Source of the DNA: Cymbomonas tetramitiformis
Taxonomy: Eukaryota; Chlorophyta; Pyramimonadophyceae; Pyramimonadales; Pyramimonadaceae
Direction of reading: 5' to 3'
Length of the DNA stretch: 64,000 nucleotides
Assembly (NCBI GenBank): GCA_001247695.2
Contig: LGRX02003709.1
Coordinates: 1 to 64,000 of the forward strand
Numbering within the stretch: position 1 is the stretch's first letter; the number at the start of each line of letters is the position of its first letter. This document shows, piece by piece, positions 1 through 64,000 of the stretch. Made by a program: the position numbers and the translations under genes. The notes under the pieces were generated by a model. It did not search any database. It had not been told where the DNA came from and was given only the letters and a program-made list of their open reading frames with translations.

Positions 1-1703
1 GAGGCAGTCCACGCAGCACCACCGACCGGTGGAGCCGTGCACGTGCGCGCGCCGGCACCACCGACATCGGCAACGGTGTGCGGCGCGGCGGTGGCACAAA
101 TCACAAACAGCGCACACATTAAGGACGAAGTGAGAAGAGACCTCCCAAAGCCCGGGATGGCGTTCCCACAGCCGTACCGTGGCCGCGGTGCTGCCACCGA
201 GGCATCCTCGTCGTCACCGTCGCCCGTGGCGTAGGTCGCGGGCGCGTTGTCCATCACGCGCTCCGGCGCCCCAACCGCGGAGAGCAAACCCATGCTCGCG
301 GCCGGCTCATCGGGCGCCCCCAATGCAACCCCCGTGCTCTCAATGAAATCGGCAAACGTGCGGGTGACGGGAGGGCAGAATGGGTTTGGCGGACCGGTCC
401 AGTCTCCCTCGGACTCAACCGACGCGGGTGGAGAGGGTGCGGTCGGCTCCGACACCACCGGCAAGTCGGCAGTGAAGGTGTTGATGCTGAACAGCGAAGC
501 CCCAGCCGTGCGTGCCATCTCGGAGAGCTCGGTGACGGCGGACACGAGGACCTCACCGTCCTCCTCGCAGAACGAGCACGCGGAAAGATCGGTGAAGACC
601 TCCGGCTTCCCGCCCGCAAGCATGCAGAGGGCTTCGAATTCCACGGGGTCGCCGTGGTCGATGGCGTGTTGGAACCTCGCAGCCAGCACTGAGTTCTCGG
701 CCTCCTCGGCGAAGGCGTAGGCCGAGAGTCCGGTCCTGCCCCCGTTCGGGCAGTCCCGATGCCAATGCCGCGCTTTCCCCTTAGCGCACACCTGATTTTG
801 GCAGTACGGGATGGTCGCACCGGTGTCTCGGTGGAAGGCCACCTTCCTTGAGACGGATTGAGACCAATTCCCCCCTTTGGGGAGGGGCGAGGCCGCGAAG
901 CGGGTCTTGACGCGGCGGTCCGGCTTGTCCGCGCGAGGGGTAAATCCCCGTGGGGACGGCTCGGACTCGGCGGCGACGAGGAAGTCGGCCAATTGCCGCT
1001 TCAAGTCGAGGACCATCGTCCGTAAGTCCGCGATCTCACCCGTCGTGCCCGAATCACCGATGTCCTTCTCCATGAAGTGCGTGCCGTGGGAGTACCGGTG
1101 TGCGGATGCGGTGGCGGTGCCCGCCCGCACGTGCTCGCCGTAGCACTCACGTACCCATTGCTGAATAGTGAGGAGGTCGTGGGCGGCTCGCTGGTCGTGA
1201 AGAAGCAAGCGGGACACCACCGGCTGATAGAAGGTGGTGTCGAGAGCTTTGATGAAAAGGGACTTCACGTCCTCGTCCATGAGCGTTGCCCTCGTCCTCG
1301 CAGCCTTGAGCGCGGCGTTGAAGTCCTCGATCGGGCCATGCGGGTCCACGCCCGCAGAGATGCGGACGCCCAACATGTCCGCTTGCCCCTGGAAGGGGTC
1401 ATCAATAGGGATCATCCGACGAGCGAACTCGAGTAGAACACGCTTACCGTCCCCTGGAAAGCTGGCGTGGGACGAGTCCATCCAGTCCGCCGCCGGCGAG
1501 GAGGGGTCCACTAGCAGCTCGAGTGTAGAGAATAATAAATTGTTGGCCTCCACGCGGACGGCCAAAGCAGCGTCGTCCAGCGCGAAGAGCGGAGCGAACC
1601 CGATGTCCTCAGTGACGAACGCCGTGTGCAGCGCAGAGACCATCCTCGCGAAGAGGGCCGCCGCGTGGGACTCCGCACCGGAAAACCTCCCAATCTTGCC
1701 CTC
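1..1703 (-). pseudogene. Gag of an outer copia-like retrotransposon, C-terminal part
   Basis: A minus-strand frame stays open from the copia LTR edge at 1703 to the left window edge, about 565 codons. It has no start codon of its own because its N-terminus lies beyond the inserted element, at 10419-10667. The first third is a helical Gag-like region. Around positions 770-805 there is a Cys/His-rich knuckle with the segment ARHWHRDCPNGG. An acidic linker follows, and near 90-145 a hydrophobic stretch, LLTSSLMCALFVICATAA, resembles a signal or membrane segment. The plus-strand copia polyprotein has a matching hydrophobic stretch after its own knuckle, so the two elements look like relatives of one clade. 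The gene was disrupted by insertion of the 1704-10418 element; no other stop is seen. GC content is high compared with the intergenic DNA to the right. The pol region would lie outside the window. Confidence 0.75.
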
Positions 1704-1956
1704 TGCTGAGATTCAGTAGTTCAGTATCACGTATGACGTATGACAGTGACAGTGACAGTACAGTGACTTCCTACCTGTACTCAGTAGTTCGACTTCGGTA
1801 GGTTAGACTGTGACACACGATATGATTGCCTAGTGACGGCCTCAGAGCTTAGATAGCCTGAGAGTCGTGTATTCATTTCTATCTTTTGATATACCCGATT
1901 GCCTCGCTCAAACCCTACGGCGTTCAGCGTTTTCACTGTGTCACTAGGACATTCTA
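1704..1956 (+). repeat. 5' LTR of the copia element
   Basis: A 253-bp direct repeat with 10166-10418. It begins TGCTGAGATTCAG and ends CATTCTA, so the 5' end has the usual TG but the 3' end is TA rather than CA. It contains a short GACAGT/GTATGACGTATGACA repeat stretch near its start. The LTR should supply the promoter and polyadenylation signals; no clear TATA box was identified. Confidence 0.93.
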
Positions 1957-1959
1957 GTA

Positions 1960-1989
1960 GGTTATGGGCCCACCACGCTTCCACTGCGC
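1960..1989 (+). promoter_or_regulatory. Primer-binding site, half initiator tRNA-Met
   Basis: Three bases after the 5' LTR the sequence begins GGTTATGGGCCCACCACGCT and continues through CCACTGCGC. This is the reverse complement of the D-arm to anticodon-loop part of eukaryotic initiator tRNA-Met, whose anticodon stem-loop includes GGGCCCAUAACC. It is not the CCA-end complement (TGG...) used by most LTR elements. Priming from an initiator tRNA cleaved in the anticodon loop is established for Drosophila copia and related elements. The match spans about 30 nucleotides. Confidence 0.88.
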
Positions 1990-2428
1990 AGAGTTTGGTA
2001 CCAAGTGGATCGCGACACGTTAAACGGGCCATGACCTCGGACATCGACAAGCGCAAGGACCTCGACCTCCCACTCCTACTTTCCGCCCACCCCCGCCGCT
2101 CCGCATTTTTCCCTCGCTGCTCTATACATCTTTACCCGTATCATTTTACCTTGATTTGCCACGCTTGCCGCTTGTTTGTGAACTTTGAGCGGATTTTCAG
2201 ATCTTGCGGGCGACTTGGCCGTTTTTGGACACTTATAACTTACGGAGTAGTTGGGCTCAGACATTTTCCTTTGGAGGATATTTTTACTTCGCCAATCCCG
2301 GCCGTGTTACCGAGTTTCGTGGGCATCGGAGCAGATTTTGAATTTATTTCAGATTTGGCCCCTTCCTTGAGGGGGGCTCGCCCTTATCGTTAGGGTTTCA
2401 TCGCGCCGGTGCTTCGCTTACGGCTGCC
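1990..2428 (+). other. Copia leader between primer site and polyprotein
   Basis: A 439-bp untranslated leader of the retrotransposon. It has no convincing ORF. It is pyrimidine-rich in places and ends in front of GCTGCCATG, a reasonable context for the polyprotein start at 2429. Confidence 0.6.
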
Positions 2429-5400
2429 ATGACTACCGTGGATTCTTCGGACGGATTTACCACGCCGGTCCCGGCTGGGATCGACACGCGGAGGGCGCTT
2501 CCCTTCAGCGACGGCCCTGAAGAGCCTGTGCCCCCTACACCTGTAAAGCGTCGCCCGCTTGACAGTGATGACTCGGACGGTGCTTTGGTTCTCAGGGACT
2601 TCCTTAAGGACTGCCAGACGATTCTCCGCGAGCCTGGTCACCGGGCCAGCATTATTCAGCAGGTTCGTGACCAGTGCCGGCAAACTCACATCAAGGCTTC
2701 GGAGTGGGTCTTTGACATCGACAAAATTAAAGGCCAAGTGCCTCGAGAGGTTGCACTGGACCGCTTCACCAAAGCGGTACAGACCCAACTTACCGATTTC
2801 AACCTTCAGTTTGACACGGTATTCCACCCGACTGACCTCACGACGGCTGTTCTTCCTGAAGCCACTCGCATTTTATTTCGCATCTTGACGTCGCTGGTGC
2901 GTGGATCATGCCTTCGGCTCATTGAGGAGTCGGCTACGGTGTCTCCGGATGATGGACGCCGTGCGTGGCTGGTTGTCTGCCGAGCCGTTGCCAGACGGCG
3001 CAGGCCGTGGGTTTCCCATGGTTACCTGTTCGAGACGGCTCCTGCGATCGAGCTGCTGGAGGATGTTGACCCCGAGCCCTATATTAAGGGTTTTATGCAG
3101 CACCACACCGCTGTCCGTTCCGAGCTCAGACCTGGTGTAGAGCCTGACGATGTGTGGGGTGTGGGGTTCGCCTTGGATCTCCTCACCCTTCGCATGTGCC
3201 CTCTGTACTATAAGGACCTTCTACAGGAGTGGAGTTCTAAAACAGCCGAGGGCAGGGAGAAGCGGGCGCTCGGCATTCAGCAGTACACGTTGGCTGTAAA
3301 AGCCTTCCACCAACAGAAAACAGAGGAGAAGAAGCTGCTTAAGGAGAAGAAGAAGAAGGATGGGGTCTCCGCGTTGGCGGCCTCGCTTCTCTCTGGGGAG
3401 TCCCCTTCTGCCGCCCTTCTAGCCCGTGCGGGCATCCCGCAGACTCGCATTGTTGGTGGCCGCAGGCGTGACGAGCCCAGGCACCCGCCACAGACTCAGG
3501 ATGCTCAGCCACAGGCGGCCGGACAGGGTGCTCACCGGTCTGGGGGCGACAGGGGTACAGCTCCCCGCGCCAGGCCGGCCCGCGGTGGAAAGAATCGACA
3601 ACAAAACATGAAGGGACACAGGAAGGGCTCTCACCCTTCCCCTCATGCCCCTCCGCCGCGGACTCAGGGGCAGCGGCAGCCTGCATCCGGTGGTTCACCG
3701 ACTGCCTTGCGGGTGACGCGAGATGCACAGGGCCGCCACTCGGTCCAGTGCTGGGACTGCGGCGGCCCTCACTTCCGCCGTGACTGCCCTGGAGGAGTGC
3801 AGAGTGCTCATGTGGCGGGGTTCCACCCCGAGGGCACGCCCATTGCAGACATCCTGTCAGAGTTGGATGCGGCTTTCCTCGATCCGGAGGAGGAGGTGTA
3901 TGAGACATGCCTGTACACTTACTCATTGGAGCTCGGGGAGGCACCGCTTGACGTCCCCGCGGCCCAGGCGGCTGCCGTTGTGCCGCACTCTGCCGTTGAC
4001 AGTGGGGAGCAGTGGACTGAGTCGGAGTGGGCTATCTGGGACTCATGTGGCCGCTCGGAGGAGCAGTACTATGACGCAGTCAACCGCTTCAACTCGTACC
4101 AGGACCCTGGCGATGGGGACGGACCCGACGGTGAGATGACGCCTGCTCAGCTCCATGTTGCCGTGCACCAGCCTTCGGACCCTGCCATGTCTATGCAGCA
4201 CTTCAGTGTTGAGCCGCAGCAGCCAGCGGTGCCGGCAGCCGACGTGCAAATCACAACAACCAACAACGAATTCCCTGGAGCTGTGCAGCTGGTGAGCACG
4301 GCACCACCGTCCCGACCCAGGGGTCCGGGTGGCCCGGGCCGCAGGCCCTATGGGGCGGGTCACTACATGTACATGAGTCTGCTATGCATTCTAGCATTCT
4401 CTGGCACGGCAGATGCGGTGCAGTCTGGTGGTGCCTCCGGTGCTGTGCTGGAGGTGCACCCACGGGCTCTGGTGCTTTGGCATGCTGTCACCTGGGGTCT
4501 GGCTATCTCGGCCTGTCTTCCTGCCGTTGGTGCCAGGACTCCCGCACGCACCTGGCGACACCTTGTCAACCGGCAGTCACCGACGGGCGGGCACCAGCCC
4601 TCAACAACCCAGCCTCCGGCGGGTGAGCCCCGTACCTCTCGCCGCTCCTCACCGGTCTGGACTGCTATTCTGGTTATCTGTGGCCTGGCCCTGTGTACCT
4701 CGGCACTACTGTTTGGGTATTCTCTGGGTCTGCGGCAGTCAGTCAGACAGTCAGTCAGTCAGTCAGTCAGTCAGCTTACCCCGCCAGCAGGGGGGTCCGT
4801 CGGCCGTTCTGCTGGTCAGCTTTTCTCAGCTGATGGACTGGCTACCGGTGATACCGGCTTATGTCTGGTCTCTGGTTATGCTGTGGGTACTTATGCTTCT
4901 GTGGAGCTTGGTGTACTGTCTGGTCAGCTTGGGTCAGTTACAGTGGTTTACCCTCTGGTACCTGCTGGCTATACTGGTATTCTGGTTTATGGCAGTGCAG
5001 AGTCAGTTCCGTTGCATGTGCCCGACGAGGAGTGGGCTGCTTCTGGATTCAGTTCTCTGGCCAGTGCTGTCCCTGCACCCGTCCGGGTTGACAGGGGCAT
5101 CGTGTGTGACTCTGGAGCCACATGTGTCATGTGCGGGGACCTGTCGGCCTGCACCGACGTGGACTACACCCGTACGGTGGCCTTCACCATGGTCACGGCT
5201 GGGTCTCACAGGACAGATGCTACTGTGACATTCCACCTGTATGGGGTCTGTGTCCAGGACGGCGCCATCGACCACTTCGTTCTCCCAAACTCACACTATA
5301 AGGCCGGCTGCCGCACTCTGCTGTCTTCTCGGGTTATGCTGTCCCTCGGCTTCGGGTCCCCTGACCTTGTATCCCTCACCTACACCCACCTGCCTACTGG

Positions 5401-8400
5401 CCGTGTCTATCGGATCATTGACTCTGGCACGGACTATATGTGGGCGGAGGTCCCTGAGGGGGCGGCCAGTGCCCTCACCCAGACTGTCTCACGTGTCCGT
5501 ACCGGTGAGATCTGTGACTGGATGTGGGCACGCTCAGAGTATGCCAAGTGGGCCTTCCTGAAGGGCTCGCCTGCTGCCCTGGCCAAGACCGGGGAACACA
5601 ACTTTGACATCTCCCTCTTCGGAGACGACCTCCCCCCCGGCGTGGGTAACAACCAGACCTGCCCAGTCAGGTATTCACTGTCTGATTCCTGCTGGGGTCA
5701 CCTCTGGGCCGGTGCCTATATATATGGCAACCCGCCCTTTGACAGACTCACCTGTGAGCGGATGCTCAAGAAGGCCAACCGGGACTTTGCAACCGACCCC
5801 GAGCACACGGTATTCCTCTTCTTGATTCCCCAGTCACACCTCAGTACATTCAGGCAGCACCTTATTCATTGGGAGGTGCTACATGTGTACCCAGCTGGCA
5901 CGGAGGGCATATTCAGCTACCGTCGTGAGCACACCTATGCTGGACGGCCCCTTCAGTCGGCTGGCTCGGAGGGCGGGGGGGACCGTGTCTTCATTGCTGG
6001 TACCCCGTTCCCGGTGGCTATCATCTACCGTGATCAGTACACATCCATGAGGTTCACCCCTGAGAGGTGGTGCCATTCCGCATATGCTCATGCTCATGGT
6101 CTCAGGTTGGCTCAGCTCATGGACCTTGGTGTTGACATCGCCCGACCTGGCACTACAGTTACTCGGGAGCAGCTGCTGGCTCACAGGACCTGTGCTGAGG
6201 CCTGTGCTGTGTGTGCCCGTATGCGGACAGTGCAGCCGAGCCCGAAGCACCCTCCAGCTGACAGATACAGGGCTCAGAAGCCTGGATCTATGTGGGCTGC
6301 TGATGCTACAGGCCCGATCACGCCTATTGGCTATGACGGGTCGAGGTACCGCTGGACCTTTGTGGAGTTCACTGTGAGGTTTACACTTTGCTACTTCTCT
6401 GCTGAGAAGTCGGCATACAGCTTCATCCTGGCTCAGTTCCTGGCAGATGTTGTTCATCACGGCTTTGCCTGCACTGGCCTGGTTCTCCGCACTGATTGTG
6501 CCCCGGAGCTGTGTGACCCTGCAGCACAGGCTCTGTACAAACACCATGGCATCAAACACCTGCAGTCGTCACCCACCCTGCACTGGCAGAACTTCATGGC
6601 TGAATATGTGATTGGTAAGATCTCGTCGGTCTCCCGTGCACTCCTGGAGACAGCCGGTATGGACCTCACCTACTGGCCTCTTGCGGACAGTCATGCCTGC
6701 CTGCTATGGGATATCCTGCCTCATGGGCGGGACGCCGTGGTGCCATTCTATCACCTTATGGGCTATCACTTTACCTACTCCCGTATCGAGATATTCGGCA
6801 CCCTGTGCACTGTGGCCATGGATGCTCAGCAGATGCGGGCCCGCCATCCGGGGGTCTCCAAGAAGCGGACCCCCCGGGCCTGGCAGGGGCGGTTTGTGGG
6901 CATCAGCCTCAGGTCCTCGGCCTACAAGGTACTGGACCTGGAGAGAAACAAAGTTGTCTCCGAAGGCCGGCCAGACTTCATCAGAAACTACTCAGAGTTC
7001 GGGCAGGTGATGTCATCGTTCCCTGCCCCCGCTCCCGACGAGCAGCACTCCGCACCCGTGCCCAGTGACAGGCCGGAGCCGTGGAGGGACTACACCACTG
7101 ACATGGTGGTGACAGTCCATTCCGTGGCTGCCTATTATGACACCCGGGACGGTGAGACCTATGCCACCGTGCAGTTGCTTGACACTGGTTCAGCAGACAC
7201 TTTCTGGACCACCGCCCAGCAGTATGTCATGGCGGACCCTGCAGGCACTGCTTGGTTTGACTTGGTCCACTGGCTGGACCGCCGCAGGGTCATTGACTGT
7301 GTCAATCAACACTACCCGCTCTGGACTCTGGCTAAGGCTCAGGAGGCCCGCGGTGATCCGCTGTATCCGGCACTCATTGTGTCCACGGACATGAGGCGGT
7401 CCAGGTCCTATGGGGTGCTCTTCCGGCCTATGGCCTACGGTGATGTGACTGCCCCACGTGCCTATGCCATGGACCTCCGTGCCAGTCTGGTGGTGTTCCC
7501 TGATACCCACAGTGCTTGCCACCTTCCCTTCTCCGACCACCCGGAGCAGGACCAGTGGCTCCTTCCGCACTATGTGGTCCCACCAGAGGACACAGTCAGT
7601 ACATTGCCAGCCGGTGGCACACTCAGCTTCAGTCATATCTCTGCTGACCTCGCCGAGCGCCTGTACCACACTGCAGCTCCTGATCTGCCACTGCCGGGTG
7701 GGTACCGCCAGGCACTGTCTATGCCTGATGGGGCTCAGTGGGAGGAGGCTATTACCGGTGGGGAGGTGCAGCCTCTGATTGACCAGGGTAAGATTGAACC
7801 GGTGGAGGTGCTACCCGACGGTGAGATCGCCACCAGCACCATCTTTGTGCTGAATAAGCCCTGGAAGCCACGGGATGGTCTGCCACCCGTCCAAATTCAT
7901 AAAGCTCGGATGGCCGTGGCTGCCACATGGCACTGGGGCTACACCCAAGCTGAGACCGCATGCACGGTAGCAGACCTGCCCACCTTCCGCCTTCTCTTCA
8001 TCCTGTCTATTATCTTTGCTGGTATGGGGGTTATGGTCTATCACTTTGACGTCAGTCAGGCCTTTGTTCATGCCCGTCTGGAGGTTCCTATATATGTGCG
8101 GTTCCCCTCTGGGTATATGTATAAGGGCAGATATGGCTATGCCAAGCTGCTCTATGCTCTCTACGGGCTACGGACGGCTGGTGCTTCCTGGCAGAAGCTG
8201 GCCAACAAATTCATGAAGTCCTTCACCTATCAGGGAATGCACTTCACCCAGTCCACATATGACCCGTGCCTGTACTATATTGTGACCTCTGCGTTCGTGG
8301 CCTTCGTGGCTGTCTACGTGGATGACTTCGGGCTGACATGTGATGATGCCTTCCACCAGGCTTTCTGGGCAGCTTTCCAGGCGGCATTCAAGAGCAAGAA

Positions 8401-9622
8401 TCTTGGCCGTATGACAGCCGTCCTGCAGCTTGCGGTTGACTATGATCGGTGGGGCATTGCATTGTCCCAAACCAGGCAGATCAAGGAGCTCATGTCCAAG
8501 TTCAAGCTTCCGGCCAAAACCTATCACAATCCGATGGATGTGAACCTCATTATCCAGAAGCCGGAGCACCCTGATCTCACCCTTGTCACCCCGTATCTCT
8601 CGCTGCTTGGGTCCCTGCTGTGGATTGCACGGTGCACCAGGCCAGATATCTATTACTCAGTCATATATCTGGCACAGTTCTCCTCATGCCCCTCGGCTCA
8701 GGCCTGGGAGGCACTTCAGAGAGTGGCTCAGTATCTGTACTTCACACGGCACTACCGTATCCGTTATGCTTACCCCAGTGCACCGCTTTCTGTGCTCACA
8801 ATACAGGTGTATTCGGATGCTGACCATGCTCGTGACAAACTCAACGGGTGTCTCTCCTACTCGGGAGGCATTGTATTCCTCAACGGCATGGTCCTTCATT
8901 GGGTATGTGCCCGCCAGACTGATGCTGAGATGTCCTCCACTGGATCTGAGTATGTGGCCGCCTCTGTGGTTGGGCAGCGGGCCATGTCTGCTATCCATAT
9001 GATTGTGGAGATGTTCGGCTTTATCAGAATTACGCAGCAGGAGCCGGGTGTGTCTGCTCTGGCTCTGTCTACGGCCTTCCCTGCAGCTGACACTTCTTGG
9101 ATGCAGAGGGCGGCCACGTTCTTCGAGAATCATGCTATGGGTCATGGTCAGATGGGCCCCGCCTCCCCCCTACACTACCGGGAGGCTGAGCCTGTTCCTG
9201 ACAGCAGCCTGTATGCCCTGCCTCACGCCGTGCCAGTACCATATGATGGCACGGGCTACGAGGACGGTCCGCGGGAGTACCACTCTCAGCGGTCTGGCAT
9301 GTATGGTACCTCTGGACCCTTCATTCCCAGGCTGGAGCTCCCGGTGGCTGTCATGATTGACAACCAGGCGGCCTCCTCCATTCTGAGGAATGTCATGCTA
9401 TCCACCAAGATTAAGCATGTGTTGATCCGTTTTCACTGCTTTCGGGGGTGGGTGTGTGCTGGGTACCTAGTGCCTGTTTACATCAACACTTTACTCAACC
9501 TGGCTGATATCTTCACCAAACCTCTTCCTGGACTCAAGGACAAGGTGCGGGTGATCATCAGCATGATCGAGTCCTTCATGGACGTGATCCGCCCGCACCC
9601 CAGTGGTGCGGGTGACTCCTAG
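2429..9622 (+). CDS. Copia Gag-Pol polyprotein with membrane-like insert
   Basis: A single 2,397-residue ORF ending in TAG. In order it shows a helical Gag; a CCHC knuckle (CWDCGGPHFRRDC, about residues 441-453); three hydrophobic segments at about 645-664, 680-700 and 744-769; a Ser-Gln-Val run encoded by a CAGT microsatellite; an aspartic protease with DSGA at about 894; an integrase HHCC zinc region at about 1213-1267 and catalytic core (D in WAADATG, D in RTDC, E in NFMAEY); a reverse transcriptase (HFDVSQAF about 1872, YVDD about 1964); and RNase H (YSDADHA about 2128, SSTGSEY about 2165, MIDNQAA about 2310). The whole set of catalytic residues is present, so it may be active. It is long for copia. 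The hydrophobic region between Gag and protease, and roughly 120 residues inserted within RNase H before its last Asp, are unusual. Gag and Pol are in one frame, so maturation would depend on the protease. Confidence 0.95.
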   Translation: MTTVDSSDGFTTPVPAGIDTRRALPFSDGPEEPVPPTPVKRRPLDSDDSDGALVLRDFLKDCQTILREPGHRASIIQQVRDQCRQTHIKASEWVFDIDKIKGQVPREVALDRFTKAVQTQLTDFNLQFDTVFHPTDLTTAVLPEATRILFRILTSLVRGSCLRLIEESATVSPDDGRRAWLVVCRAVARRRRPWVSHGYLFETAPAIELLEDVDPEPYIKGFMQHHTAVRSELRPGVEPDDVWGVGFALDLLTLRMCPLYYKDLLQEWSSKTAEGREKRALGIQQYTLAVKAFHQQKTEEKKLLKEKKKKDGVSALAASLLSGESPSAALLARAGIPQTRIVGGRRRDEPRHPPQTQDAQPQAAGQGAHRSGGDRGTAPRARPARGGKNRQQNMKGHRKGSHPSPHAPPPRTQGQRQPASGGSPTALRVTRDAQGRHSVQCWDCGGPHFRRDCPGGVQSAHVAGFHPEGTPIADILSELDAAFLDPEEEVYETCLYTYSLELGEAPLDVPAAQAAAVVPHSAVDSGEQWTESEWAIWDSCGRSEEQYYDAVNRFNSYQDPGDGDGPDGEMTPAQLHVAVHQPSDPAMSMQHFSVEPQQPAVPAADVQITTTNNEFPGAVQLVSTAPPSRPRGPGGPGRRPYGAGHYMYMSLLCILAFSGTADAVQSGGASGAVLEVHPRALVLWHAVTWGLAISACLPAVGARTPARTWRHLVNRQSPTGGHQPSTTQPPAGEPRTSRRSSPVWTAILVICGLALCTSALLFGYSLGLRQSVRQSVSQSVSQLTPPAGGSVGRSAGQLFSADGLATGDTGLCLVSGYAVGTYASVELGVLSGQLGSVTVVYPLVPAGYTGILVYGSAESVPLHVPDEEWAASGFSSLASAVPAPVRVDRGIVCDSGATCVMCGDLSACTDVDYTRTVAFTMVTAGSHRTDATVTFHLYGVCVQDGAIDHFVLPNSHYKAGCRTLLSSRVMLSLGFGSPDLVSLTYTHLPTGRVYRIIDSGTDYMWAEVPEGAASALTQTVSRVRTGEICDWMWARSEYAKWAFLKGSPAALAKTGEHNFDISLFGDDLPPGVGNNQTCPVRYSLSDSCWGHLWAGAYIYGNPPFDRLTCERMLKKANRDFATDPEHTVFLFLIPQSHLSTFRQHLIHWEVLHVYPAGTEGIFSYRREHTYAGRPLQSAGSEGGGDRVFIAGTPFPVAIIYRDQYTSMRFTPERWCHSAYAHAHGLRLAQLMDLGVDIARPGTTVTREQLLAHRTCAEACAVCARMRTVQPSPKHPPADRYRAQKPGSMWAADATGPITPIGYDGSRYRWTFVEFTVRFTLCYFSAEKSAYSFILAQFLADVVHHGFACTGLVLRTDCAPELCDPAAQALYKHHGIKHLQSSPTLHWQNFMAEYVIGKISSVSRALLETAGMDLTYWPLADSHACLLWDILPHGRDAVVPFYHLMGYHFTYSRIEIFGTLCTVAMDAQQMRARHPGVSKKRTPRAWQGRFVGISLRSSAYKVLDLERNKVVSEGRPDFIRNYSEFGQVMSSFPAPAPDEQHSAPVPSDRPEPWRDYTTDMVVTVHSVAAYYDTRDGETYATVQLLDTGSADTFWTTAQQYVMADPAGTAWFDLVHWLDRRRVIDCVNQHYPLWTLAKAQEARGDPLYPALIVSTDMRRSRSYGVLFRPMAYGDVTAPRAYAMDLRASLVVFPDTHSACHLPFSDHPEQDQWLLPHYVVPPEDTVSTLPAGGTLSFSHISADLAERLYHTAAPDLPLPGGYRQALSMPDGAQWEEAITGGEVQPLIDQGKIEPVEVLPDGEIATSTIFVLNKPWKPRDGLPPVQIHKARMAVAATWHWGYTQAETACTVADLPTFRLLFILSIIFAGMGVMVYHFDVSQAFVHARLEVPIYVRFPSGYMYKGRYGYAKLLYALYGLRTAGASWQKLANKFMKSFTYQGMHFTQSTYDPCLYYIVTSAFVAFVAVYVDDFGLTCDDAFHQAFWAAFQAAFKSKNLGRMTAVLQLAVDYDRWGIALSQTRQIKELMSKFKLPAKTYHNPMDVNLIIQKPEHPDLTLVTPYLSLLGSLLWIARCTRPDIYYSVIYLAQFSSCPSAQAWEALQRVAQYLYFTRHYRIRYAYPSAPLSVLTIQVYSDADHARDKLNGCLSYSGGIVFLNGMVLHWVCARQTDAEMSSTGSEYVAASVVGQRAMSAIHMIVEMFGFIRITQQEPGVSALALSTAFPAADTSWMQRAATFFENHAMGHGQMGPASPLHYREAEPVPDSSLYALPHAVPVPYDGTGYEDGPREYHSQRSGMYGTSGPFIPRLELPVAVMIDNQAASSILRNVMLSTKIKHVLIRFHCFRGWVCAGYLVPVYINTLLNLADIFTKPLPGLKDKVRVIISMIESFMDVIRPHPSGAGDS
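4735..4776 (+). repeat. CAGT microsatellite inside the copia ORF
   Basis: A run of about nine CAGT units (one changed to CAGA) translated in frame as alternating Ser-Val/Gln residues just after the third hydrophobic segment. Length changes not divisible by three would break the ORF, so an intact frame suggests recent activity. Confidence 0.85.
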
Positions 9623-10165
9623 GTTCTCTGGTCCTCTGTCCGACTGAGCTGCAGGCCTATGAGCCGGCAGCGGTCGGGCAAGGGGTCTTTCTGGTCTGAC
9701 TGGATTGATGCCCTTTGACGTGGTGCCCTTCTGGACTGGACTTTGTGTTCGTGGACAGACTGGTACCTATGACCTGCCCTATGAGACCTTAGACACCGAC
9801 AGCTCTACTCTGACCTTAAGCACATCTGACTGGATTCTGGCCTTTGACTACATCCTGTACCTCTTTGACATCTTCTATGACCTCGAGTACTGGTTGACCG
9901 TCGAGCTGAGCAGCATCAGATGAGAGTATCTATCGGGGAGCGAGATCTGGCAGAGACCAGTTACTATTTTCATATCCTTGTGGCAGTCCACCTAGTTGGC
10001 ATGCATATACTAGTACTTTAGCATTCGGTTTAGAGGGTTAGCCGGAAGCGGGGATGGCGGCAGGTCGGCCCTTTGGTTGATGTTGTTCTGATCCGTGGAC
10101 GGGGACCTCTTAGTTTGCATTAGCTACCTGTTTCACATTCTTGTGCCACCTCAGCCGAGGTGGTG
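9623..10165 (+). other. Copia 3' untranslated region
   Basis: 543 bp between the polyprotein stop and the 3' LTR. A 72-codon ORF lies at 9705-9923 but resembles nothing I recognise and is probably chance. The bases just before the 3' LTR (CCGAGGTGGTG) are only a weak polypurine tract. Confidence 0.6.
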
Positions 10166-10418
10166 TGCTGAGATTCAGTAGTTCAGTATCACGTATGACG
10201 TATGACAGTGACAGTGACAGTACAGTGACTTCCTACCTGTACTCAGTAGTTCGACTTCGGTAGCTTAGACTGTGACACACGATATGATTGCCTAGTGACG
10301 GCCTCAGAGCTTAGATAGCCTGAGAGTCGTGTATTCATTTCTATCTTTTGATATACCCGATTGCCTCGCTCAAACCCTACGGCGTTCAGCGTTTTCACTG
10401 TGTCACTAGGACATTCTA
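10166..10418 (+). repeat. 3' LTR of the copia element
   Basis: A direct copy of 1704-1956 with one visible difference. The following base, 10419, resumes the interrupted minus-strand gag frame exactly. Confidence 0.93.
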
Positions 10419-10667
10419 ACGTTGAACGTGCTTGGAGATCTTCATGTCGAAATGTTCTCGTTGCAAGGTGCGTACCGATGCCAAAAATGTAGCTCCCGCC
10501 GAATTAGCGGGCGGCTGTGCCGCTGGTGGAGTCGCGGGTGTGTTGGCATGCCTGGCAGCAACGGAATCAAAAATCGTGTGTAATGTGCGGCGGCGATTCG
10601 CCATGCTAGCTGTAGATCTCGTAGAAGCGACCATGATGAAGAAGACTACAGGGGTGGAGTGAGGCAA
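10419..10667 (-). pseudogene. Gag of the outer copia-like element, N-terminal part
   Basis: A minus-strand frame of about 83 codons runs up to the copia 3' LTR and continues in the same frame at 1703 on the far side of the insertion. Candidate starts are the ATG at 10667 or an internal one preceding ANRRRTLHTIFD. The segment is Ala/Pro-rich in the middle and ends with MKISKHVQ at the junction. Together with 1-1703 it forms the Gag of the disrupted element. The match of frame across the 8.7-kb insertion is the main evidence that it is coding. Confidence 0.65.
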
Positions 10668-11017
10668 GAAGACGTGAAAAAAATGCGGAAGTCTCGGGCG
10701 GCCAAGAAATGTGGCGGGTCGTCGATACGGCTGCCGTGAGAGAGCAGGAATTCCGAGAAGTCGTGTGGCAGATGGCGGCCAATACGAAACGGTGTGGTGA
10801 CCAACCAGAATACGTAAACCAATCCAACGTTAAATCCCTTGAAATAACGTCCTCAGGCCCACAGCTCGCCGCAAATCAACCCACAAAACTTAGGCCATAC
10901 CCGCGACTGCCGGCACTTTCACGCGCGGAGCGCCTCACTCCATCCCAAGCGTCCGGCTTTAGCCAATCATCTCGGTGGTGTCGCAGTGGCTAAACAAAGC
11001 GTAAGTGGGGCCAAACC

Positions 11018-11223
11018 TGTCAGATATATAGTTCGGAGTGAATAAACTAGATAACTGGAAATAAACCCTGAGTTAAGGGTTTCGGGATCAGAACGGTAAA
11101 AGTCACATTGATAAAAAAAGAGATACGCATAAATACTAACGGGAGTTTCCCGACTACTGGTGACGGTCACCCAGCCTACTTTAGGAAGTGACAAGTGACA
11201 GATTAAACTGTCGGTGTGTCACA
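11018..11223 (-). repeat. Possible 5' LTR of the outer copia-like element
   Basis: Upstream of the minus-strand gag, the minus strand reads TGTGACACACCGACAG at 11223 and ends CTGACA at 11018. It is followed at once by GGTTTGGCCCCACTTACGCT, which resembles a mutated copy of the half-initiator-tRNA primer site used by the inner copia element. This suggests a 206-bp LTR. Only one copy is in the window, so the ends cannot be confirmed by alignment. Confidence 0.4.
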
Positions 11224-11672
11224 TCCAGCAATTCCTAGCCTTGACTGTAAATAGGCCGATTGGTGATTGCTTCGAATGTCTTCAAATGTCCCAACTATTT
11301 ATCTTGCTTGTTATTGTTAATGTGCCCTTAAATTTGAGATTACAACTATACTATTCCTTTATTCAGTACTTTGATTTAATTAATAACATTACATTCCAAT
11401 TATGCTTCCAAATTATATTCAATCTTTATATTAACAGTGTCAATATGGTTGGACACCATAGCAATATCTTGATTCTGTAAGTATCCCAATTAATATCCTT
11501 GTGTTCATTACATTTTAATTGCCAATGCCACTTGCTTTTCTAAACTTTTGTTATTCAATACTTCACAACATTCCTTATTGCACCTCCGCGTTCACTCACA
11601 ATTTGATGGTAACAATGCAAAATTTAGAATTGAGGAATTTGGATTTTTCCTCACCTGTACGTTCACGTACCC
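11224..11672. other. AT-rich intergenic DNA
   Basis: About 450 bp of AT-rich sequence. An 88-codon plus-strand ORF at 11214-11480 has low-complexity hydrophobic content and no recognisable domain. I see no gene here. Confidence 0.5.
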
Positions 11673-12178
11673 CCTATAATTACCAATAACAAACGTGTGA
11701 ACGCTGGCCGTTGCTGTCGCTTTTTACAAAATTCTGTCGTTTTCATGCCGACGTGGCACGAATGCGGACGGACGAAGAGACGCGCCGTGGGGAAACGCAA
11801 AGCGGACAGACGCTCGATCAGAAGAATCTGAGCAATATTCTGAATCTACGATTTTACACGAAGTTTGCACCTTAGTTCGTAACTCGTAGTTCGGGACGAA
11901 AATCGTCCCGAACGACGTATAATTACCTATAATTACCAATAACAAACGTGTGAACGCTGGCCGTTGCTGTCGCTTTTTACAAAATTCTGTCGTTTTCATG
12001 CCGACGTGGCACGAATGCGGACGGACGAAGAGACGCGCCGTGGGGAAACGCAAAGCGGACAGACGCTCGATCAGAAGAATCTGAGCAATATTCTGAATCT
12101 ACGATTTTACACGAAGTTTGCACCTTAGTTCGTAACTCGTAGTTCGGGACGAAAATCGTCCCGAACGACGTAAGAACG
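11673..12178. repeat. Two tandem copies of a 253-bp unit
   Basis: The sequence starting CTATAATTACCAATAACAAA occurs at about 11674 and again 253 bp later, and the copies match throughout. Each contains a short perfect hairpin, TTCGGGACGA and TCGTCCCGAA around AAA, near its right end. Small ORFs crossing the unit on the minus strand are by-products of the duplication. Confidence 0.9.
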
Positions 12179-12320
12179 ACGTATTAACACTGGCATCCCG
12201 AAGTTCGGAACGTTGCCGTTTTCCCGGATTACGAGTTATCGTCATCGGTGTCATGCGAAAAAAGGAATCTATGACGATAACTCGTCATCCGTAACCCGGA
12301 ATCGCAAATCGGAACCTCCC

Positions 12321-13038
12321 TAATGAATCAAAATCTACACCAATCTGTACTTTACCACCAGCAACCATAAATCAAAATCTACACCAATAATATCATATCA
12401 TATCAATAAAATAAAATAACTGATTAGATATGATATGATAAAATAAAATAACTAAAATAAAATAATATAAAATAAATAAAATAAATAAAATAGTAATAAT
12501 AAAATAAATAATAAAATAAATAATAAAATAAATAATAAATAATAAATAATAATAAGAATAATAATAATAATAAATAATATTAATAATATTATAAATAACA
12601 ATAATAATATAAAGAATAATAATAAATAATAATAATAAGTAATAAATAAAATAAAAATAATAATAAAATTAATAAATAAAATTAATAAAATAAAATAAAA
12701 ATAAAATAAAATAAAATAAAATAAAATAAATAAAATAAAATAACTGATTAGATATAAAATAATATTAGAGATAATAATAATAAATATGTTATTTTACTGT
12801 TATTTTATTGATATGATATGATATTATGAGGCTTGTCCACAATTGTCACTGCTATTTAAAGCTGCCATCATATCAATATATGAGGAATATATAAGTAACG
12901 GAAAGTAACGGACAGAATCTTAACAAAATCTACCAGCAAGATTGACAATTGGGGACATTTGTGGATATTATTGGTGTAGATTTTGATTTATGGTTGCTGG
13001 TGGTAAAGTACAGATTGGTGTAGATTTTGATTCATTAG
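12321..13038. mobile_element. Foldback/MITE with about 70-bp TIRs and AT-rich core
   Basis: The left arm starts TGAATCAAAATCTACACC and spans about 12324-12394; its reverse complement lies at about 12965-13035. The arms are flanked by TAA and TTA. The core, 12400-12800, is almost pure A/T made of TAAAA and AATA units, and TATGATATGATA motifs occur at both edges of it. Non-coding. Confidence 0.8.
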
Positions 13039-13763
13039 AGAGTTTCACGCAAAATTCGGCAGCCAATTCTTTCGCTAGGCCGACGTGGACGTAAAATATC
13101 CATCTTGTTGCAAAAGTCCGATGTTACTGGTGAAGTCTGCGAGCGCCAATTTTGGTTGGGTCTGAATCGAATATTCATGCTGTACAGTCAGCCGAGCGAA
13201 TTGAGTCGCTGCCGAATTGAGTTCTCATTTCGTTCGAATTTGGCCTCGATCGAGCGAATTCAAGCGAATTCTCACGAGCGAATTGAGCAAATCGGCAGCC
13301 GATCCGACGTGGACCGACGTGTCCCCGAAAAATGCGGCATCTCCTGACGTCGGACTAGCGAAAGAATTGGCTGCCGAAATTTGCGTGAAAGTCACTATTA
13401 GAGAGTTTCACGCAAAATTCGGCAGCCAATTCTTTCGCTAGGCCGACGTGGACGTAAAATATCCATCTTGTTGCAAAAGTCCGATGTTACTGGTGAAGTC
13501 TGCGAGCGCCAATTTTGGTTGGGTCTGAATCGAATATTCATGCTGTACAGTCAGCCGAGCGAATTGAGTCGCTGCCGAATTGAGTTCTCATTTCGTTCGA
13601 ATTTGGCCTCGATCGAGCGAATTCAAGCGAATTCTCACGAGCGAATTGAGCAAATCGGCAGCCGATCCGACGTGGACCGACGTGTCCCCGAAAAATGCGG
13701 CATCTCCTGACGTCGGACTAGCGAAAGAATTGGCTGCCGAAATTTGCGTGAAAGTCACTATTA
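13038..13763. repeat. Two tandem copies of a 363-bp inverted-repeat element
   Basis: Units at 13038-13400 and 13401-13763 appear identical. Each starts near GAGAGTTTCACGCAAAATTC and ends near GAAATTTGCGTGAAAGTC, giving terminal inverted repeats of about 45 bp (with the shared core CAGCCAATTCTTTCGCTAG). They look like MITEs in head-to-tail array. The 80-codon ORFs within each unit are identical only because the DNA is. Confidence 0.88.
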
Positions 13764-13855
13764 GGGAGGTTCCGATTTGCGATTCCGGGTTACGGATGGC
13801 GAGTTATCGTCATAGATTCCTTTTTTCGCATGACACCGATGACGATAACTCGTAA

Positions 13856-14405
13856 ACAGTCCAGAGCATATAGTCTGACGTGGCAGCTATAACTGCCTCT
13901 AATATCATATCAATAAAGTCTACACCAATATTGTCGCTGGCACGTCATCGACAACCAATGGTGTTTTGCCATTTGTACAATTACAAAAGTCGTATTATCT
14001 TAGCTGTCTGATGAACTGTCTGATGTGTCACTGTCACACTGCTCCACATGAGTATAAGTCCAGGTGTACTTCTACAAGTCCAGGTGTACTTGTATATGTC
14101 CAACTGTACATTATACCCCGTGGTGACATGACTGTCACGAGCAGTGATCGAGCGAGACATCAGGCAGAACAGTCAGACAGGCAAGGCAGGGCGACATGAA
14201 CATTAAAAATAAAATATTTACCATCGGGTGTAAGATCGCAACTTCCATCTCTAGATTTTAGGGTTTCCGAGGCAAGAGCGAAGAGCGAAAGCTATGTCAC
14301 TGCAGTTAGGGTTTAGCAGAGCGAACAGTCTACTACAGGCTATCTGGCTATGTGAGCGAAGCTAATGTTTTGTAATTGAAGCTAATTCTACTCGCAGAAG
14401 TCGTT
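13856..14405. other. Intergenic DNA
   Basis: No convincing gene. The first 55 bp (CAGTCCAGAGCATATAGTC onward) are repeated in near-identical form at about 16003-16060, so this may be the edge of a larger repeat. A run of CAGGTGTACTT repeats lies near 14060-14095. Confidence 0.5.
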
Positions 14406-14925
14406 CTAATCTTCAGGGGACATCTCAGCCCAGCCAGTCTCCTGCATGGCTTCGCGCGCGTTGGAGTAATTGTAGACGTGGCGGTCGTTTGAAGAAATGT
14501 GAGAGATGGTGGGGCCATGGTGATAATGGACGTTGATGACAGCGTTGTTGCCAACGTTCCAATTCTGCATTTGGGGAGCGTTGGGAACCATCATGTTTTC
14601 GGGCTGAAAATTCCATTCTGGCGCGGGTGGGGGAAGCGGGGCGACGGGGAAATGGCCGGCGGGATGGGGAATGGGGTAGTGGTGAGGTGCAGGCGGAAGC
14701 GGAGGTGGAAAATGGTGAGGAATTGGTTGCGGAAGAATGAATTCAGGGGGACCCTGCTCAGGGGGACCGGCTGGCGGCTGACCGGCATGTTGACGGGGAT
14801 CGAATTGCGCGCATGCGTACGGCCAGACGTTGGGGGGCAAGTCCTGACCGAAACCGGAGGCGAGCGTTGAGTCTGGACTGTGCCGGAGGATCTCGTAGGC
14901 GAGCGTTGAGCGTGGAGTCGGTCGA
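14406..14925 (-). CDS. Proline/histidine-rich exon-like ORF, unknown
   Basis: A minus-strand frame open for about 170 codons, ending at 14406 with a TGA upstream at about 14940. It encodes a Pro/His/Asn-rich protein with runs such as HHFPPPLPPAPHHYPIP, then an Asn-rich segment, ending in MQETGWAEMSPED. Composition is consistent along the frame and the other frames look like shadows. There is no ATG at its start. On the minus strand at about 14990-15015 a branch-point-like TGACTAAC followed by CTTACATGCAG|G resembles a 3' splice site, so this could be the last exon of a gene, but the frame directly after that site meets a stop. I do not recognise a domain. It may also be a chance open frame. 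Confidence 0.35.
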
Positions 14926-15625
14926 AGATGAACACAAGCGGAAAGGGGTCGACTAGTCGAAGGTCATCATGCGGTCGAGCACTGATCCTGCATGTAAGCA
15001 AAAAGTTAGTCATGCATACACATATCGATGCATACACACTTAACGTCAGTCGCAGAAACATTATGCACAAAGATATTCATAGCAGGCAGGGTCACAGCAG
15101 GGTCACAGCAGGAGGTGCACGGGAAGATGCAAACAAGAAATGAGCTTGAAATTGCATCAGAACTCCCCTTTGGGTTAATTTCGAAGTTCGAAGCATCGAT
15201 CTTAGAAATCCAGCTTTCTAGGCATTGATTGGCAGTATCTTTTTGACGATGACAGACGACTGAAAACTCGAACGATCTTGGAAATCTGTTTTTTAAGTTT
15301 CCGATTGGCTAGTATTTTATAATGTGACTCGCGATTGAAAAGACGATCGACTGCGTTGATGACAGACGATCATCGTAGACATCTTCACCGTTCGCTTCGC
15401 CGTTCGCTGACGCGACGGTAGAGATCACCGTGCGCTGACGCGCCGGTTACAAAACAGCCTGAGGTAGGATAGACTGTGATGACATGTCATGTCATGACAT
15501 TGACATGACATGACATGATAATGACATGACATGACAGCGACAACGACAGCGACATGCGACAGCGACAGCGATGACGATGACGATGACGCTTGACGATCGA
15601 TGACGATGACGATGACGGTCACGAC

Positions 15626-15676
<51 letters not shown>

Positions 15677-16197
15677 GACAATGAATGAAATGACATGACA
15701 TGACAGTGACCTGAACCAAATTGCAAAACCAAATTGCAAAACCAAATTGCAAAAACGAAATGGGAAGCGGTGAATATATAAACCACGGTCGTAATGGGGG
15801 AAACGATGTAATACGGTCGTAATGGGGGAAACGCTGGAATATAACGTTAACCGTTTGTATAAATTATAAAAATGTAATAATTGAATTCTGAAATACAGCA
15901 GCGAGAGCATTGTGCAAAAGCGACAGCAGGCGTGAAAACTACAAAAGTGACGTGGAACCTACTAAAGTGTGCCGGAGGCGCAGTCCTGGACTGTGCCGGA
16001 GGCGCAGTCCAGAGCATGTAGTCTGACGTGCCTTCTATAACTACCTCATATCATATAATATCTATTGTACCACCAGCAGTCGTTGAAACGTTGAAACGGT
16101 ACCCAGTGTCACCAAACCATATAATGGTGTTGTATCAGAAATTAACTGACAGAATTTGTTTGAAACGCCTACTTCATAACAAAAGAAGGCCGGCAGT
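14926..16197. other. Intergenic DNA with microsatellites
   Basis: Contains CATGACATGACATG and GACGATGACGATG low-complexity runs around 15480-15620, then a pure trinucleotide (CAT)n at about 15623-15678, two copies of GTAATGGGGGAAACG near 15790-15830 and a duplicated GTGCCGGAGGCGCAGTCC at about 15969-16010. The long translations through the CAT run (poly-Met or poly-Asp) are artefacts. The last 50 bp hold the repeat shared with 13857. Confidence 0.7.
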
Positions 16198-18762
16198 ATG
16201 GAATGTGAAATGGAAACCATTGAGACTGATTGGAAACCGCTCATACATTTTGAGAAGCCCCCTTCAGCTGCAGCACAGGCGTGGTCCGATGACTCAGCCC
16301 AAGTGACTCATCCGTTCAAGTCTTCCAGGGATGCCGACATCTCCGCTGAGACTAAGACGTCTAAGAGGTTTTCCTCGGCTGTTCGTTCGTTGGTTTATAT
16401 GTCGTCTTTGCGCTCAACGGGTATTAATATCAACCCCGAAGATCGCGACAATCCAAGTAGCCAGGAAATAGTATCCTGGTCAGTCAGACTCAGATACAAG
16501 ATCTTTCCTGGTTTCATGCTATGTGCGGATGTACTCCAGTTTACATTCCTGCCATGGAACTTTGATCTCGCGGAGTATCCAAGTGGAATCGAAAAAGTTT
16601 TTAAACCGATAGCTGAGTTTCCACTGTTGACGTGGGTAAATTTCGGCTGGGCTCCAAGCTTTGGATACCCCGAAGCCATGTACTTTTTAGCTGTCTTATC
16701 GACTTTGTCATTAATATATCTTTCTATTCCGAGGCAAAAGCTAGTCGCAGCTATTGGGCAGAATGCGGCTGTACTTATGGGCGTTTTCGTCCGTCTAATG
16801 CAGACGATACTGTGCCTGCCACTCTTTCGACTTGGATGTACAGCTTTTGCGTGTGATTTTGATAGCCAGCGCCTACAATATGATTCGAGCGTGCGTTGTT
16901 GGGATAGAACGCACGTGCCAGTGATTCTCGCTGGAATCACCATCAATGCTTGCGTCGGTTTCGGTGCGCACTTATACACGACTGATTCTTTCAGCTCCCT
17001 GGAGAAAACTAAACGAATGTTCACCAAAATGATGTTCACCCAGTCGAGTCCACATCTTGCGCGTGGATTCTTGGTGGCAAAACTCGGCCTAGCTTGTTTT
17101 GGCACAATCTTCCGACAGATTTTGTCTGACACTGCAACATCAGTCATTAATCTATTGTTTGTGGGCGGACTGTTTTTTCTTTTGGCTTGGGCTTCACCGT
17201 TCACAAGTCAACGCGTGGCACAAACGATTTCAGCCCTTCTTTCGATATGCACTTTTTCCAATGCTGTCGCGGTAGTGAACTCCATTTTTATCGAAGCTAA
17301 CGACAATGCAGACGATACTGGGAACGGTCATAACGAAGATTTGACAGCCTACGTCTTTATTGTCTGGCTAGTGGGCCTTCCCAGTGCATATATTGCTGGA
17401 ACAGTTTTCTATGAAAGAGTATGGGAGTATAAAATTGGCAAGATAATTGAGGACAGTGCGACAAGCAAAACGCTATCATTATCTGGAGTCTTGCAAGATC
17501 CCCTCCCAGCCGTGTGGCAGAGACTACTAGGGCTGATAGGTGATGTGGGGATTTCCACTACTCTCAAAGAACTTAACCTCGCAGGTTGCTGGTTGAGAAC
17601 CCTCGAAGTGCAGCAAATTCTCCTCGCTATTGGAGCACATCCCGATAACGTGCTGGAGCACCTGAACTGTTCGCGGCAAAAGCTCGAAGGCACTGTCGGT
17701 CATGGTGTGGATACAGCGCTGCAATATCTTCCACGCTTAAAGACGTGCAGTTTTGACAACAATATCCTTCCCCCGGGTATCCCAACGATTGCCAGAGCGC
17801 TCTCAAGTCACAAGCAGATTACCAAGATCAGTATGGCCAACTGTGGTCTTGCCGAGTCTGCAGGGAAATCCTTGGGTAAAGTGTTGAGGGAAAATAGCAC
17901 TCTCAAAGAGCTCAACATAGCAAAGAACTCCTTGGGCACAGCTGGTGCAAAAGGGTTGGCAGAAGGGCTGAAAGAGAACACAACTTTGACAGTTCTTGAC
18001 ATTTGCTGGAATTCTATTGGAGCTGAAGGGGTCGGATATTTGGTGAACTCATCACTTGGCAACCACAAGATGAAGTTGCGTGTCATCGGCAACAACGTTG
18101 AGCAGACTACCTTAAAGGCTTTCTATGACCAGCTGAAAGCAAGTGCCTTGTCTGATGATGGTGATTCTGATACACGAGGCCCGACACTGGAGGAGCTCTT
18201 AGCTCAGACAGAATGCGACTCAATATACACCCTTATTGGCAAGGTTACAAATCTTGACCCCGCAGTGGCTATCGAGGCCGTGTGCGAGCGCTTCTATTGC
18301 AACTTGATCAGTGACGAGATATGCCTACCGTTTTTCACCTGTGTAGCCATGGGGCGGATGCGAAACTTGCAAAAGGACTGTCTGACCGAGTTGCTCGGGG
18401 GGCCCAAGATATACAAGGGCCTTGATTTGAAGACTGGGCATGCTCATCTGAGAATTACGGATGAGCACTATGATAGCGTGATCGACCACCTTTTCGCTGC
18501 TGTTCTCCACTTTATTCCTGAGTTGCCGACTTGTGTTGGTACTGCACTGACCGATATTACTGAAGCCGCTCGTTTACTTGTTGTCAACACTCAGCTCGAT
18601 GAGCCACATGTACGGTTGCTTAATGCTTGTGACGTTGAGGACCAGTACGTGGAAGCACTTAATAACAACAAAGCAGAAGCTTTTTTCACTAAGTCTCTGT
18701 GGAAAACAGGCAATTTCAAAAAGAGAGGTGCAGGTCACCCTGCACTAGAGGTTTCCGATTGA
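16198..18762 (+). CDS. Membrane-LRR-truncated haemoglobin fusion protein
   Basis: An 854-residue ORF without visible introns, ending in TGA. After a hydrophilic N-terminus of about 95 residues come about eight predicted membrane segments (about 103-122, 152-175, 180-208, 239-260, 288-310, 313-336, 341-366, 383-406). Residues about 454-645 form ribonuclease-inhibitor-type leucine-rich repeats (for example LKELNIAKNSLGTAGAKGLA). Residues about 663-805 match a group I truncated haemoglobin: Tyr700 at the B10 site in RFYCNLISD, Phe712-Phe713 in LPFF, a Gln in the E helix (RNLQKDCL), LGGPKIYKG, and His748 in GHAHLRITDEHYD at the proximal haem-ligand site. The haem pocket residues are therefore kept. 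A sensor of O2 or NO linked to a membrane protein is a reasonable inference, not shown. GC content is lower than in the retroelements and it looks like a genuine host gene. I chose the first ATG, which precedes the hydrophilic N-terminus. Confidence 0.88.
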   Translation: MECEMETIETDWKPLIHFEKPPSAAAQAWSDDSAQVTHPFKSSRDADISAETKTSKRFSSAVRSLVYMSSLRSTGININPEDRDNPSSQEIVSWSVRLRYKIFPGFMLCADVLQFTFLPWNFDLAEYPSGIEKVFKPIAEFPLLTWVNFGWAPSFGYPEAMYFLAVLSTLSLIYLSIPRQKLVAAIGQNAAVLMGVFVRLMQTILCLPLFRLGCTAFACDFDSQRLQYDSSVRCWDRTHVPVILAGITINACVGFGAHLYTTDSFSSLEKTKRMFTKMMFTQSSPHLARGFLVAKLGLACFGTIFRQILSDTATSVINLLFVGGLFFLLAWASPFTSQRVAQTISALLSICTFSNAVAVVNSIFIEANDNADDTGNGHNEDLTAYVFIVWLVGLPSAYIAGTVFYERVWEYKIGKIIEDSATSKTLSLSGVLQDPLPAVWQRLLGLIGDVGISTTLKELNLAGCWLRTLEVQQILLAIGAHPDNVLEHLNCSRQKLEGTVGHGVDTALQYLPRLKTCSFDNNILPPGIPTIARALSSHKQITKISMANCGLAESAGKSLGKVLRENSTLKELNIAKNSLGTAGAKGLAEGLKENTTLTVLDICWNSIGAEGVGYLVNSSLGNHKMKLRVIGNNVEQTTLKAFYDQLKASALSDDGDSDTRGPTLEELLAQTECDSIYTLIGKVTNLDPAVAIEAVCERFYCNLISDEICLPFFTCVAMGRMRNLQKDCLTELLGGPKIYKGLDLKTGHAHLRITDEHYDSVIDHLFAAVLHFIPELPTCVGTALTDITEAARLLVVNTQLDEPHVRLLNACDVEDQYVEALNNNKAEAFFTKSLWKTGNFKKRGAGHPALEVSD

Positions 18763-21342
18763 GGCCACATATTTTAAGTCCGAGTAGACAAAGCAGTTGT
18801 AATCCAAGGGAAAATTCACTTGGTGATCCCAGTCATTTTGGCAAAAGAAAATAAAAGAAAAAGAAAAGTAGAAGAAACGTATTTGTGTTTCCGGTGGCCC
18901 GCACTGCCGAGTTTCCATGGATTCCTTTGAATGGTTGTACTGGATATTGTTCATTTCTACTTCGAACGGATATGTGACACCTCCAACCAAAACTTCAGCG
19001 GTACCAAATTTGCAAACCATTGCTCTTTAAAAGTAAGATATTAAACTTGATTCTTACTTTTTGCTAAATAATACCAGTGGTGGATTCTTGTTCACATTGT
19101 AATCGTATTATTGTAACTGCTTGTGACTCTTTCTCGTTACATCACCAACAACAGTGTAATTCTTTCTCTGATGAAATCAGATCTCAGGTTTTCATTGTGC
19201 AACCTTTTCGACTTGGTGTGCAAATTTTTGTTCGCTTTGAGCTAATGTGAAGCCATCTTGGTGCTACCAAGGCATGGTGTATTGTGTCTCACTCTTTCAC
19301 AATATGTACCGCACGTTAAGTTGGGCCCAGTATGTACAATTTCTCTACATTATTGTTGACGATACTAGTTGAAACACCAAATATCAGTAACCTACCAATA
19401 TTTTTGTTGTAAGTAATGACTTGTGCAGAAGTTAAATACTTGTCTGATCAATGGAATACGGAGGTTACGGACAACAAGTTTGTCACGTCATGCTAAGGGT
19501 TGGTAACTCGGTATGGAAATTTTTTCACGATTGGTCGATGTCGACATATGCACGCTGTTAGTTGGGAGGGTTTAGTATATTAATGGGTTCGATGTGTGTG
19601 TGTTTCTTTGTGCGTGCATGCATGTAAAATGAGGGATGTATAAAATATGAAAATGCTATCGAGGGACCGAGCGGTGTACCGGTGGACAGTATGTATTCAC
19701 CAATATTCATGTATTTTTTGTTGATCCAACGGAACGAGATCTTATTATATATATGCATTGAACGAAATGTCAGATAGGTCTGTTTGCAAACTGTAAACTG
19801 AATTATGAGGCCGAAGACGTTTTCGTATACACCTTTATCGATTGTCGCAGCACATCTCCGTGACCCGAAATGTACAAATCTGATTCTTCCATCACATCTC
19901 GATTCTTCATCAATTATCGATTCATCCAAACTCGATCTTGAATCACATTCATTCTGTCGAAACCTGACACGATGCCAGCCTGTCATACTGTCACGATGTC
20001 ATACTGTCACAGTGTCACACTGCCATACTTGCCACTTTCTCGGAACTTCTACATCTCTCTGTCGAATCCTGACACAATGCCAGACTGCCATACTGTCACG
20101 ATGTCGTACTATCATACTGTCATACATGTCATTATTCTGCATCTCTCACGGCTCAGTTCATACTATCTGCCGCGTACGCATGCCCCATCACGTTCAAGAT
20201 GTCATAGCCGTCGTGCCCGTCCCTCCATCCATGAGCGGATTTACTACGTGACCACTCCTAACATCAAAGCAAGGGTAGGCATTAGTTTCATTTTTCAAAC
20301 CGGTTTATATACAATCGATTCGATTATTTCTACTTTGAAACCAGTTTGATTATCATAATCATCCTCCCTTAACACTGATGAACTTTTTGGTTGCGGAAGT
20401 AATTATGATCATTAATCATAATTGTATCTCAAATTGAAATTTCCAATTGTATACAATTATATCTCAAATTGAAACCTATTTGATTGGTGTAAACACTATT
20501 AACCCGATTAATTATAATTGCCCGAACAATCGATTCCGAGCCTTGCATCAAAGACAGGGCTGGTAATCTTCCATAACAGGCTCCTAATCACATTATTCCA
20601 CATAATGTGCTTTTAACTGCCGTCCCATCCGCTCACTGAAAGTCCCAGAAAGGCTTCCCTCCGGTCACGCGGTCAACCAAGGCTCTTCATGAATAGTTTT
20701 CCATGATTTGATTAGTCGCCACTCAGTTGTAATCATGATTTGATTAGTCACGCACCCATAGTAATCGTGATTCGATTAGTCACGCACCCTTAGTAATCAT
20801 GATTTTTTGTATAACCGCAGTAACCAGTTAGGCCAGTTAACTAGTTAGACCCAGTTACTACCAGTTATTGTTACTAGCTAGTTAATCAATTCCATTTTTA
20901 TTAACTAAGTGACCCTAGCTAGTTAATTAATTCGCACTAACCGGTTGTAGCTAGTTAATTAATTTTATTAATCGAATTAACTACTAAGTGGCAGTAACGA
21001 GCTGACCCCCCCTCAAAATGTATTAATTACCGGTTAATCACCCATGTCGCCCATCGCGATCGGTCGGAAAATCGAAAAATCGAGATTTCTGACTTTCGTC
21101 ACAGTCGAGTGACATGCCTTGACATGAATACCTCAACCCGATCGCGCGAGACGCGTGTCGAGTGTCGAGCGTTTTCACGAAGCCAGTTGCAGTCTTCAAC
21201 AGTTGCCAGTCGAGGCCTCGAATGGATATGGTCGAGGCCTCGAACGTCCACCTTACAGCACAGTTAGCACAGTTAAAGTACGCAAATTTTGCAGAACTGT
21301 CCGTTGGATATAGGTATACCGCGCTAAAGTGTGTTGGATATA
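18763..21342. other. Intergenic DNA
   Basis: No supported gene. It includes purine-rich AAAAGAAAAAG (about 18846-18870), repeats of ATACTGTCACGATGTCATAC near 19980-20130, repeated CATGATTTGATTAGTC motifs near 20700-20800, and CTAGTTAATTAATT repeats near 20820-20960. Short ORFs here have no recognisable content. Confidence 0.5.
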
Positions 21343-22250
21343 ATGGGGCGAACAAAGAAGAAACTTCCGACAGCTGCTTCAAAAAGCGGTCCTCGAGGCG
21401 AGGCTGGCAATGCTTCGGTTGTCGTGGACGGTAAGCAGGGGGGGATACGTCGCACTCGGAAGCATTTGGCGGATAGCGCCAGCGGATCGGAAGAGTACCT
21501 CATTGAGGACATCCTCGCCATGCGGTGGACAAGAGGCCGACGCGAGTGGTTGGTGAGATGGAAAGGCTATCAAGCCAAGGACGATACGTGGGAGCCGATT
21601 GAGCACCTTGCAGGTGCGTTGATATCTCAGTTGTCATAATTCAACGAAACCCCTAAGCTCACTCGAAAGATGTACCTCGCTTGTGCAAGATCTCGCCTAT
21701 TTTTGAGTTGTAAAAGTAACTATAACATTACTCGAGTTTATTATGAGGAACGTTGTTGTGTGGTTGTTGCGTGGTGTGAGTCATGGTTGTAGGTGCTGAG
21801 GACTACATCAGCAGGTTCGACAAGGAGCAACTTGAGAAGAATGAAGAGGCGGTTGCGACGTTGGCTAACAAGTTGCAGTCCGCGCGAGATGCGGATACTG
21901 CGGTGGCGCTTAAGAGGGACGAGGCCGCCATCGAGGAGGAGCGCAAGCAACAAGAGGCGCGCACGCTTCAAAAAAAAAGTAAGCGTACCTCACCTGTCAC
22001 GGGGATATGACCGATGACATATGTGTCATACGTGTCATGCGTGTCATACATGTCATACCATGTTATGTCATGTCATGTCATATGTTATAATGACATACAG
22101 TCGTCGAGTATTGTCAGTACGGTCGACTATGACATGTACAGTCATAATATCTGTCATCCACTCACCATGAGTGACATCTGTCATCGAGAGGCCGGGTACG
22201 GCATCTCGATGGCGAAGCAAGACAAGTTCTTGAAGAACAAACTGTTCTGA
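21343..22250 (+). CDS. Chromodomain protein, spliced
   Basis: Exon 1 (21343-21613) starts with a basic stretch (MGRTKKK) and enters a chromodomain: EEYLIEDILAMRWTRG, then EWLVRWKGYQAKDDTWEPIE. The frame would stop just after, but GT at 21614 and AG at 21791-21792 define a 179-bp intron. Splicing joins HLAG to AEDYISRFDKEQ, the expected C-terminal helix of a chromodomain, in phase. Exon 2 (21793-21978) continues as a charged coiled coil (EEERKQQEARTLQKK) and ends at a consensus donor, GTAAGC. The third exon is uncertain; an acceptor near 22186-22190 could add a short tail ending at 22250. The chromodomain would bind methylated histone tails. It may be a host chromatin protein or the N-terminus of a chromodomain-bearing transposase; I saw no transposase downstream. 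Confidence 0.7.
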
Positions 22251-22335
22251 GAGGACGCGTCTTCGCTTCAAGCATGAACTGAACAACATGCGAGTATCAA
22301 CAGGCTAATTCGACCAGCCGATACTGTTAGTTCAC

Positions 22336-22395
22336 CCAATGCCCTCGGGTTCACAACCCGATGGTGGTAACGCTTATGAAGCGTGAGGGCATTGG
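22336..22395. other. 60-nt three-way-junction hairpin, possible structured RNA
   Basis: CCAATGCCCTC at 22336-22346 pairs perfectly with GAGGGCATTGG at 22385-22395. Enclosed are two further perfect 6-bp hairpins, CGGGTT-CAC-AACCCG and ACGCTT-ATG-AAGCGT, separated by ATGGTGGTA. The fold is a compact three-way junction with 10-11 bp in the closing stem. It lacks the hammerhead core (CUGAUGA, GAAA). Strand and role are unknown; it may also be a small foldback DNA element. Confidence 0.55.
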
Positions 22396-25300
22396 TATAT
22401 GAGGAGCATTGCGCTCAAGCAGATACTTCTGGACACCAGAGACTGCACTCATACCCCACCAAATATTGTTGCGCGTTGCTACAGTTCAATAGCAGCCGCA
22501 TAGTCTGAAAGGTTGTATATCAACCTTGACAGTGGTTATTCTCCGTCCACGCGACGAACGAGGACATACGAGTGTGCAGCAATAGATATATTGTATATAG
22601 ATTGTATATTGTGTGTGTGACAGGTATCGCGCATACATACAGGCGACAGGGCTCGCACATATACGAATATCTACAAGCGAATAACAGCATTCGCTGCAAT
22701 ATCGTCAGCAAACGGAGTGCGCGAGAAATCATCATCGCGAACGCATTCGCAGCTGATAGCATTCGCAGTAAAATCGTCAGCAAATAATCAGTGACAAGGT
22801 GTGCGCACTGCGTACGGATCGCACATACATGCTGTCACCATTTCGCAGGGTTGGTACGATATGCGACATACGGACGCGCAGTATACTAGATGACATGTGA
22901 CGTCACATGACTTATGTGACCTATGTGACTTACAGTAAGTGATAAGTTAATACACTTATACCACTGACCACAAGTCATCATTATTAACACACACTACAAC
23001 TTGCCATATTATGCTGTAACATGTGCACCATTCATACTGTTATAATTATCAGTTTGATCACAAATGTTTGGCATACATGCACACATATGCATATCCAACT
23101 TGATCACGATAACAGTTGGCATACATATGCATATATTAACAGTGTATCATGGAAGTATTGCAAGATTAAAAAGTAAGGACTTATCTTGAAATCACCATGT
23201 AGTTCTGTCGATCGATTTAATGACTGTCTGTCCGCGCCTAACCGACCATAGTAGGTTTGTACCCTATGGAACCGGGGGTTGATCAAGCAATACAACTATG
23301 TTACACAGTAAATATGCACATCTTACACACATACTAGATGTTGCATCAATATACCATACAGCATACCTGCTGTGCAAGTATAGACTATAAATGAATCCAC
23401 TTGGTATAAGGTGCCAATCTTGGTCATAAAGACAGTAATTAGCTCAATTATTCCTGACGTAGGATTTGGGATGGAATAATTGTTCTACTACTGTTGATCA
23501 AAGATGAAATACTCACCGGAGCCATTTGTGAAATATATCAATCAACTCGTCATTCATCATGATGAGATATGCAGGATTACAACTTACTAACCAAATTGAT
23601 ATGCATCATACTAGCCACATGCTGTCCAGTGGTATACAGATCATCTTGTATGATAAATCACTATCAATTTGCTTAAGTGTACTAAATCAGCAAGTACCTG
23701 CATAATGCATAATCACTGACACTATATTGACATTCACTGATTCAGTAAATAAAATGATCAACTATAATATCAACCATGTGTATGATAATGTAGATACCAT
23801 CCAACAAACACATGTGCGTGTTGGATGTCAGTGATGGCGATAGTTATGGTAAACAGGATAAAACCACATGCTGTAGGGCGGGATGGAGAATATCTCCAGA
23901 CCCGAAGGCAGTATACAGTGTTCATAATGCAGCTGGTAACTGCTGAACACTGTCCATACCTTTACTATCGCTGGAGCAACACCAACTTCTACATTGCATT
24001 CTGACAATTGATACAGTTCTGATCAGTTCAAATGCATGTAACTCTCTCAGATCAGTAATTATATTGACAACTGATAGAGGTTATTACAGACATTGCTCTG
24101 ATTCATTAATCGAGCTTTGTTCTGATTTACTTGGAATCTGAAGATATCACTTTGATACTCTTTCAGTGCACCGCCATATGCCCAAGTAGATGATAGGTTA
24201 CTGACAAGTTATCACTTAAGTGACTACACTTAACTGTTGATACAACTATATCTATCACATTAGGGTTTGGTCTATTTGTCATGGGTTTCAATCAGCAAAA
24301 CCCAATGTACCAAATATTGACCATACATATATCCTCACATACCAGCATGAAAAATGTCAAATTACATTTCATGTATTCAGGTGAGATATATTACAGAGGT
24401 GTAACAGCTGTATACATTGTAGTATACACCTAGTGCTCACACACACACTGACTTATAAGTCAAAAAGTGGTGAAAATGGGTAAAAATGAAATACGTAAGA
24501 TTACAAAATGAAAATTCGGGTCCAATTTTTTTTGCTGATCCAATTTTTTACCTATCAACAAATATATGCAAAATATGTGAGCACTTGTAACACCATGTAA
24601 CACCCTAAAAATCACGTGTAAAAACTAGGGGGTGTAACGTACCTCTCAAGTATCACGTGGTAAACAGTGACATAGTGAATGCAGTTTTGCTTAATTCCTT
24701 CAGGAAATGCTCATACTGCTTAAATTTGATATAATTAGGTGTTACTGATACCATGTAACACCCTAAGGTCACTGTAGGTGATGAGGGTCACAGTAACCCG
24801 AAACACCCTAAACTGTCACAAAATAATGGTGAACCACACTATATTTGGCATTTTGGTCATGCTGAAATCAGCACATTTATGACCAATATATCGGGCAACA
24901 ACCCAATAACTGTAGGGCAACAACCCAATAACTGTACAGCTGCTTCCTATAAGAATTGCATGCTGCTTAATGAGGTAATAGGCACTTGACAACTGCCTAT
25001 GGAATCCACACTTCCTTGAGGGGGGAAGAAGGTGGAACCATGTATATACTTCACCTCATTACATCAATGTACAAATATAATACATGTACAATATACAGAT
25101 ATATATATATCACACACACACACATCCATTTTATATTCCGATATGGTGATTTCTGATGGATTGCTTTTGATAAAACCACTGCATCCACAAGTAACGTTGA
25201 AATCTGTACAACGTTAAACCCGCCGTCACTAATAAAGTGTAAACTCGGATGGGAAACTACATCCCAATGACTATAAGTTGACTATTGCTCAGCATTTACA

Positions 25301-26469
25301 TTCTCGAGTAAGGGCGGAATGCTTAACTATATATATAACATATAACCTGATACCATGCTTAATTGCATATCTTTGGATCAAAAGATGATAGTTATATAAT
25401 GTATATATATATTCCACTTGATTCACTTTGGCACTATAGCCATAAATAAGAGTGGGAAGGACAGGTGCGTCGCTGTAAGACTGGTTGATATAGTCCCAGT
25501 ACTGAAGGCAGAATGTGGCACCCGAATAACAGCTGATAACTGTTGGGTGACCACCATGCAAAACCTTCCAGGCGTAACTCCTTCGTCCTATGATGCAAGT
25601 GAATTGTTCATAATATGTTTACATCACATAAAAGCATTCTGAGGAAACCCCTATATATTCATGTGAGTGGTTATCACTACAAATGACATGGGTTTCGAAT
25701 CGTCGAAATGAGTATAACTCCGATGAATTCATTAGTACAGAACAGCTGCTGAGATTATTCCTCCGGCTGGATTGCAATCATTCACAATCCCTGTACATTC
25801 CGGTGACAAAACTTTGCACTGGACTGATCACCACATTTGGTATAATCTGTGATATATAAATCATCAGAAAAAGCGTTGCAATCAGTACAATGCTGTCTAA
25901 ACTCACAAAGATGAGTAACAGATTTCCTCAGATGTAATAAATTGAGGCACAATGTGACCTACGCTAAAATCGCGTATGCTCGGGCACTGTATTGTGACCT
26001 GCGCTACAATCGCATATGCATGAACAACATGACTCGTGCCGATGACGTGGACACATTTCATACAACCCCCGGTACGAGCGGACAAGGTTGACTGCCACGA
26101 CATCACATCTGAAATCAATAAATCACTCAGAGAGAAGGTGTTGACATCAGTATAACACCATTATACAGATAGTCATGAGGAGTTTAAAGAAGACACAGTC
26201 CCTCCGATATTGACAACATAATATACATATTACCATACTCTATCTCTGATTATATATTTGATCCCACAGCATACGATGATGGTAATAGCAAACCACTTCG
26301 CCGCTGGAGGGTAGTGTTGTATTTTATACAGCACATACATGGGCACTATGTGACCCACGGCGATGACGTGAATTCGGGCTGCATCCCAAAAACTGCGATG
26401 CACTCTCGGTGCAATGGGCTGCATCCCGAGAACTGCTGTCCAGCTTCGTCGAAAGCTGCCACGTCATCA
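22396..26469. other. AT-rich intergenic DNA, degraded repeats
   Basis: No gene could be supported. Several features suggest old LTR-element debris: TGTAACACCCTAA motifs at about 24597 and 24753, of the kind that often open gypsy LTRs, and a purine-rich CTTGAGGGGGGAAG at about 25014 resembling a polypurine tract, repeated at about 26803. A doublet GGGCAACAACCCAATAACTGTA occurs near 24893-24940, and CA and TA microsatellites near 25095-25125. Short ORFs show no recognisable domains. Confidence 0.45.
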
Positions 26470-26741
26470 CATATCAAGGTATGGTTTGCCGGAGGTCAAC
26501 ATTAGCATAAAAATTTGCAGATCTAGATCTCGAGATATATGTGTTTTTAGTTGGTGCTTAAGTATGGTTAAGTATGGGAGATCGCGGAACGGTATCGACC
26601 ATAACTTCTTCATGCCTTAACCACTTGACTCCCCGAAGCGCATAATATGTTTAGATAGGTTCAGCCAACCTATTTATCAAATAAAAGTTTTTTCAAATTT
26701 TTATGCTAATGTTGACCTCCGGCAAACCATACCTTGATATG
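26470..26741. mobile_element. 272-bp foldback element with 48-bp TIRs
   Basis: The segment starting CATATCAAGGTATGGTTTGC at 26470 and reaching about 26517 is repeated as its reverse complement at 26694-26741 with no mismatch that I can see. The 176-bp core has no ORF. Flanks CATCA and AGGTC give no clear target-site duplication. It looks like a MITE or solo foldback. Confidence 0.8.
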
Positions 26742-27670
26742 AGGTCGGACTTCTGTTGTATTTAAACGGCTCCTGACAACCGCCTGGCAATTTACACTTC
26801 CTTGAGGGGGGAAGATGGTAAGCTAAAAAAATACAACTAAAAACCAAATAAATAAATAAGACAAATAATAAAACAAATAAGTTGCATCATCGTTGTTGTT
26901 TTGGTAATCATGACTATATACAGTCAAACCATGCAGAACTCCATGAAGTTGACACACATATGTATCGAACATTTCTAAGGTCATCAGCCATGACGTACAT
27001 ATGAGCTTGATTTTGAAGACCTAGACATTTGTATACATCTGGTCTAGCATGTATCCAGACTAGAATTGTATAATGATTCGGTGCAAGCACTATAGCCTCT
27101 GCCACCGATGATCACTGAAAAAGGGCAACCATTCTTGATATTTTATACATATCATCTGATTGGATCATTAAAGATGTCAAGAGTACTCAATGCAATATGC
27201 AGGTTACGGCCTGAGTACAACACCTAGATAGGTCAAAGCCACCGAGCTGACCCGGAATGAAGCATAAATGCTAGCTGCCTTTGAAGGCTACATAGTAAAT
27301 CTATTGCCCTTATGTCTTGAAATGTATCTGTGTATTGGCATCTCTTTGAGGTAGTCATGACTGCTGAATAAGCCATACCGGTCATCGTGTCTTCATTGAT
27401 CATTACATATCTGATCATACCGCCATTGAACAATGCCTATTCTGTGAGATTATTATATATCACGAGGCATTTCAGTAGTGCACATCAAAAAATACAGTGC
27501 AGCAGAGATCATCAGCTCTTCATGCATCAGACCTTTTAAGGTTGAGTTGTTGTCAGATGTATTGATTTATCGGACACCACATCTCAGAGGTCTATCCATC
27601 ATGGAACACAGAGTCCGTGTAGTCATGGCTATTCAGCCTCCAACATAGCTGTCCAATCTATGGCCCAACT

Positions 27671-27805
27671 GTTGGCAAGCAGCCTCTACGCCGCATGGCT
27701 AAAGATGGCAAGTCTAACCTTCGGTCATTCTTGGGCATAATCGGCCAATTCAGGATATTTATCCCGAAATTCTCCAAGATTGCCGAGCCACTCATGTTTT
27801 CCATG
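27671..27805 (+). pseudogene. Relic of a gypsy-type reverse transcriptase
   Basis: A plus-strand frame encodes NLRSFLGIIGQFRIFIPKFS followed by KIAEPL, which matches the conserved thumb/connection region of Ty3/gypsy RTs (LRSFLGLxxYYRRFIPxFSxIAxPL). The similarity is confined to about 45 residues and no catalytic domain is found beside it. It is not closely similar to the chromovirus at 37706, so it is a fossil of another family. Confidence 0.6.
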
Positions 27806-28332
27806 TGTCATATGAAAACAGCCAACATACCGCCCTATGACAGGACTCATCTCCTTCAGCAAGGGGGAAGTGGGCTATGCTGTAAAATTGACCAGTCTGA
27901 TCATCATAAAGGTGACAGATTTGAGAAAATCGATTGAAACTTGTATTGAAAATGACTATTCCTTAAGATAAGGTATTGCACCTAAGGGAATAAAGGTTTC
28001 ATCGTCTGAAATAGGAAAGGAGTTTTTCATTGACTCTAGTTCCTGAATCCAGAATCACATAGAAAATATATTCTATCCTGTGCATATAGAAAGTACATTA
28101 GATTCAGATTCTGAGCATACAAGTGGACTTGAATGCACTCGGGTTTGTACTGAGTTGCAATTGTCCAAAATCTTATTCTGACATCACTACTTATTTGTGG
28201 AATAGCATACAATGGTATAAACCATCCACATATAGATTGACATCATACTTATGGTTTCATATCATTTTGGCACATAAGACACACATGCCTCATTGAGGAA
28301 TTATAACTCTTTGAAAGCTCATTCTGGAATGT

Positions 28333-28417
28333 TTAGAAATTTGTCGCCTTGTCCATTAGGCCACGAAACTTGGAAAAAGCCATGGCGGGAAATCGAACCC
28401 GCAATCTACAGATGGTT
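28333..28417 (-). tRNA. tRNA-Arg(UCU)-like sequence with permuted halves
   Basis: On the minus strand a T-arm and 3' half come first (TGTAGATTGCGGGTTCGATT then TCCCGCCATGGC). After an 8-nt spacer comes a typical 5' half, TCGTGGCCTAATGGACAAGG, followed by CGACAAATTTCTAA with the anticodon-loop position reading TCT. Joining 5' half to 3' half gives an Arg(UCU)-like cloverleaf with 4 of 5 anticodon-stem pairs (ACAAA with TCTGT) and a good T stem, but an 8-nt T loop and a poor acceptor stem (AGTTTCG with CATGGCT). Permuted tRNA genes with this 3'-before-5' order are known in some red and green algae. Decay or a tRNA-derived SINE dimer are alternatives. Confidence 0.35.
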
Positions 28418-28439
28418 TCCAAGCACAGTTCATTCTGAA

Positions 28440-30197
28440 TAGTGTATGCCCAAAAATAAAATGGGTACCATTGAGATAAGTGATCATGTACTGAATAAGA
28501 TTCATATATACACATATCACTAGGCGATGCCATGTTCTAGTCACAATGAAATGACATACCAGCCATTCATCAAGTACGGAAATACAGCTCGTAGTAAGTT
28601 GTTGTCATTACAGACACTTCTTGATTGACTCTCCATTAGCTTCGATACCAAAGTTAACTTCGGTACCATCACTGGTTTCGTTGTTCATTATGACAATCAT
28701 TATCCAGAAACATTGTCTAAATTGGGCACACTATTGTGACCCTGAACCAACAATGTATGTGGGCTGCAACCCAAAAACTGCATATTGAATCATAGTGAAT
28801 TGACATTGGCATTTGACAGCATCTGGCATTCGCCACATTCAAAAGCGTCAGGCATGTTGCCGGTATGACGTTAAGAGAATCGGTGTTCATATTGACATTG
28901 TTACCTCGAAAGCACTTGATTCGATGAGTAATCTCAGTCTGATTTTCTATCAAACCATTTTTCACATAACATAATAGTTGAATGGCATTCTCCATCACCA
29001 TCTGATTGGTTTGATACACCTCTTTTTAAAGGGGGAGGAAGGAGTGTAGATTCATTCATTCTTCATACAGCTGCCACAAATTGATTTACATCATTTTTCA
29101 TACAGCTGCCACAAATTGATTTACATCATTTTGATTTTACATCATTGTGATTTTTGCATTGAAGATTAAAAATCTTATGAAAAGTTCCAGCATCTGTGTA
29201 TAGTAGTCATAAAGTTTGATGGCACGGTACATCATGCCGATTGAAGCATCAAATGAAGTCTTTATTTGACTTACTGACACATGAAGTTCATTATGAAGAA
29301 ATCATAGATGCATATTTCTCCGGCTCTGTCATATTATATGAAGGGCACTGACATAGGAGAACGATGGTTTTTTAAATGTGAATAAGCTATATTGTAAGCT
29401 TACGACCATTACTTTGACGTCAACAACCTGAGATGCTGATTGTTGAGTTTCAAGAGTTGAAGGATTCGTTGAATCAGCATTGGTAACATGTGTTTTGATT
29501 GATGAATTGTCGATCCATGGTTTTCCTCCAAATCTAGAGAAGCTGGCGCACAAGTTGTTGCCAATGTCTGAAGGAAAGCATCTGAGCCAAAGGATTGCCA
29601 GTTGTGCCATTCAGGCATCGAATTCCATAACAGCAGAGCCGAGTGAGTAAGATCCGCCGCTCTAGCTATTTGCCCGTCATTCCTTCCAGGTTCATGACAA
29701 AAACAATTCATCAAAGTCATACACCAATGCATAAGTCACATGTATGGTTGCACAGTTTGTATCCGAATGCAATCCCATAGAGGTTAAGCATCTAGACAGC
29801 AACTCTGGCCAACAAAAAGCCTTCCTGTCTTCGGATATCTTGAGCATTCTCATTTCCAGCTCCATTGTGGTCAAGGAAGCATCATGCCTGTGCCTCGCCG
29901 GGACGCTGCTCCTCAAAGCCGCACACTTGAGGCGAGCCTTACGAGACAATGACCTTTGGCCTGTGGGGCGTCAACCCCTTATCAAATCCTGAACACTTGT
30001 TAACACCTGGATAAATTTATCATGATGCAACTTAAGTGGGATTATAAGTTCCACATAATCATATTGTCTACGTATGCTGAAGGCATAACTGCCGCATATG
30101 GTCACGATAGGTCGTAGCTTCTATAACATTGTGGCTTCTGAGTCAAAAGCTGATAGCCGATGACTTTGGCCAATGATTGCCGACCGAATAATAATCA
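28440..30197. other. Intergenic DNA
   Basis: No supported gene. It contains a duplicated CATACAGCTGCCACAAATTG (29067 and 29099) and one copy of the GGGCTGCAACCCAAAAACTG repeat at about 28760. Minus-strand ORFs at 29329-29949 are short and unrecognised. Confidence 0.45.
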
Positions 30198-30300
30198 GGG
30201 CTGCATCCCAAGAACTGCAGGGCTGCATCCCAAAAACTGCAGGGCTGCATCCAAAAGAACTGCAGGGCTGCATCCCAAGAACTGCAGGGCTGCATCCCTA
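30198..30300. repeat. Five tandem copies of a 21-22 bp repeat
   Basis: The unit GGGCTGCATCCCAAGAACTG (plus C/CA) is repeated about five times. Single or double copies lie at about 26378, 26415 and 28758, so the unit is dispersed over 4 kb as well as arrayed here. Function unknown. Confidence 0.85.
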
Positions 30301-30702
30301 ACATTTTTACCCTGCATCAAATTGATATGACAGGAGCGGGAATTGATCCTTCCTTGCTGAGGTGTAGTGAGCCTTGTACAAATCATACCCTTGCACAGAT
30401 ACGCATACATGCGGGTACCATATCTGTGGATAAAAAAACTGCTATGCTACCTTTGCTAGACCGTGGTTTGTCATTCGGATCTTATGGCCAGTAATCCGCA
30501 GCTACCGGATACTGAGGTGGACGGAGTTGTGATCCTGAGTTATGATTGACATACATAACTAAACGAATTTCACATTAGTACGTTGTCGAATCCAATCTAT
30601 GAAATGTTCGTCAGAGCGCGCGTATCGGACCGAAAAATAAAAGAAGCACTGGGGCAGATCGGGTGAGGATTTAAAGTGGACTCATAGAGACCCTCCGATA
30701 AT

Positions 30703-33606
30703 TTATATCCTTTTGTGGTATCTTTTTTGGTTGTTCCAGTATTCTTTTACAGTTTTGTCATTGTGCCTTTGTTTGGCTCGTTTCCAGTGCTGTTTGACCA
30801 CTTTGTGTGCTGCCGACCTTTCTTTTTTGGCCTCTTCAGTAAGCCACGACATCCATTCCTTTGCATCTGCATTGTCCCTGTCCGTTGGGCCCTTCATTTC
30901 TCCTTCCTTCAGGCTTTGGAGGGTTGAGTGTTCCGTGTGTGAGTTTCGTAGGTGTCGTTTGGTTTGCTTGTGCATCCGCATCTTGAGTATTGCGGCGTCC
31001 CTTTCTCTCCTGTCCTTTTTGCTCATTAGCAGGCCATTTGCTACTCGGTTGGAGGTGCCTCCAACTATCGCGGTTGGTAGCTCGTCGTTCTGTAGCGCAC
31101 ATTTGTTCGCCCCGGTGAGTATGTTTAGTACAGTTTCTCCCGCTTTGTCTATGGTGGCATGCGCTACCTGTCTGTTGCCCTCTTCCCTGCATTGGGTGGC
31201 TATATCCGTTATGCGTTTCAGCTCAGCAGTTCTGGCATAGTCGTGTGTTCTGAGGAGGACGCTTTGGAGTGTTTCCCTGTGAGTTTTGTTCAGGGGCGTG
31301 TCCAGTTTCACGTGCCCTGGTTGGGGGTCGCGGTCCACGTATGGCTCGTGGGTGCTTATGCTGTCCAACCGAAGGGTCGCAAGACTCACCATCTCGTGGT
31401 CACTCGTGTGGTGTTGAGTGAGGTGTGTGGTGCCCCCCGTCTCGTATTGCGCCCGTTTGTTCCTCGGTGCCAGCCATCTGTCAATGTTTCTGTTTTTCGC
31501 CCAGTTCAGTGTGGTATCGACTGGCGGGCCTACATTGTGGAGGTCCGGCTCCTCCGCGAGTTTCATCCATTGTTTGTCGGTTCTTGTCACTCCCTTGCCT
31601 GTGCTGGTGTTGCTCGCATTGAGGTCTCCTCAGACTATAGCCACATGCTCGTTCGCTTTATCCTCCGTTTTCCGGAGCAGGTTGGTTGTGTACTTGAGTA
31701 TTTTGTCCCTGGTTTTCCACTCCTCTGCCCCTGGCGGGTTGTAAATGCCTAGCACGTGGTACATTACCCCTCCGGGCAGGTGCAGTACAACGTGTAATAG
31801 GAGGTACCCCTCGAGGTGCCTCGCAGGGACAACATGGTGGTTGTGTGCGTGGCTGTAGGGGTTGCCGAGGAGTATTGCTACTCCTCCTTTAACTGCTTGT
31901 TCTGCAGTGCCCTCTGCCGTTTGCACCTCAGTTTTGGTGCCTATCGCGGTGTATTGCATGTCCCTGAATCTCCTCATCACACTTTCGTGTGCGTGCTTTA
32001 CTTCCGTGAGTACAATTACTTGTAGACTCTATTGGTTTTGGTTTTTCTTCCTAACGACTTCGGCCAGGTCGAGACAGGCATGACTTTGTCCTGCTACATT
32101 CCATGTGAGCATGTGTAGGCGGTCTTCCCCTATGTCCGTCTTTATTGGTTCTGTGAGGGGGGGCTGGTATTCTTGGGAGTCCTGACTTGCCTCTGGTGCT
32201 TCTAGTTGTGTGTCTTCGAATTTCTCCCATTGTGCTGTTGGTTCGTCCCTCATCTCCCCCTCCTCTTCGTTCGGGTGGGTTTCCGGTGCTCGCTGTTCCT
32301 CAAATGTATGCCCGTCGTCACCTGGCGGTGTCGTGGGGGCTAATCTATTGAGCCACCTCCATAGGCCCTGTTGCTTCGTAGCACCTTTGCGTCCCCCCTC
32401 TTGGGTTTGCGGTGCTTGTCTCCCGACTTCCGGGTTTGTGTTTGGGCCATCACTGGGCCTCTGGGCTTCCGTCGCCTGCTGGCTGTCCACCTGCGTTCGC
32501 CTTTGTCCCTCGGCAGTAGTCATCCTTTCTTTTACTGGTTGCTGTATGGACTTTCTGTAGGCATCTACCGCCGCTCTGTTAGTGGTTCCCCATTTGCTGA
32601 CCGCCTCATTGAAGTGGGTGGGTCAGTGTCCCCCTGGGCATGCTTTTTGGTAGTGCATCCACGCTTTGGTGGCCATCAGGACCCACACCCCACAGCTATA
32701 ATGGTCCTGTGCGCTTTGGTTGCCTACATTCATCAGTTCCACTGTCACGTTTTTGCCGAGCGCCTTGGTCAGGTGTTCTGCCCAGTTTGTTAATTCCGCC
32801 GTTAGCCTTTTGGTGTTGCGTTGAGTTGCGTTGGTTCTCCCATTCGAGGAGTCATATATCCAGAGCTTAAGTTTGTCGTGTTCTTTGTCTGGCCCGGCCA
32901 GCACCACCCTCCAGTGTTTGCCATCGCACACTGGTATGCAGAAGCTCCGGGAGTTTCCGAGCAGCTGCAATGCCTTCGTGGTGTGTGGCTCACTGTTGTT
33001 TCCTGGTTTAAGTGTTTCCCTCATTGTGGCTACTACCAGTGGGGGCATTGGGTTATCCTCATATAGTGAGTGGGCATGTTGCATTTGGAACATGTTTAGC
33101 CGACCCTTCCTCTCAAATAGTCCTTTCGTGGTGGTGTTGTATGGGTACCTTCCCGTGTGGTCCTGGCTTCCTCCACCCGCCATGTTTGTTTTCCAGCAAC
33201 GGGCGCGCTGCCTCATCCTTTGCTCAACCTTCCGCATCAGCGGCCTGCCTTTCGTTGGGGTGCCTTCTTTTATCGCAGTTACTGCGTAATCTGGCTTCCT
33301 TGTTCTAATGAACATGGGTTTACCGTTACGGTAAATTATTCTGAGTAACTTGTAGCCGTGGGGTGGCTGTGTCCACCGTTTTGCTGCATTCCTCGCTACG
33401 GTCCGGTTTTTCCTAGTTCTGCGGCCGCACGTTATGTTGTTGCATTTAGTGCTGCTTGTCCCCCCTGTGCGTCCAGGTGTTTTCCCTCTTGGTATTAGTG
33501 TAATTATCAGCATAATGAGTGTCGGGGTTATGGCGAGTGCAGCGTTCCGCAGTGGCCCGGTCACGTCGTGTCGTGCTCCTCTTGGGCAGTGTAGCTCTGT
33601 TTGCAT
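30703..33606 (-). pseudogene. LINE-like ORF2: ULP1-type protease plus endonuclease, no RT
   Basis: One minus-strand frame runs about 2.9 kb, broken by three in-frame stops (TGA at 32623, TAG at 32029, TGA at 31630) and no frameshift. The N-terminal 330 residues hold a C48/ULP1-like cysteine protease: His in GKHWRV (about 32,910), Asp in LWIYDSSNG (about 32,850), and Gln/Cys in NQSAQDHYSCGVW (about 32,690). A polar linker follows, then an endonuclease/exonuclease/phosphatase fold typical of LINEs: HMLTWNVAG (about 32,100), VIVLTEVKHAH after the TAG, YNPP, GDLNAS right after the second TGA, and SDHEM (about 31,395). The frame ends at 30703 in a basic region (KQHWKRAKQRH) that would precede a reverse transcriptase, which is missing. 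Each stop can arise from CGA or CAG by C-to-T change, suggesting methylation-driven decay. Cysteine proteases are reported in some other retroelements, but this order is unusual. Confidence 0.7.
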
Positions 33607-33617
33607 TTGTGTTGAGT

Positions 33618-34390
33618 TTATGGTTACAGTGTTACATCACCCTAAACCGTTTGTTGTAGCGCCCCTAATATTCTTTTCGGGGTGGGTTTTGTTTTTGGTG
33701 CATTGTCCCACCATTGTGTAAGAGTTTCTCAGTATTCCGGTGTGTTTTTCAGTTTTTCCAATTTTAACGTAGAGTATTTTTGGGAATTCACTTGTGGCCG
33801 AAAGTCGGCAATTTGCCCCCATATTTTGTGTATGTCGCCCCCAGGCCTTCCTAAGCCTCTCCCCAAAGTTTTCCATCGCCCCTTTCGTCATATTGGGCCA
33901 TATGTTGTATTTTGTACCTTTCACGTTTAGGGTTCCTATAGGGTTCGCTGTGGTGTGGCGGTTGTTTCGTTGCGGTTGGGTGGGTGGTATCGCTGCTTTC
34001 AGCTGGTGGGGGTGTTTACCTTGGGCTGTTGCTGCATGGCCAGGGGTATATCTGCGTCTGCTATTTGTTGGGTTTATGGTTACAGCGTTACACCGCCCTA
34101 AACCACATATTGTAACACCCCTAATGCTCTCTTCAGGGTGGGCCTCATTTTTTGTGTGTGTTTCCGTAGTTGTGCAGCAATTTTGGGGCGTTTGGGCGTG
34201 TTTTCCGAAAAAGCTTGTTTTTACGTAGAGCATTTTTAGGAATTTGCTTGTGGTCGAATGTCGGCAGTTTGCCCTAATATTTTGTGTGTGGCACTTTAAT
34301 GTTCTTCTGAGCCATTTCCCAAAGTTTTTTGCCGTTCCTATCATCATACGGGCCTGTGTGAAGTCATTTGTATCTTTATTTGGTAGGGTT
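33618..34390. repeat. Imperfect 456-bp tandem duplication
   Basis: TTATGGTTACAG and the following 300 bp recur 456 bp downstream (33618 and 34074) with many substitutions. On the minus strand both copies keep the same frame (MGANCRLSATSEF against IRANCRHSTTSKF), so the frame between ORF1 and ORF2 stays open for about 1.3 kb (33637-34914). Whether it codes is doubtful: it is His/Thr/Asn-rich and has no domain I recognise. It may be the spacer between two ORFs of the LINE-like element. Confidence 0.7.
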
Positions 34391-34968
34391 TCGGTAGGGT
34401 TCGCCTGTGCAATGTAGGAGTGTCGTGTCAATTTGCTGAGTGAGGGTGTGCTCCTGTCATCACTTTTAATGTACGGTGTGTGTCGTTGTCGAGGTGTGTA
34501 CTTGTGGCGGAGCCTCACTGCAGTCCTCGGTATGTACAGGTCACTAGTATAATTGGTGGGTTGGGTAAGACATGTGCGTATCGCAATGGGGGAGCTTAAT
34601 GTGCTCCTGCTGCAGGTGCATGTTTCTAGCACATCGAGGTGCATGCTGTTCCTTATTTTTCGGTGTCTTTTCTCGGGTAATTTGTTATCTCCATTATAGC
34701 TGCCATGGTTGCAGTGCAGAGGTGTTTTATCAGTTGCCCTCACATCATTATGTGTTTTAAGGTGGGTCGGGTATGTCACACAAGGGCTCTTTAAGTTTGG
34801 ACTCGGGCTTAGTTCCCATGCTGGGTGGCTATGCTGTTCAGCATGAATTCGTGCTTCAGGCCTCTTGCAGGGTGTGTTGGTATGGCAGGGTAGCATATGC
34901 ATGGAGTGGCACATTATTAATATTACAGTTTCAAGACTGGCTAGTCTAGGATTGTTGCTTCCTATGCT

Positions 34969-37705
34969 TCATCTACCTATTGTAAGAGCAGGGCTAGCTG
35001 ACGTTGTCTTCGTATCCTCCAGTGCCTTGGCGCTGTGCCTTCCCCCTGCTCGATGGCACCCCCCGTTCCTGTTTGGTGTTCGGGTGGCTTGTAGTGTTGT
35101 GATCGCCAGTTCAAGCAGGGGCGTGGGTTTCGCTGTAAGTACCTTATGCTGGGGGTCCGGGCTCTTGTCGGTATTTATGGGCTGCTGTCGCTGCTCATGG
35201 ATCTCTGCTGCAGCAGGCCCCCCCTTGCTCAGTGTATGTACTTTTTCCCGATTGTGTGTTGGGAGTGCAGGCTTGGGTGTGATCGGTGTTACCTTTGCAG
35301 ACAGGCGGGTGGTTCTCCTCGTGATTGACTGTCCAGAGGCTGGGACCCCCATGGGTATGTCCGCTGGCGCCCCTTGTCCCCTTGCCCTTTTGGCAGGGGG
35401 CTTGGCCGGCTTGGACTCCTTCCTGGGTATCTTCGTGATGACTGTCTTCTTGACACCCAGGCCCTTGCTTCTCTCTGCCTGGCCCTCCTTGGGCTGGGGG
35501 CGTCCCTTGTAGGGGATTCCCCTGTAGGGCTGGTCCCCTGCCTCACGGTTTGCCACGAACTGGTCATATTTGGCCTTTCGGACTTCTGGCGGATCCGTGG
35601 CCACGTATTGGATCCTTTCACGCAGCGAGGGCTGAGTGCTGCCCTCCTCCTTGAAGGATGTGTCGGCACTCTTCGCTGTCCACCTCCTCAGACCCCCCTC
35701 CGAGCTGGCTTCTTGCCTGTCCTCTTCTGGGGTCTTGGTCAGGCGGTTTGTGAGGCCCACAAGTGTGTCGACCATCTCCCTTCCCGTGTCCTTGTAGGTG
35801 GAGTGGAAGTCTCTGATTCCCGAGGTGATGTCTTGATGTCTCTCAGCCGCTGTAGTCTCGATGGCCTCGGTGCGTGTAGCCGCCGCCGCCGCCTTCTGGT
35901 TGAGCAGCTCCAGCTCGTGTCCGATGTTGGACAGCAGGTGCTTGGTCTCGGGGGTCGTCGATGATGTCGGGGGGGCTGGAGTGGCTGCCTGCTGTACCTT
36001 CCTTAGGCACTCTTCGGTCGTTTTCTGCATATTGTGGATGGCAGCTTCACTCGTTTCCCTCAGTGTCTTCTCGTCCGTCGAGCTCTCCTGATGCCGGCGT
36101 CGGGGGGGCGCTGCCTGTTTGTTCCTGGACTTCGAGCCCATAAGGCTCCAGCGCCCTACCTCCACCTTCACCGGGATAAAGACCTGCTCGCCGGTGGCTT
36201 CGTTGTCGTTGAGGTGAACGTCCACTACGATGGAGATGCCAGCCGACACCAGCAAGTCGTACGCGGATTCCGTGAGGATCGCGTAGAAGTTGATGGTGTC
36301 GTTGCTGTTTCTTTTACACTGTAGCAGCGACTCCACCGTGTTGTCGGAGGGTGCCCACCTTGGTGTTCCGAGATGTTTTTCGAACACCAGGTAGGAGTCC
36401 TCGCCGTACGACGGCTGCTTCTGTCGGAGCGCCAGCTCAGAGAGTTTTTTGGTGATTGCGCTGACTATCCGTGTACGGTGTCCCACGAAGAGCTGCTGGC
36501 TGTAGTCTATCACGGCTACCTCACGTTGACTCAGCGCCTGCTTGTCTGCTGCAGATGGCAGGAGTCCCTTCCTCGTCGGGAAGCCAAAGTCAAGGTTCTT
36601 GTCCTTGATGAGGAGCTGCGCCAGGTCCTGGTGGTGCGTGACGAGGAACAATACTTCTCTGATTTTGTTGTCAGCTGGTGTCTCGTCACGCGCCCCCTTC
36701 CGTATGTGGGAGATGGCTGCACTGCCTTCCCACCCCAGTCGGGTGACCAGGTTCCCCAGGATGGCGGCGGCTTGCGCCACCGTCACCCCCCTCAGTCGGG
36801 GAGATGACACCTGAACCGTTCTTGAGCGCAGGGTCCCCGTTGGCTGTCTGTCCGGGGACCATACATATACCCTTGGGATGACTCGCTGTGGTTCGATATC
36901 GACCCATGGGTCGTCCACCACGGTCATAGGGACCAAGAAGTTGGTGTTGAACAGCACGAACAGGGCGATTGGCCTCTTCTTGAAGGCAAGGTCGATTTGT
37001 ACGACCTTGCCTTCTCGAACAGTCCAGAGTTGCGTGTGTTCGATGTTGAACACCTTGGCGTCCTCCTCCAGCTCCAACGCGCGTCGGATGACGTCGCCCA
37101 GATACCTCAGGTAGAGCAGGGTGTACCGCTGGGTTTCCCTGAGGTCAGTGATTTTTATCTGGGGGAGCCTTGGTTGGAGAGGAAGGCCGTGCTTGTTGGT
37201 TTCCTCGGGTGTCAGGTCGCAGCCGGTGATCGGCCGAACGTGTCGGAGGATTTGGTGTTCCCCCTTCCCCCCGAGTTCTTCCGTGTCGATGGCTGCCTCT
37301 GGAAGTCCGAGTTTGCAAAACTCTTCCGGCCTGCCTTCTGCGTGTGGGAGGTCTCTTGTATCCTCCCACCAGGAGGTTACGATTTCTTCGATCTCTTCCT
37401 CCCGGTTGGTGCCCAGAGCTACCTTTGTGGGTAGCTTGGACACCTCGTCGATTGCCTTGGCAACCGACGGGATTTTGTCCCCCTTGGGGGACGCAGCGTG
37501 CTTATTGTAAGCATATGGCTGCTGTAGCGCGTTGGCTACGATTCTGGTCGGGACTCGCCCCTTCTCCGTCCCCGTAGGGCCCTCAGCCCGTGGGCCGGTG
37601 GGGCTCGTGGCACCCGATTTTGTTTTTGTTTTGTATTGGGTTTTGTCTGGTTTGAATGTCTTGACTTCTGCCGTTCCCCACCTGGACTGCTTTCGCTGTA
37701 CAGGC
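34969..37705 (-). pseudogene. LINE-like ORF1, C-terminal 912 residues
   Basis: A long minus-strand frame ends in TGA at 34969. At its N-terminal side it is cut by the chromovirus LTR at 37705, and the same frame resumes at 52979 beyond that element (PYEEP before, VQRKQSR after, sharing the CAGGC duplication). It is a hydrophilic protein: an N-terminal Lys/Pro/Thr linker, a central folded region of about 450 residues (for example LLYLRYLGDVIRRALELEED and FVLFNTNFLVPMTVVDDPWV), a coiled coil (about residues 590-690 of this part) and a basic C-terminal third with KRARGQ and RRTTR. No zinc knuckle or RRM was seen. It is probably the nucleic-acid-binding ORF1 of the element whose ORF2 lies at 30703-33606, but homology is unknown to me. 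Confidence 0.65.
37701..37705. repeat. Target-site duplication, left copy (CAGGC)
   Basis: CAGGC lies directly before the 5' LTR and is repeated directly after the 3' LTR at 52974-52978. This 5-bp duplication marks the chromovirus insertion into the LINE-like ORF1. Confidence 0.95.
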
Positions 37706-39029
37706 TGTGCCAGGGAACAATAGCCCGGCCAAGCCATTCGATTGGCATATTGTATTTATGCATACTGGGGCAGTGAGATGGCAATGGGCTCGGAAGGGGA
37801 CTCCCGAGCCATTGACTTCGTACTATGGGGAGCGAAAGCCTGGACTTGATTATAGCTGGCAGCATATTATCGTACACCCTTCTGGTGCGCTACGCCGCTG
37901 GGAGCGTAATAGGGGCGGCGGCTGGTTTCTAGAAGACGCCACTCAGTTGAAGGCGCCGGTAGCGCCATTCTCATTACCGATCAGCCGCGTTGGGATCGCG
38001 TACTGGAATCCGACGATTGTGATTGACGATGACGAATATCATGGAATTCCCTACAAGGGGCGTAAGCCTACACACTCAGCGCCTACGAACAGTGAAGATT
38101 CGGGTACAGGCGCTGTGTCCTGGAGTAAGGAGAAGTTACCAGATTCTGATGACAATGATGACGCAGGTGTCACTAACAGTAAGGAGAAGCTACCAGATTC
38201 GGATGACAAAGATGACGCGGGTGTCATATATGACATGGACACTGCCAGTCCGAAATGGGAGCCAACTTCGCCTGAATATGATGACACCGAGGATGACGTC
38301 AGCGAGTTCGATGACTTGGTAGCTGACGATGCTGAAGAACAAGCTGAAGCTCGAAGGTTGAAGAGACTGGGACTGCAATTGATCATGGATGAGAAGGGTG
38401 AACTTCACTGGGTACCAAAGGGCACCTCCCCGACCTCACCTGTTCAGCCCGATGATCAGCCTATTACCGAGCAGAAGTCTGAGGCCATATCTGAGGATGC
38501 CCCAGCCTCTGTGGTGGAGACTGTTCATGCACCACCGAAGAAACCTTATGGGTCAGATACTGGATTGACTTCAATGGGTGAGAATAAGGCTGGGGTGTCT
38601 GAAGAGACGAAGAGGCAACCTAGGAAATATCCGAGATGTTGGACACATGAGTATATAACTCAATTGAAGTACTCCATAAGAAGTGACAGTGATGAAGAAG
38701 AAGGGCTTGACGTGGCTCCTCGTAGGAAGAAAGCAAAGATCAGCAAGGGACAATGAAATCAACTGTCTTGATTAGGATTGTCCAAATGCAGATTCTCTGA
38801 TTAGGATTTGTATAGGTGGCAGATGATGATATGCCAGCCGACATGGGACAGATCGATTAGAGAATATGAACTGCGCGCCTTGAAAGTATAAGACTTGAAT
38901 ATTGCCCATTTGGAGGCTGTTCTAACTTGAAGTAACTATTTGGAGGAGCTGTTGCTCAACCTGTTAATTTACTGGTCAATCTTTCCTGCCATAAAGATAT
39001 TGCAATTGCTTGAATTGTAGCCTTGTTCA
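37706..39029 (+). repeat. 5' LTR of the chromovirus
   Basis: A 1,324-bp direct copy of 51650-52973. It has TG...CA ends. Most of it is occupied by an ORF (37758-38756). The 270 bp after that ORF contain two GATTAGGATTTG motifs and probably the promoter and poly(A) signals, though none is unmistakable. Confidence 0.95.
37758..38756 (+). CDS. LTR-encoded acidic protein, unknown (5' copy)
   Basis: A 332-codon ORF (from the first ATG) lies wholly within the LTR and is identical in the 3' LTR. The N-terminal 100 residues look folded and Trp-rich (VRWQWARKG, LDYSWQHIIVHPSGALRRWE). A highly acidic, Ser/Asp-rich middle follows, with a duplicated KEKLPDSDDNDDAGV-type unit, then a Pro/Ser linker and a basic tail (APRRKKAKISKGQ) like a nuclear localisation signal. 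I do not recognise the family. Codon-level intactness in both LTRs suggests it is used. An accessory or regulatory nuclear protein is an inference from composition only. Proteins encoded in LTRs are rare in retrotransposons. Confidence 0.75.
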   Translation: MHTGAVRWQWARKGTPEPLTSYYGERKPGLDYSWQHIIVHPSGALRRWERNRGGGWFLEDATQLKAPVAPFSLPISRVGIAYWNPTIVIDDDEYHGIPYKGRKPTHSAPTNSEDSGTGAVSWSKEKLPDSDDNDDAGVTNSKEKLPDSDDKDDAGVIYDMDTASPKWEPTSPEYDDTEDDVSEFDDLVADDAEEQAEARRLKRLGLQLIMDEKGELHWVPKGTSPTSPVQPDDQPITEQKSEAISEDAPASVVETVHAPPKKPYGSDTGLTSMGENKAGVSEETKRQPRKYPRCWTHEYITQLKYSIRSDSDEEEGLDVAPRRKKAKISKGQ

Positions 39030-39884
39030 ACTGTTTATCTAGAACATTGCAATTTTGTACACTGCAAAATTGCCGACTACGGACCTGTGCCCCAAGATTG
39101 AAGCAGATTTACCTCTGACTGACCCTTGAGCTCCGGCTCGGATACAGTCACGTGCTCAAGAAGTCTTCACTTGGAAGTGGTATTGCTCTGCGCCCTTTTT
39201 GCCCCCTGACTTTCACCCTGCATGCAAACAGGCGATTTTTCAAAACTGTTATGCTGCAAAGTGGTCAGAAAGTGGGAAAAGAAGCCGCCAGCAACTCAAA
39301 TCTACCGGGATTAACAGCCAGATTGACCCGAACGGAGAGTGAAAAGTGGACCAGTGGTCAGATTGAGAAAAAGAGGACCTCGGAGACAGTTTTAACGTAG
39401 GCACAAAAATTCCAGACGTTTCTTGATAGTTTTTTGTCGTTTGGAACCTGGCCCCGAGACCTGGGTCCTCATAGATCGCTACATTTTAAATTGGGATGGC
39501 CAACCGGCACGGCAGAGCAAAATTAGACAAATTTGAGCCCATCAGACTACATAGAAGGAAACGGGAGCCCAGAAGGATAGTTTTCTATTTTTTTTATATT
39601 CTTTGAAGGAAAAAAATAGTCTCCAATACTGGGACCTGGCCAATTAGTCTGGATTGCTCCGGGATGGCCGCCAAGAAATTAGCCAAACTGCCGATCGACA
39701 CTCCATTTTTGAAATTTGGCCACCAAAAACTGCATTTCACTCTGGAAAGCATATTTCGTTGTTCACCACGACTTCCACTGCTACGAGGAAATATTTTTCT
39801 GAGTGTTCTGGGGGGATTTGCCAAATTGGACAGATTTGACTTCCCCAACGGTCAGATTTACACTTTGTCACTCTTAATTTCAAC
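39030..39884 (+). other. Chromovirus leader between LTR and gag
   Basis: 855 bp. The bases right after the LTR (ACTGTTTATCTAGAACATTG) do not begin with TGG and match no tRNA 3' end or the initiator half-tRNA that I know, so the primer is unclear. Short ORFs on both strands look spurious. Confidence 0.6.
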
Positions 39885-42800
39885 ATGATGCAAAACGCTA
39901 ACACGGGACGCTCACCTCCAACGTCGCCTACGTCGACTCCTAGGCGTACAAGGGGACGACAGGCCAGCCAGCGCAGCACGAGAGGTGCTGCAGCCACTGG
40001 AACCACTGGCAAGGGGGCGAAGGGCACCTACAAGGCGCCCTCTCCGGGTCAGCCGCCACAGGCTGCGACAGCAGCAGGTGCGCCAAGCTTCCAGATACCC
40101 AAGAAGAAGTCGACCCTGTCAGCTGATGCTCCTGAGTTTAACAGCGTGACTCCTCTGGCTCTGGACTCTGGAACCGCTTGTGTGACACCTTCCCTGGAGG
40201 AGGCTGTAACGGTACCTAAACCGCGCCCTAATCCGCCCCTGCGTCATGCAAGAGCGGCGTCACCAAGGGTGCTGACTGTTGACACCCCTGGTGCAGGGCG
40301 AAACATGAGGGCGACTCCCCAGCGGTATGTCAACTTGACCTCTCCTTCCCCTGGCATCCTGCGATTGCCAGGAAGCCGCGACCTGAGCCCTCCAGCTCCG
40401 CGCCAGCGAAGCCCGCCTCGGACTCGAGACCGGACCCCGCCACCGCCGCGCTGCAGGAGCCCACCACGGACGCGCGACATGAGTCCTCCAGCTCCAAGAC
40501 CGCGAAGTCCTTTGAACCCCTACAGGACTCCACACACTTGGTCTGGAGCTACGGTGATGACCTCCCCGCACGGCCAGCTGCCCACGCCATTCAGCGAGAA
40601 CGCGCTTCAGGCTGAGTCCGCGGGAGCAGCCTCTGTGGGACAACCTCTACCGGCTGACCGACCACCTCGCGACCCGATCGCCGTGCGCGAAATGACCGAG
40701 GTCAAAATTGCAGCATGTGAGCAGGACATGCAGAATGAGGCGAATGAGCAGAAACCAGGACTTCGTCAATTTCCTTCCCGCTCTGATGTGGCCAACTGGC
40801 GAAAGCGCCAGCAGCCGGGTGAGAATCTCGCCTGGACTCCGCGCCCTAACCAAGGGGGTGTGGGGGCAGCGGGGAGGTCAGAGGACACGCACCAAAGCAT
40901 TGCTGGCGAACTCATGGCACACTCAATGCATCCAACTCCCTCCTCAACAAGCAACGGGGAGGTGGGGGCAGCGGGGAGGACAGGTGGCTCCGGCTTGACA
41001 GGTGGCCCACGCCACATAAGCATAGCATGTTCTGGGCATTCGCTGACCTCACCGATTACCGATACCGTTACGGAACCTAAGGTGATCGGTGACTCTATGG
41101 CAAGGTTATCGGTGACTTTCGAGTCCGAGATAGACAGCGAGGCAACTTCACTGACGCCCTCACTGACTCAGGCGACTACGGAGGCGGCTACGGTTACGGA
41201 TATGCTCGAGTCCCTGTTGAACTGCGAGTCCAGACCTTTGACTACCTCGCTGACCTCAACAACTACGGATATGCCCGAGTCCCTGTTGAACCGCGAGTCC
41301 AGACCTTTGACTACCTCGCTGACCTCAACAACTACGGATATGCCCGAGTCCCTGTTGAACCGCGAGTCCAGACCTTTGACTACCTCGCTGACCTCAACAA
41401 CTACGGAGCAGCCAGTCAGCTCAGTCAGTTACGCAGACCTCGCACTCAGGCGTAGCATTGGACTCGCAGCCTACCAGCCGCATCTTAACCGCAACCTACC
41501 AGTCATCGAACCCCCTTCTCAAGCAGATGTCCTCAGCAGAATTCCAGTCAGAAACTTACCTCTGAACTCAGACTCAGTGAACCAGCTTTCTCGCCGGGAG
41601 AGGCGCCATCAGAGATGGGAACAGAACCAGCAGCGCCTGGCAGAACAGCGCAGAGCACTCTTCTCTGACCCCGCCTCAGCCAGAACGCCCTCAGATGCCT
41701 CTGTCCCCGCACTGAACTCTCAGCATCAATCCCTAATGCAGAATCAGATGATGTTAGAGGTATCAGAGTACATGCAAAATCTGCATCAGCAAGTGCTCCA
41801 ACACTATCCACATCTGACTTCAGTTCTACCAGCAGTGGGCGCTCCACCTATGACGCCCTACCAGCACACCTTAGGATGGGCGAGCGGTTTACCAGGTGCA
41901 CCGGCGCCAGCAGCTGGATCAGGTCCCTGGCTGGTACCAGCACCGGCTCAACCGGTTCCCGCACCGGCTCAACCGGCTCCAGCACCGGCTCAACCGGCTC
42001 CAGCACCGGCTCATCCGGCGCCGGCACCATTTCAGCCAGATCCACCGGCTACCGGCTCATCGCCCTCTGACTCCGCTGAGCCTGATCAACCGTCACCAGG
42101 AAACTCGCCCCCGCCTTCAGACAATGGTGAACCACGACACAGGCGTCTAGACGTGTTGTTATGGACTTTAGAAGGAGCCTCCTTCTGGTTGAGAAATCAC
42201 CTGTCCTCTTCCTCCGCAGTTACTGTCAGCCACGGCGCTGAGGCACAATACTCTTACCGACTGCCAACCATGCCTGGAAGCGCCAGTCACTTCATAACCG
42301 ATACCAATCGGATTTGGATGACTATGCGGCACATCGGAGTGGACATCCAAGACCTGGCGCAGCATGGGTCAGTGCATACTCCTGTGCGCCTGACTGAGAT
42401 TGAGGACAGTGACGCTTTCACTCTGGAAGTGGAGAAAACGCAAGTGGATGAAGCGCGGCGTTGCGCGGAAAGCCGTACTGGAACTCAGCAGAGACGCCTG
42501 CCCTTGTACTCATGGGTAACCATCGCGGAAAATGCCTTAGAGTCCGAGCTGACAGAATTTGACCCCCTGGGACTCCAAATTTGGGCAGCATTTTCATCTT
42601 CCGAGGCGTACTTGTTTAGAGGAATGGCGGCTGGCAACCAACCAACTCCCGCCACAGTACCGGCTAGACTGGGCGTCAACCGGTTTCCCTCTGGTGTTCC
42701 CAGCGCAGCAGAGTACAGATCGCCTGGAAATTCCTTGCCAGCGGCCCCGGGACTCCTGCCAGTAGACCAGCGCCTTTCTCAATTCCCAGGGCACCACGAT

Positions 42801-43973
42801 CTTATGGGAGCGGCTTCCCCAAGTGATGTCTACCGAGAATCCAAGACAGTGGCTGATGTGCTCAAGCTGATCAGAGACATTCCTATGTACCCCTCCTCCG
42901 CTGACCTAATCACCACTGACGCAGATATTGCCGCGCTTCCACCTTTTTCTGAAGCGCTGGTCAATTTTCTGTCAATGGGCGTAGTCACCTTCGCCCTGGG
43001 TCGCATGAGTGCTTATCGCCTAGACCTAACCATGATCACCATGCCGGAGATCTTGAAGGAAGTGGCTCAACGCAAACTACAGCCGCGATCCCTAACTTTT
43101 CTCAAGCAAGGTGGAATGTTGAACTCGGAGGCCTGGAACCGGCGTTACGCCACTTTGGCGCCTTTCCTGGCCGACGTAGCCAGGAGCGTACTGGATGACA
43201 TCGCGCTGGTAGGACTAGCGGGGACAGTGATGCGCATGGCGCAGCGACGAGAAGAGACTGCGCGTTTGTTCGCTACTCGTCTGGTATCCTGGCACGAGGT
43301 AGTCCAGTTATTGGCAGACGCCATGCCCAACTGCCACGCCATCAGCCAACAGCAGCTATTATATCAGTTCTGGTCTGGACTGCGACTGAAGCAAGCTGTG
43401 ATGGATCGCCTTATTGAGGATCGGTTGGATCTGCAAAGTCCAGCGGATTGGGAAAGCAATCATCCCGGATCCACCGCGCTGCAGCATATCATCACTGTGG
43501 CCACCAAATTGGAGCGCAGTGAAGCTCTGACCGCAGCACGAACCTCTCCCGTCTCTGCACCTGCGAACCGAAGTCCTGCCTGGAGGAATGGTCGCTCGTC
43601 CTCCAGACTTAACGCCGTGCAGGACGCTGGGGAGGAAGATGCTACTGACCCCGACCCCGCCGACCTCAGGGTGCAGCACGCCGTGCCGCCCAGCCCGGCG
43701 GGATTGACCAGGCCGCCACGCCGATGCTACGTCTGCAACTCTGACTCCCATTTATGGGCTAACTGTCCCGACGAGGCCAAGAAACGAGCCTGGATTGCTG
43801 ACGCCCCAGCTCGTTTGGCACGCCGCCGCGCTGCAAATGAATCTCATATCGCAGCGCTGGAAACAGAATGGGAGGATTTGGAAGAGGAAGCGGAAGCGCT
43901 GGAGTATTTTCAGAACGAGGAATCGGCCGCAGCGTCCTCCTCGGGTCAGCAATCTGCGGAAGAGGAGGACTGA
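39885..43973 (+). CDS. Chromovirus Gag
   Basis: A 1,362-residue ORF, unusually long for a gypsy Gag. The first 330 residues are Pro/Arg/Ser-rich and disordered, with RSPPRTRDRTPP-type repeats. Residues about 440-510 hold three 23-residue repeats (LTTSLTSTTTDMPESLLN), and about 680-725 a PAPAQ repeat. A helical capsid-like region spans about 960-1215. A CCHC knuckle follows at C1281-C1284-H1289-C1294 (CYVCNSDSHLWANC), as expected of nucleocapsid. The C-terminal 65 residues are Glu/Ala-rich. The ORF overlaps the pol ORF by about 105 bases in the -1 frame, so pol is probably made by -1 frameshifting, though I could not point to a slippery site. Confidence 0.9.
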   Translation: MMQNANTGRSPPTSPTSTPRRTRGRQASQRSTRGAAATGTTGKGAKGTYKAPSPGQPPQAATAAGAPSFQIPKKKSTLSADAPEFNSVTPLALDSGTACVTPSLEEAVTVPKPRPNPPLRHARAASPRVLTVDTPGAGRNMRATPQRYVNLTSPSPGILRLPGSRDLSPPAPRQRSPPRTRDRTPPPPRCRSPPRTRDMSPPAPRPRSPLNPYRTPHTWSGATVMTSPHGQLPTPFSENALQAESAGAASVGQPLPADRPPRDPIAVREMTEVKIAACEQDMQNEANEQKPGLRQFPSRSDVANWRKRQQPGENLAWTPRPNQGGVGAAGRSEDTHQSIAGELMAHSMHPTPSSTSNGEVGAAGRTGGSGLTGGPRHISIACSGHSLTSPITDTVTEPKVIGDSMARLSVTFESEIDSEATSLTPSLTQATTEAATVTDMLESLLNCESRPLTTSLTSTTTDMPESLLNRESRPLTTSLTSTTTDMPESLLNRESRPLTTSLTSTTTEQPVSSVSYADLALRRSIGLAAYQPHLNRNLPVIEPPSQADVLSRIPVRNLPLNSDSVNQLSRRERRHQRWEQNQQRLAEQRRALFSDPASARTPSDASVPALNSQHQSLMQNQMMLEVSEYMQNLHQQVLQHYPHLTSVLPAVGAPPMTPYQHTLGWASGLPGAPAPAAGSGPWLVPAPAQPVPAPAQPAPAPAQPAPAPAHPAPAPFQPDPPATGSSPSDSAEPDQPSPGNSPPPSDNGEPRHRRLDVLLWTLEGASFWLRNHLSSSSAVTVSHGAEAQYSYRLPTMPGSASHFITDTNRIWMTMRHIGVDIQDLAQHGSVHTPVRLTEIEDSDAFTLEVEKTQVDEARRCAESRTGTQQRRLPLYSWVTIAENALESELTEFDPLGLQIWAAFSSSEAYLFRGMAAGNQPTPATVPARLGVNRFPSGVPSAAEYRSPGNSLPAAPGLLPVDQRLSQFPGHHDLMGAASPSDVYRESKTVADVLKLIRDIPMYPSSADLITTDADIAALPPFSEALVNFLSMGVVTFALGRMSAYRLDLTMITMPEILKEVAQRKLQPRSLTFLKQGGMLNSEAWNRRYATLAPFLADVARSVLDDIALVGLAGTVMRMAQRREETARLFATRLVSWHEVVQLLADAMPNCHAISQQQLLYQFWSGLRLKQAVMDRLIEDRLDLQSPADWESNHPGSTALQHIITVATKLERSEALTAARTSPVSAPANRSPAWRNGRSSSRLNAVQDAGEEDATDPDPADLRVQHAVPPSPAGLTRPPRRCYVCNSDSHLWANCPDEAKKRAWIADAPARLARRRAANESHIAALETEWEDLEEEAEALEYFQNEESAAASSSGQQSAEEED
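41212..41410 (+). repeat. Three tandem 69-bp units within gag
   Basis: Units beginning GACCTTTGACTACCTCGCTG start at 41233, 41302 and 41371, spaced by 69 bp, and keep the frame. Confidence 0.92.
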
Positions 43974-46900
43974 GTGTCTTCCTGCCGGCGGGACGCCGGC
44001 GACAGGGCGGTATGGGTAACCGCCCCTGGGCAAGGAGTACAGCCTTCGCCCACAACCGGGGGAATATCCAGAAAGAGCCTCCGCCACCCCCCAACCCTCT
44101 GGCCGCTCGAGGGTACGGATTCACCTGGTCTGCCGATCAGAGGCGACAACGCCATCTCGACAGAACCAGAACCCTACGGGATGAACCCTCGTTGACCAGT
44201 ACCGCTGTTTACACAGCGAACCTTTCCACTGAGCAGGGCCGGCGAGAACATCACTTGGTGTCCCGGCGCCATCAGCGGTCGCCACGAAGGTCACCCACTT
44301 CGTCGCCTGAGCGCTCCAAGCCTCCCGTTATGTTCAGTGTAGATCGCTCCCTTGGAACTGGTGATCGCCGTCAGGCTCCACAACGCGAGCGTGGCGAAAC
44401 GCCCCGCGTTGACCCCACAGACCCTAACCCTAACCCTAACCCTAACCCTAACCCTAACCCTGAGACATCAGTACTGGCAGCACTGGATGAGGATGATGGT
44501 CAGGAAGAGGAGACCCAGTGGACCTTCAACCCACTCAACACCCCCTGGCGGAAAACTCCTCGACCGCGGGTACCGAGAAAAGCTCCGGTGGAGCGTATGC
44601 GAGCCTTGAGGCAGCGGATTCAGGATGTAACGCTACCCGCGGTTTCACACCCTCTGGACGACAGTGGGGAGGAAGGGGGTGGAACTTCAAAAACTGGCCC
44701 AGCTTCAGAACCCCCACCTTTTAAACTTCGACCTGAGGTGTTTCCTTCGACGTCTCGACCAGCAGCGTGTCCAGCCTTGGCAGAGAGGGCGTCCTTAAGC
44801 GCAGAGCGCACTACGAGTGCAGCGCGCAAGCGCACTGGAAAACCTCGCAGCAGAACTCCGAAGACGGTACGAGACCGACTGCAGCATGAGGCAGAGGTTA
44901 CGAGGCTGGGAGATGAACCACCAGGACTTCGAGCAGAGTCACTGGCGGATCGCACGCGTGCTTGGAGAGAGATGACGCACCCGGAGCACATGGCCGCGGC
45001 AGCGCTGGTAAAGGAGAATGAGAAATGGAGAAATGCATGGGTACCAGAAGGGTGGCGCAGATATCGCCGCCGCTGGTACAGATGGCATGGGAAGGTCACC
45101 CCTGACCTAACGATAACCGAAGGAGCAGTTCAGCTATCTCTGGAGACCGAGTGCGGTACTATCCCAGGTTCTGGTGGAGATGTAGGAATTCCAGACGCAT
45201 GGTGCAGTCTATACAGGGTGCACCAATGGAACCAGCGAGAAAGGGAAGCGGCGGAGGAGGCTGCTCACCTGGCTCTACCCTCAACAGCAAGTGGTGATTC
45301 ACTCTCCCTGGACTCAGCGGAACCATCAGATGCGAATCCAGCGACAACTCTGGATTTGACCTTATCTCCATCCAGTTCTCAGCCCGCAACTTCTGGGGAC
45401 ATTTCTGACCTCGAGGACTCCCAGCGGTCGCTCAACTTCACGCAGCAGTTGATGGAGCGACAGCTGGCCGCCGCCAGATCGGAGAACAATCCAAGTGTGC
45501 TGACAACGGTGACAGAAGGAGTGGAGCCGACTCCCCTGAAAACCATCCAGGAGGAAACCCACCTGGAACTGCTACTGACCATTCAGAAACAGCAACGCCA
45601 TCGTCTGCGGCCGATCCTGGAAGGTAATGAAGCAGTGGCAGCACCAGCGAACGTCACCAACGCCCAGGCGGCACCGCGGGAAGAAGAACCCCCCTCGTTC
45701 ACTCAAAAGTCCGAACCAGAAGATAGCGCTGGGGAGGAAGAGGAGGAGAAGATGTCCATCCAACCTCTTCGCTCTTACCCTCTGGAAAGCCGCACGCAGA
45801 GCCGCGCCAGACGACGCGCTCAGGGACAAGAGCGACGCGCTAAGGAGCGGCAGCTACAAGCAGATCGCGACCTGGAAGGTGGATGGTACTTTGGTCCGGA
45901 TCCTCGTTCGCAGCCTGCACCACCGCGCACAAGACCTATCCGGTCTAAGCAGCGCGTACCTTTGCATCACCCAGTGCGAGCAGCCATCTGTGCACATCTG
46001 CGACGCGATGGTCAAGTAATGTGGAACCAGGACAGTCAGCTGACTGCGATTCGGGACAAAGAGGGAACGCTGCTATTGGTGTTCTGGGCCTTGCTGAAGG
46101 GACAGCGAGTGCGCGTGCTGGTGGATTCGGGTGCCTCGGATGAATTCATCTCCAGTGAGTGCGTCAAGAGATTGAACCTCACAGTTCGCGCTAATGGGAT
46201 GCCGCTGAACGTTACCCTCGCGGATGGGTCAGTGCAGACCTCTGCGCAAGTCGCTTACGGCAAGCTGACCGCCGAGACTTCAGAGGGGACTTACTCCGAG
46301 GTCATCAAGATGCGAGTACTTCCTTTGGGCATCAAGGTGGACATTGTACTCGGAGGAAGGTGGTTGAGACACCTCTCGCCGGTCACGCTGGACTATGATG
46401 GGTGGGGATCAGTCAAGTTTCGCCAGCATGGCAAATCCGTGCGGATACGGGGATGTTCGCCAGGGCGTAGCTCTACACGCAAAGGCGAGAGAACCGCGAT
46501 GGCTCTGGAACCGATGGTAATGTTATCAGCGGCTCAAGCGACCAAGGAGATCAAAGCCTATCGGCGCAGATATGCGGGAATGGACAGTGCCGCGACACCC
46601 CACGACATCTTAGTGGCCTATGCGACACCTCTGGTAGGGACTTCGATGTTATCAGCGGTGGCCACCAGCGAGAATTTGGAGGACCCTTCAATCTCCCCCG
46701 AGTGGAGAAAGAAGTTTCAGAAGCTGATCGAGTCCTTTTCACCTCGAGTAATTCGCGAAGCGCTGCCCAACTTTGACGCCCTGCGAAAAGATGAAGTGGC
46801 CCACGTGAGACTGCAAGAGGGATGGAATGGCATCGCGCCCGCTAAGAGGCCCTACAAGATGTCCATGGTGGAGCTGACTCAATTGCGAGAACGCCTGGAT

Positions 46901-47758
46901 GAACTCCTGAGCAAGGGCTACATCAGACCTTCCTCAAGTCCGTTCGCTGCACCAGTGCTGATGGTTCCCAAGCCTGGGAAACCTGAAGTACTCAGAATGG
47001 TCTGCGACTTCCGAGCCATCAACAGCCTGACCGTCAAGGACAAATATCCACTTCCCGACATTCAGCAGTTGTTCGACTCCATGCATGGGGCCAAGTACTT
47101 CTCCTCCTTCGATGCGGTCGATGGGTTCTGGCAGATGGCTATGGCGTCTGAGGATGTGGAAAAGACTGCGTTCACTTCTCCCTATGGCTCGTATGAGTGG
47201 TTGGTGATGCCCATGGGGTTGACCAACAGTCCTTCCTGCTATCAGAGACGCATGCAGCGCGCTCTGGGACATCTTCCTTTTGTAAGAATATTCCTGGACG
47301 ATTGTATCCTCTTCAGCAACACCTTGGAGGAGCATCTTTCCCATCTCCAGCAATTTCTCGAAGTCTGTGAGAACCAGGGTATCTACCTCAAAGAGTCTAA
47401 GTGTCAACTATTGCAGACCCAGATACGCTTTCTGGGGCACGTGATCTCACGGGAAGGAAGTCAACCTCAACATGACAAGCTGGCCGCCATCAGGGACTGG
47501 CCCGCTCTGGAAAACGCCACGCATGTGCGCCAATTTTTGGGGTTGGCTGGGTACTACCGGCGGTACATGCTGGGCTTCTCTGAAGTAGCACAACCCTTGA
47601 CTCAGCTCACCAAAGGGGATGTCGCTTGGCTATGGGGACCCATGCAGCGTTGGGCCTTCGAGGAGATTAAGAAGGCGCTATGTTCTTCACCCCACTCTGG
47701 CGCTACCCGATATGAAAGCGGCGGCCGAAGGACGGCATCCTTTCGTGGTACAAACTGA
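43868..47758 (+). CDS. Chromovirus Pol, first part: protease and reverse transcriptase
   Basis: This frame overlaps the end of gag by about 105 bases and is -1 relative to it. A long low-complexity N-terminal region of about 650 residues includes a Pro-Asn run encoded by telomere-like CCCTAA repeats. Then come an aspartic protease (LVDSGASDEFI, Asp753) and a gypsy reverse transcriptase: KGYIRPSSSPFAAPVLMVPK, FSSFDAVDGFWQM (Asp1082), the active site FLDD (Asp1144-Asp1145), FLGHVIS, and FLGLAGYYRRYM. FLDD is a less common but known variant of YxDD. The frame runs out at 47758. Real homology moves to the next frame at a CCCC run at 47690-47693, so RNase H and everything after are in frame with the following entry. 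The first ATG may not be used if the protein is made by frameshifting. Confidence 0.92.
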   Translation: MGGFGRGSGSAGVFSERGIGRSVLLGSAICGRGGLSVFLPAGRRRQGGMGNRPWARSTAFAHNRGNIQKEPPPPPNPLAARGYGFTWSADQRRQRHLDRTRTLRDEPSLTSTAVYTANLSTEQGRREHHLVSRRHQRSPRRSPTSSPERSKPPVMFSVDRSLGTGDRRQAPQRERGETPRVDPTDPNPNPNPNPNPNPETSVLAALDEDDGQEEETQWTFNPLNTPWRKTPRPRVPRKAPVERMRALRQRIQDVTLPAVSHPLDDSGEEGGGTSKTGPASEPPPFKLRPEVFPSTSRPAACPALAERASLSAERTTSAARKRTGKPRSRTPKTVRDRLQHEAEVTRLGDEPPGLRAESLADRTRAWREMTHPEHMAAAALVKENEKWRNAWVPEGWRRYRRRWYRWHGKVTPDLTITEGAVQLSLETECGTIPGSGGDVGIPDAWCSLYRVHQWNQREREAAEEAAHLALPSTASGDSLSLDSAEPSDANPATTLDLTLSPSSSQPATSGDISDLEDSQRSLNFTQQLMERQLAAARSENNPSVLTTVTEGVEPTPLKTIQEETHLELLLTIQKQQRHRLRPILEGNEAVAAPANVTNAQAAPREEEPPSFTQKSEPEDSAGEEEEEKMSIQPLRSYPLESRTQSRARRRAQGQERRAKERQLQADRDLEGGWYFGPDPRSQPAPPRTRPIRSKQRVPLHHPVRAAICAHLRRDGQVMWNQDSQLTAIRDKEGTLLLVFWALLKGQRVRVLVDSGASDEFISSECVKRLNLTVRANGMPLNVTLADGSVQTSAQVAYGKLTAETSEGTYSEVIKMRVLPLGIKVDIVLGGRWLRHLSPVTLDYDGWGSVKFRQHGKSVRIRGCSPGRSSTRKGERTAMALEPMVMLSAAQATKEIKAYRRRYAGMDSAATPHDILVAYATPLVGTSMLSAVATSENLEDPSISPEWRKKFQKLIESFSPRVIREALPNFDALRKDEVAHVRLQEGWNGIAPAKRPYKMSMVELTQLRERLDELLSKGYIRPSSSPFAAPVLMVPKPGKPEVLRMVCDFRAINSLTVKDKYPLPDIQQLFDSMHGAKYFSSFDAVDGFWQMAMASEDVEKTAFTSPYGSYEWLVMPMGLTNSPSCYQRRMQRALGHLPFVRIFLDDCILFSNTLEEHLSHLQQFLEVCENQGIYLKESKCQLLQTQIRFLGHVISREGSQPQHDKLAAIRDWPALENATHVRQFLGLAGYYRRYMLGFSEVAQPLTQLTKGDVAWLWGPMQRWAFEEIKKALCSSPHSGATRYESGGRRTASFRGTN
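44421..44461 (+). repeat. Telomere-like CCCTAA array inside pol
   Basis: Forty-one bases of uninterrupted (CCCTAA)n, close to seven units, in the sense strand of the pol ORF, translated as repeated Asn-Pro. It is identical to the TTAGGG-type telomere repeat. Confidence 0.95.
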
Positions 47759-50700
47759 CGCCAGTGGAGTGGCACTAGGGGGAGTACTGATGCAAGACGT
47801 AGGAAATGGATTGCAACCTATCGCCTTTGAGAGCAGACAGTTTAATGGAGCCGAGCAGAACTACCATGCTGGCGAAAGAGAACTCTGCGCTCTCCATCAC
47901 TGCACTACGCAAACTTGGCGACACTACCTCATCTGGACTGAGTTCCAATTGCAGGGTGACCACAAGCCCCTAGTCTGGTTAATGGCACCCGGACAACCTC
48001 TCAGCCGACGCCAAGCCCGATGGTACATGGATCTAGTGGAGGTAGGGGTACCCGAGATGGAATACATCCCTGGGGCGCTACTCTGGGTTCCAGACGCTCT
48101 GTCCAGGCGACCCGACTACAAGGAAATTTCCGCGAGAGAAGGACTGGTAGAAGCTGGCTTTGTGCATCCGGTTACTGGGAAACCGCAGCGACCTCCCTCG
48201 GCCGCAGACACTGCCAGCAAGTTTCGACCTGCAGCTGGTAAAGAGTCCCGCCAAGGACGCGCGCCCCTGGGAGTGGTAGATCCCAACAAGTTGAAGGAGC
48301 GCAAGTCCAACAGCGCCAAGACCAAAGATCCTGAACCAGTCCTCGCGTACAGTGGGACTCTCACCTGGATGGACTCCCCTCAACTCTGGATGGACGCCTT
48401 ACATACCCTGCAGCTGGCCGAAACTGGGTACGAGAAAGCAACCCTGGCAGTTCAGACGCGCTCTGGCAAACTGACAGCATCCTCGCCCCCTTCTCCCAGG
48501 AAGACCCCTGTTGATTTCTCAGCAACGCCGAAGTGCAGCGAGGCTTCAACCAGACTCCTGGAGCCCAGCGATCGACAGGACTGGAAGTTCCGGGCGGACA
48601 TGTTCGACTTCTTGAGTCAAGAATATGGACCTTTCGAGGTGGACGCCTGTTGCGACTTGGGAGGAAAGAATCGTCAGGTCAACCGCTACTGGACGGACTG
48701 CTTGAAGGAAAACTGGCGAGGGTTGAACGTCTGGTGCAATCCTCCCTTCTCCTCCAACCATTTGACCATCGAGGCCGTACTGAGGAAATATGTGGAAGAA
48801 TGGCGTCTGGACCCTGAGAATACTTCAGCTCTCTTCGTCCTTCCTGACTTTCAATCTCGCATGCCACAGTGGCGGCAGTTGTTCAGATCTGCGGGAATGA
48901 GAGTGGAGTACATTATTCCTACCCATGACGCTCAAGGAGAACCTGTGCAGATGTTCGCCGCCCCGGATGGAGCCCTTCTGGATCTGCCTTGGCCCCTGCT
49001 AGTGGTGTACGCCCCGCCAGCTCGACAGCGTGTCAAGCGGGAAAGGAAAACGAGTTCCCCCCCTCCTATCGTGCGTACTGGAGAAGCGGCCAGCGTTCGA
49101 GACCTGCATCAGCAGATATCAGGAGGCCAGTTCCTCAAAGCGCTGCAAGCGGAATATGGGCGACCTGGTCCCCTTCAGACTTTAAGGAAGGAAATCCAAG
49201 AAGCTCCGCATCAACGCACTCGTGACTTCTGCGTAGTGGGAGATGTGTTGTGGAGGGTGAGCGCTGGGCGCTATCAGTTGGTACTGGGAGAAGATTCACC
49301 CCTCCGTGAGGTAGTGCTGCAAGAGGCGCATGCATCTGTTTCAGCTGGACACGCGGGCAGGGACAAAACTCTGGAACGAGTACTGCGACGCTTCTGGTGG
49401 AAAGGGGCAGCAGAAGATGTGGGACGCTGGGTTTCATCTTGCACTATCTGTCAAGCGGTGCGACCGAGAAATTCCTACCCGGATGGATTGCTGAACCCAC
49501 ACACTATTCCTACGCGACTATGGCAAGTGGTCAGTGTGGACTTTGTTACTGGACTGCCAGTCACGGCGCGGAATCACGATGCCTTTGCTACTTTCACATG
49601 TAAGCTCAGCAAAATGGTTCACATCATCCCGTTGAACTTCCAGGACAGCTCCTCTGAGGTTATCGCTCGAATCTACTTCGACCACATCTGGAAACTACAT
49701 GGCACCCCTATGAAGATTGTCTCTGACCGCGACCCTCGTTTTCAGGATGCTATGTGGAAGGAATTGATGAGACTTATGGGAACTAAAGTGGCCTCCACCA
49801 CGCCTTACAACCCTCGTTCGGACGGACAAGCTGAACATACCAACCGCGTGGTAGAAGACATGCTAAGGTCCTTCGTAGGCAGCAATCCAGAGGACTGGGA
49901 TTTGTGGTGTGCCAACGTAGAGTTCGCCATAAACGATACGCGGAGCGATGTAACCGGCTTTACCCCGTTTGAGTTGGTCTTGGGGCACTCGCCTATGTCG
50001 CAACTGGACTTGTTCCTGCAAGCGGCTGCTGGACAACACTCCAAGCGTAAGGGTGGAGAAGGTACGGCACACGAGATGGCTAGTAAATTCGCGGCTCAAC
50101 TAGAGGACGCCCGCACTAAGCTAGAACTGGCACAGCAACGCCAGCGACATCAGTTTGACCAGCGTCACACCGCCAAATCCTTTCAGTTGGGAGACTTGGT
50201 CTGGGTAGATGCCAAGCATCTCACGGAAAATATCATGAACCGCGAATCCTTCAGGAAGCTGGGACCTCGCTGGCACGGGCCCTTACCCATCACCGAGAGG
50301 TTCTTCAGTGACCAGCAGCGAGAGCTACCCGAAATTGACAGAGGTGCTCCGGTGGCTTACCGGCTCAAGTTACCCCCTAAATGGCGTATCCACGATGTTT
50401 TTGCGCAGCATCGCCTCAAGGAATACCGCACCGCGGATGAAGCCTTTGCGCTGCGTCGACAAATACCTACTCCTGCCAAGGTTCTCGTGGATGGACAATC
50501 CCAGACCCATGTGTCTAAGATTCTGGCTCGAAGAGTGAAACCTATGAAAGGAGGCAAGGAAGTAGAAGAATTTCTGGTTCGCTGGACTGGGTACTCTAAT
50601 GCTCATGACTCCTGGAAGACCCGTGAGTCGTTGAACTACGGGGGTGAACTCGAACAGCTCACGGAGTTCGAACAACTGAGACTATCACGAGAAGGACAAG

Positions 50701-51569
50701 CCCGGGAAAAAGCCTTACAGGAGGTCAGAATGCAGCGGAAGCAAAGGCGGGAACGCGCCGGAGCTTTAACTTTCCTGGACACCTCTGATGAAGGAAAACT
50801 CACTTCTCTGGACAACTGCCTACCTTGGGAACAATACTGTCGCTCCGCTGACGCCTTTGTGACGCATCTAGCTCTTCTGGGCTCTGGGGTCTCGACACGC
50901 GAGTTGCGACTACTAGTACTTTTCAGTGGTACAGGAAGTGTGGAGAGAAGTTTCATGTCATGTTATCCGAAGAGCACTGTGGTCACCGTCGATCATGATC
51001 CTCGCTGGCAACCTACCTACGCTGAGAAGGTTCAGGACTGGGACTTCAAGCGTTACGCACCTGGTTACTTTGACGTCATCTGGGCTAGTCCACCGTGCAC
51101 CGAATACAGTCAGGCTAAGACCACTGGGGTGCGACAACTGCGACAGGCTGATGCTTGTGTACGCCGAACGCTCCAAATTTTTGACTTTCTCAAACCCCAG
51201 CATTGGTTTATGGAAAATCCGATGGGCAGGTTTCCCTTTGCGCTGCGATTTCGACCCGTAGTTCGCCGGTTACCTACCCCGTTGTATTGCTCTTACTGTA
51301 TGTATGGTACTGGCTATCGCAAGCCTACTTGCATCTGGACGCAGTCGCCTCCTCCAGTGGATCTACGGTACTGCACGATGGATACTCCTTGTCTTCACCA
51401 ACAGACTCTGGGATCACATCCGGAAACTGCTCAACTGGGACCTCATCCAGGGCAACAAGGAGCGGGAGTTTCCACTGCTGTATACCCTCTGCCCGCTGGA
51501 TTGCTTCGTCAACTCTTCGAGCACCTGTTCGATCAGAAAAGCATATCACGCATCCATACGCATGGCTGA
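47690..51569 (+). CDS. Chromovirus Pol, second part: RNase H, adenine MTase, integrase, chromodomain, cytosine MTase
   Basis: Open from 47619, with homology from 47690. Domains in order: RNase H (VVQTDASGVALGGVL); a phage Dam-like N6-adenine methyltransferase at about 48585-49005, with FEVDACCD, a Trp-rich spacer and the catalytic NPPF in VWCNPPFSSNHL; integrase zinc region (HAGRDKTLERV, CTICQ) and DDE core (SVDFVTG, VSDRDPRF, GQAEHTNRVVED); an SH3-like tail; a chromodomain at about 50510-50680 (HVSKILARRVKP, EEFLVRWTGYSNAHDSWKTR); and a C5-cytosine methyltransferase at about 50905-51510. The last has motif I (LVLFSGTGSVERSF), catalytic PC in WASPPCTEYSQAKTTG (Cys codon 51096), WFMENPMG, YCMYGTGYRKPTCIW and a closing AVYPLPAGLL. 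All catalytic motifs appear intact. The protein could act on element DNA in the particle or nucleus. Confidence 0.92.
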
Positions 51570-51631
51570 TCTGTGTCTGGATCTTAGCTGCTGTACAAAT
51601 GACTCTGAGTTATCATCTCTTTGTACTAACA

Positions 51632-51649
51632 AGCTAAGAGGGGAGGAGT
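51632..51649 (+). promoter_or_regulatory. Polypurine tract
   Basis: AGCTAAGAGGGGAGGAGT lies immediately before the 3' LTR and is the expected plus-strand primer site for reverse transcription. Confidence 0.88.
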
Positions 51650-52973
51650 TGTGCCAGGGAACAATAGCCCGGCCAAGCCATTCGATTGGCATATTGTATT
51701 TATGCATACTGGGGCAGTGAGATGGCAATGGGCTCGGAAGGGGACTCCCGAGCCATTGACTTCGTACTATGGGGAGCGAAAGCCTGGACTTGATTATAGC
51801 TGGCAGCATATTATCGTACACCCTTCTGGTGCGCTACGCCGCTGGGAGCGTAATAGGGGCGGCGGCTGGTTTCTAGAAGACGCCACTCAGTTGAAGGCGC
51901 CGGTAGCGCCATTCTCATTACCGATCAGCCGCGTTGGGATCGCGTACTGGAATCCGACGATTGTGATTGACGATGACGAATATCATGGAATTCCCTACAA
52001 GGGGCGTAAGCCTACACACTCAGCGCCTACGAACAGTGAAGATTCGGGTACAGGCGCTGTGTCCTGGAGTAAGGAGAAGTTACCAGATTCTGATGACAAT
52101 GATGACGCAGGTGTCACTAACAGTAAGGAGAAGCTACCAGATTCGGATGACAAAGATGACGCGGGTGTCATATATGACATGGACACTGCCAGTCCGAAAT
52201 GGGAGCCAACTTCGCCTGAATATGATGACACCGAGGATGACGTCAGCGAGTTCGATGACTTGGTAGCTGACGATGCTGAAGAACAAGCTGAAGCTCGAAG
52301 GTTGAAGAGACTGGGACTGCAATTGATCATGGATGAGAAGGGTGAACTTCACTGGGTACCAAAGGGCACCTCCCCGACCTCACCTGTTCAGCCCGATGAT
52401 CAGCCTATTACCGAGCAGAAGTCTGAGGCCATATCTGAGGATGCCCCAGCCTCTGTGGTGGAGACTGTTCATGCACCACCGAAGAAACCTTATGGGTCAG
52501 ATACTGGATTGACTTCAATGGGTGAGAATAAGGCTGGGGTGTCTGAAGAGACGAAGAGGCAACCTAGGAAATATCCGAGATGTTGGACACATGAGTATAT
52601 AACTCAATTGAAGTACTCCATAAGAAGTGACAGTGATGAAGAAGAAGGGCTTGACGTGGCTCCTCGTAGGAAGAAAGCAAAGATCAGCAAGGGACAATGA
52701 AATCAACTGTCTTGATTAGGATTGTCCAAATGCAGATTCTCTGATTAGGATTTGTATAGGTGGCAGATGATGATATGCCAGCCGACATGGGACAGATCGA
52801 TTAGAGAATATGAACTGCGCGACTTGAAAGTATAAGACTTGAATATTGCCCATTTGGAGGCTGTTCTAACTTGAAGTAACTATTTGGAGGAGCTGTTGCT
52901 CAACCTGTTAATTTACTGGTCAATCTTTCCTGCCATAAAGATATTGCAATTGCTTGAATTGTAGCCTTGTTCA
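51650..52973 (+). repeat. 3' LTR of the chromovirus
   Basis: A direct 1,324-bp copy of 37706-39029. It is followed by the second CAGGC target-site copy at 52974-52978. Confidence 0.95.
51702..52700 (+). CDS. LTR-encoded acidic protein, unknown (3' copy)
   Basis: The second copy of the 332-codon ORF described at 37758-38756, identical in sequence. It begins 133 bp after the pol stop. In a full-length transcript the complete ORF could be read from this 3' copy if the transcript extends past it, or from a separate LTR-initiated transcript at either end. Confidence 0.72.
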   Translation: MHTGAVRWQWARKGTPEPLTSYYGERKPGLDYSWQHIIVHPSGALRRWERNRGGGWFLEDATQLKAPVAPFSLPISRVGIAYWNPTIVIDDDEYHGIPYKGRKPTHSAPTNSEDSGTGAVSWSKEKLPDSDDNDDAGVTNSKEKLPDSDDKDDAGVIYDMDTASPKWEPTSPEYDDTEDDVSEFDDLVADDAEEQAEARRLKRLGLQLIMDEKGELHWVPKGTSPTSPVQPDDQPITEQKSEAISEDAPASVVETVHAPPKKPYGSDTGLTSMGENKAGVSEETKRQPRKYPRCWTHEYITQLKYSIRSDSDEEEGLDVAPRRKKAKISKGQ

Positions 52974-52978
52974 CAGGC
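52974..52978. repeat. Target-site duplication, right copy (CAGGC)
   Basis: Matches 37701-37705 on the far side of the chromovirus. Confidence 0.95.
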
Positions 52979-53587
52979 TCCTCGTAAGGACTTGGGGGTC
53001 CGGAGAGGTCGACCACCCCTGGGGATGTCGGCGTTGTCGCGGTGTCCACTGGTGTGTTCAACTCAGTGGGGGTCGCGAACTCCTCTTGCGAGAGTTCTGA
53101 GATCTCACCCATGGGTGAGTCCTTCCCGTCTAGGACTGGCATACTCACGATTTCTGGTAGCTTTGTCCGTTTAGCTGGAAGCTTGGTGCCTTCCGATTCC
53201 CGCTTGCGGCTACCGTCGGTTCGCGATTTGGTCTTCGGACGGAGCGCTTTGATGAGTCGTGCGTTGAGCATGATGTCGGATTTTTCGAGGAGGGCTTTTA
53301 GAGTGTGGTGGTGTGTGTTGTTGAGGGTTTCGTTGCCGCCCCGGGTGCCGTTTTTGCCCTGCGCGTTCAAAAAACCGTTAACAGGGTGCTGAAAACGGCC
53401 ATCAAGACAGCAGGGCGGGATTGGGTGGGCCAAATCTTCATGTGGCCGTTGTGCCTCTTGTCTTGTTGTGGTTGGCACTGTCCATGTCGGAGTGCCGTTA
53501 AATCCTGCGAGCACAGTCAGTAAAATCTGTACATATTTGAAATTTATTTTTGGGTCCGCGGCTCGGACTAGGTGGCACGTTCAGGCG
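52979..53587 (-). pseudogene. LINE-like ORF1, N-terminal part
   Basis: A minus-strand frame of about 200 codons that continues across the chromovirus into 37705-34969. It opens after a TGA at about 53588 without an ATG, so the LINE copy is probably 5'-truncated near here, where it meets virus-like DNA. Visible content includes AGFNGTPTWTVPTT, a central LLEKSDIMLNARLIKALRPK and a basic stretch (KSRTDGSRKRESEG) followed by Pro/Thr-rich sequence. No known domain recognised. Combined length with the other part is about 1,110 residues. Confidence 0.6.
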
Positions 53588-53599
53588 GTTCCGCGAGAA

Positions 53600-53975
53600 G
53601 TGTGACGTTTGCAACATTCAAACCAACGATGCATTGTATCTTAGGATAACATCTCTCCCTACACACAATATAGAATCAACCAACCTTTCTACCTTTACAA
53701 ATTCTAACGAAATGATCAGTTCTGATATCTGGGCGAAAATATTATTGCCAAGTGACACAACGACAGACTTTATAAGATACATAGATCCAAACGACAACTT
53801 TGTTATTGAAGTGTCTGGGTCTCAATTTACTTCATTTAGAATCACACTTACAGATTCTAAAGCGAGACTGATCACATTGGCATCTCCGACTCAAGCATTA
53901 GACGGCAGTATTAACTATTCATTAAGCATTAAGGTTGAAGAATTGGCACCTGCTGGTCTCTCAGATATTTTATAA
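53600..53975 (+). pseudogene. C-terminal part of a virus-like protein
   Basis: An ORF ending in TAA at 53975, 22 bp before the capsid-like gene. Its last 115 residues (from about TNDALYLRITSLP) look coherent, rich in Thr/Ser/Ile and beta-like (FVIEVSGSQFTSFRITLTDS). The upstream Gly/Arg-rich residues probably derive from the flanking LINE relic, so the N-terminus has been lost. Base composition shifts to AT-rich here, as in the genes to the right. Likely a minor structural or hypothetical protein of a Polinton-like virus; the role is unknown. Confidence 0.5.
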
Positions 53976-53976
53976 T

Positions 53977-54000
53977 CTTTATAATATATATACAAAAATG
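53977..54000 (+). promoter_or_regulatory. AT-rich motif before the capsid-like gene
   Basis: TTATAATATATATACAAAAA lies directly before the ATG at 53998. Similar AT-rich motifs precede the ORFs at 63306 (TTAATAGTATACAAAC) and 63643 (TTAATATATATCAAC), all within 25 bp of the start codon. This looks like a shared promoter of a viral gene set. Confidence 0.5.
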
Positions 54001-54700
54001 AGCCTTCCGATGTCACTCGCGTACGGCTTGAGTAAAATGAACTCGTATTCAACTAATTACTTCAGATTAGAAACCACTACAGTAATCTCACTGAAGCATC
54101 AAGGTATAGTACCATTACTTTGAATCTGCCTGTAAATTCTATTGTAAACATGAAAAGTCTATCCATGCATTGTTTAGGTTCCTGTACGACCCCTATAGCA
54201 TTTACAAACACCGCTGGAGTTGCTGATGAATTACATACGACGCTCCCCAATGGCATCGAGAAACTGATTCAAAGAATGGAAATTTTCGCCGGAGGGCAGC
54301 AGTTGACCACTGGTTTTCAAGGCTACAACACGGTCAGTTGTGTACTTGACACGATCAAAACCACTCTTAGCAAAGAAATGACTTATCAAAGAGTTTTAAA
54401 AAATCAAGAAATCTCTGTAGCCGAGAAATTTTACAGTGAACCGCGTCCATACATTTTGAATCAATGGCTATCCTTTTTAGGTGAAGCTGAGCCGTCGTAT
54501 ATTGATACGAGTTGTTGCCCGCCAATCCAATGCAAAATTTATCTAGCAGGCCCCGAGGTATTGGGTTGTTATAAAAAATCATTAACACCTGGTGTAGCAA
54601 TTGACACGAAAGCACATGAAACTTTGGTAGCAAACGGTAATTTTATTTTGGAATCACTTTACTTTACCGTAGAGACGATCGCATTCAGTTCTGGAGTATA
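53998..54700 (+). pseudogene. Major-capsid-like protein of a Polinton-like virus, N-terminal half
   Basis: The gene starts at 53998 (MSLPMSLAYGLSKMNSYS) but changes frame near 54100; the second frame runs to the transposon end at 54700. The region IEKLIQRMEIFAGGQQLTTG and the following GYNTV match the pattern of double-jelly-roll capsid proteins of Polinton-like viruses (RLEV..GG....YNT), by my recollection of the family. It would be the main shell protein of the virion. The gene is interrupted by the 54701-62634 transposon and continues beyond it. With several frame changes it cannot give an intact protein, so this is a fossil viral insertion. It is AT-rich and intronless, unlike its surroundings. 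An algal or protist virus is the likely source. Confidence 0.65.
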
Positions 54701-55229
54701 CCCTACCAAATAAGGACGGGTCCATGCGGTCCCGGGACCAATAGGGACCCCGCATGGACCCCATATGGACCCGTAGGGACCACATGGACCCCACATGGAC
54801 CCGTGAAAAATGGATCACATGGACCCGTCGATGAAGCCTTCGGGTTTTTACCACTAGATTGGTCCAAAAATCCCTATCGGTCCGGGGTGGGTCCCACACG
54901 TGGTACCACTGATTTCTCGGTCCATGCGACATTTCACCATGGGTCCATGCGGTGTTTCGTCGGTCCATGTGGGGTCCATGTGTCCATCGAAATCTCACCA
55001 CGGATTCCTCGCCGCTGGCTTGGGGGACCTCGCATGGACCCGTATGGCCATGCTTTAAGGCAGCATGTGGTGCATGGACCGACCCTGGACCGACCCCGGA
55101 CCGACCCTGGACCAAACATGATCGCTCGGACCCAGGTTGGACGGACCAAACCTCCGGTAGGCGCCCAACCGTACGGACCATATATGGACCTCGCGTGGAC
55201 CCCGTGTGGACCCCGCATGGACCCATGGG

Positions 55230-56270
55230 TGGAGCACTCGAGATGGACTGCACGGGGGAGGCGATGCGTGGACCTCGCATGGACCCCGCATGGACCCGGG
55301 AGTGGCGCACCCGAGATGGAGTGCGTGGTGAAGGCGATGCGTGGACCTCGCATGGACCCAGCATGGGCCCCGCATGGACCCGTAGGGTGGCACACCCGAG
55401 ATAGACTGCGCGGGGAAGGCGATGCGTGGACCTCGCCTGGACCCGTGGTGTGGCGCACCCGGCATGGGTTGCGTGGTGAAGGCGATGCGTGGACCCCGCA
55501 TGGACCCCGCATGGACCAGTGGGGGGCGCACCCAAGATGGACTGCACGGGGAAGGCGATGCGTGGACCTCGCATGGACCCGTAGGGTGGCGCACCCGAGA
55601 TAGACTGCGCGAAGAAGGCGATGCGTGGACCTCGCATGGACCCGTGGTGTGGCGCACCCGGCAACCATGGGTTGCGTGGTGAAGGCGGTGCGTGGACCCC
55701 GCATGAACCCCGCATGGACCAGTGGGGGGCGCACTCGAGATGGACTGCACGGGGAAGGCGATGCGTGGACCTCGCATGGACCCGTGGGGTGGCGCACCCG
55801 AGATAGACTGCGCGAAGAAGGCGATGTGTGGACCTCGCATGAACCCGTGGGGTGGCGCACCCGGCAAATGGGTTGCGTGGTGAAGGCGATGCGTGGACCT
55901 CGCATGGACCCCGCATGGACTAGTGGGTGGAGCACCCGAGATGGACTGCACGGGGAAGGCGATGCGTGGACCTCGCATGGACCCGTGGGGTGGAGCACCC
56001 GAGATGGCTGGGGTGCGCGGGGAAGGTGATGCGTGGACCTCGCATGGACCCGTGGGGTGGCGCACCCGAGATAGGGTGCACGGGGAAGGTGATGTGTGGA
56101 CCTCGCATGGACCCGTGGGGTGGCGCACCCGACATGGGTTGCGTGGTGATTATTATTTTGTGGGTCCATACGATTATTCGGCAGGTCCATGCGGTTATTA
56201 AGTGGAGTCCATGTGACAAATATACAGCACGGGGAAGGTGATGCGTGGACCTCGCATGGACCCCGCACGG
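55230..56270. repeat. GGACC-rich tandem satellite
   Basis: About ten irregular copies of a 100-170 bp unit containing GCGATGCGTGGACCTCGCAT, a second GGACCC and GGTGGCGCACCCGAGAT. Because the unit has few stops in any frame, long ORFs (over 400 codons) arise on both strands; these are artefacts with Pro/His/Arg repeats. Together with 54718-55230 it forms the left subterminal array of the transposon. Confidence 0.85.
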
Positions 56271-56466
56271 ACCCGTAAAAATATTTACACTGTACATATG
56301 TTACAAGTTTTGTCGGTAAGAAACGGTTGCTAGCATACTAGTAATATCATCATACATCGAAAAAAAGAGGTATACAAAAGGTCCCCGATAGGTCCAAAGC
56401 GGGTCCAGTGCGGGTCCAGTGCGGGTCCACGACGGGTCCAGCGTGGGTACGCTCGAGGTCCATGCT

Positions 56467-56830
56467 TCAAGCGGCGTGATCGTCTTCATCGTCAGCAACT
56501 TTACCAACAAAGTCAACGGTCCGGTCCAGAACCACCGCCAATATACCGGGCGTCTCTCTGATTCCCATAGGCAGTCGGCGGCGGTTCGAGGGTGTGATTG
56601 CTAACCGCTTAGGCAGCCACGGTATTGGCACGATGCAAACCTGGGACTCAATTTCTTCAGCTCGGATAATAGAATCCTTCGTGGCCCATGGCAAGTCGGT
56701 ACGTAGAAATACGGTCTGGCTAATGGGGTCAGCGACAGCGGCCTCTTGAGGAAACCACCTGACTTTCACAAAAATGAATGGGTCGTGGCCGTGGATCGAC
56801 ATCTTGAAGACATTCAGCAACTCCGCGTAC
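56467..56830 (-). pseudogene. Transposase fragment, C-terminal exon
   Basis: A minus-strand exon-like frame begins after a splice-acceptor-like ATCAG at about 56831 and reads YAELLNVFKMSIHGHDPFIF, then VRWFPQEAAVADP, LPWATKDSIIRAEEIESQ and a terminal acidic tail (VADDEDDHAA). The pattern of a small beta-rich domain with VRWF near the C-terminus is like the C-terminal region of CACTA/Plavaka-type transposases, by recollection. It sits about 500 bp downstream of the N-terminal fragment, with the catalytic core missing or unrecognisable between them. Confidence 0.5.
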
Positions 56831-57328
56831 CTGATTCATCAGTATAATTCTGGGTGAAAATGGAGATCGCCTAAATAAACTGAACGAATACAACAAGGTC
56901 AAACTGTGGTCCCCATTAGGCCGGGGTGGGGGCGGGATGGGGGCACGCACCAGTCCTGGTTTTCGTATTGGGGAGTGCGAATGCCGTCAACCATTTTGTG
57001 TCCAACAAAGATATCTCTGAACTTCACAAGCATGTATCGCCGCATATACTCTCCTTATCATGGTCCTTACCACGAGCTCTGAACATGCTACGTCCAACCT
57101 TGACGTATCCAACCTTGACGTGGACCGGGCGAATCACATAGGTCCCCAATCGGTCCCATGTGAGTACCTCGCTCAACTTGCAAGCAGTACTCACTACTAT
57201 AAAAGTATGAGGCGACATGTACTGGTCCTAGACCGGTATCTACTCCTGGACCCGTCGGTCCCCACAAGGTTCCCAATGGGTACCACATCCTGAACACCGC
57301 ACTCACCACATCGCCTTCGCCATCGGAA

Positions 57329-57658
57329 TCATCCGCAGAGTTGTTGTTTCCCAAACCCCAAGTCCTCGATGTGTTTCGCCAACCCTTCAAAGTTGGATAT
57401 CACCTCGGCTTCCCGAGAGGTATAGTCACGATCCGCACCGCCCATCTCATCATCTCGGGGAGATGATCGCTCATTCTCTTCTTCGAACTCCTCTTGCGGA
57501 ATGTATACACCATATTGTTTGACATGTCGGAGAATTTGACGGCGGCCAAGTGCACGTGTCGTAAGCCCTCGGTGGTGGCATTGATTACACGGACAAATGC
57601 CATACTCTGAAACGTAGCGTCCAGGGCGGCTTCCTTGTATGCCCTGTGGAGTCGCCAT
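57329..57658 (-). pseudogene. Transposase fragment, N-terminal zinc-finger exon
   Basis: A minus-strand ORF of 109 codons starting with ATG at 57658. It contains YGICPCNQCHHRGLTTRALG followed by RRQILRHVKQYGVYIPQEEF, a CxC-type zinc motif like those at the N-terminus of CACTA and Plavaka transposases (CPCxxCx...RxxIxxHxxxxG). It then becomes acidic (EEENERSSPRDDEMGG). It lies inside the CACTA-like element and in the same orientation as the C-terminal fragment, supporting one degenerate or internally deleted transposase gene. Confidence 0.55.
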
Positions 57659-57840
57659 CTATCGTCACATAGACAAGTGCCAAACCATTTTATCCAGCAT
57701 GGTGCAGGTAGAAGGCCTGCAAAAGGTCGTACACGTTGGGGTGAGTAGGTGTTTAAAGCGAGCAGTACAATACGGGGGCGGGGTCTCGGACCGATATGAA
57801 TCACTCAGTCCATAACCGGTCCCGAACCCCGGACCCGTAG

Positions 57841-57990
57841 GAACCATGCCTTGGACCCCACACGGACCCGTCGGTACCATGCCTTGGACTCCATACGGAC
57901 CCGTCGGTACCATGCCTTGGACTCCATACGGACCCGTCGGTACCATGCCTGGGACCCCACATGGACCCGTCGGTACCATGCCTTGGACCC
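57841..57990. repeat. 33-bp tandem repeat
   Basis: About four and a half copies of a unit starting CCATGCCTTGGACYCC and ending GGACCCGTCGGTA, spacing 33 bp. Part of the GGACC-rich filling of the transposon. Confidence 0.85.
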
Positions 57991-57999
57991 CACACGGAC

Positions 58000-59779
58000 C
58001 CCACACGGACCCGTTCGGAATCCACCGCAGCAAGACGCCGCAACCCTAATAAACCCTATGGTCCCATAGGTGGAACACAGCCCGCCCCTATGGGGTAAAG
58101 TAAAAAAACGCCGGGTCTAGGGCGTGGGTCCGGGTCCATGTGGTCCAAAAATGTCTGACCATGCATGGACCTCGCATGGACTTGCCAAATAACCCGTTGA
58201 ACCACTGTGGGACCGACGGCATGGACCCGTAATGAAGCCTATGGGACCGACGCACAGGTGTTTTTGCCTTTTTTTGCTTAAAAAAGTGCATTTTGGGGTT
58301 ACGCGTTACACATGGACCTCGCTTGGACCGACCAGTGTTAAAGGCTCGCTCTCACGCTGCCCCCATGAGGATTAGCGGGTCCCCGAGATTTTTCAAAAAA
58401 AACAACTGGGTCTAGGCGTGGGTCCGGGTCCATGTGGTGCAAAAATGTCTGACCATGCATGGACCTCGCATGGACTTGCGTCGGACCACACATGGACCGA
58501 CGGCATGGACCTGTGATGAAGCCTATGGGACCGACGCACAGTTTCACATTTTTGGGGATTCGAGTCACATGGACCTCACGTGGACCTATCTAAAGAACGT
58601 CGGCGAGGCAAGCAGCGGTGTAAAAATTCCTAGTTGAGAGGTGGCGAAAATCGACCCAAAAATCGAAAAAAACAAAATTTGGGCACTAAAAGGGGCAGGT
58701 TGATTGCAATATATCCTGCCAAACAAAAAAGCAAAAATGTTTTTTTCCCGTGAGATATCGGCATTTTTGTGCGTGCGATTTTTTCAAATCGAACTAAAGG
58801 GAAAAAATCGAAGAACGGAAATCAGTTGGCGAAAGAGGGGCGGGGGTCGGGGGGGGTAAACGTGACACAGTAGCCTTTCATCGTCATCGTCATCGTCATC
58901 GTCATCACACGACATCGACATCGACATCGACATCGACATCGACAGCGCAGGGACACGGTGAAGGCGATAGGCGTGTGTCAAGCTCAACGTCAACCTCGGT
59001 ATTGACTTTTCAGCATTTGGAGGATGGAGCTCAAAAGTCCTCCACTCAGTTTTGTCGGCGGTCTCAGAGAGCCCTCGTGCAGTCTTGCTCTGTGTACTTT
59101 ATACTGTGATATTCATGCATACGTAGACCTTCTTGTTGAATTTTTATTATGGTTTGCTGACGCGTATTTTTTGCGCAATCTTTCGCTACTTGTTTGTGCC
59201 ATTTGGGGTGGAAGAGACATGCGTCTCCCCAGTTCTTCGGACTGGAGCAAGTTCGTTGGTTTGATTCCAACCCACCCCACCGGACGATACGTATTTTGTT
59301 TTATTGGAAATATTCTGACCGGATTGTCCTTGTGCCCGCAGAAATCTGTTGAACGATGTATCCAGTTGAGCTCCCTCACGAACATCAGCACAGTCGGATG
59401 TTTGGTGCGCGACACTCAAATCGTCGGTTGTCTTGTTCGCTGTTTGGTTTCCATTTCTTTATTATTCGCAGTTGTGTTGCATTCGGTCTCTTTCTTATTA
59501 TGCGTTTTACTAATTTCTGTGTCTCGTTGTCCGACTGCAGGTCTGCTTACCGGCCGGTTGCATCTCCGCGTTCACGGTATAGGAAAATAGTTTGTAGGAT
59601 GTTAGGAGTTTTGTGCGAGTAACTAGTTATATTTAACCTTTAAGTATTATGTGTTCATCAAGTATTTTATGTATGCTTTCGTCGATGTTAAGGTTTCGTG
59701 CCAACCTAGTGTGTAGTGAATTTTTTAACGATAGGGTGGATAGGCTGAAAATAATACGTGAATGTAATACCATTCTACA
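58000..59779. other. Transposon interior, no clear gene
   Basis: Scattered GGACC motifs, a duplicated segment GGTCCGGGTCCATGTGGT (58128 and 58425), CATCGT/CATCGA microsatellites at about 58878-58942, and a 188-codon plus-strand ORF at 59024-59590 that is Leu/Cys-rich, hydrophobic and unrecognised. I would not call it a gene. Confidence 0.5.
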
Positions 59780-61415
59780 CATTTGGGGAGTTTGGGAGTT
59801 TTGGGAGTTGGGGAGTTTTACAATGGGAGGCCCTAAAAAAATGAAAATTTGACCGAATCTAGGGTTTAAGAATTTCCCGAGTGGAATGTAATTTTATTTA
59901 ATTTTCCGGTTATTTTAGGGTTTAAGAAATATTCCTGATTTTCACGAAAAAAATCATCTTTTTCAGCTTGAATTAAGGAAGGTTTATTGGGTTTTTTGTG
60001 TTAAGAAAACATAAATTTTCAATTGAACTTCCACAATTTTTCACGCATTTTTAAGCTTCCATTTTTTTTTCGAAACTCGGTAGCAAAATGATACTTTTTA
60101 CGTCTGCTTTCATGAAATATGTTTTTGGGGGTTCATCGATGAACCCCTTTTATTTTTTCTAGTTGTATATGAATTTCAGGCCTTTTTGGGTGTTGGGGAG
60201 TTTTACAAGGGGAGGCCCTGAAAAAATTGAAAATTTGACCGAATCTAGGGTTTAAGATTTTCCCGAGTTGAATGTAATTTTATTTAATTTTCCGGTTGTT
60301 TTAGGGTTTATAAAATATTCCTGATTTTCACTAAAAAAATCATCTTTGTCAGCCTGAATTCAGGAAGGTTTATGGGGGTTTTTGTGTTAAGAAAACATAA
60401 ATTTTTAATTGAACTTGTACAATATTTCACGCATTTTTAAGCTAATTTTTGTTTTTGGAAAATCGGTAGCAAAATGATACTTTTTACGTCTGCTTTCATG
60501 AAATATTTTTTGGGGGGTTCATCGATGAAATAATTTTTTTTCTTACTTTTATATGATTTTCAGGTCTTTTGAAATTGCAAAAAAATCGGGGTTTTTTGAA
60601 GAAAATTCAAAATTTTTAGAAAAACCCCCAAAAAGGGCATATAAAACTAGAAAAAATAAAAGGGGTTCATCGATGAACCCCCAAAAACATATTTCATAAA
60701 AATCAGACGTATAAAGTGTGATTTTGCTACCGAGTTTCGAAAAAAAATTTGAAGCTTGAAAATGCGTGAAATATTGTACAAGTTCAATGGAAAATTTATG
60801 TTTTCTTAGCACAAAAAACCCCATAAACTTTCCTTAATTCAGGCTGACAAAGATGATTTTTTTAGTTAAAATCATGAATATTTCTTAAACCCTAAAACAA
60901 CCGGGAAATTAAATAAAATTACATTCAACTCGGGAAAATCTTAAACCCTAGATTCGGTCAAATTTTCAATTTTTTCAGGGCCTCCCCTTGTAAAACTCCC
61001 CAACACCCAAAAAGACCTGAAATTCATATAAAACTAGAAAAAATAATAGGGGTTCATCGATGAACCCCCAAAAACATTTTTCATAAAAATCAGACGTAAA
61101 AAGTTTCATTTTGTTACCGAGTTTCGAAAAAAATTTTGAAGCTTAAAAATGCATGAAATATTGTACAAGTTCAATGGAAAATTTATGTTTTCTTAACACA
61201 AAAAACCCCATAAACCTTCCTTAATTCAGGCTGAAAAAGATGATTTTTTTCGTGAAAATTAGGAATATTTCTTAAACCCTAAAACAACCGGAAAATTAAA
61301 TAAAATTACAGTCCACTCGGGAAAATCTTAAACCCTAGATTCGGTCAAATTTTCGATTTTTTCAGGGCCTCCCATTGTAAAACTCCCCAACTCCCAAAAC
61401 TCCCAAACTCCCCAA
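59780..61415. repeat. 1.6-kb palindrome built from four related units
   Basis: The left arm begins TTGGGGAGTTTGGGAGTTTT at about 59780 and holds two direct, diverged copies of a 370-380 bp unit (starting near GGGAGTTTTACAA). The right arm holds two inverted copies and ends CCCAAACTCCCCAA at about 61415. The centre is near 60,590. Arms carry several substitutions and are not identical. AT-rich and non-coding, with TTTAGGGTTTAAG motifs. Confidence 0.9.
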
Positions 61416-61649
61416 TTGCGTTTGGTGATGTAATACGTTCATGTATGTTTAACAGTTCCGTCGTTATCGTTTGTTGAAAGATGATGTGCCCTTGCTTGCT
61501 TTGTTAGCATGCACAATCTTTGTAACAATGCTTTGCCTTCCTCCGCCATGCGAGAATCTCATGCCCAGCGATAGCACGAACGGCAGCATTTTCGGACTCA
61601 CAAGAGAGTACATAGACCTGCTAAATAATCACGTGCGTGGACCTGCATG

Positions 61650-62070
61650 ATTATCAAATGGACCCGTGGAATAGTCACATGGACCCATCGAATAATCATG
61701 TGGACCCGCTTAATAGTCACATGGACCCGCTAAAGAATCACGCGGACCCACTTAATACCCACATGGACCCGCTAAATAATGAAATGGATCCGCTAAATAA
61801 TCAAATGGACCCGCAAGACAATCATATGGACCCGCTTGATAATCACATGGACCAACGGAGTACTCACTTGGACCCGCTTAATAATCACACGCACCCGCTA
61901 AATAATCACACGGACCTGCTTAATGCCCACATGGACCCGCTGAAGAATCACGCGGACCCGCTTAATGCCCACATGGACCCGCTAAATAATCACATGGACC
62001 CGCAAGACAATCATATGGACCCGCTTAATAATCACATGGACCTGCTGAGTAATCATATGGACCCATCGAG
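61650..62070. repeat. 21-bp satellite, ATGGACCCGCTAAATAATCAC type
   Basis: About twenty copies of a 21-bp unit with variable third part (AATAATCAC, AAGAATCAC, AATGCCCAC). It is read in frame as Met-Asp-Pro-Leu-Asn-Asn-His repeats over 174 codons, an accident of the 21-bp period. Right subterminal array of the CACTA-like element. Confidence 0.9.
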
Positions 62071-62637
62071 CGAGCGCCCAAACGGGCGGGGTCCATGCTG
62101 GGTCCATGTGATGCATTCCCTACGGGTCCATGCGAGGTCCATGCGTCGCATGGACCCGTAGGAATGTCTGACCATCGGACCCATGTGGTCCTCACCGGTC
62201 CATGTGGGGTCCATGTGATGATAACCGAGTGGTCCCCGTGAAGTCCATGCGATTATACCTATATATTGGTCCATGCGGGGTCCATGTGGGGTCCATGCGT
62301 CGCATGGACCCGTAGGAATGTCTGACCATCGGACCCATGTGGTCCTCATCGGTCCACGTGGGGTCCACATGCTACGTACACAGTGAGGGGTATCACATGG
62401 ACCCCACATGGACCCCACATGGACCCGTAGGGAGGGTCCATGTGAGGTCCATAAGACCGAAAACCGCATGGACCCCACATGGACCTTCAATGGACCCCAT
62501 ATGGACCCCTAGGGAGAAATGTCTGACCATTTGGGGCATGCGAGGTCCATTCCAAGTCCACGGGGGTCCACGTGAAGTCCACATGGAGTCCATGTGATTT
62601 GTGAATCACATGGACCCGTCCCTATTTGGTAGGGATA

Positions 62638-63282
62638 TAATGCTGCCGTTGAGAGCAAATTGCGTGATGGATTCTTAGAAATACCATATTACAATTACTT
62701 TACTTTTTTTTTTTGAAGGTGCTAATACTTTGGACAAATCTACAAGGTTCTCTTTGAGTTCACGATGCATTAATAACATATATGCTGTGCAAAGGCCTGC
62801 TGATTATAGAGAAAAATCCAAATAAAGGGCTCATCAAATTGAGTAATACATGTGGCACAACCTACCTACCATCATACTTTCAATTCTTAGCAGGTGGCCT
62901 CGGTTCTCTGCAATTTAACATTAATAACCTGTTCGTTCCTAACTATCGAGTCGACCCTCTTGCTGCATTCAATCTCTTGACGATTGGGAAGGCCGACAAT
63001 TATGGCACATTGAGCGGGTGCAAAATCAATTCATATGAAGATTGGCTCAATAATCAATTTATTGCTATGGTACGTATAAATCTCCCTTCGGAAATGGGGG
63101 TTAGAAGTTTGACATCGCTCGACTCTCGGGGTTTAAACAATTCCTTCTACTATCAAACTACTAATGCATCACCAGCAGACCCGCTACAAACGGTACTTAC
63201 AACAAACGAAACCATGATCATTTGCGAAACAACCGCCGTTCTTCGTATCGGTCAAAACCGTGTAAATGAAACGGTATTTTAA
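62638..63282 (+). pseudogene. Major-capsid-like protein, C-terminal half
   Basis: After the transposon the capsid frame resumes for about 25 codons, changes at a run of 11 T (62704-62714), changes again between about 62782 and 62823, and then stays open to TAA at 63282. The last part (for example YLPSYFQFLAGGLGSLQFNI and the region ending IGQNRVNETVF) looks like the second jelly-roll and C-terminus of the protein. Three breaks in all, plus the insertion, make it a pseudogene. Composition and orientation match the flanking small ORFs. Confidence 0.6.
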
Positions 63283-63305
63283 AAAGAGGTTAATAGTATA
63301 CAAAC

Positions 63306-63626
63306 ATGGCTCAACAACCAGGATCGGTTTCATACAATATGATCAAAGACGTAGGTCCCAATGTGGACAAACAAATTCACACCGCGACGATGTTTCAAAT
63401 GTCAGGTTTTAGACCGGTTATGATGCAACAGCTACCATGTAAAACAATCAATGACATCACATATCCACCATTTAGGATAAGCAACGTTCATCCTCTGGCT
63501 GGATACAAATCTTATACTGTAGGGCATGGTGAAAAGCTTTCTCAAAAGATAGAAATGTTCCATTTCCCGATGGAGCATCCATTGAATAGTCGATTGCTGC
63601 GACCTGTACCTTTGTTTTTTTCATAA
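63306..63626 (+). CDS. Virus-like ORF, 106 residues, unknown
   Basis: An intact ORF starting 23 bp after the capsid-like gene and preceded by AATAGTATACAAAC. It has a Gln/Met-rich N-terminal half (TATMFQMSGFRPVMMQQLPC) and no hydrophobic segment long enough for a membrane anchor. The tight spacing and same strand as the capsid-like gene suggest a structural or assembly role in the same virus, but the sequence itself is not recognised. Unlike the capsid gene it has no visible damage. Confidence 0.55.
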   Translation: MAQQPGSVSYNMIKDVGPNVDKQIHTATMFQMSGFRPVMMQQLPCKTINDITYPPFRISNVHPLAGYKSYTVGHGEKLSQKIEMFHFPMEHPLNSRLLRPVPLFFS

Positions 63627-63642
63627 GTTAATATATATCAAC

Positions 63643-63864
63643 ATGTCTTCATTTGGTAATGAATTAAGTGCAACAAAAGTTACGGCAACCGATTTCTATG
63701 GTAAAGGGATGACAATTGGTCGTGATGGTAGAAATGGTAATGCACCGGAAGCAAGAACTCAAATTAATTTGTTAGGAACTGAAGCTATATTTAATTGTGA
63801 TGCAAGCCAAAGCGGAAACCCCGGTATTGCACAATTGCAGATTTCAACATGGCGGGAAACCTAA
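63643..63864 (+). CDS. Virus-like ORF, 73 residues, unknown
   Basis: An intact small ORF directly after TTAATATATATCAAC, starting MSSFGNELSATKVTATDFYG and ending with LQISTWRET. It is Gly/Asn/Thr-rich and beta-prone, which would suit a minor virion protein, but I do not recognise the family. Its last 16 bases overlap the start of the next ORF, a compact arrangement typical of viral genomes. Confidence 0.5.
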   Translation: MSSFGNELSATKVTATDFYGKGMTIGRDGRNGNAPEARTQINLLGTEAIFNCDASQSGNPGIAQLQISTWRET

Positions 63865-64000
63865 GCAAATTTAGAATAGAAAATCTTCCGGTTGTGACTG
63901 GAACGACTAATACACCACCAAATGACGATGTAGTTCCGGTTAATGGATTATACGTATACACTGTCAACCCTATCAATAATTCTGGACAAATATTTTTGAA
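63849..64000 (+). CDS. Virus-like ORF, partial at the window edge
   Basis: Starts at the ATG at 63849, overlapping the preceding ORF by 16 bases, and stays open to the window end (50 codons). It begins MAGNLSKFRIENLPVVTG and is Thr/Pro/Asn-rich. Style and composition resemble the truncated protein at 53600-53975 (short beta-type stretches with Thr/Asn), so the two may be related, but the overlap is too short to judge. Confidence 0.45.
   Translation, partial: MAGNLSKFRIENLPVVTGTTNTPPNDDVVPVNGLYVYTVNPINNSGQIFL

Follow-up and report, generated by a model that had tools for sequence, protein, structure and literature searches.

Does a retrotransposon of the marine green alga Cymbomonas tetramitiformis, a prasinophyte, encode both an adenine and a cytosine DNA methyltransferase, and if so, what could they do for it? 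A sequence-only reading of the window, the 64,000-nucleotide stretch analyzed here (contig LGRX02003709.1, positions 1 to 64,000), had described a chromodomain Ty3/gypsy element with an N6-adenine-type and a C5-cytosine-type methyltransferase domain in its pol gene. Domain profiles and motifs bear this description out.

A Recent Ty3/gypsy Insertion with Two Additional Domains in Pol

Positions 37706-52973 of the window are a Ty3/gypsy LTR retrotransposon with exact bounds and a 5-bp target duplication. The two 1324-bp LTRs (37706..39029 and 51650..52973), which have the form TG...CA and the ends TGTGCC...TGTTCA, differ by a single mismatch and are flanked by the direct repeat CAGGC (37701..37705 and 52974..52978). 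A polypurine tract, AGAGGGGAGGAGT, which we read directly in the sequence, adjoins the 3′ LTR (51637..51649). When the empty site was rebuilt in silico by joining both flanks, a 1112-aa stop-to-stop frame spanned it. Since the Cymbomonas gene model P0096 is 99% identical to a 677-aa stretch of the first pol ORF and to 1154 aa of the second, the element is a recent insertion of a Ty3/gypsy chromodomain retrotransposon in Cymbomonas tetramitiformis.

Between the LTRs, and like them on the forward strand, lie a gag-like ORF and two pol ORFs. The gag-like ORF (39885..43973; 1362 aa) ends in a zinc-knuckle-like CCHC motif (PF21890, E 0.012, below its cut-off). The first pol ORF (43868..47758) encodes an aspartic protease (about 46094-46354; PF13650, E 1e-8) and the reverse transcriptase (about 46964-47446; PF00078, E 3.6e-32). 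The second (47619..51569) encodes, in order, RNase H (47736..48038; PF17917, E 7.4e-28); a Dam-type N6-adenine methyltransferase domain (48570..49019); the H2C2 zinc-binding domain and rve catalytic core of an integrase (49296..49814; PF17921, E 6e-19, and PF00665, E 6.1e-6); a Tf2-1-type SH3-like integrase C-terminal domain (50340..50429; PF24626, E 7.1e-9); a chromodomain (50508..50642; PF00385, E 6e-7); and a compact C5 cytosine methyltransferase domain (50898..51485). The Ty3/gypsy order of protease, reverse transcriptase, RNase H, and DDE integrase is therefore present (H2C2 well above its cut-off, rve below), as is the hallmark of chromoviruses, a chromodomain at the integrase C terminus. 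We rejected a DIRS identity, as the H2C2 and rve integrase is present and the three element ORFs gave no recombinase match at E 0.1. Because the ORF for protease and reverse transcriptase and the ORF that runs from RNase H to the C5 domain overlap in different frames, the frame difference between reverse transcriptase and RNase H in this copy may be either a frame lesion or a programmed shift.

Inspection by eye, with no tRNA set compared, found no TGG of a primer-binding site beside the 5′ LTR. A search for self-priming took words that begin at 39026-39050 and found none with a complement of 10 bases or longer in 37706-40000. Each LTR also carries a 349-aa ORF (37707..38756 and 51651-52700), and when the LTR was resampled 1000 times under a Markov model, no ORF reached that length; its counterpart in P0022 is 66% identical over 303 aa. 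Gene models P0011, P0096, and P0022 hint at a spliced product that joins the N-terminal half of the C5 domain to this ORF. We did not accept such a product, because the junctions differ among the models.

The Two Domains Resemble Viral DNA Methyltransferases

The adenine domain matched the Pfam Dam family (PF05869) when the whole ORF (47619-51569) was searched (E 1.9e-9; 37.9 bits, above the curated cut-off of 28.1), in a match that spans only profile positions 7-78 of 169. It also matched phrog_111, a PHROG DNA-methyltransferase family (E 3.7e-11), and, in a profile-profile comparison, 62 Dam ORFs from IMG/VR contigs (E 4e-23 over 114 columns). The (N/D)PP(Y/F) motif is present as the catalytic tetrapeptide NPPF (48738..48749).

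For the cytosine domain, the Pfam check was divided: DNA_methylase (PF00145) scored just under its cut-off of 22 bits on the whole ORF (E 2.2e-4, 21.2 bits) and over it on the excised C5 piece (24.8 bits). This match stops at profile position 110 of 324, and that to phrog_757, also a PHROG DNA-methyltransferase family (E 7.1e-15), extends to position 181-182 of 247. We found in the domain the motifs that we take to be I, IV (PPC, 51090..51098, with the catalytic Cys codon at 51096), and VI (ENP, 51213..51221), as well as YRKPT (51315). Thus, the motifs named in the sequence-only reading, NPPF, the PC cysteine, ENP, and YRKPT, all lie in the second pol ORF. Within the compact C5 domain, we identified no distinct region for target recognition. 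Both domains were picked out by profiles built from relatives when all 599 stop-to-stop segments of the window were searched (E 3.2e-60 for Dam and 2.4e-86 for C5); since these profiles include the window's own domains, the values are not independent proof.

In a C5 tree built without Dnmt3 rows, the C5 domains of retrotransposons grouped in a single clade (94/82), adjacent to the C5 genes on contigs L001 and L082, while 78 IMG/VR C5 sequences formed a group apart; support for the single clade was only 40 in a quick tree. L001 and L082 cannot be treated as one virus group, as only the C5 gene matches among their ORFs (40% identity). Judged by its profile matches and motifs, the C5 domain of the examined element is of the compact viral type.

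Could the substrate be RNA, such as element RNA, primer tRNA, or a cap? The best matches of the C5 profile among solved structures were DNMT2 and tRNA C38 methyltransferases (E 9.2e-8 and 9.4e-8); all matches at E 0.1 were to DNMT2/tRNA C38 enzymes, DNMT1, and one chain called "5-cytosine DNA methyltransferase," with none named DNMT3. The only structure matched by the Dam profile was the NPPF region of PCIF1, which we take to be a cap m6Am enzyme. However, the PCIF1 match is not significant (E 0.29), and we rejected kinship on a match at chance level. The C5 enzyme core is common to DNA and RNA methyltransferases, so the DNMT2 match decides little, and phage DNA methyltransferase families give stronger matches for both domains. 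We consider action on RNA improbable.

Both Domains Have Been Inherited with the Reverse Transcriptase

The C5 part was matched by 63 proteins and the Dam part by 17. We also sampled relatives by reverse transcriptase and RNase H alone, with 120 listed of 735. Among these 120, the proteins that continue for 500 aa or more beyond the integrase number 46. Of the 46, 40 match both domains (P0096, with a partial C5 domain, is one of them), so the arrangement recurs well beyond the single element. The domain order is common to dozens of database proteins and L081. Viral and genome contigs searched with the whole ORF yielded no relative. The earlier statement that no gypsy element with both methyltransferases is known holds for the open-licence papers searched, as far as their titles, abstract openings, and passages go, but not for the sequence databases, which contain many unannotated ones.

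To compare rates of divergence, we used 31 Pol proteins in which reverse transcriptase, integrase, Dam, and C5 were each covered over more than 85%. Mean protein distances were 0.461 for reverse transcriptase, 0.491 for integrase, 0.506 for C5, and 0.629 for Dam; by this measure C5 evolves about as slowly as reverse transcriptase and integrase, and Dam faster. Distances correlated with those of reverse transcriptase for both C5 (r 0.83) and Dam (r 0.74; 0 of 2000 permutations each). Relative to P0002, identity was 81% in Dam and 73% in C5, versus 59%, 68%, and 41% in the linkers. Relative to the distant P0052, Dam (32%) was hardly better conserved than its adjoining linkers (27% and 31%). As gauged by these alignments, both domains diverge in step with reverse transcriptase and are conserved better than most of the surrounding linkers. 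The comparisons show, at the level of protein sequence, that Dam and C5 have long been inherited jointly with reverse transcriptase under constraint.

We found nothing in favor of chance similarity, a chimeric assembly, or a one-time capture of host gene fragments. The shared domain order, the correlated divergence, the family-profile matches, and the intact LTRs and target-site duplication all argue against these explanations, whose probability we regard as negligible.

In the reverse transcriptase tree, methyltransferase-carrying elements fell into two clades (73 rows, support 100; 7 rows, support 98) and a C5-only pair (99). As the branch that would unite these groups has a support of 6 and also includes six rows that form a clade lacking both domains, we do not claim a single capture.

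Active Sites Are Lost Recurrently in Retained Domains

Both catalytic motifs (NPPF and PPC/ENP) are intact in the examined copy. Among relatives, the Dam motif [NDS]PP[YFW] was present in 65 of 89 well-covered domains and off in 24 (HPPF and FPPF were scored as off). SPPC occurred in 52 of 53 matched C5 domains and ENP in all 53; where the C5 profile matches well, WASPPC was found in 69 of 71 and ENP in 71 of 71. Eight C5-like tails lack PPC/ENP (P0116, P0117, P0119, P0120, P0123, P0124, P0128, and P0129). Their single-sequence E-values against the C5 profile ranged from 5.1e-4 (P0116, the weakest) to 1.8e-9, compared to 0.0071 to 0.095 for the best of 10 shuffles per tail and at least 0.014 for five other parts of each protein. 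On the 78-row reverse transcriptase tree, the Dam state changed at least 12 times (72 rows scored) and the C5 state at least five times (62 rows scored). Going by these motif states, loss of the active site has recurred in domains that are themselves kept in place. Such recurrent losses of active-site residues show that relatives do not always need catalysis by both predicted methyltransferases.

One explanation is that Dam and C5 are mainly nucleic-acid-binding or scaffold parts of Pol in which catalysis is optional. The persistence of domains after active-site loss, including the eight tails that still align to the C5 profile, fits this idea. However, a scaffold would have no need for PPC and ENP, which hardly vary among domains that match the C5 profile well; both motifs are intact in the examined copy, and the dead copies may simply be losing function. 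We regard a scaffold role as unlikely, though a serious contender.

A Predicted Role in Marking New Copies

The likeliest predicted job of the two domains is to mark the element's own DNA. After reverse transcription, the element's cDNA would be the target of the Dam domain; the C5 domain, held in place by integrase and chromodomain, would modify either this cDNA or the new insertion. In this way the element would supply methylation to the copies it has just made. Such methylation could protect the cDNA, give it the appearance of host DNA, or set its chromatin state. That a recently inserted Ty3/gypsy element brings its own putative methylation to new copies in this way, through a phage-type Dam and a viral-type C5 domain in Pol, has in our estimate a little under an even chance of being correct. 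Since active sites decay in some lineages while the domains stay, the job may be dispensable or replaceable there.

We looked for scars of self-methylation in CpG and GATC counts, and nothing clear emerged. The element has no plain CpG signature (observed/expected 0.79-0.81 in its ORFs) and no plain GATC signature (15, 12, and 11 sites against expectations of 14.8, 14.4, and 15.2). Instead, two flanking stretches are poor in GATC (17 sites where 42.7 are expected, and 12 where 26.0 are).

Transposon methyltransferases in general have been proposed to act against rival DNA (Morozov et al., 2019; PMC6338049), here DNA viruses or other transposons. Cymbomonas is described as rich in endogenous elements of the giant-virus and polinton-like kinds (PMC10675990). 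However, we saw no pointer to non-self targets in the sequence, and the first benefit to a replicating element would presumably come from action on its own cDNA; we regard a role against rivals as very improbable.

A separate Ty1/copia element in the window, also on the forward strand (pol ORF 2429-9622; LTRs 1704-1956 and 10166-10418), has a Dam-like stretch of its own in Pol (5645..5905, NPPF at 5729). This stretch scored 36.5 bits against the gypsy Dam profile, compared to 3.1 bits for the best of 200 shuffles, and had no match in Pfam. On a broader and more tentative proposal, which we hold to be doubtful as a whole, an old Ty3/gypsy group, so far seen in Cymbomonas and metagenome contigs, would have at its core two methyltransferases of viral origin in Pol, adenine and cytosine, that stamp new copies with a two-base modification. 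One or both would have repeatedly become dead but retained domains, making the path from enzyme to pseudo-enzyme traceable stepwise. As part of this proposal, the Dam-like stretch of the Ty1/copia element would suggest that LTR elements of Cymbomonas profit from adenine methylation in general.

The group offers a way to study why mobile DNA encodes methylation enzymes of its own, as its intact and dead combinations in otherwise long ORFs are natural variants for testing the role of each. Cymbomonas is culturable and has near-identical element copies, and its genome has a published nanopore assembly, which would allow young copies to be read for 5mC and 6mA.

Comparison with Known Methyltransferase-Carrying Elements

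KnitGypsy-Dnmt3 of Klebsormidium nitens is likewise an LTR Gypsy element with a C5 methyltransferase inside the Pol ORF, where it is reported to be under purifying selection (Ka/Ks <0.2; de Mendoza et al., 2018; PMC5890265); its C5 domain is of the Dnmt3 type and the passages describing it mention no adenine methyltransferase, whereas the Cymbomonas element has a compact viral-type C5 domain and Dam. The same passages describe SymbioDIRS-Dnmt3, with a Dnmt3 domain in Pol. In DIRS1-like elements, the Pol order is reverse transcriptase, RNase H, and a methyltransferase whose function was called unknown in the relevant passages of a 2011 overview (PMC3266345). The methyltransferase thus follows RNase H, as Dam does here, but these elements have a tyrosine recombinase and no target-site duplication, and those passages mention no C5 domain. 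Sola1 transposons of Ectocarpus, as described in excerpts of PMC12477816, also bring a prokaryote-type methyltransferase into an algal transposon (a ParB-methyltransferase accessory protein), but as one methyltransferase in a separate gene of a DNA transposon. In the same alga, the Chlamyvir-related chromoviruses of the 2023 genome paper are likewise Ty3/Gypsy elements with a chromodomain pol; its main text contains no word beginning with "methyl" (PMC10675990).

Compact phage C5 enzymes (phrog_757, phrog_363) and the C5 genes of L082 and L001 share with our domain a core of about 200 aa, motifs I, IV, and VI, and a C-terminal block that contains YC and RK.T.IW, but are free-standing genes, whereas the Cymbomonas C5 domain is fused in Pol. 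Retrotransposons that carry methyltransferases were already known, with C5 or Dam domains singly; the gypsy group described here carries both.

An apparently recent Ty3/gypsy insertion with near-identical copies

The Ty3/gypsy chromodomain LTR retrotransposon at 37706-52973 has LTRs of 1324 bp that differ by one mismatch, start with TGTGCC and finish with TGTTCA. The element is flanked to the left and right by a 5-bp target duplication (CAGGC), and a polypurine tract directly adjoins the 3′ LTR. When we joined the flanks by script, a 1112-aa minus-strand stop-to-stop frame spanned the empty site. Such a rejoining suggests that the element inserted cleanly and recently into another open frame. 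In the window, the two parts of the split minus-strand frame lie at 34969-37737 and 52900-53514.

Between the LTRs lie three ORFs. The first (39885-43973) is gag-like, and the second (43868-47758) encodes protease and RT. The third (47619-51569) combines RNase H with a Dam-type methyltransferase, integrase domains of the H2C2 and rve types (the rve match scores below its own cut-off), SH3, a chromodomain and a C5 methyltransferase. The RT and RNase H ORFs overlap at 47619-47758 in different frames. Two related database proteins, P0002 and P0004, each run as a single protein across the matching place, and the frame change may be a lesion of the window copy or a programmed shift. Each LTR also holds a 349-aa open frame (37707-38756 and 51651-52700). 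As none of 1000 resamplings gave a frame as long, and as it matches the gene model P0022 (66% identity over 303 aa), P0011 (99.1%, 347 aa) and P0096 (99.4%, 320 aa), the LTRs likely encode a protein.

Gene models from the prasinophyte Cymbomonas tetramitiformis are the nearest proteins with an organism name. P0064 is 100% identical across 90% of the Dam query. P0096 shares 99.3% identity with pol ORF 1 over 677 aa and 99.1% with pol ORF 2 over 1154 aa, and for P0064 the figures are 99.4% in a 320-aa stretch of gag and 97% in those parts of pol that it contains. Since these gag, pol and LTR-ORF stretches are never fully identical to the window, P0096, P0011 and P0064 are other young copies or alleles of the element.

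Two methyltransferase domains in one pol

The sequence-only reading had assigned both an adenine methyltransferase (NPPF at 48738-48749) and a cytosine methyltransferase (PC at 51096) to the third ORF. Its motif coordinates proved right when checked against the sequence, and profile searches of 47619-51569 recovered both domains. The Dam domain matched PF05869 over its cut-off (E 1.9e-9) and the PHROG phage family phrog_111 (E 3.7e-11). The C5 domain matched phrog_757 strongly (E 7.1e-15) and PF00145 marginally, with 21.2 bits for the whole ORF and 24.8 bits, over the cut-off of 22, for a cut piece. A retrotransposon Dam profile made from 48 domains, of which the program's filter left 36 rows, aligned over 114 columns with 62 Dam ORFs from IMG/VR contigs (E 4e-23). 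Across 599 window segments, pol ORF 2 was the sole match to the C5 family profile; the Dam family profile matched pol ORF 2 and the ORF of a Ty1/copia element.

The Ty1/copia ORF (2429-9622; RVT_2 E 1.4e-19) lies between LTRs at 1704-1956 and 10166-10418, which differ at one of 253 bases; this element shows no evident target duplication. A stretch ahead of the integrase resembles Dam, has NPPF at 5729 and scored 36.5 bits against the gypsy Dam profile, where the best score among 200 shuffles was 3.1. Because a Pfam search of the stretch gave no match and phrog_111 matched with an E of only 0.025, this Dam assignment is, on sequence criteria, weaker than that of the gypsy element. The C5 family profile found no match within the Ty1/copia element among the window segments.

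Elsewhere in the window, an ORF at 16198-18762 contains leucine-rich repeats (PF13516, E 1e-10) and a bacterial-type globin domain (PF01152, E 3.5e-9), an ORF at 32623-33606 has a weak, below-cut-off Ulp1 protease match (E 0.027), and a direct-repeat array occupies 55170-56000, with copies up to 96% alike and spaced about 63 to 203 bases apart. Unlike in the element, GATC is rarer than base composition predicts at 30000-37700 (12 observed, 26.0 expected) and 53000-64000 (17 observed, 42.7 expected).

Both domains recur among relatives

Searches with the C5 and Dam parts returned 63 and 17 proteins, respectively, 73 of them distinct; by iterated profiles, 50 of the 73 carried both domains, part of them incomplete. 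Because these samples were selected for having C5 or Dam, a third sample was picked on RT/RNase H alone (query P0004; 735 proteins at E 1e-60, the best 120 used). Among these best 120 of 735, 46 continued for 500 aa or more after the integrase, and of these long-tailed proteins 41 matched C5, 41 matched Dam and 40 matched both. Four had neither domain (P0099, P0101, P0105 and P0131, under the names Cordylochernes, Lolium, Tanacetum and Chara), P0124 had Dam and a decayed C5 tail, and P0145 had a degenerate C5, scored as decayed by eye, without Dam. The same two domains in 40 of 46 long-tailed proteins picked without regard to them argue against chance similarity.

For an RT tree, nine rows from the C5 search were added and rows covering <90% of the RT profile excluded, which gave 117 rows. 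In this tree, dual elements, which have both domains, fell into a clade of 73 (support 100) and a clade of 7 (support 98). The larger comprised 48 dual elements, 14 Dam-bearing truncated models, six with Dam and a long tail without a C5 match, four truncated rows and one with C5 only; the smaller comprised five dual and two C5-only elements. A C5-only pair stood separately (support 99). None of the 31 rows with neither domain, plant, charophyte and arthropod names among them, lay inside the methyltransferase clades. The branch uniting these clades is unsupported and would include six rows that were truncated or had neither domain.

A database contig filed under a Verrucomicrobiaceae genome from a TMED sample (L081) carries an element built like the dual element of the window, and by this build is a misfiled retrotransposon of the same group. 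Along 1-13451 of this contig (TMED86), the RNase H-to-C5 part comes first, a gag-like ORF next and RT near the contig end; the order seemingly reflects circular permutation. In P0025, P0057 and P0059, a C5 domain lies in the N-terminal part of Pol, and P0057 and P0059 have a Dam-like domain near its C-terminal end.

Conserved domains, recurrently lost active sites

Evidence for constraint on the two domains comes from protein-level comparison. Across 31 pols in which RT, integrase, Dam and C5 were each >85% covered, mean protein distances were 0.461, 0.491, 0.629 and 0.506, respectively, and distances correlated for every pair of domains (r 0.74 to 0.87; 0 of 2000 permutations as high). In 14 pairwise alignments of relatives with the window, C5 was better conserved than the linker between it and the chromodomain; the one exception was P0096, with a gene model cut at that linker. 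Dam likewise exceeded the linker that separates it from RNase H, by a clear margin in near relatives and a slight one in distant relatives. P0004 showed 67% identity in Dam and 60% in C5, against 33% and 40% in these linkers; Dam and its linker showed 35% and 30% in P0018, and 32% and 27% in P0052.

In the first set of relatives, SPPC was present in 52 of 53 C5 domains and ENP in all 53, and NPPY or NPPF in 38 of 48 Dam domains. In the enlarged set, the counts were 69 of 71 for WASPPC, 71 of 71 for ENP and 65 of 89 for [NDS]PP[YFW], with HPPF and FPPF scored as loss of the Dam motif. Both domains were well covered in 54 proteins; both motifs were present in 40 of these, and the Dam motif alone was missing from the other 14. 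In eight elements without a C5 profile match, the C-terminal tail aligned to C5 by profile comparison without PPC and ENP (single-sequence E 5.1e-4 to 1.8e-9; the weakest, P0116, at 31% probability). Controls did not align in this way (best E 0.0071 for tail shuffles and 0.014 for other parts of the same proteins). Among these eight C5-decayed elements, the Dam motif was also gone in P0117, P0119, P0120, P0123 and P0128 (poorly aligned there in P0128) and kept in P0116, P0124 and P0129. On a 78-row RT tree that included seven C5-decayed rows (P0119 and P0123 were excluded by RT coverage), the minimum number of changes was 12 for the Dam state, scored in 72 rows, and five for the C5 state, scored in 62 rows. 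These patterns indicate that catalytic residues are lost recurrently in relatives while the domains are retained. A partly structural role is possible.

A viral-type C5 domain

In a 114-row C5 tree, 34 retrotransposon domains hand-picked for spread formed one clade (bootstrap 94, SH-aLRT 82). It adjoins the contigs L001 and L082, with which it forms a clade supported at 100/99, and 78 IMG/VR sequences lie outside; viral rows came from the best 80 of 578 confirmed matches. This tree leaves out L128 and four retrotransposon rows (P0033, P0061, P0062 and P0139); in an earlier quick tree with those four, the clade had a support of 40. Because of its placement in the 114-row tree, which is without cellular C5 enzymes, the domain is classed as the compact viral type.

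L082, filed as an Octadecabacter contig, has a DUF5906/VapE-like gene and resembles a small DNA virus of eukaryotes or a polinton-like element. Within its 1-8692, a compact C5 gene lies at 1-609. In the IMG/VR contigs L128, L134, L136 and L167, C5 and Dam matches occur in separate ORFs.

A possible role and published elements

Lying between RNase H and integrase, Dam would be placed with the enzymes that make and carry cDNA; C5, behind integrase and chromodomain, would be placed at the insertion site. An RNA substrate for either enzyme is possible. On the simplest reading, both would methylate the element's own new copies. Since prasinophytes are reported to have DNMT5-regulated methylomes, with 5mC in gene bodies between nucleosomes (PMC12344493), such a mark could mimic host DNA. 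For C5-carrying elements, de Mendoza et al. discuss avoiding recognition as foreign DNA and protecting cDNA, and remark that the functions of adenine and cytosine enzymes could be analogous (PMC5890265).

Literature searches of open-licence PMC, which leaves out most subscription papers and all bioRxiv preprints, turned up no title or abstract opening that describes an element with both Dam and C5. Published elements include Gypsy with Dnmt3 in Klebsormidium, DIRS with Dnmt3 and LINE with DNMT in Symbiodinium (PMC5890265), and DIRS with an adenine or unspecified methyltransferase (PMC5890265, PMC3266345). Morozov et al. refer loosely to Ty3/Gypsy and DIRS elements that encode Dam and Dcm, with green algae among the groups in which they occur (PMC6338049); the passages on these elements describe no single one with both enzymes. 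Thus, judged against these sources, methyltransferase-carrying retrotransposons are already known, and the combination of Dam and C5 in one gypsy element appears to be new.
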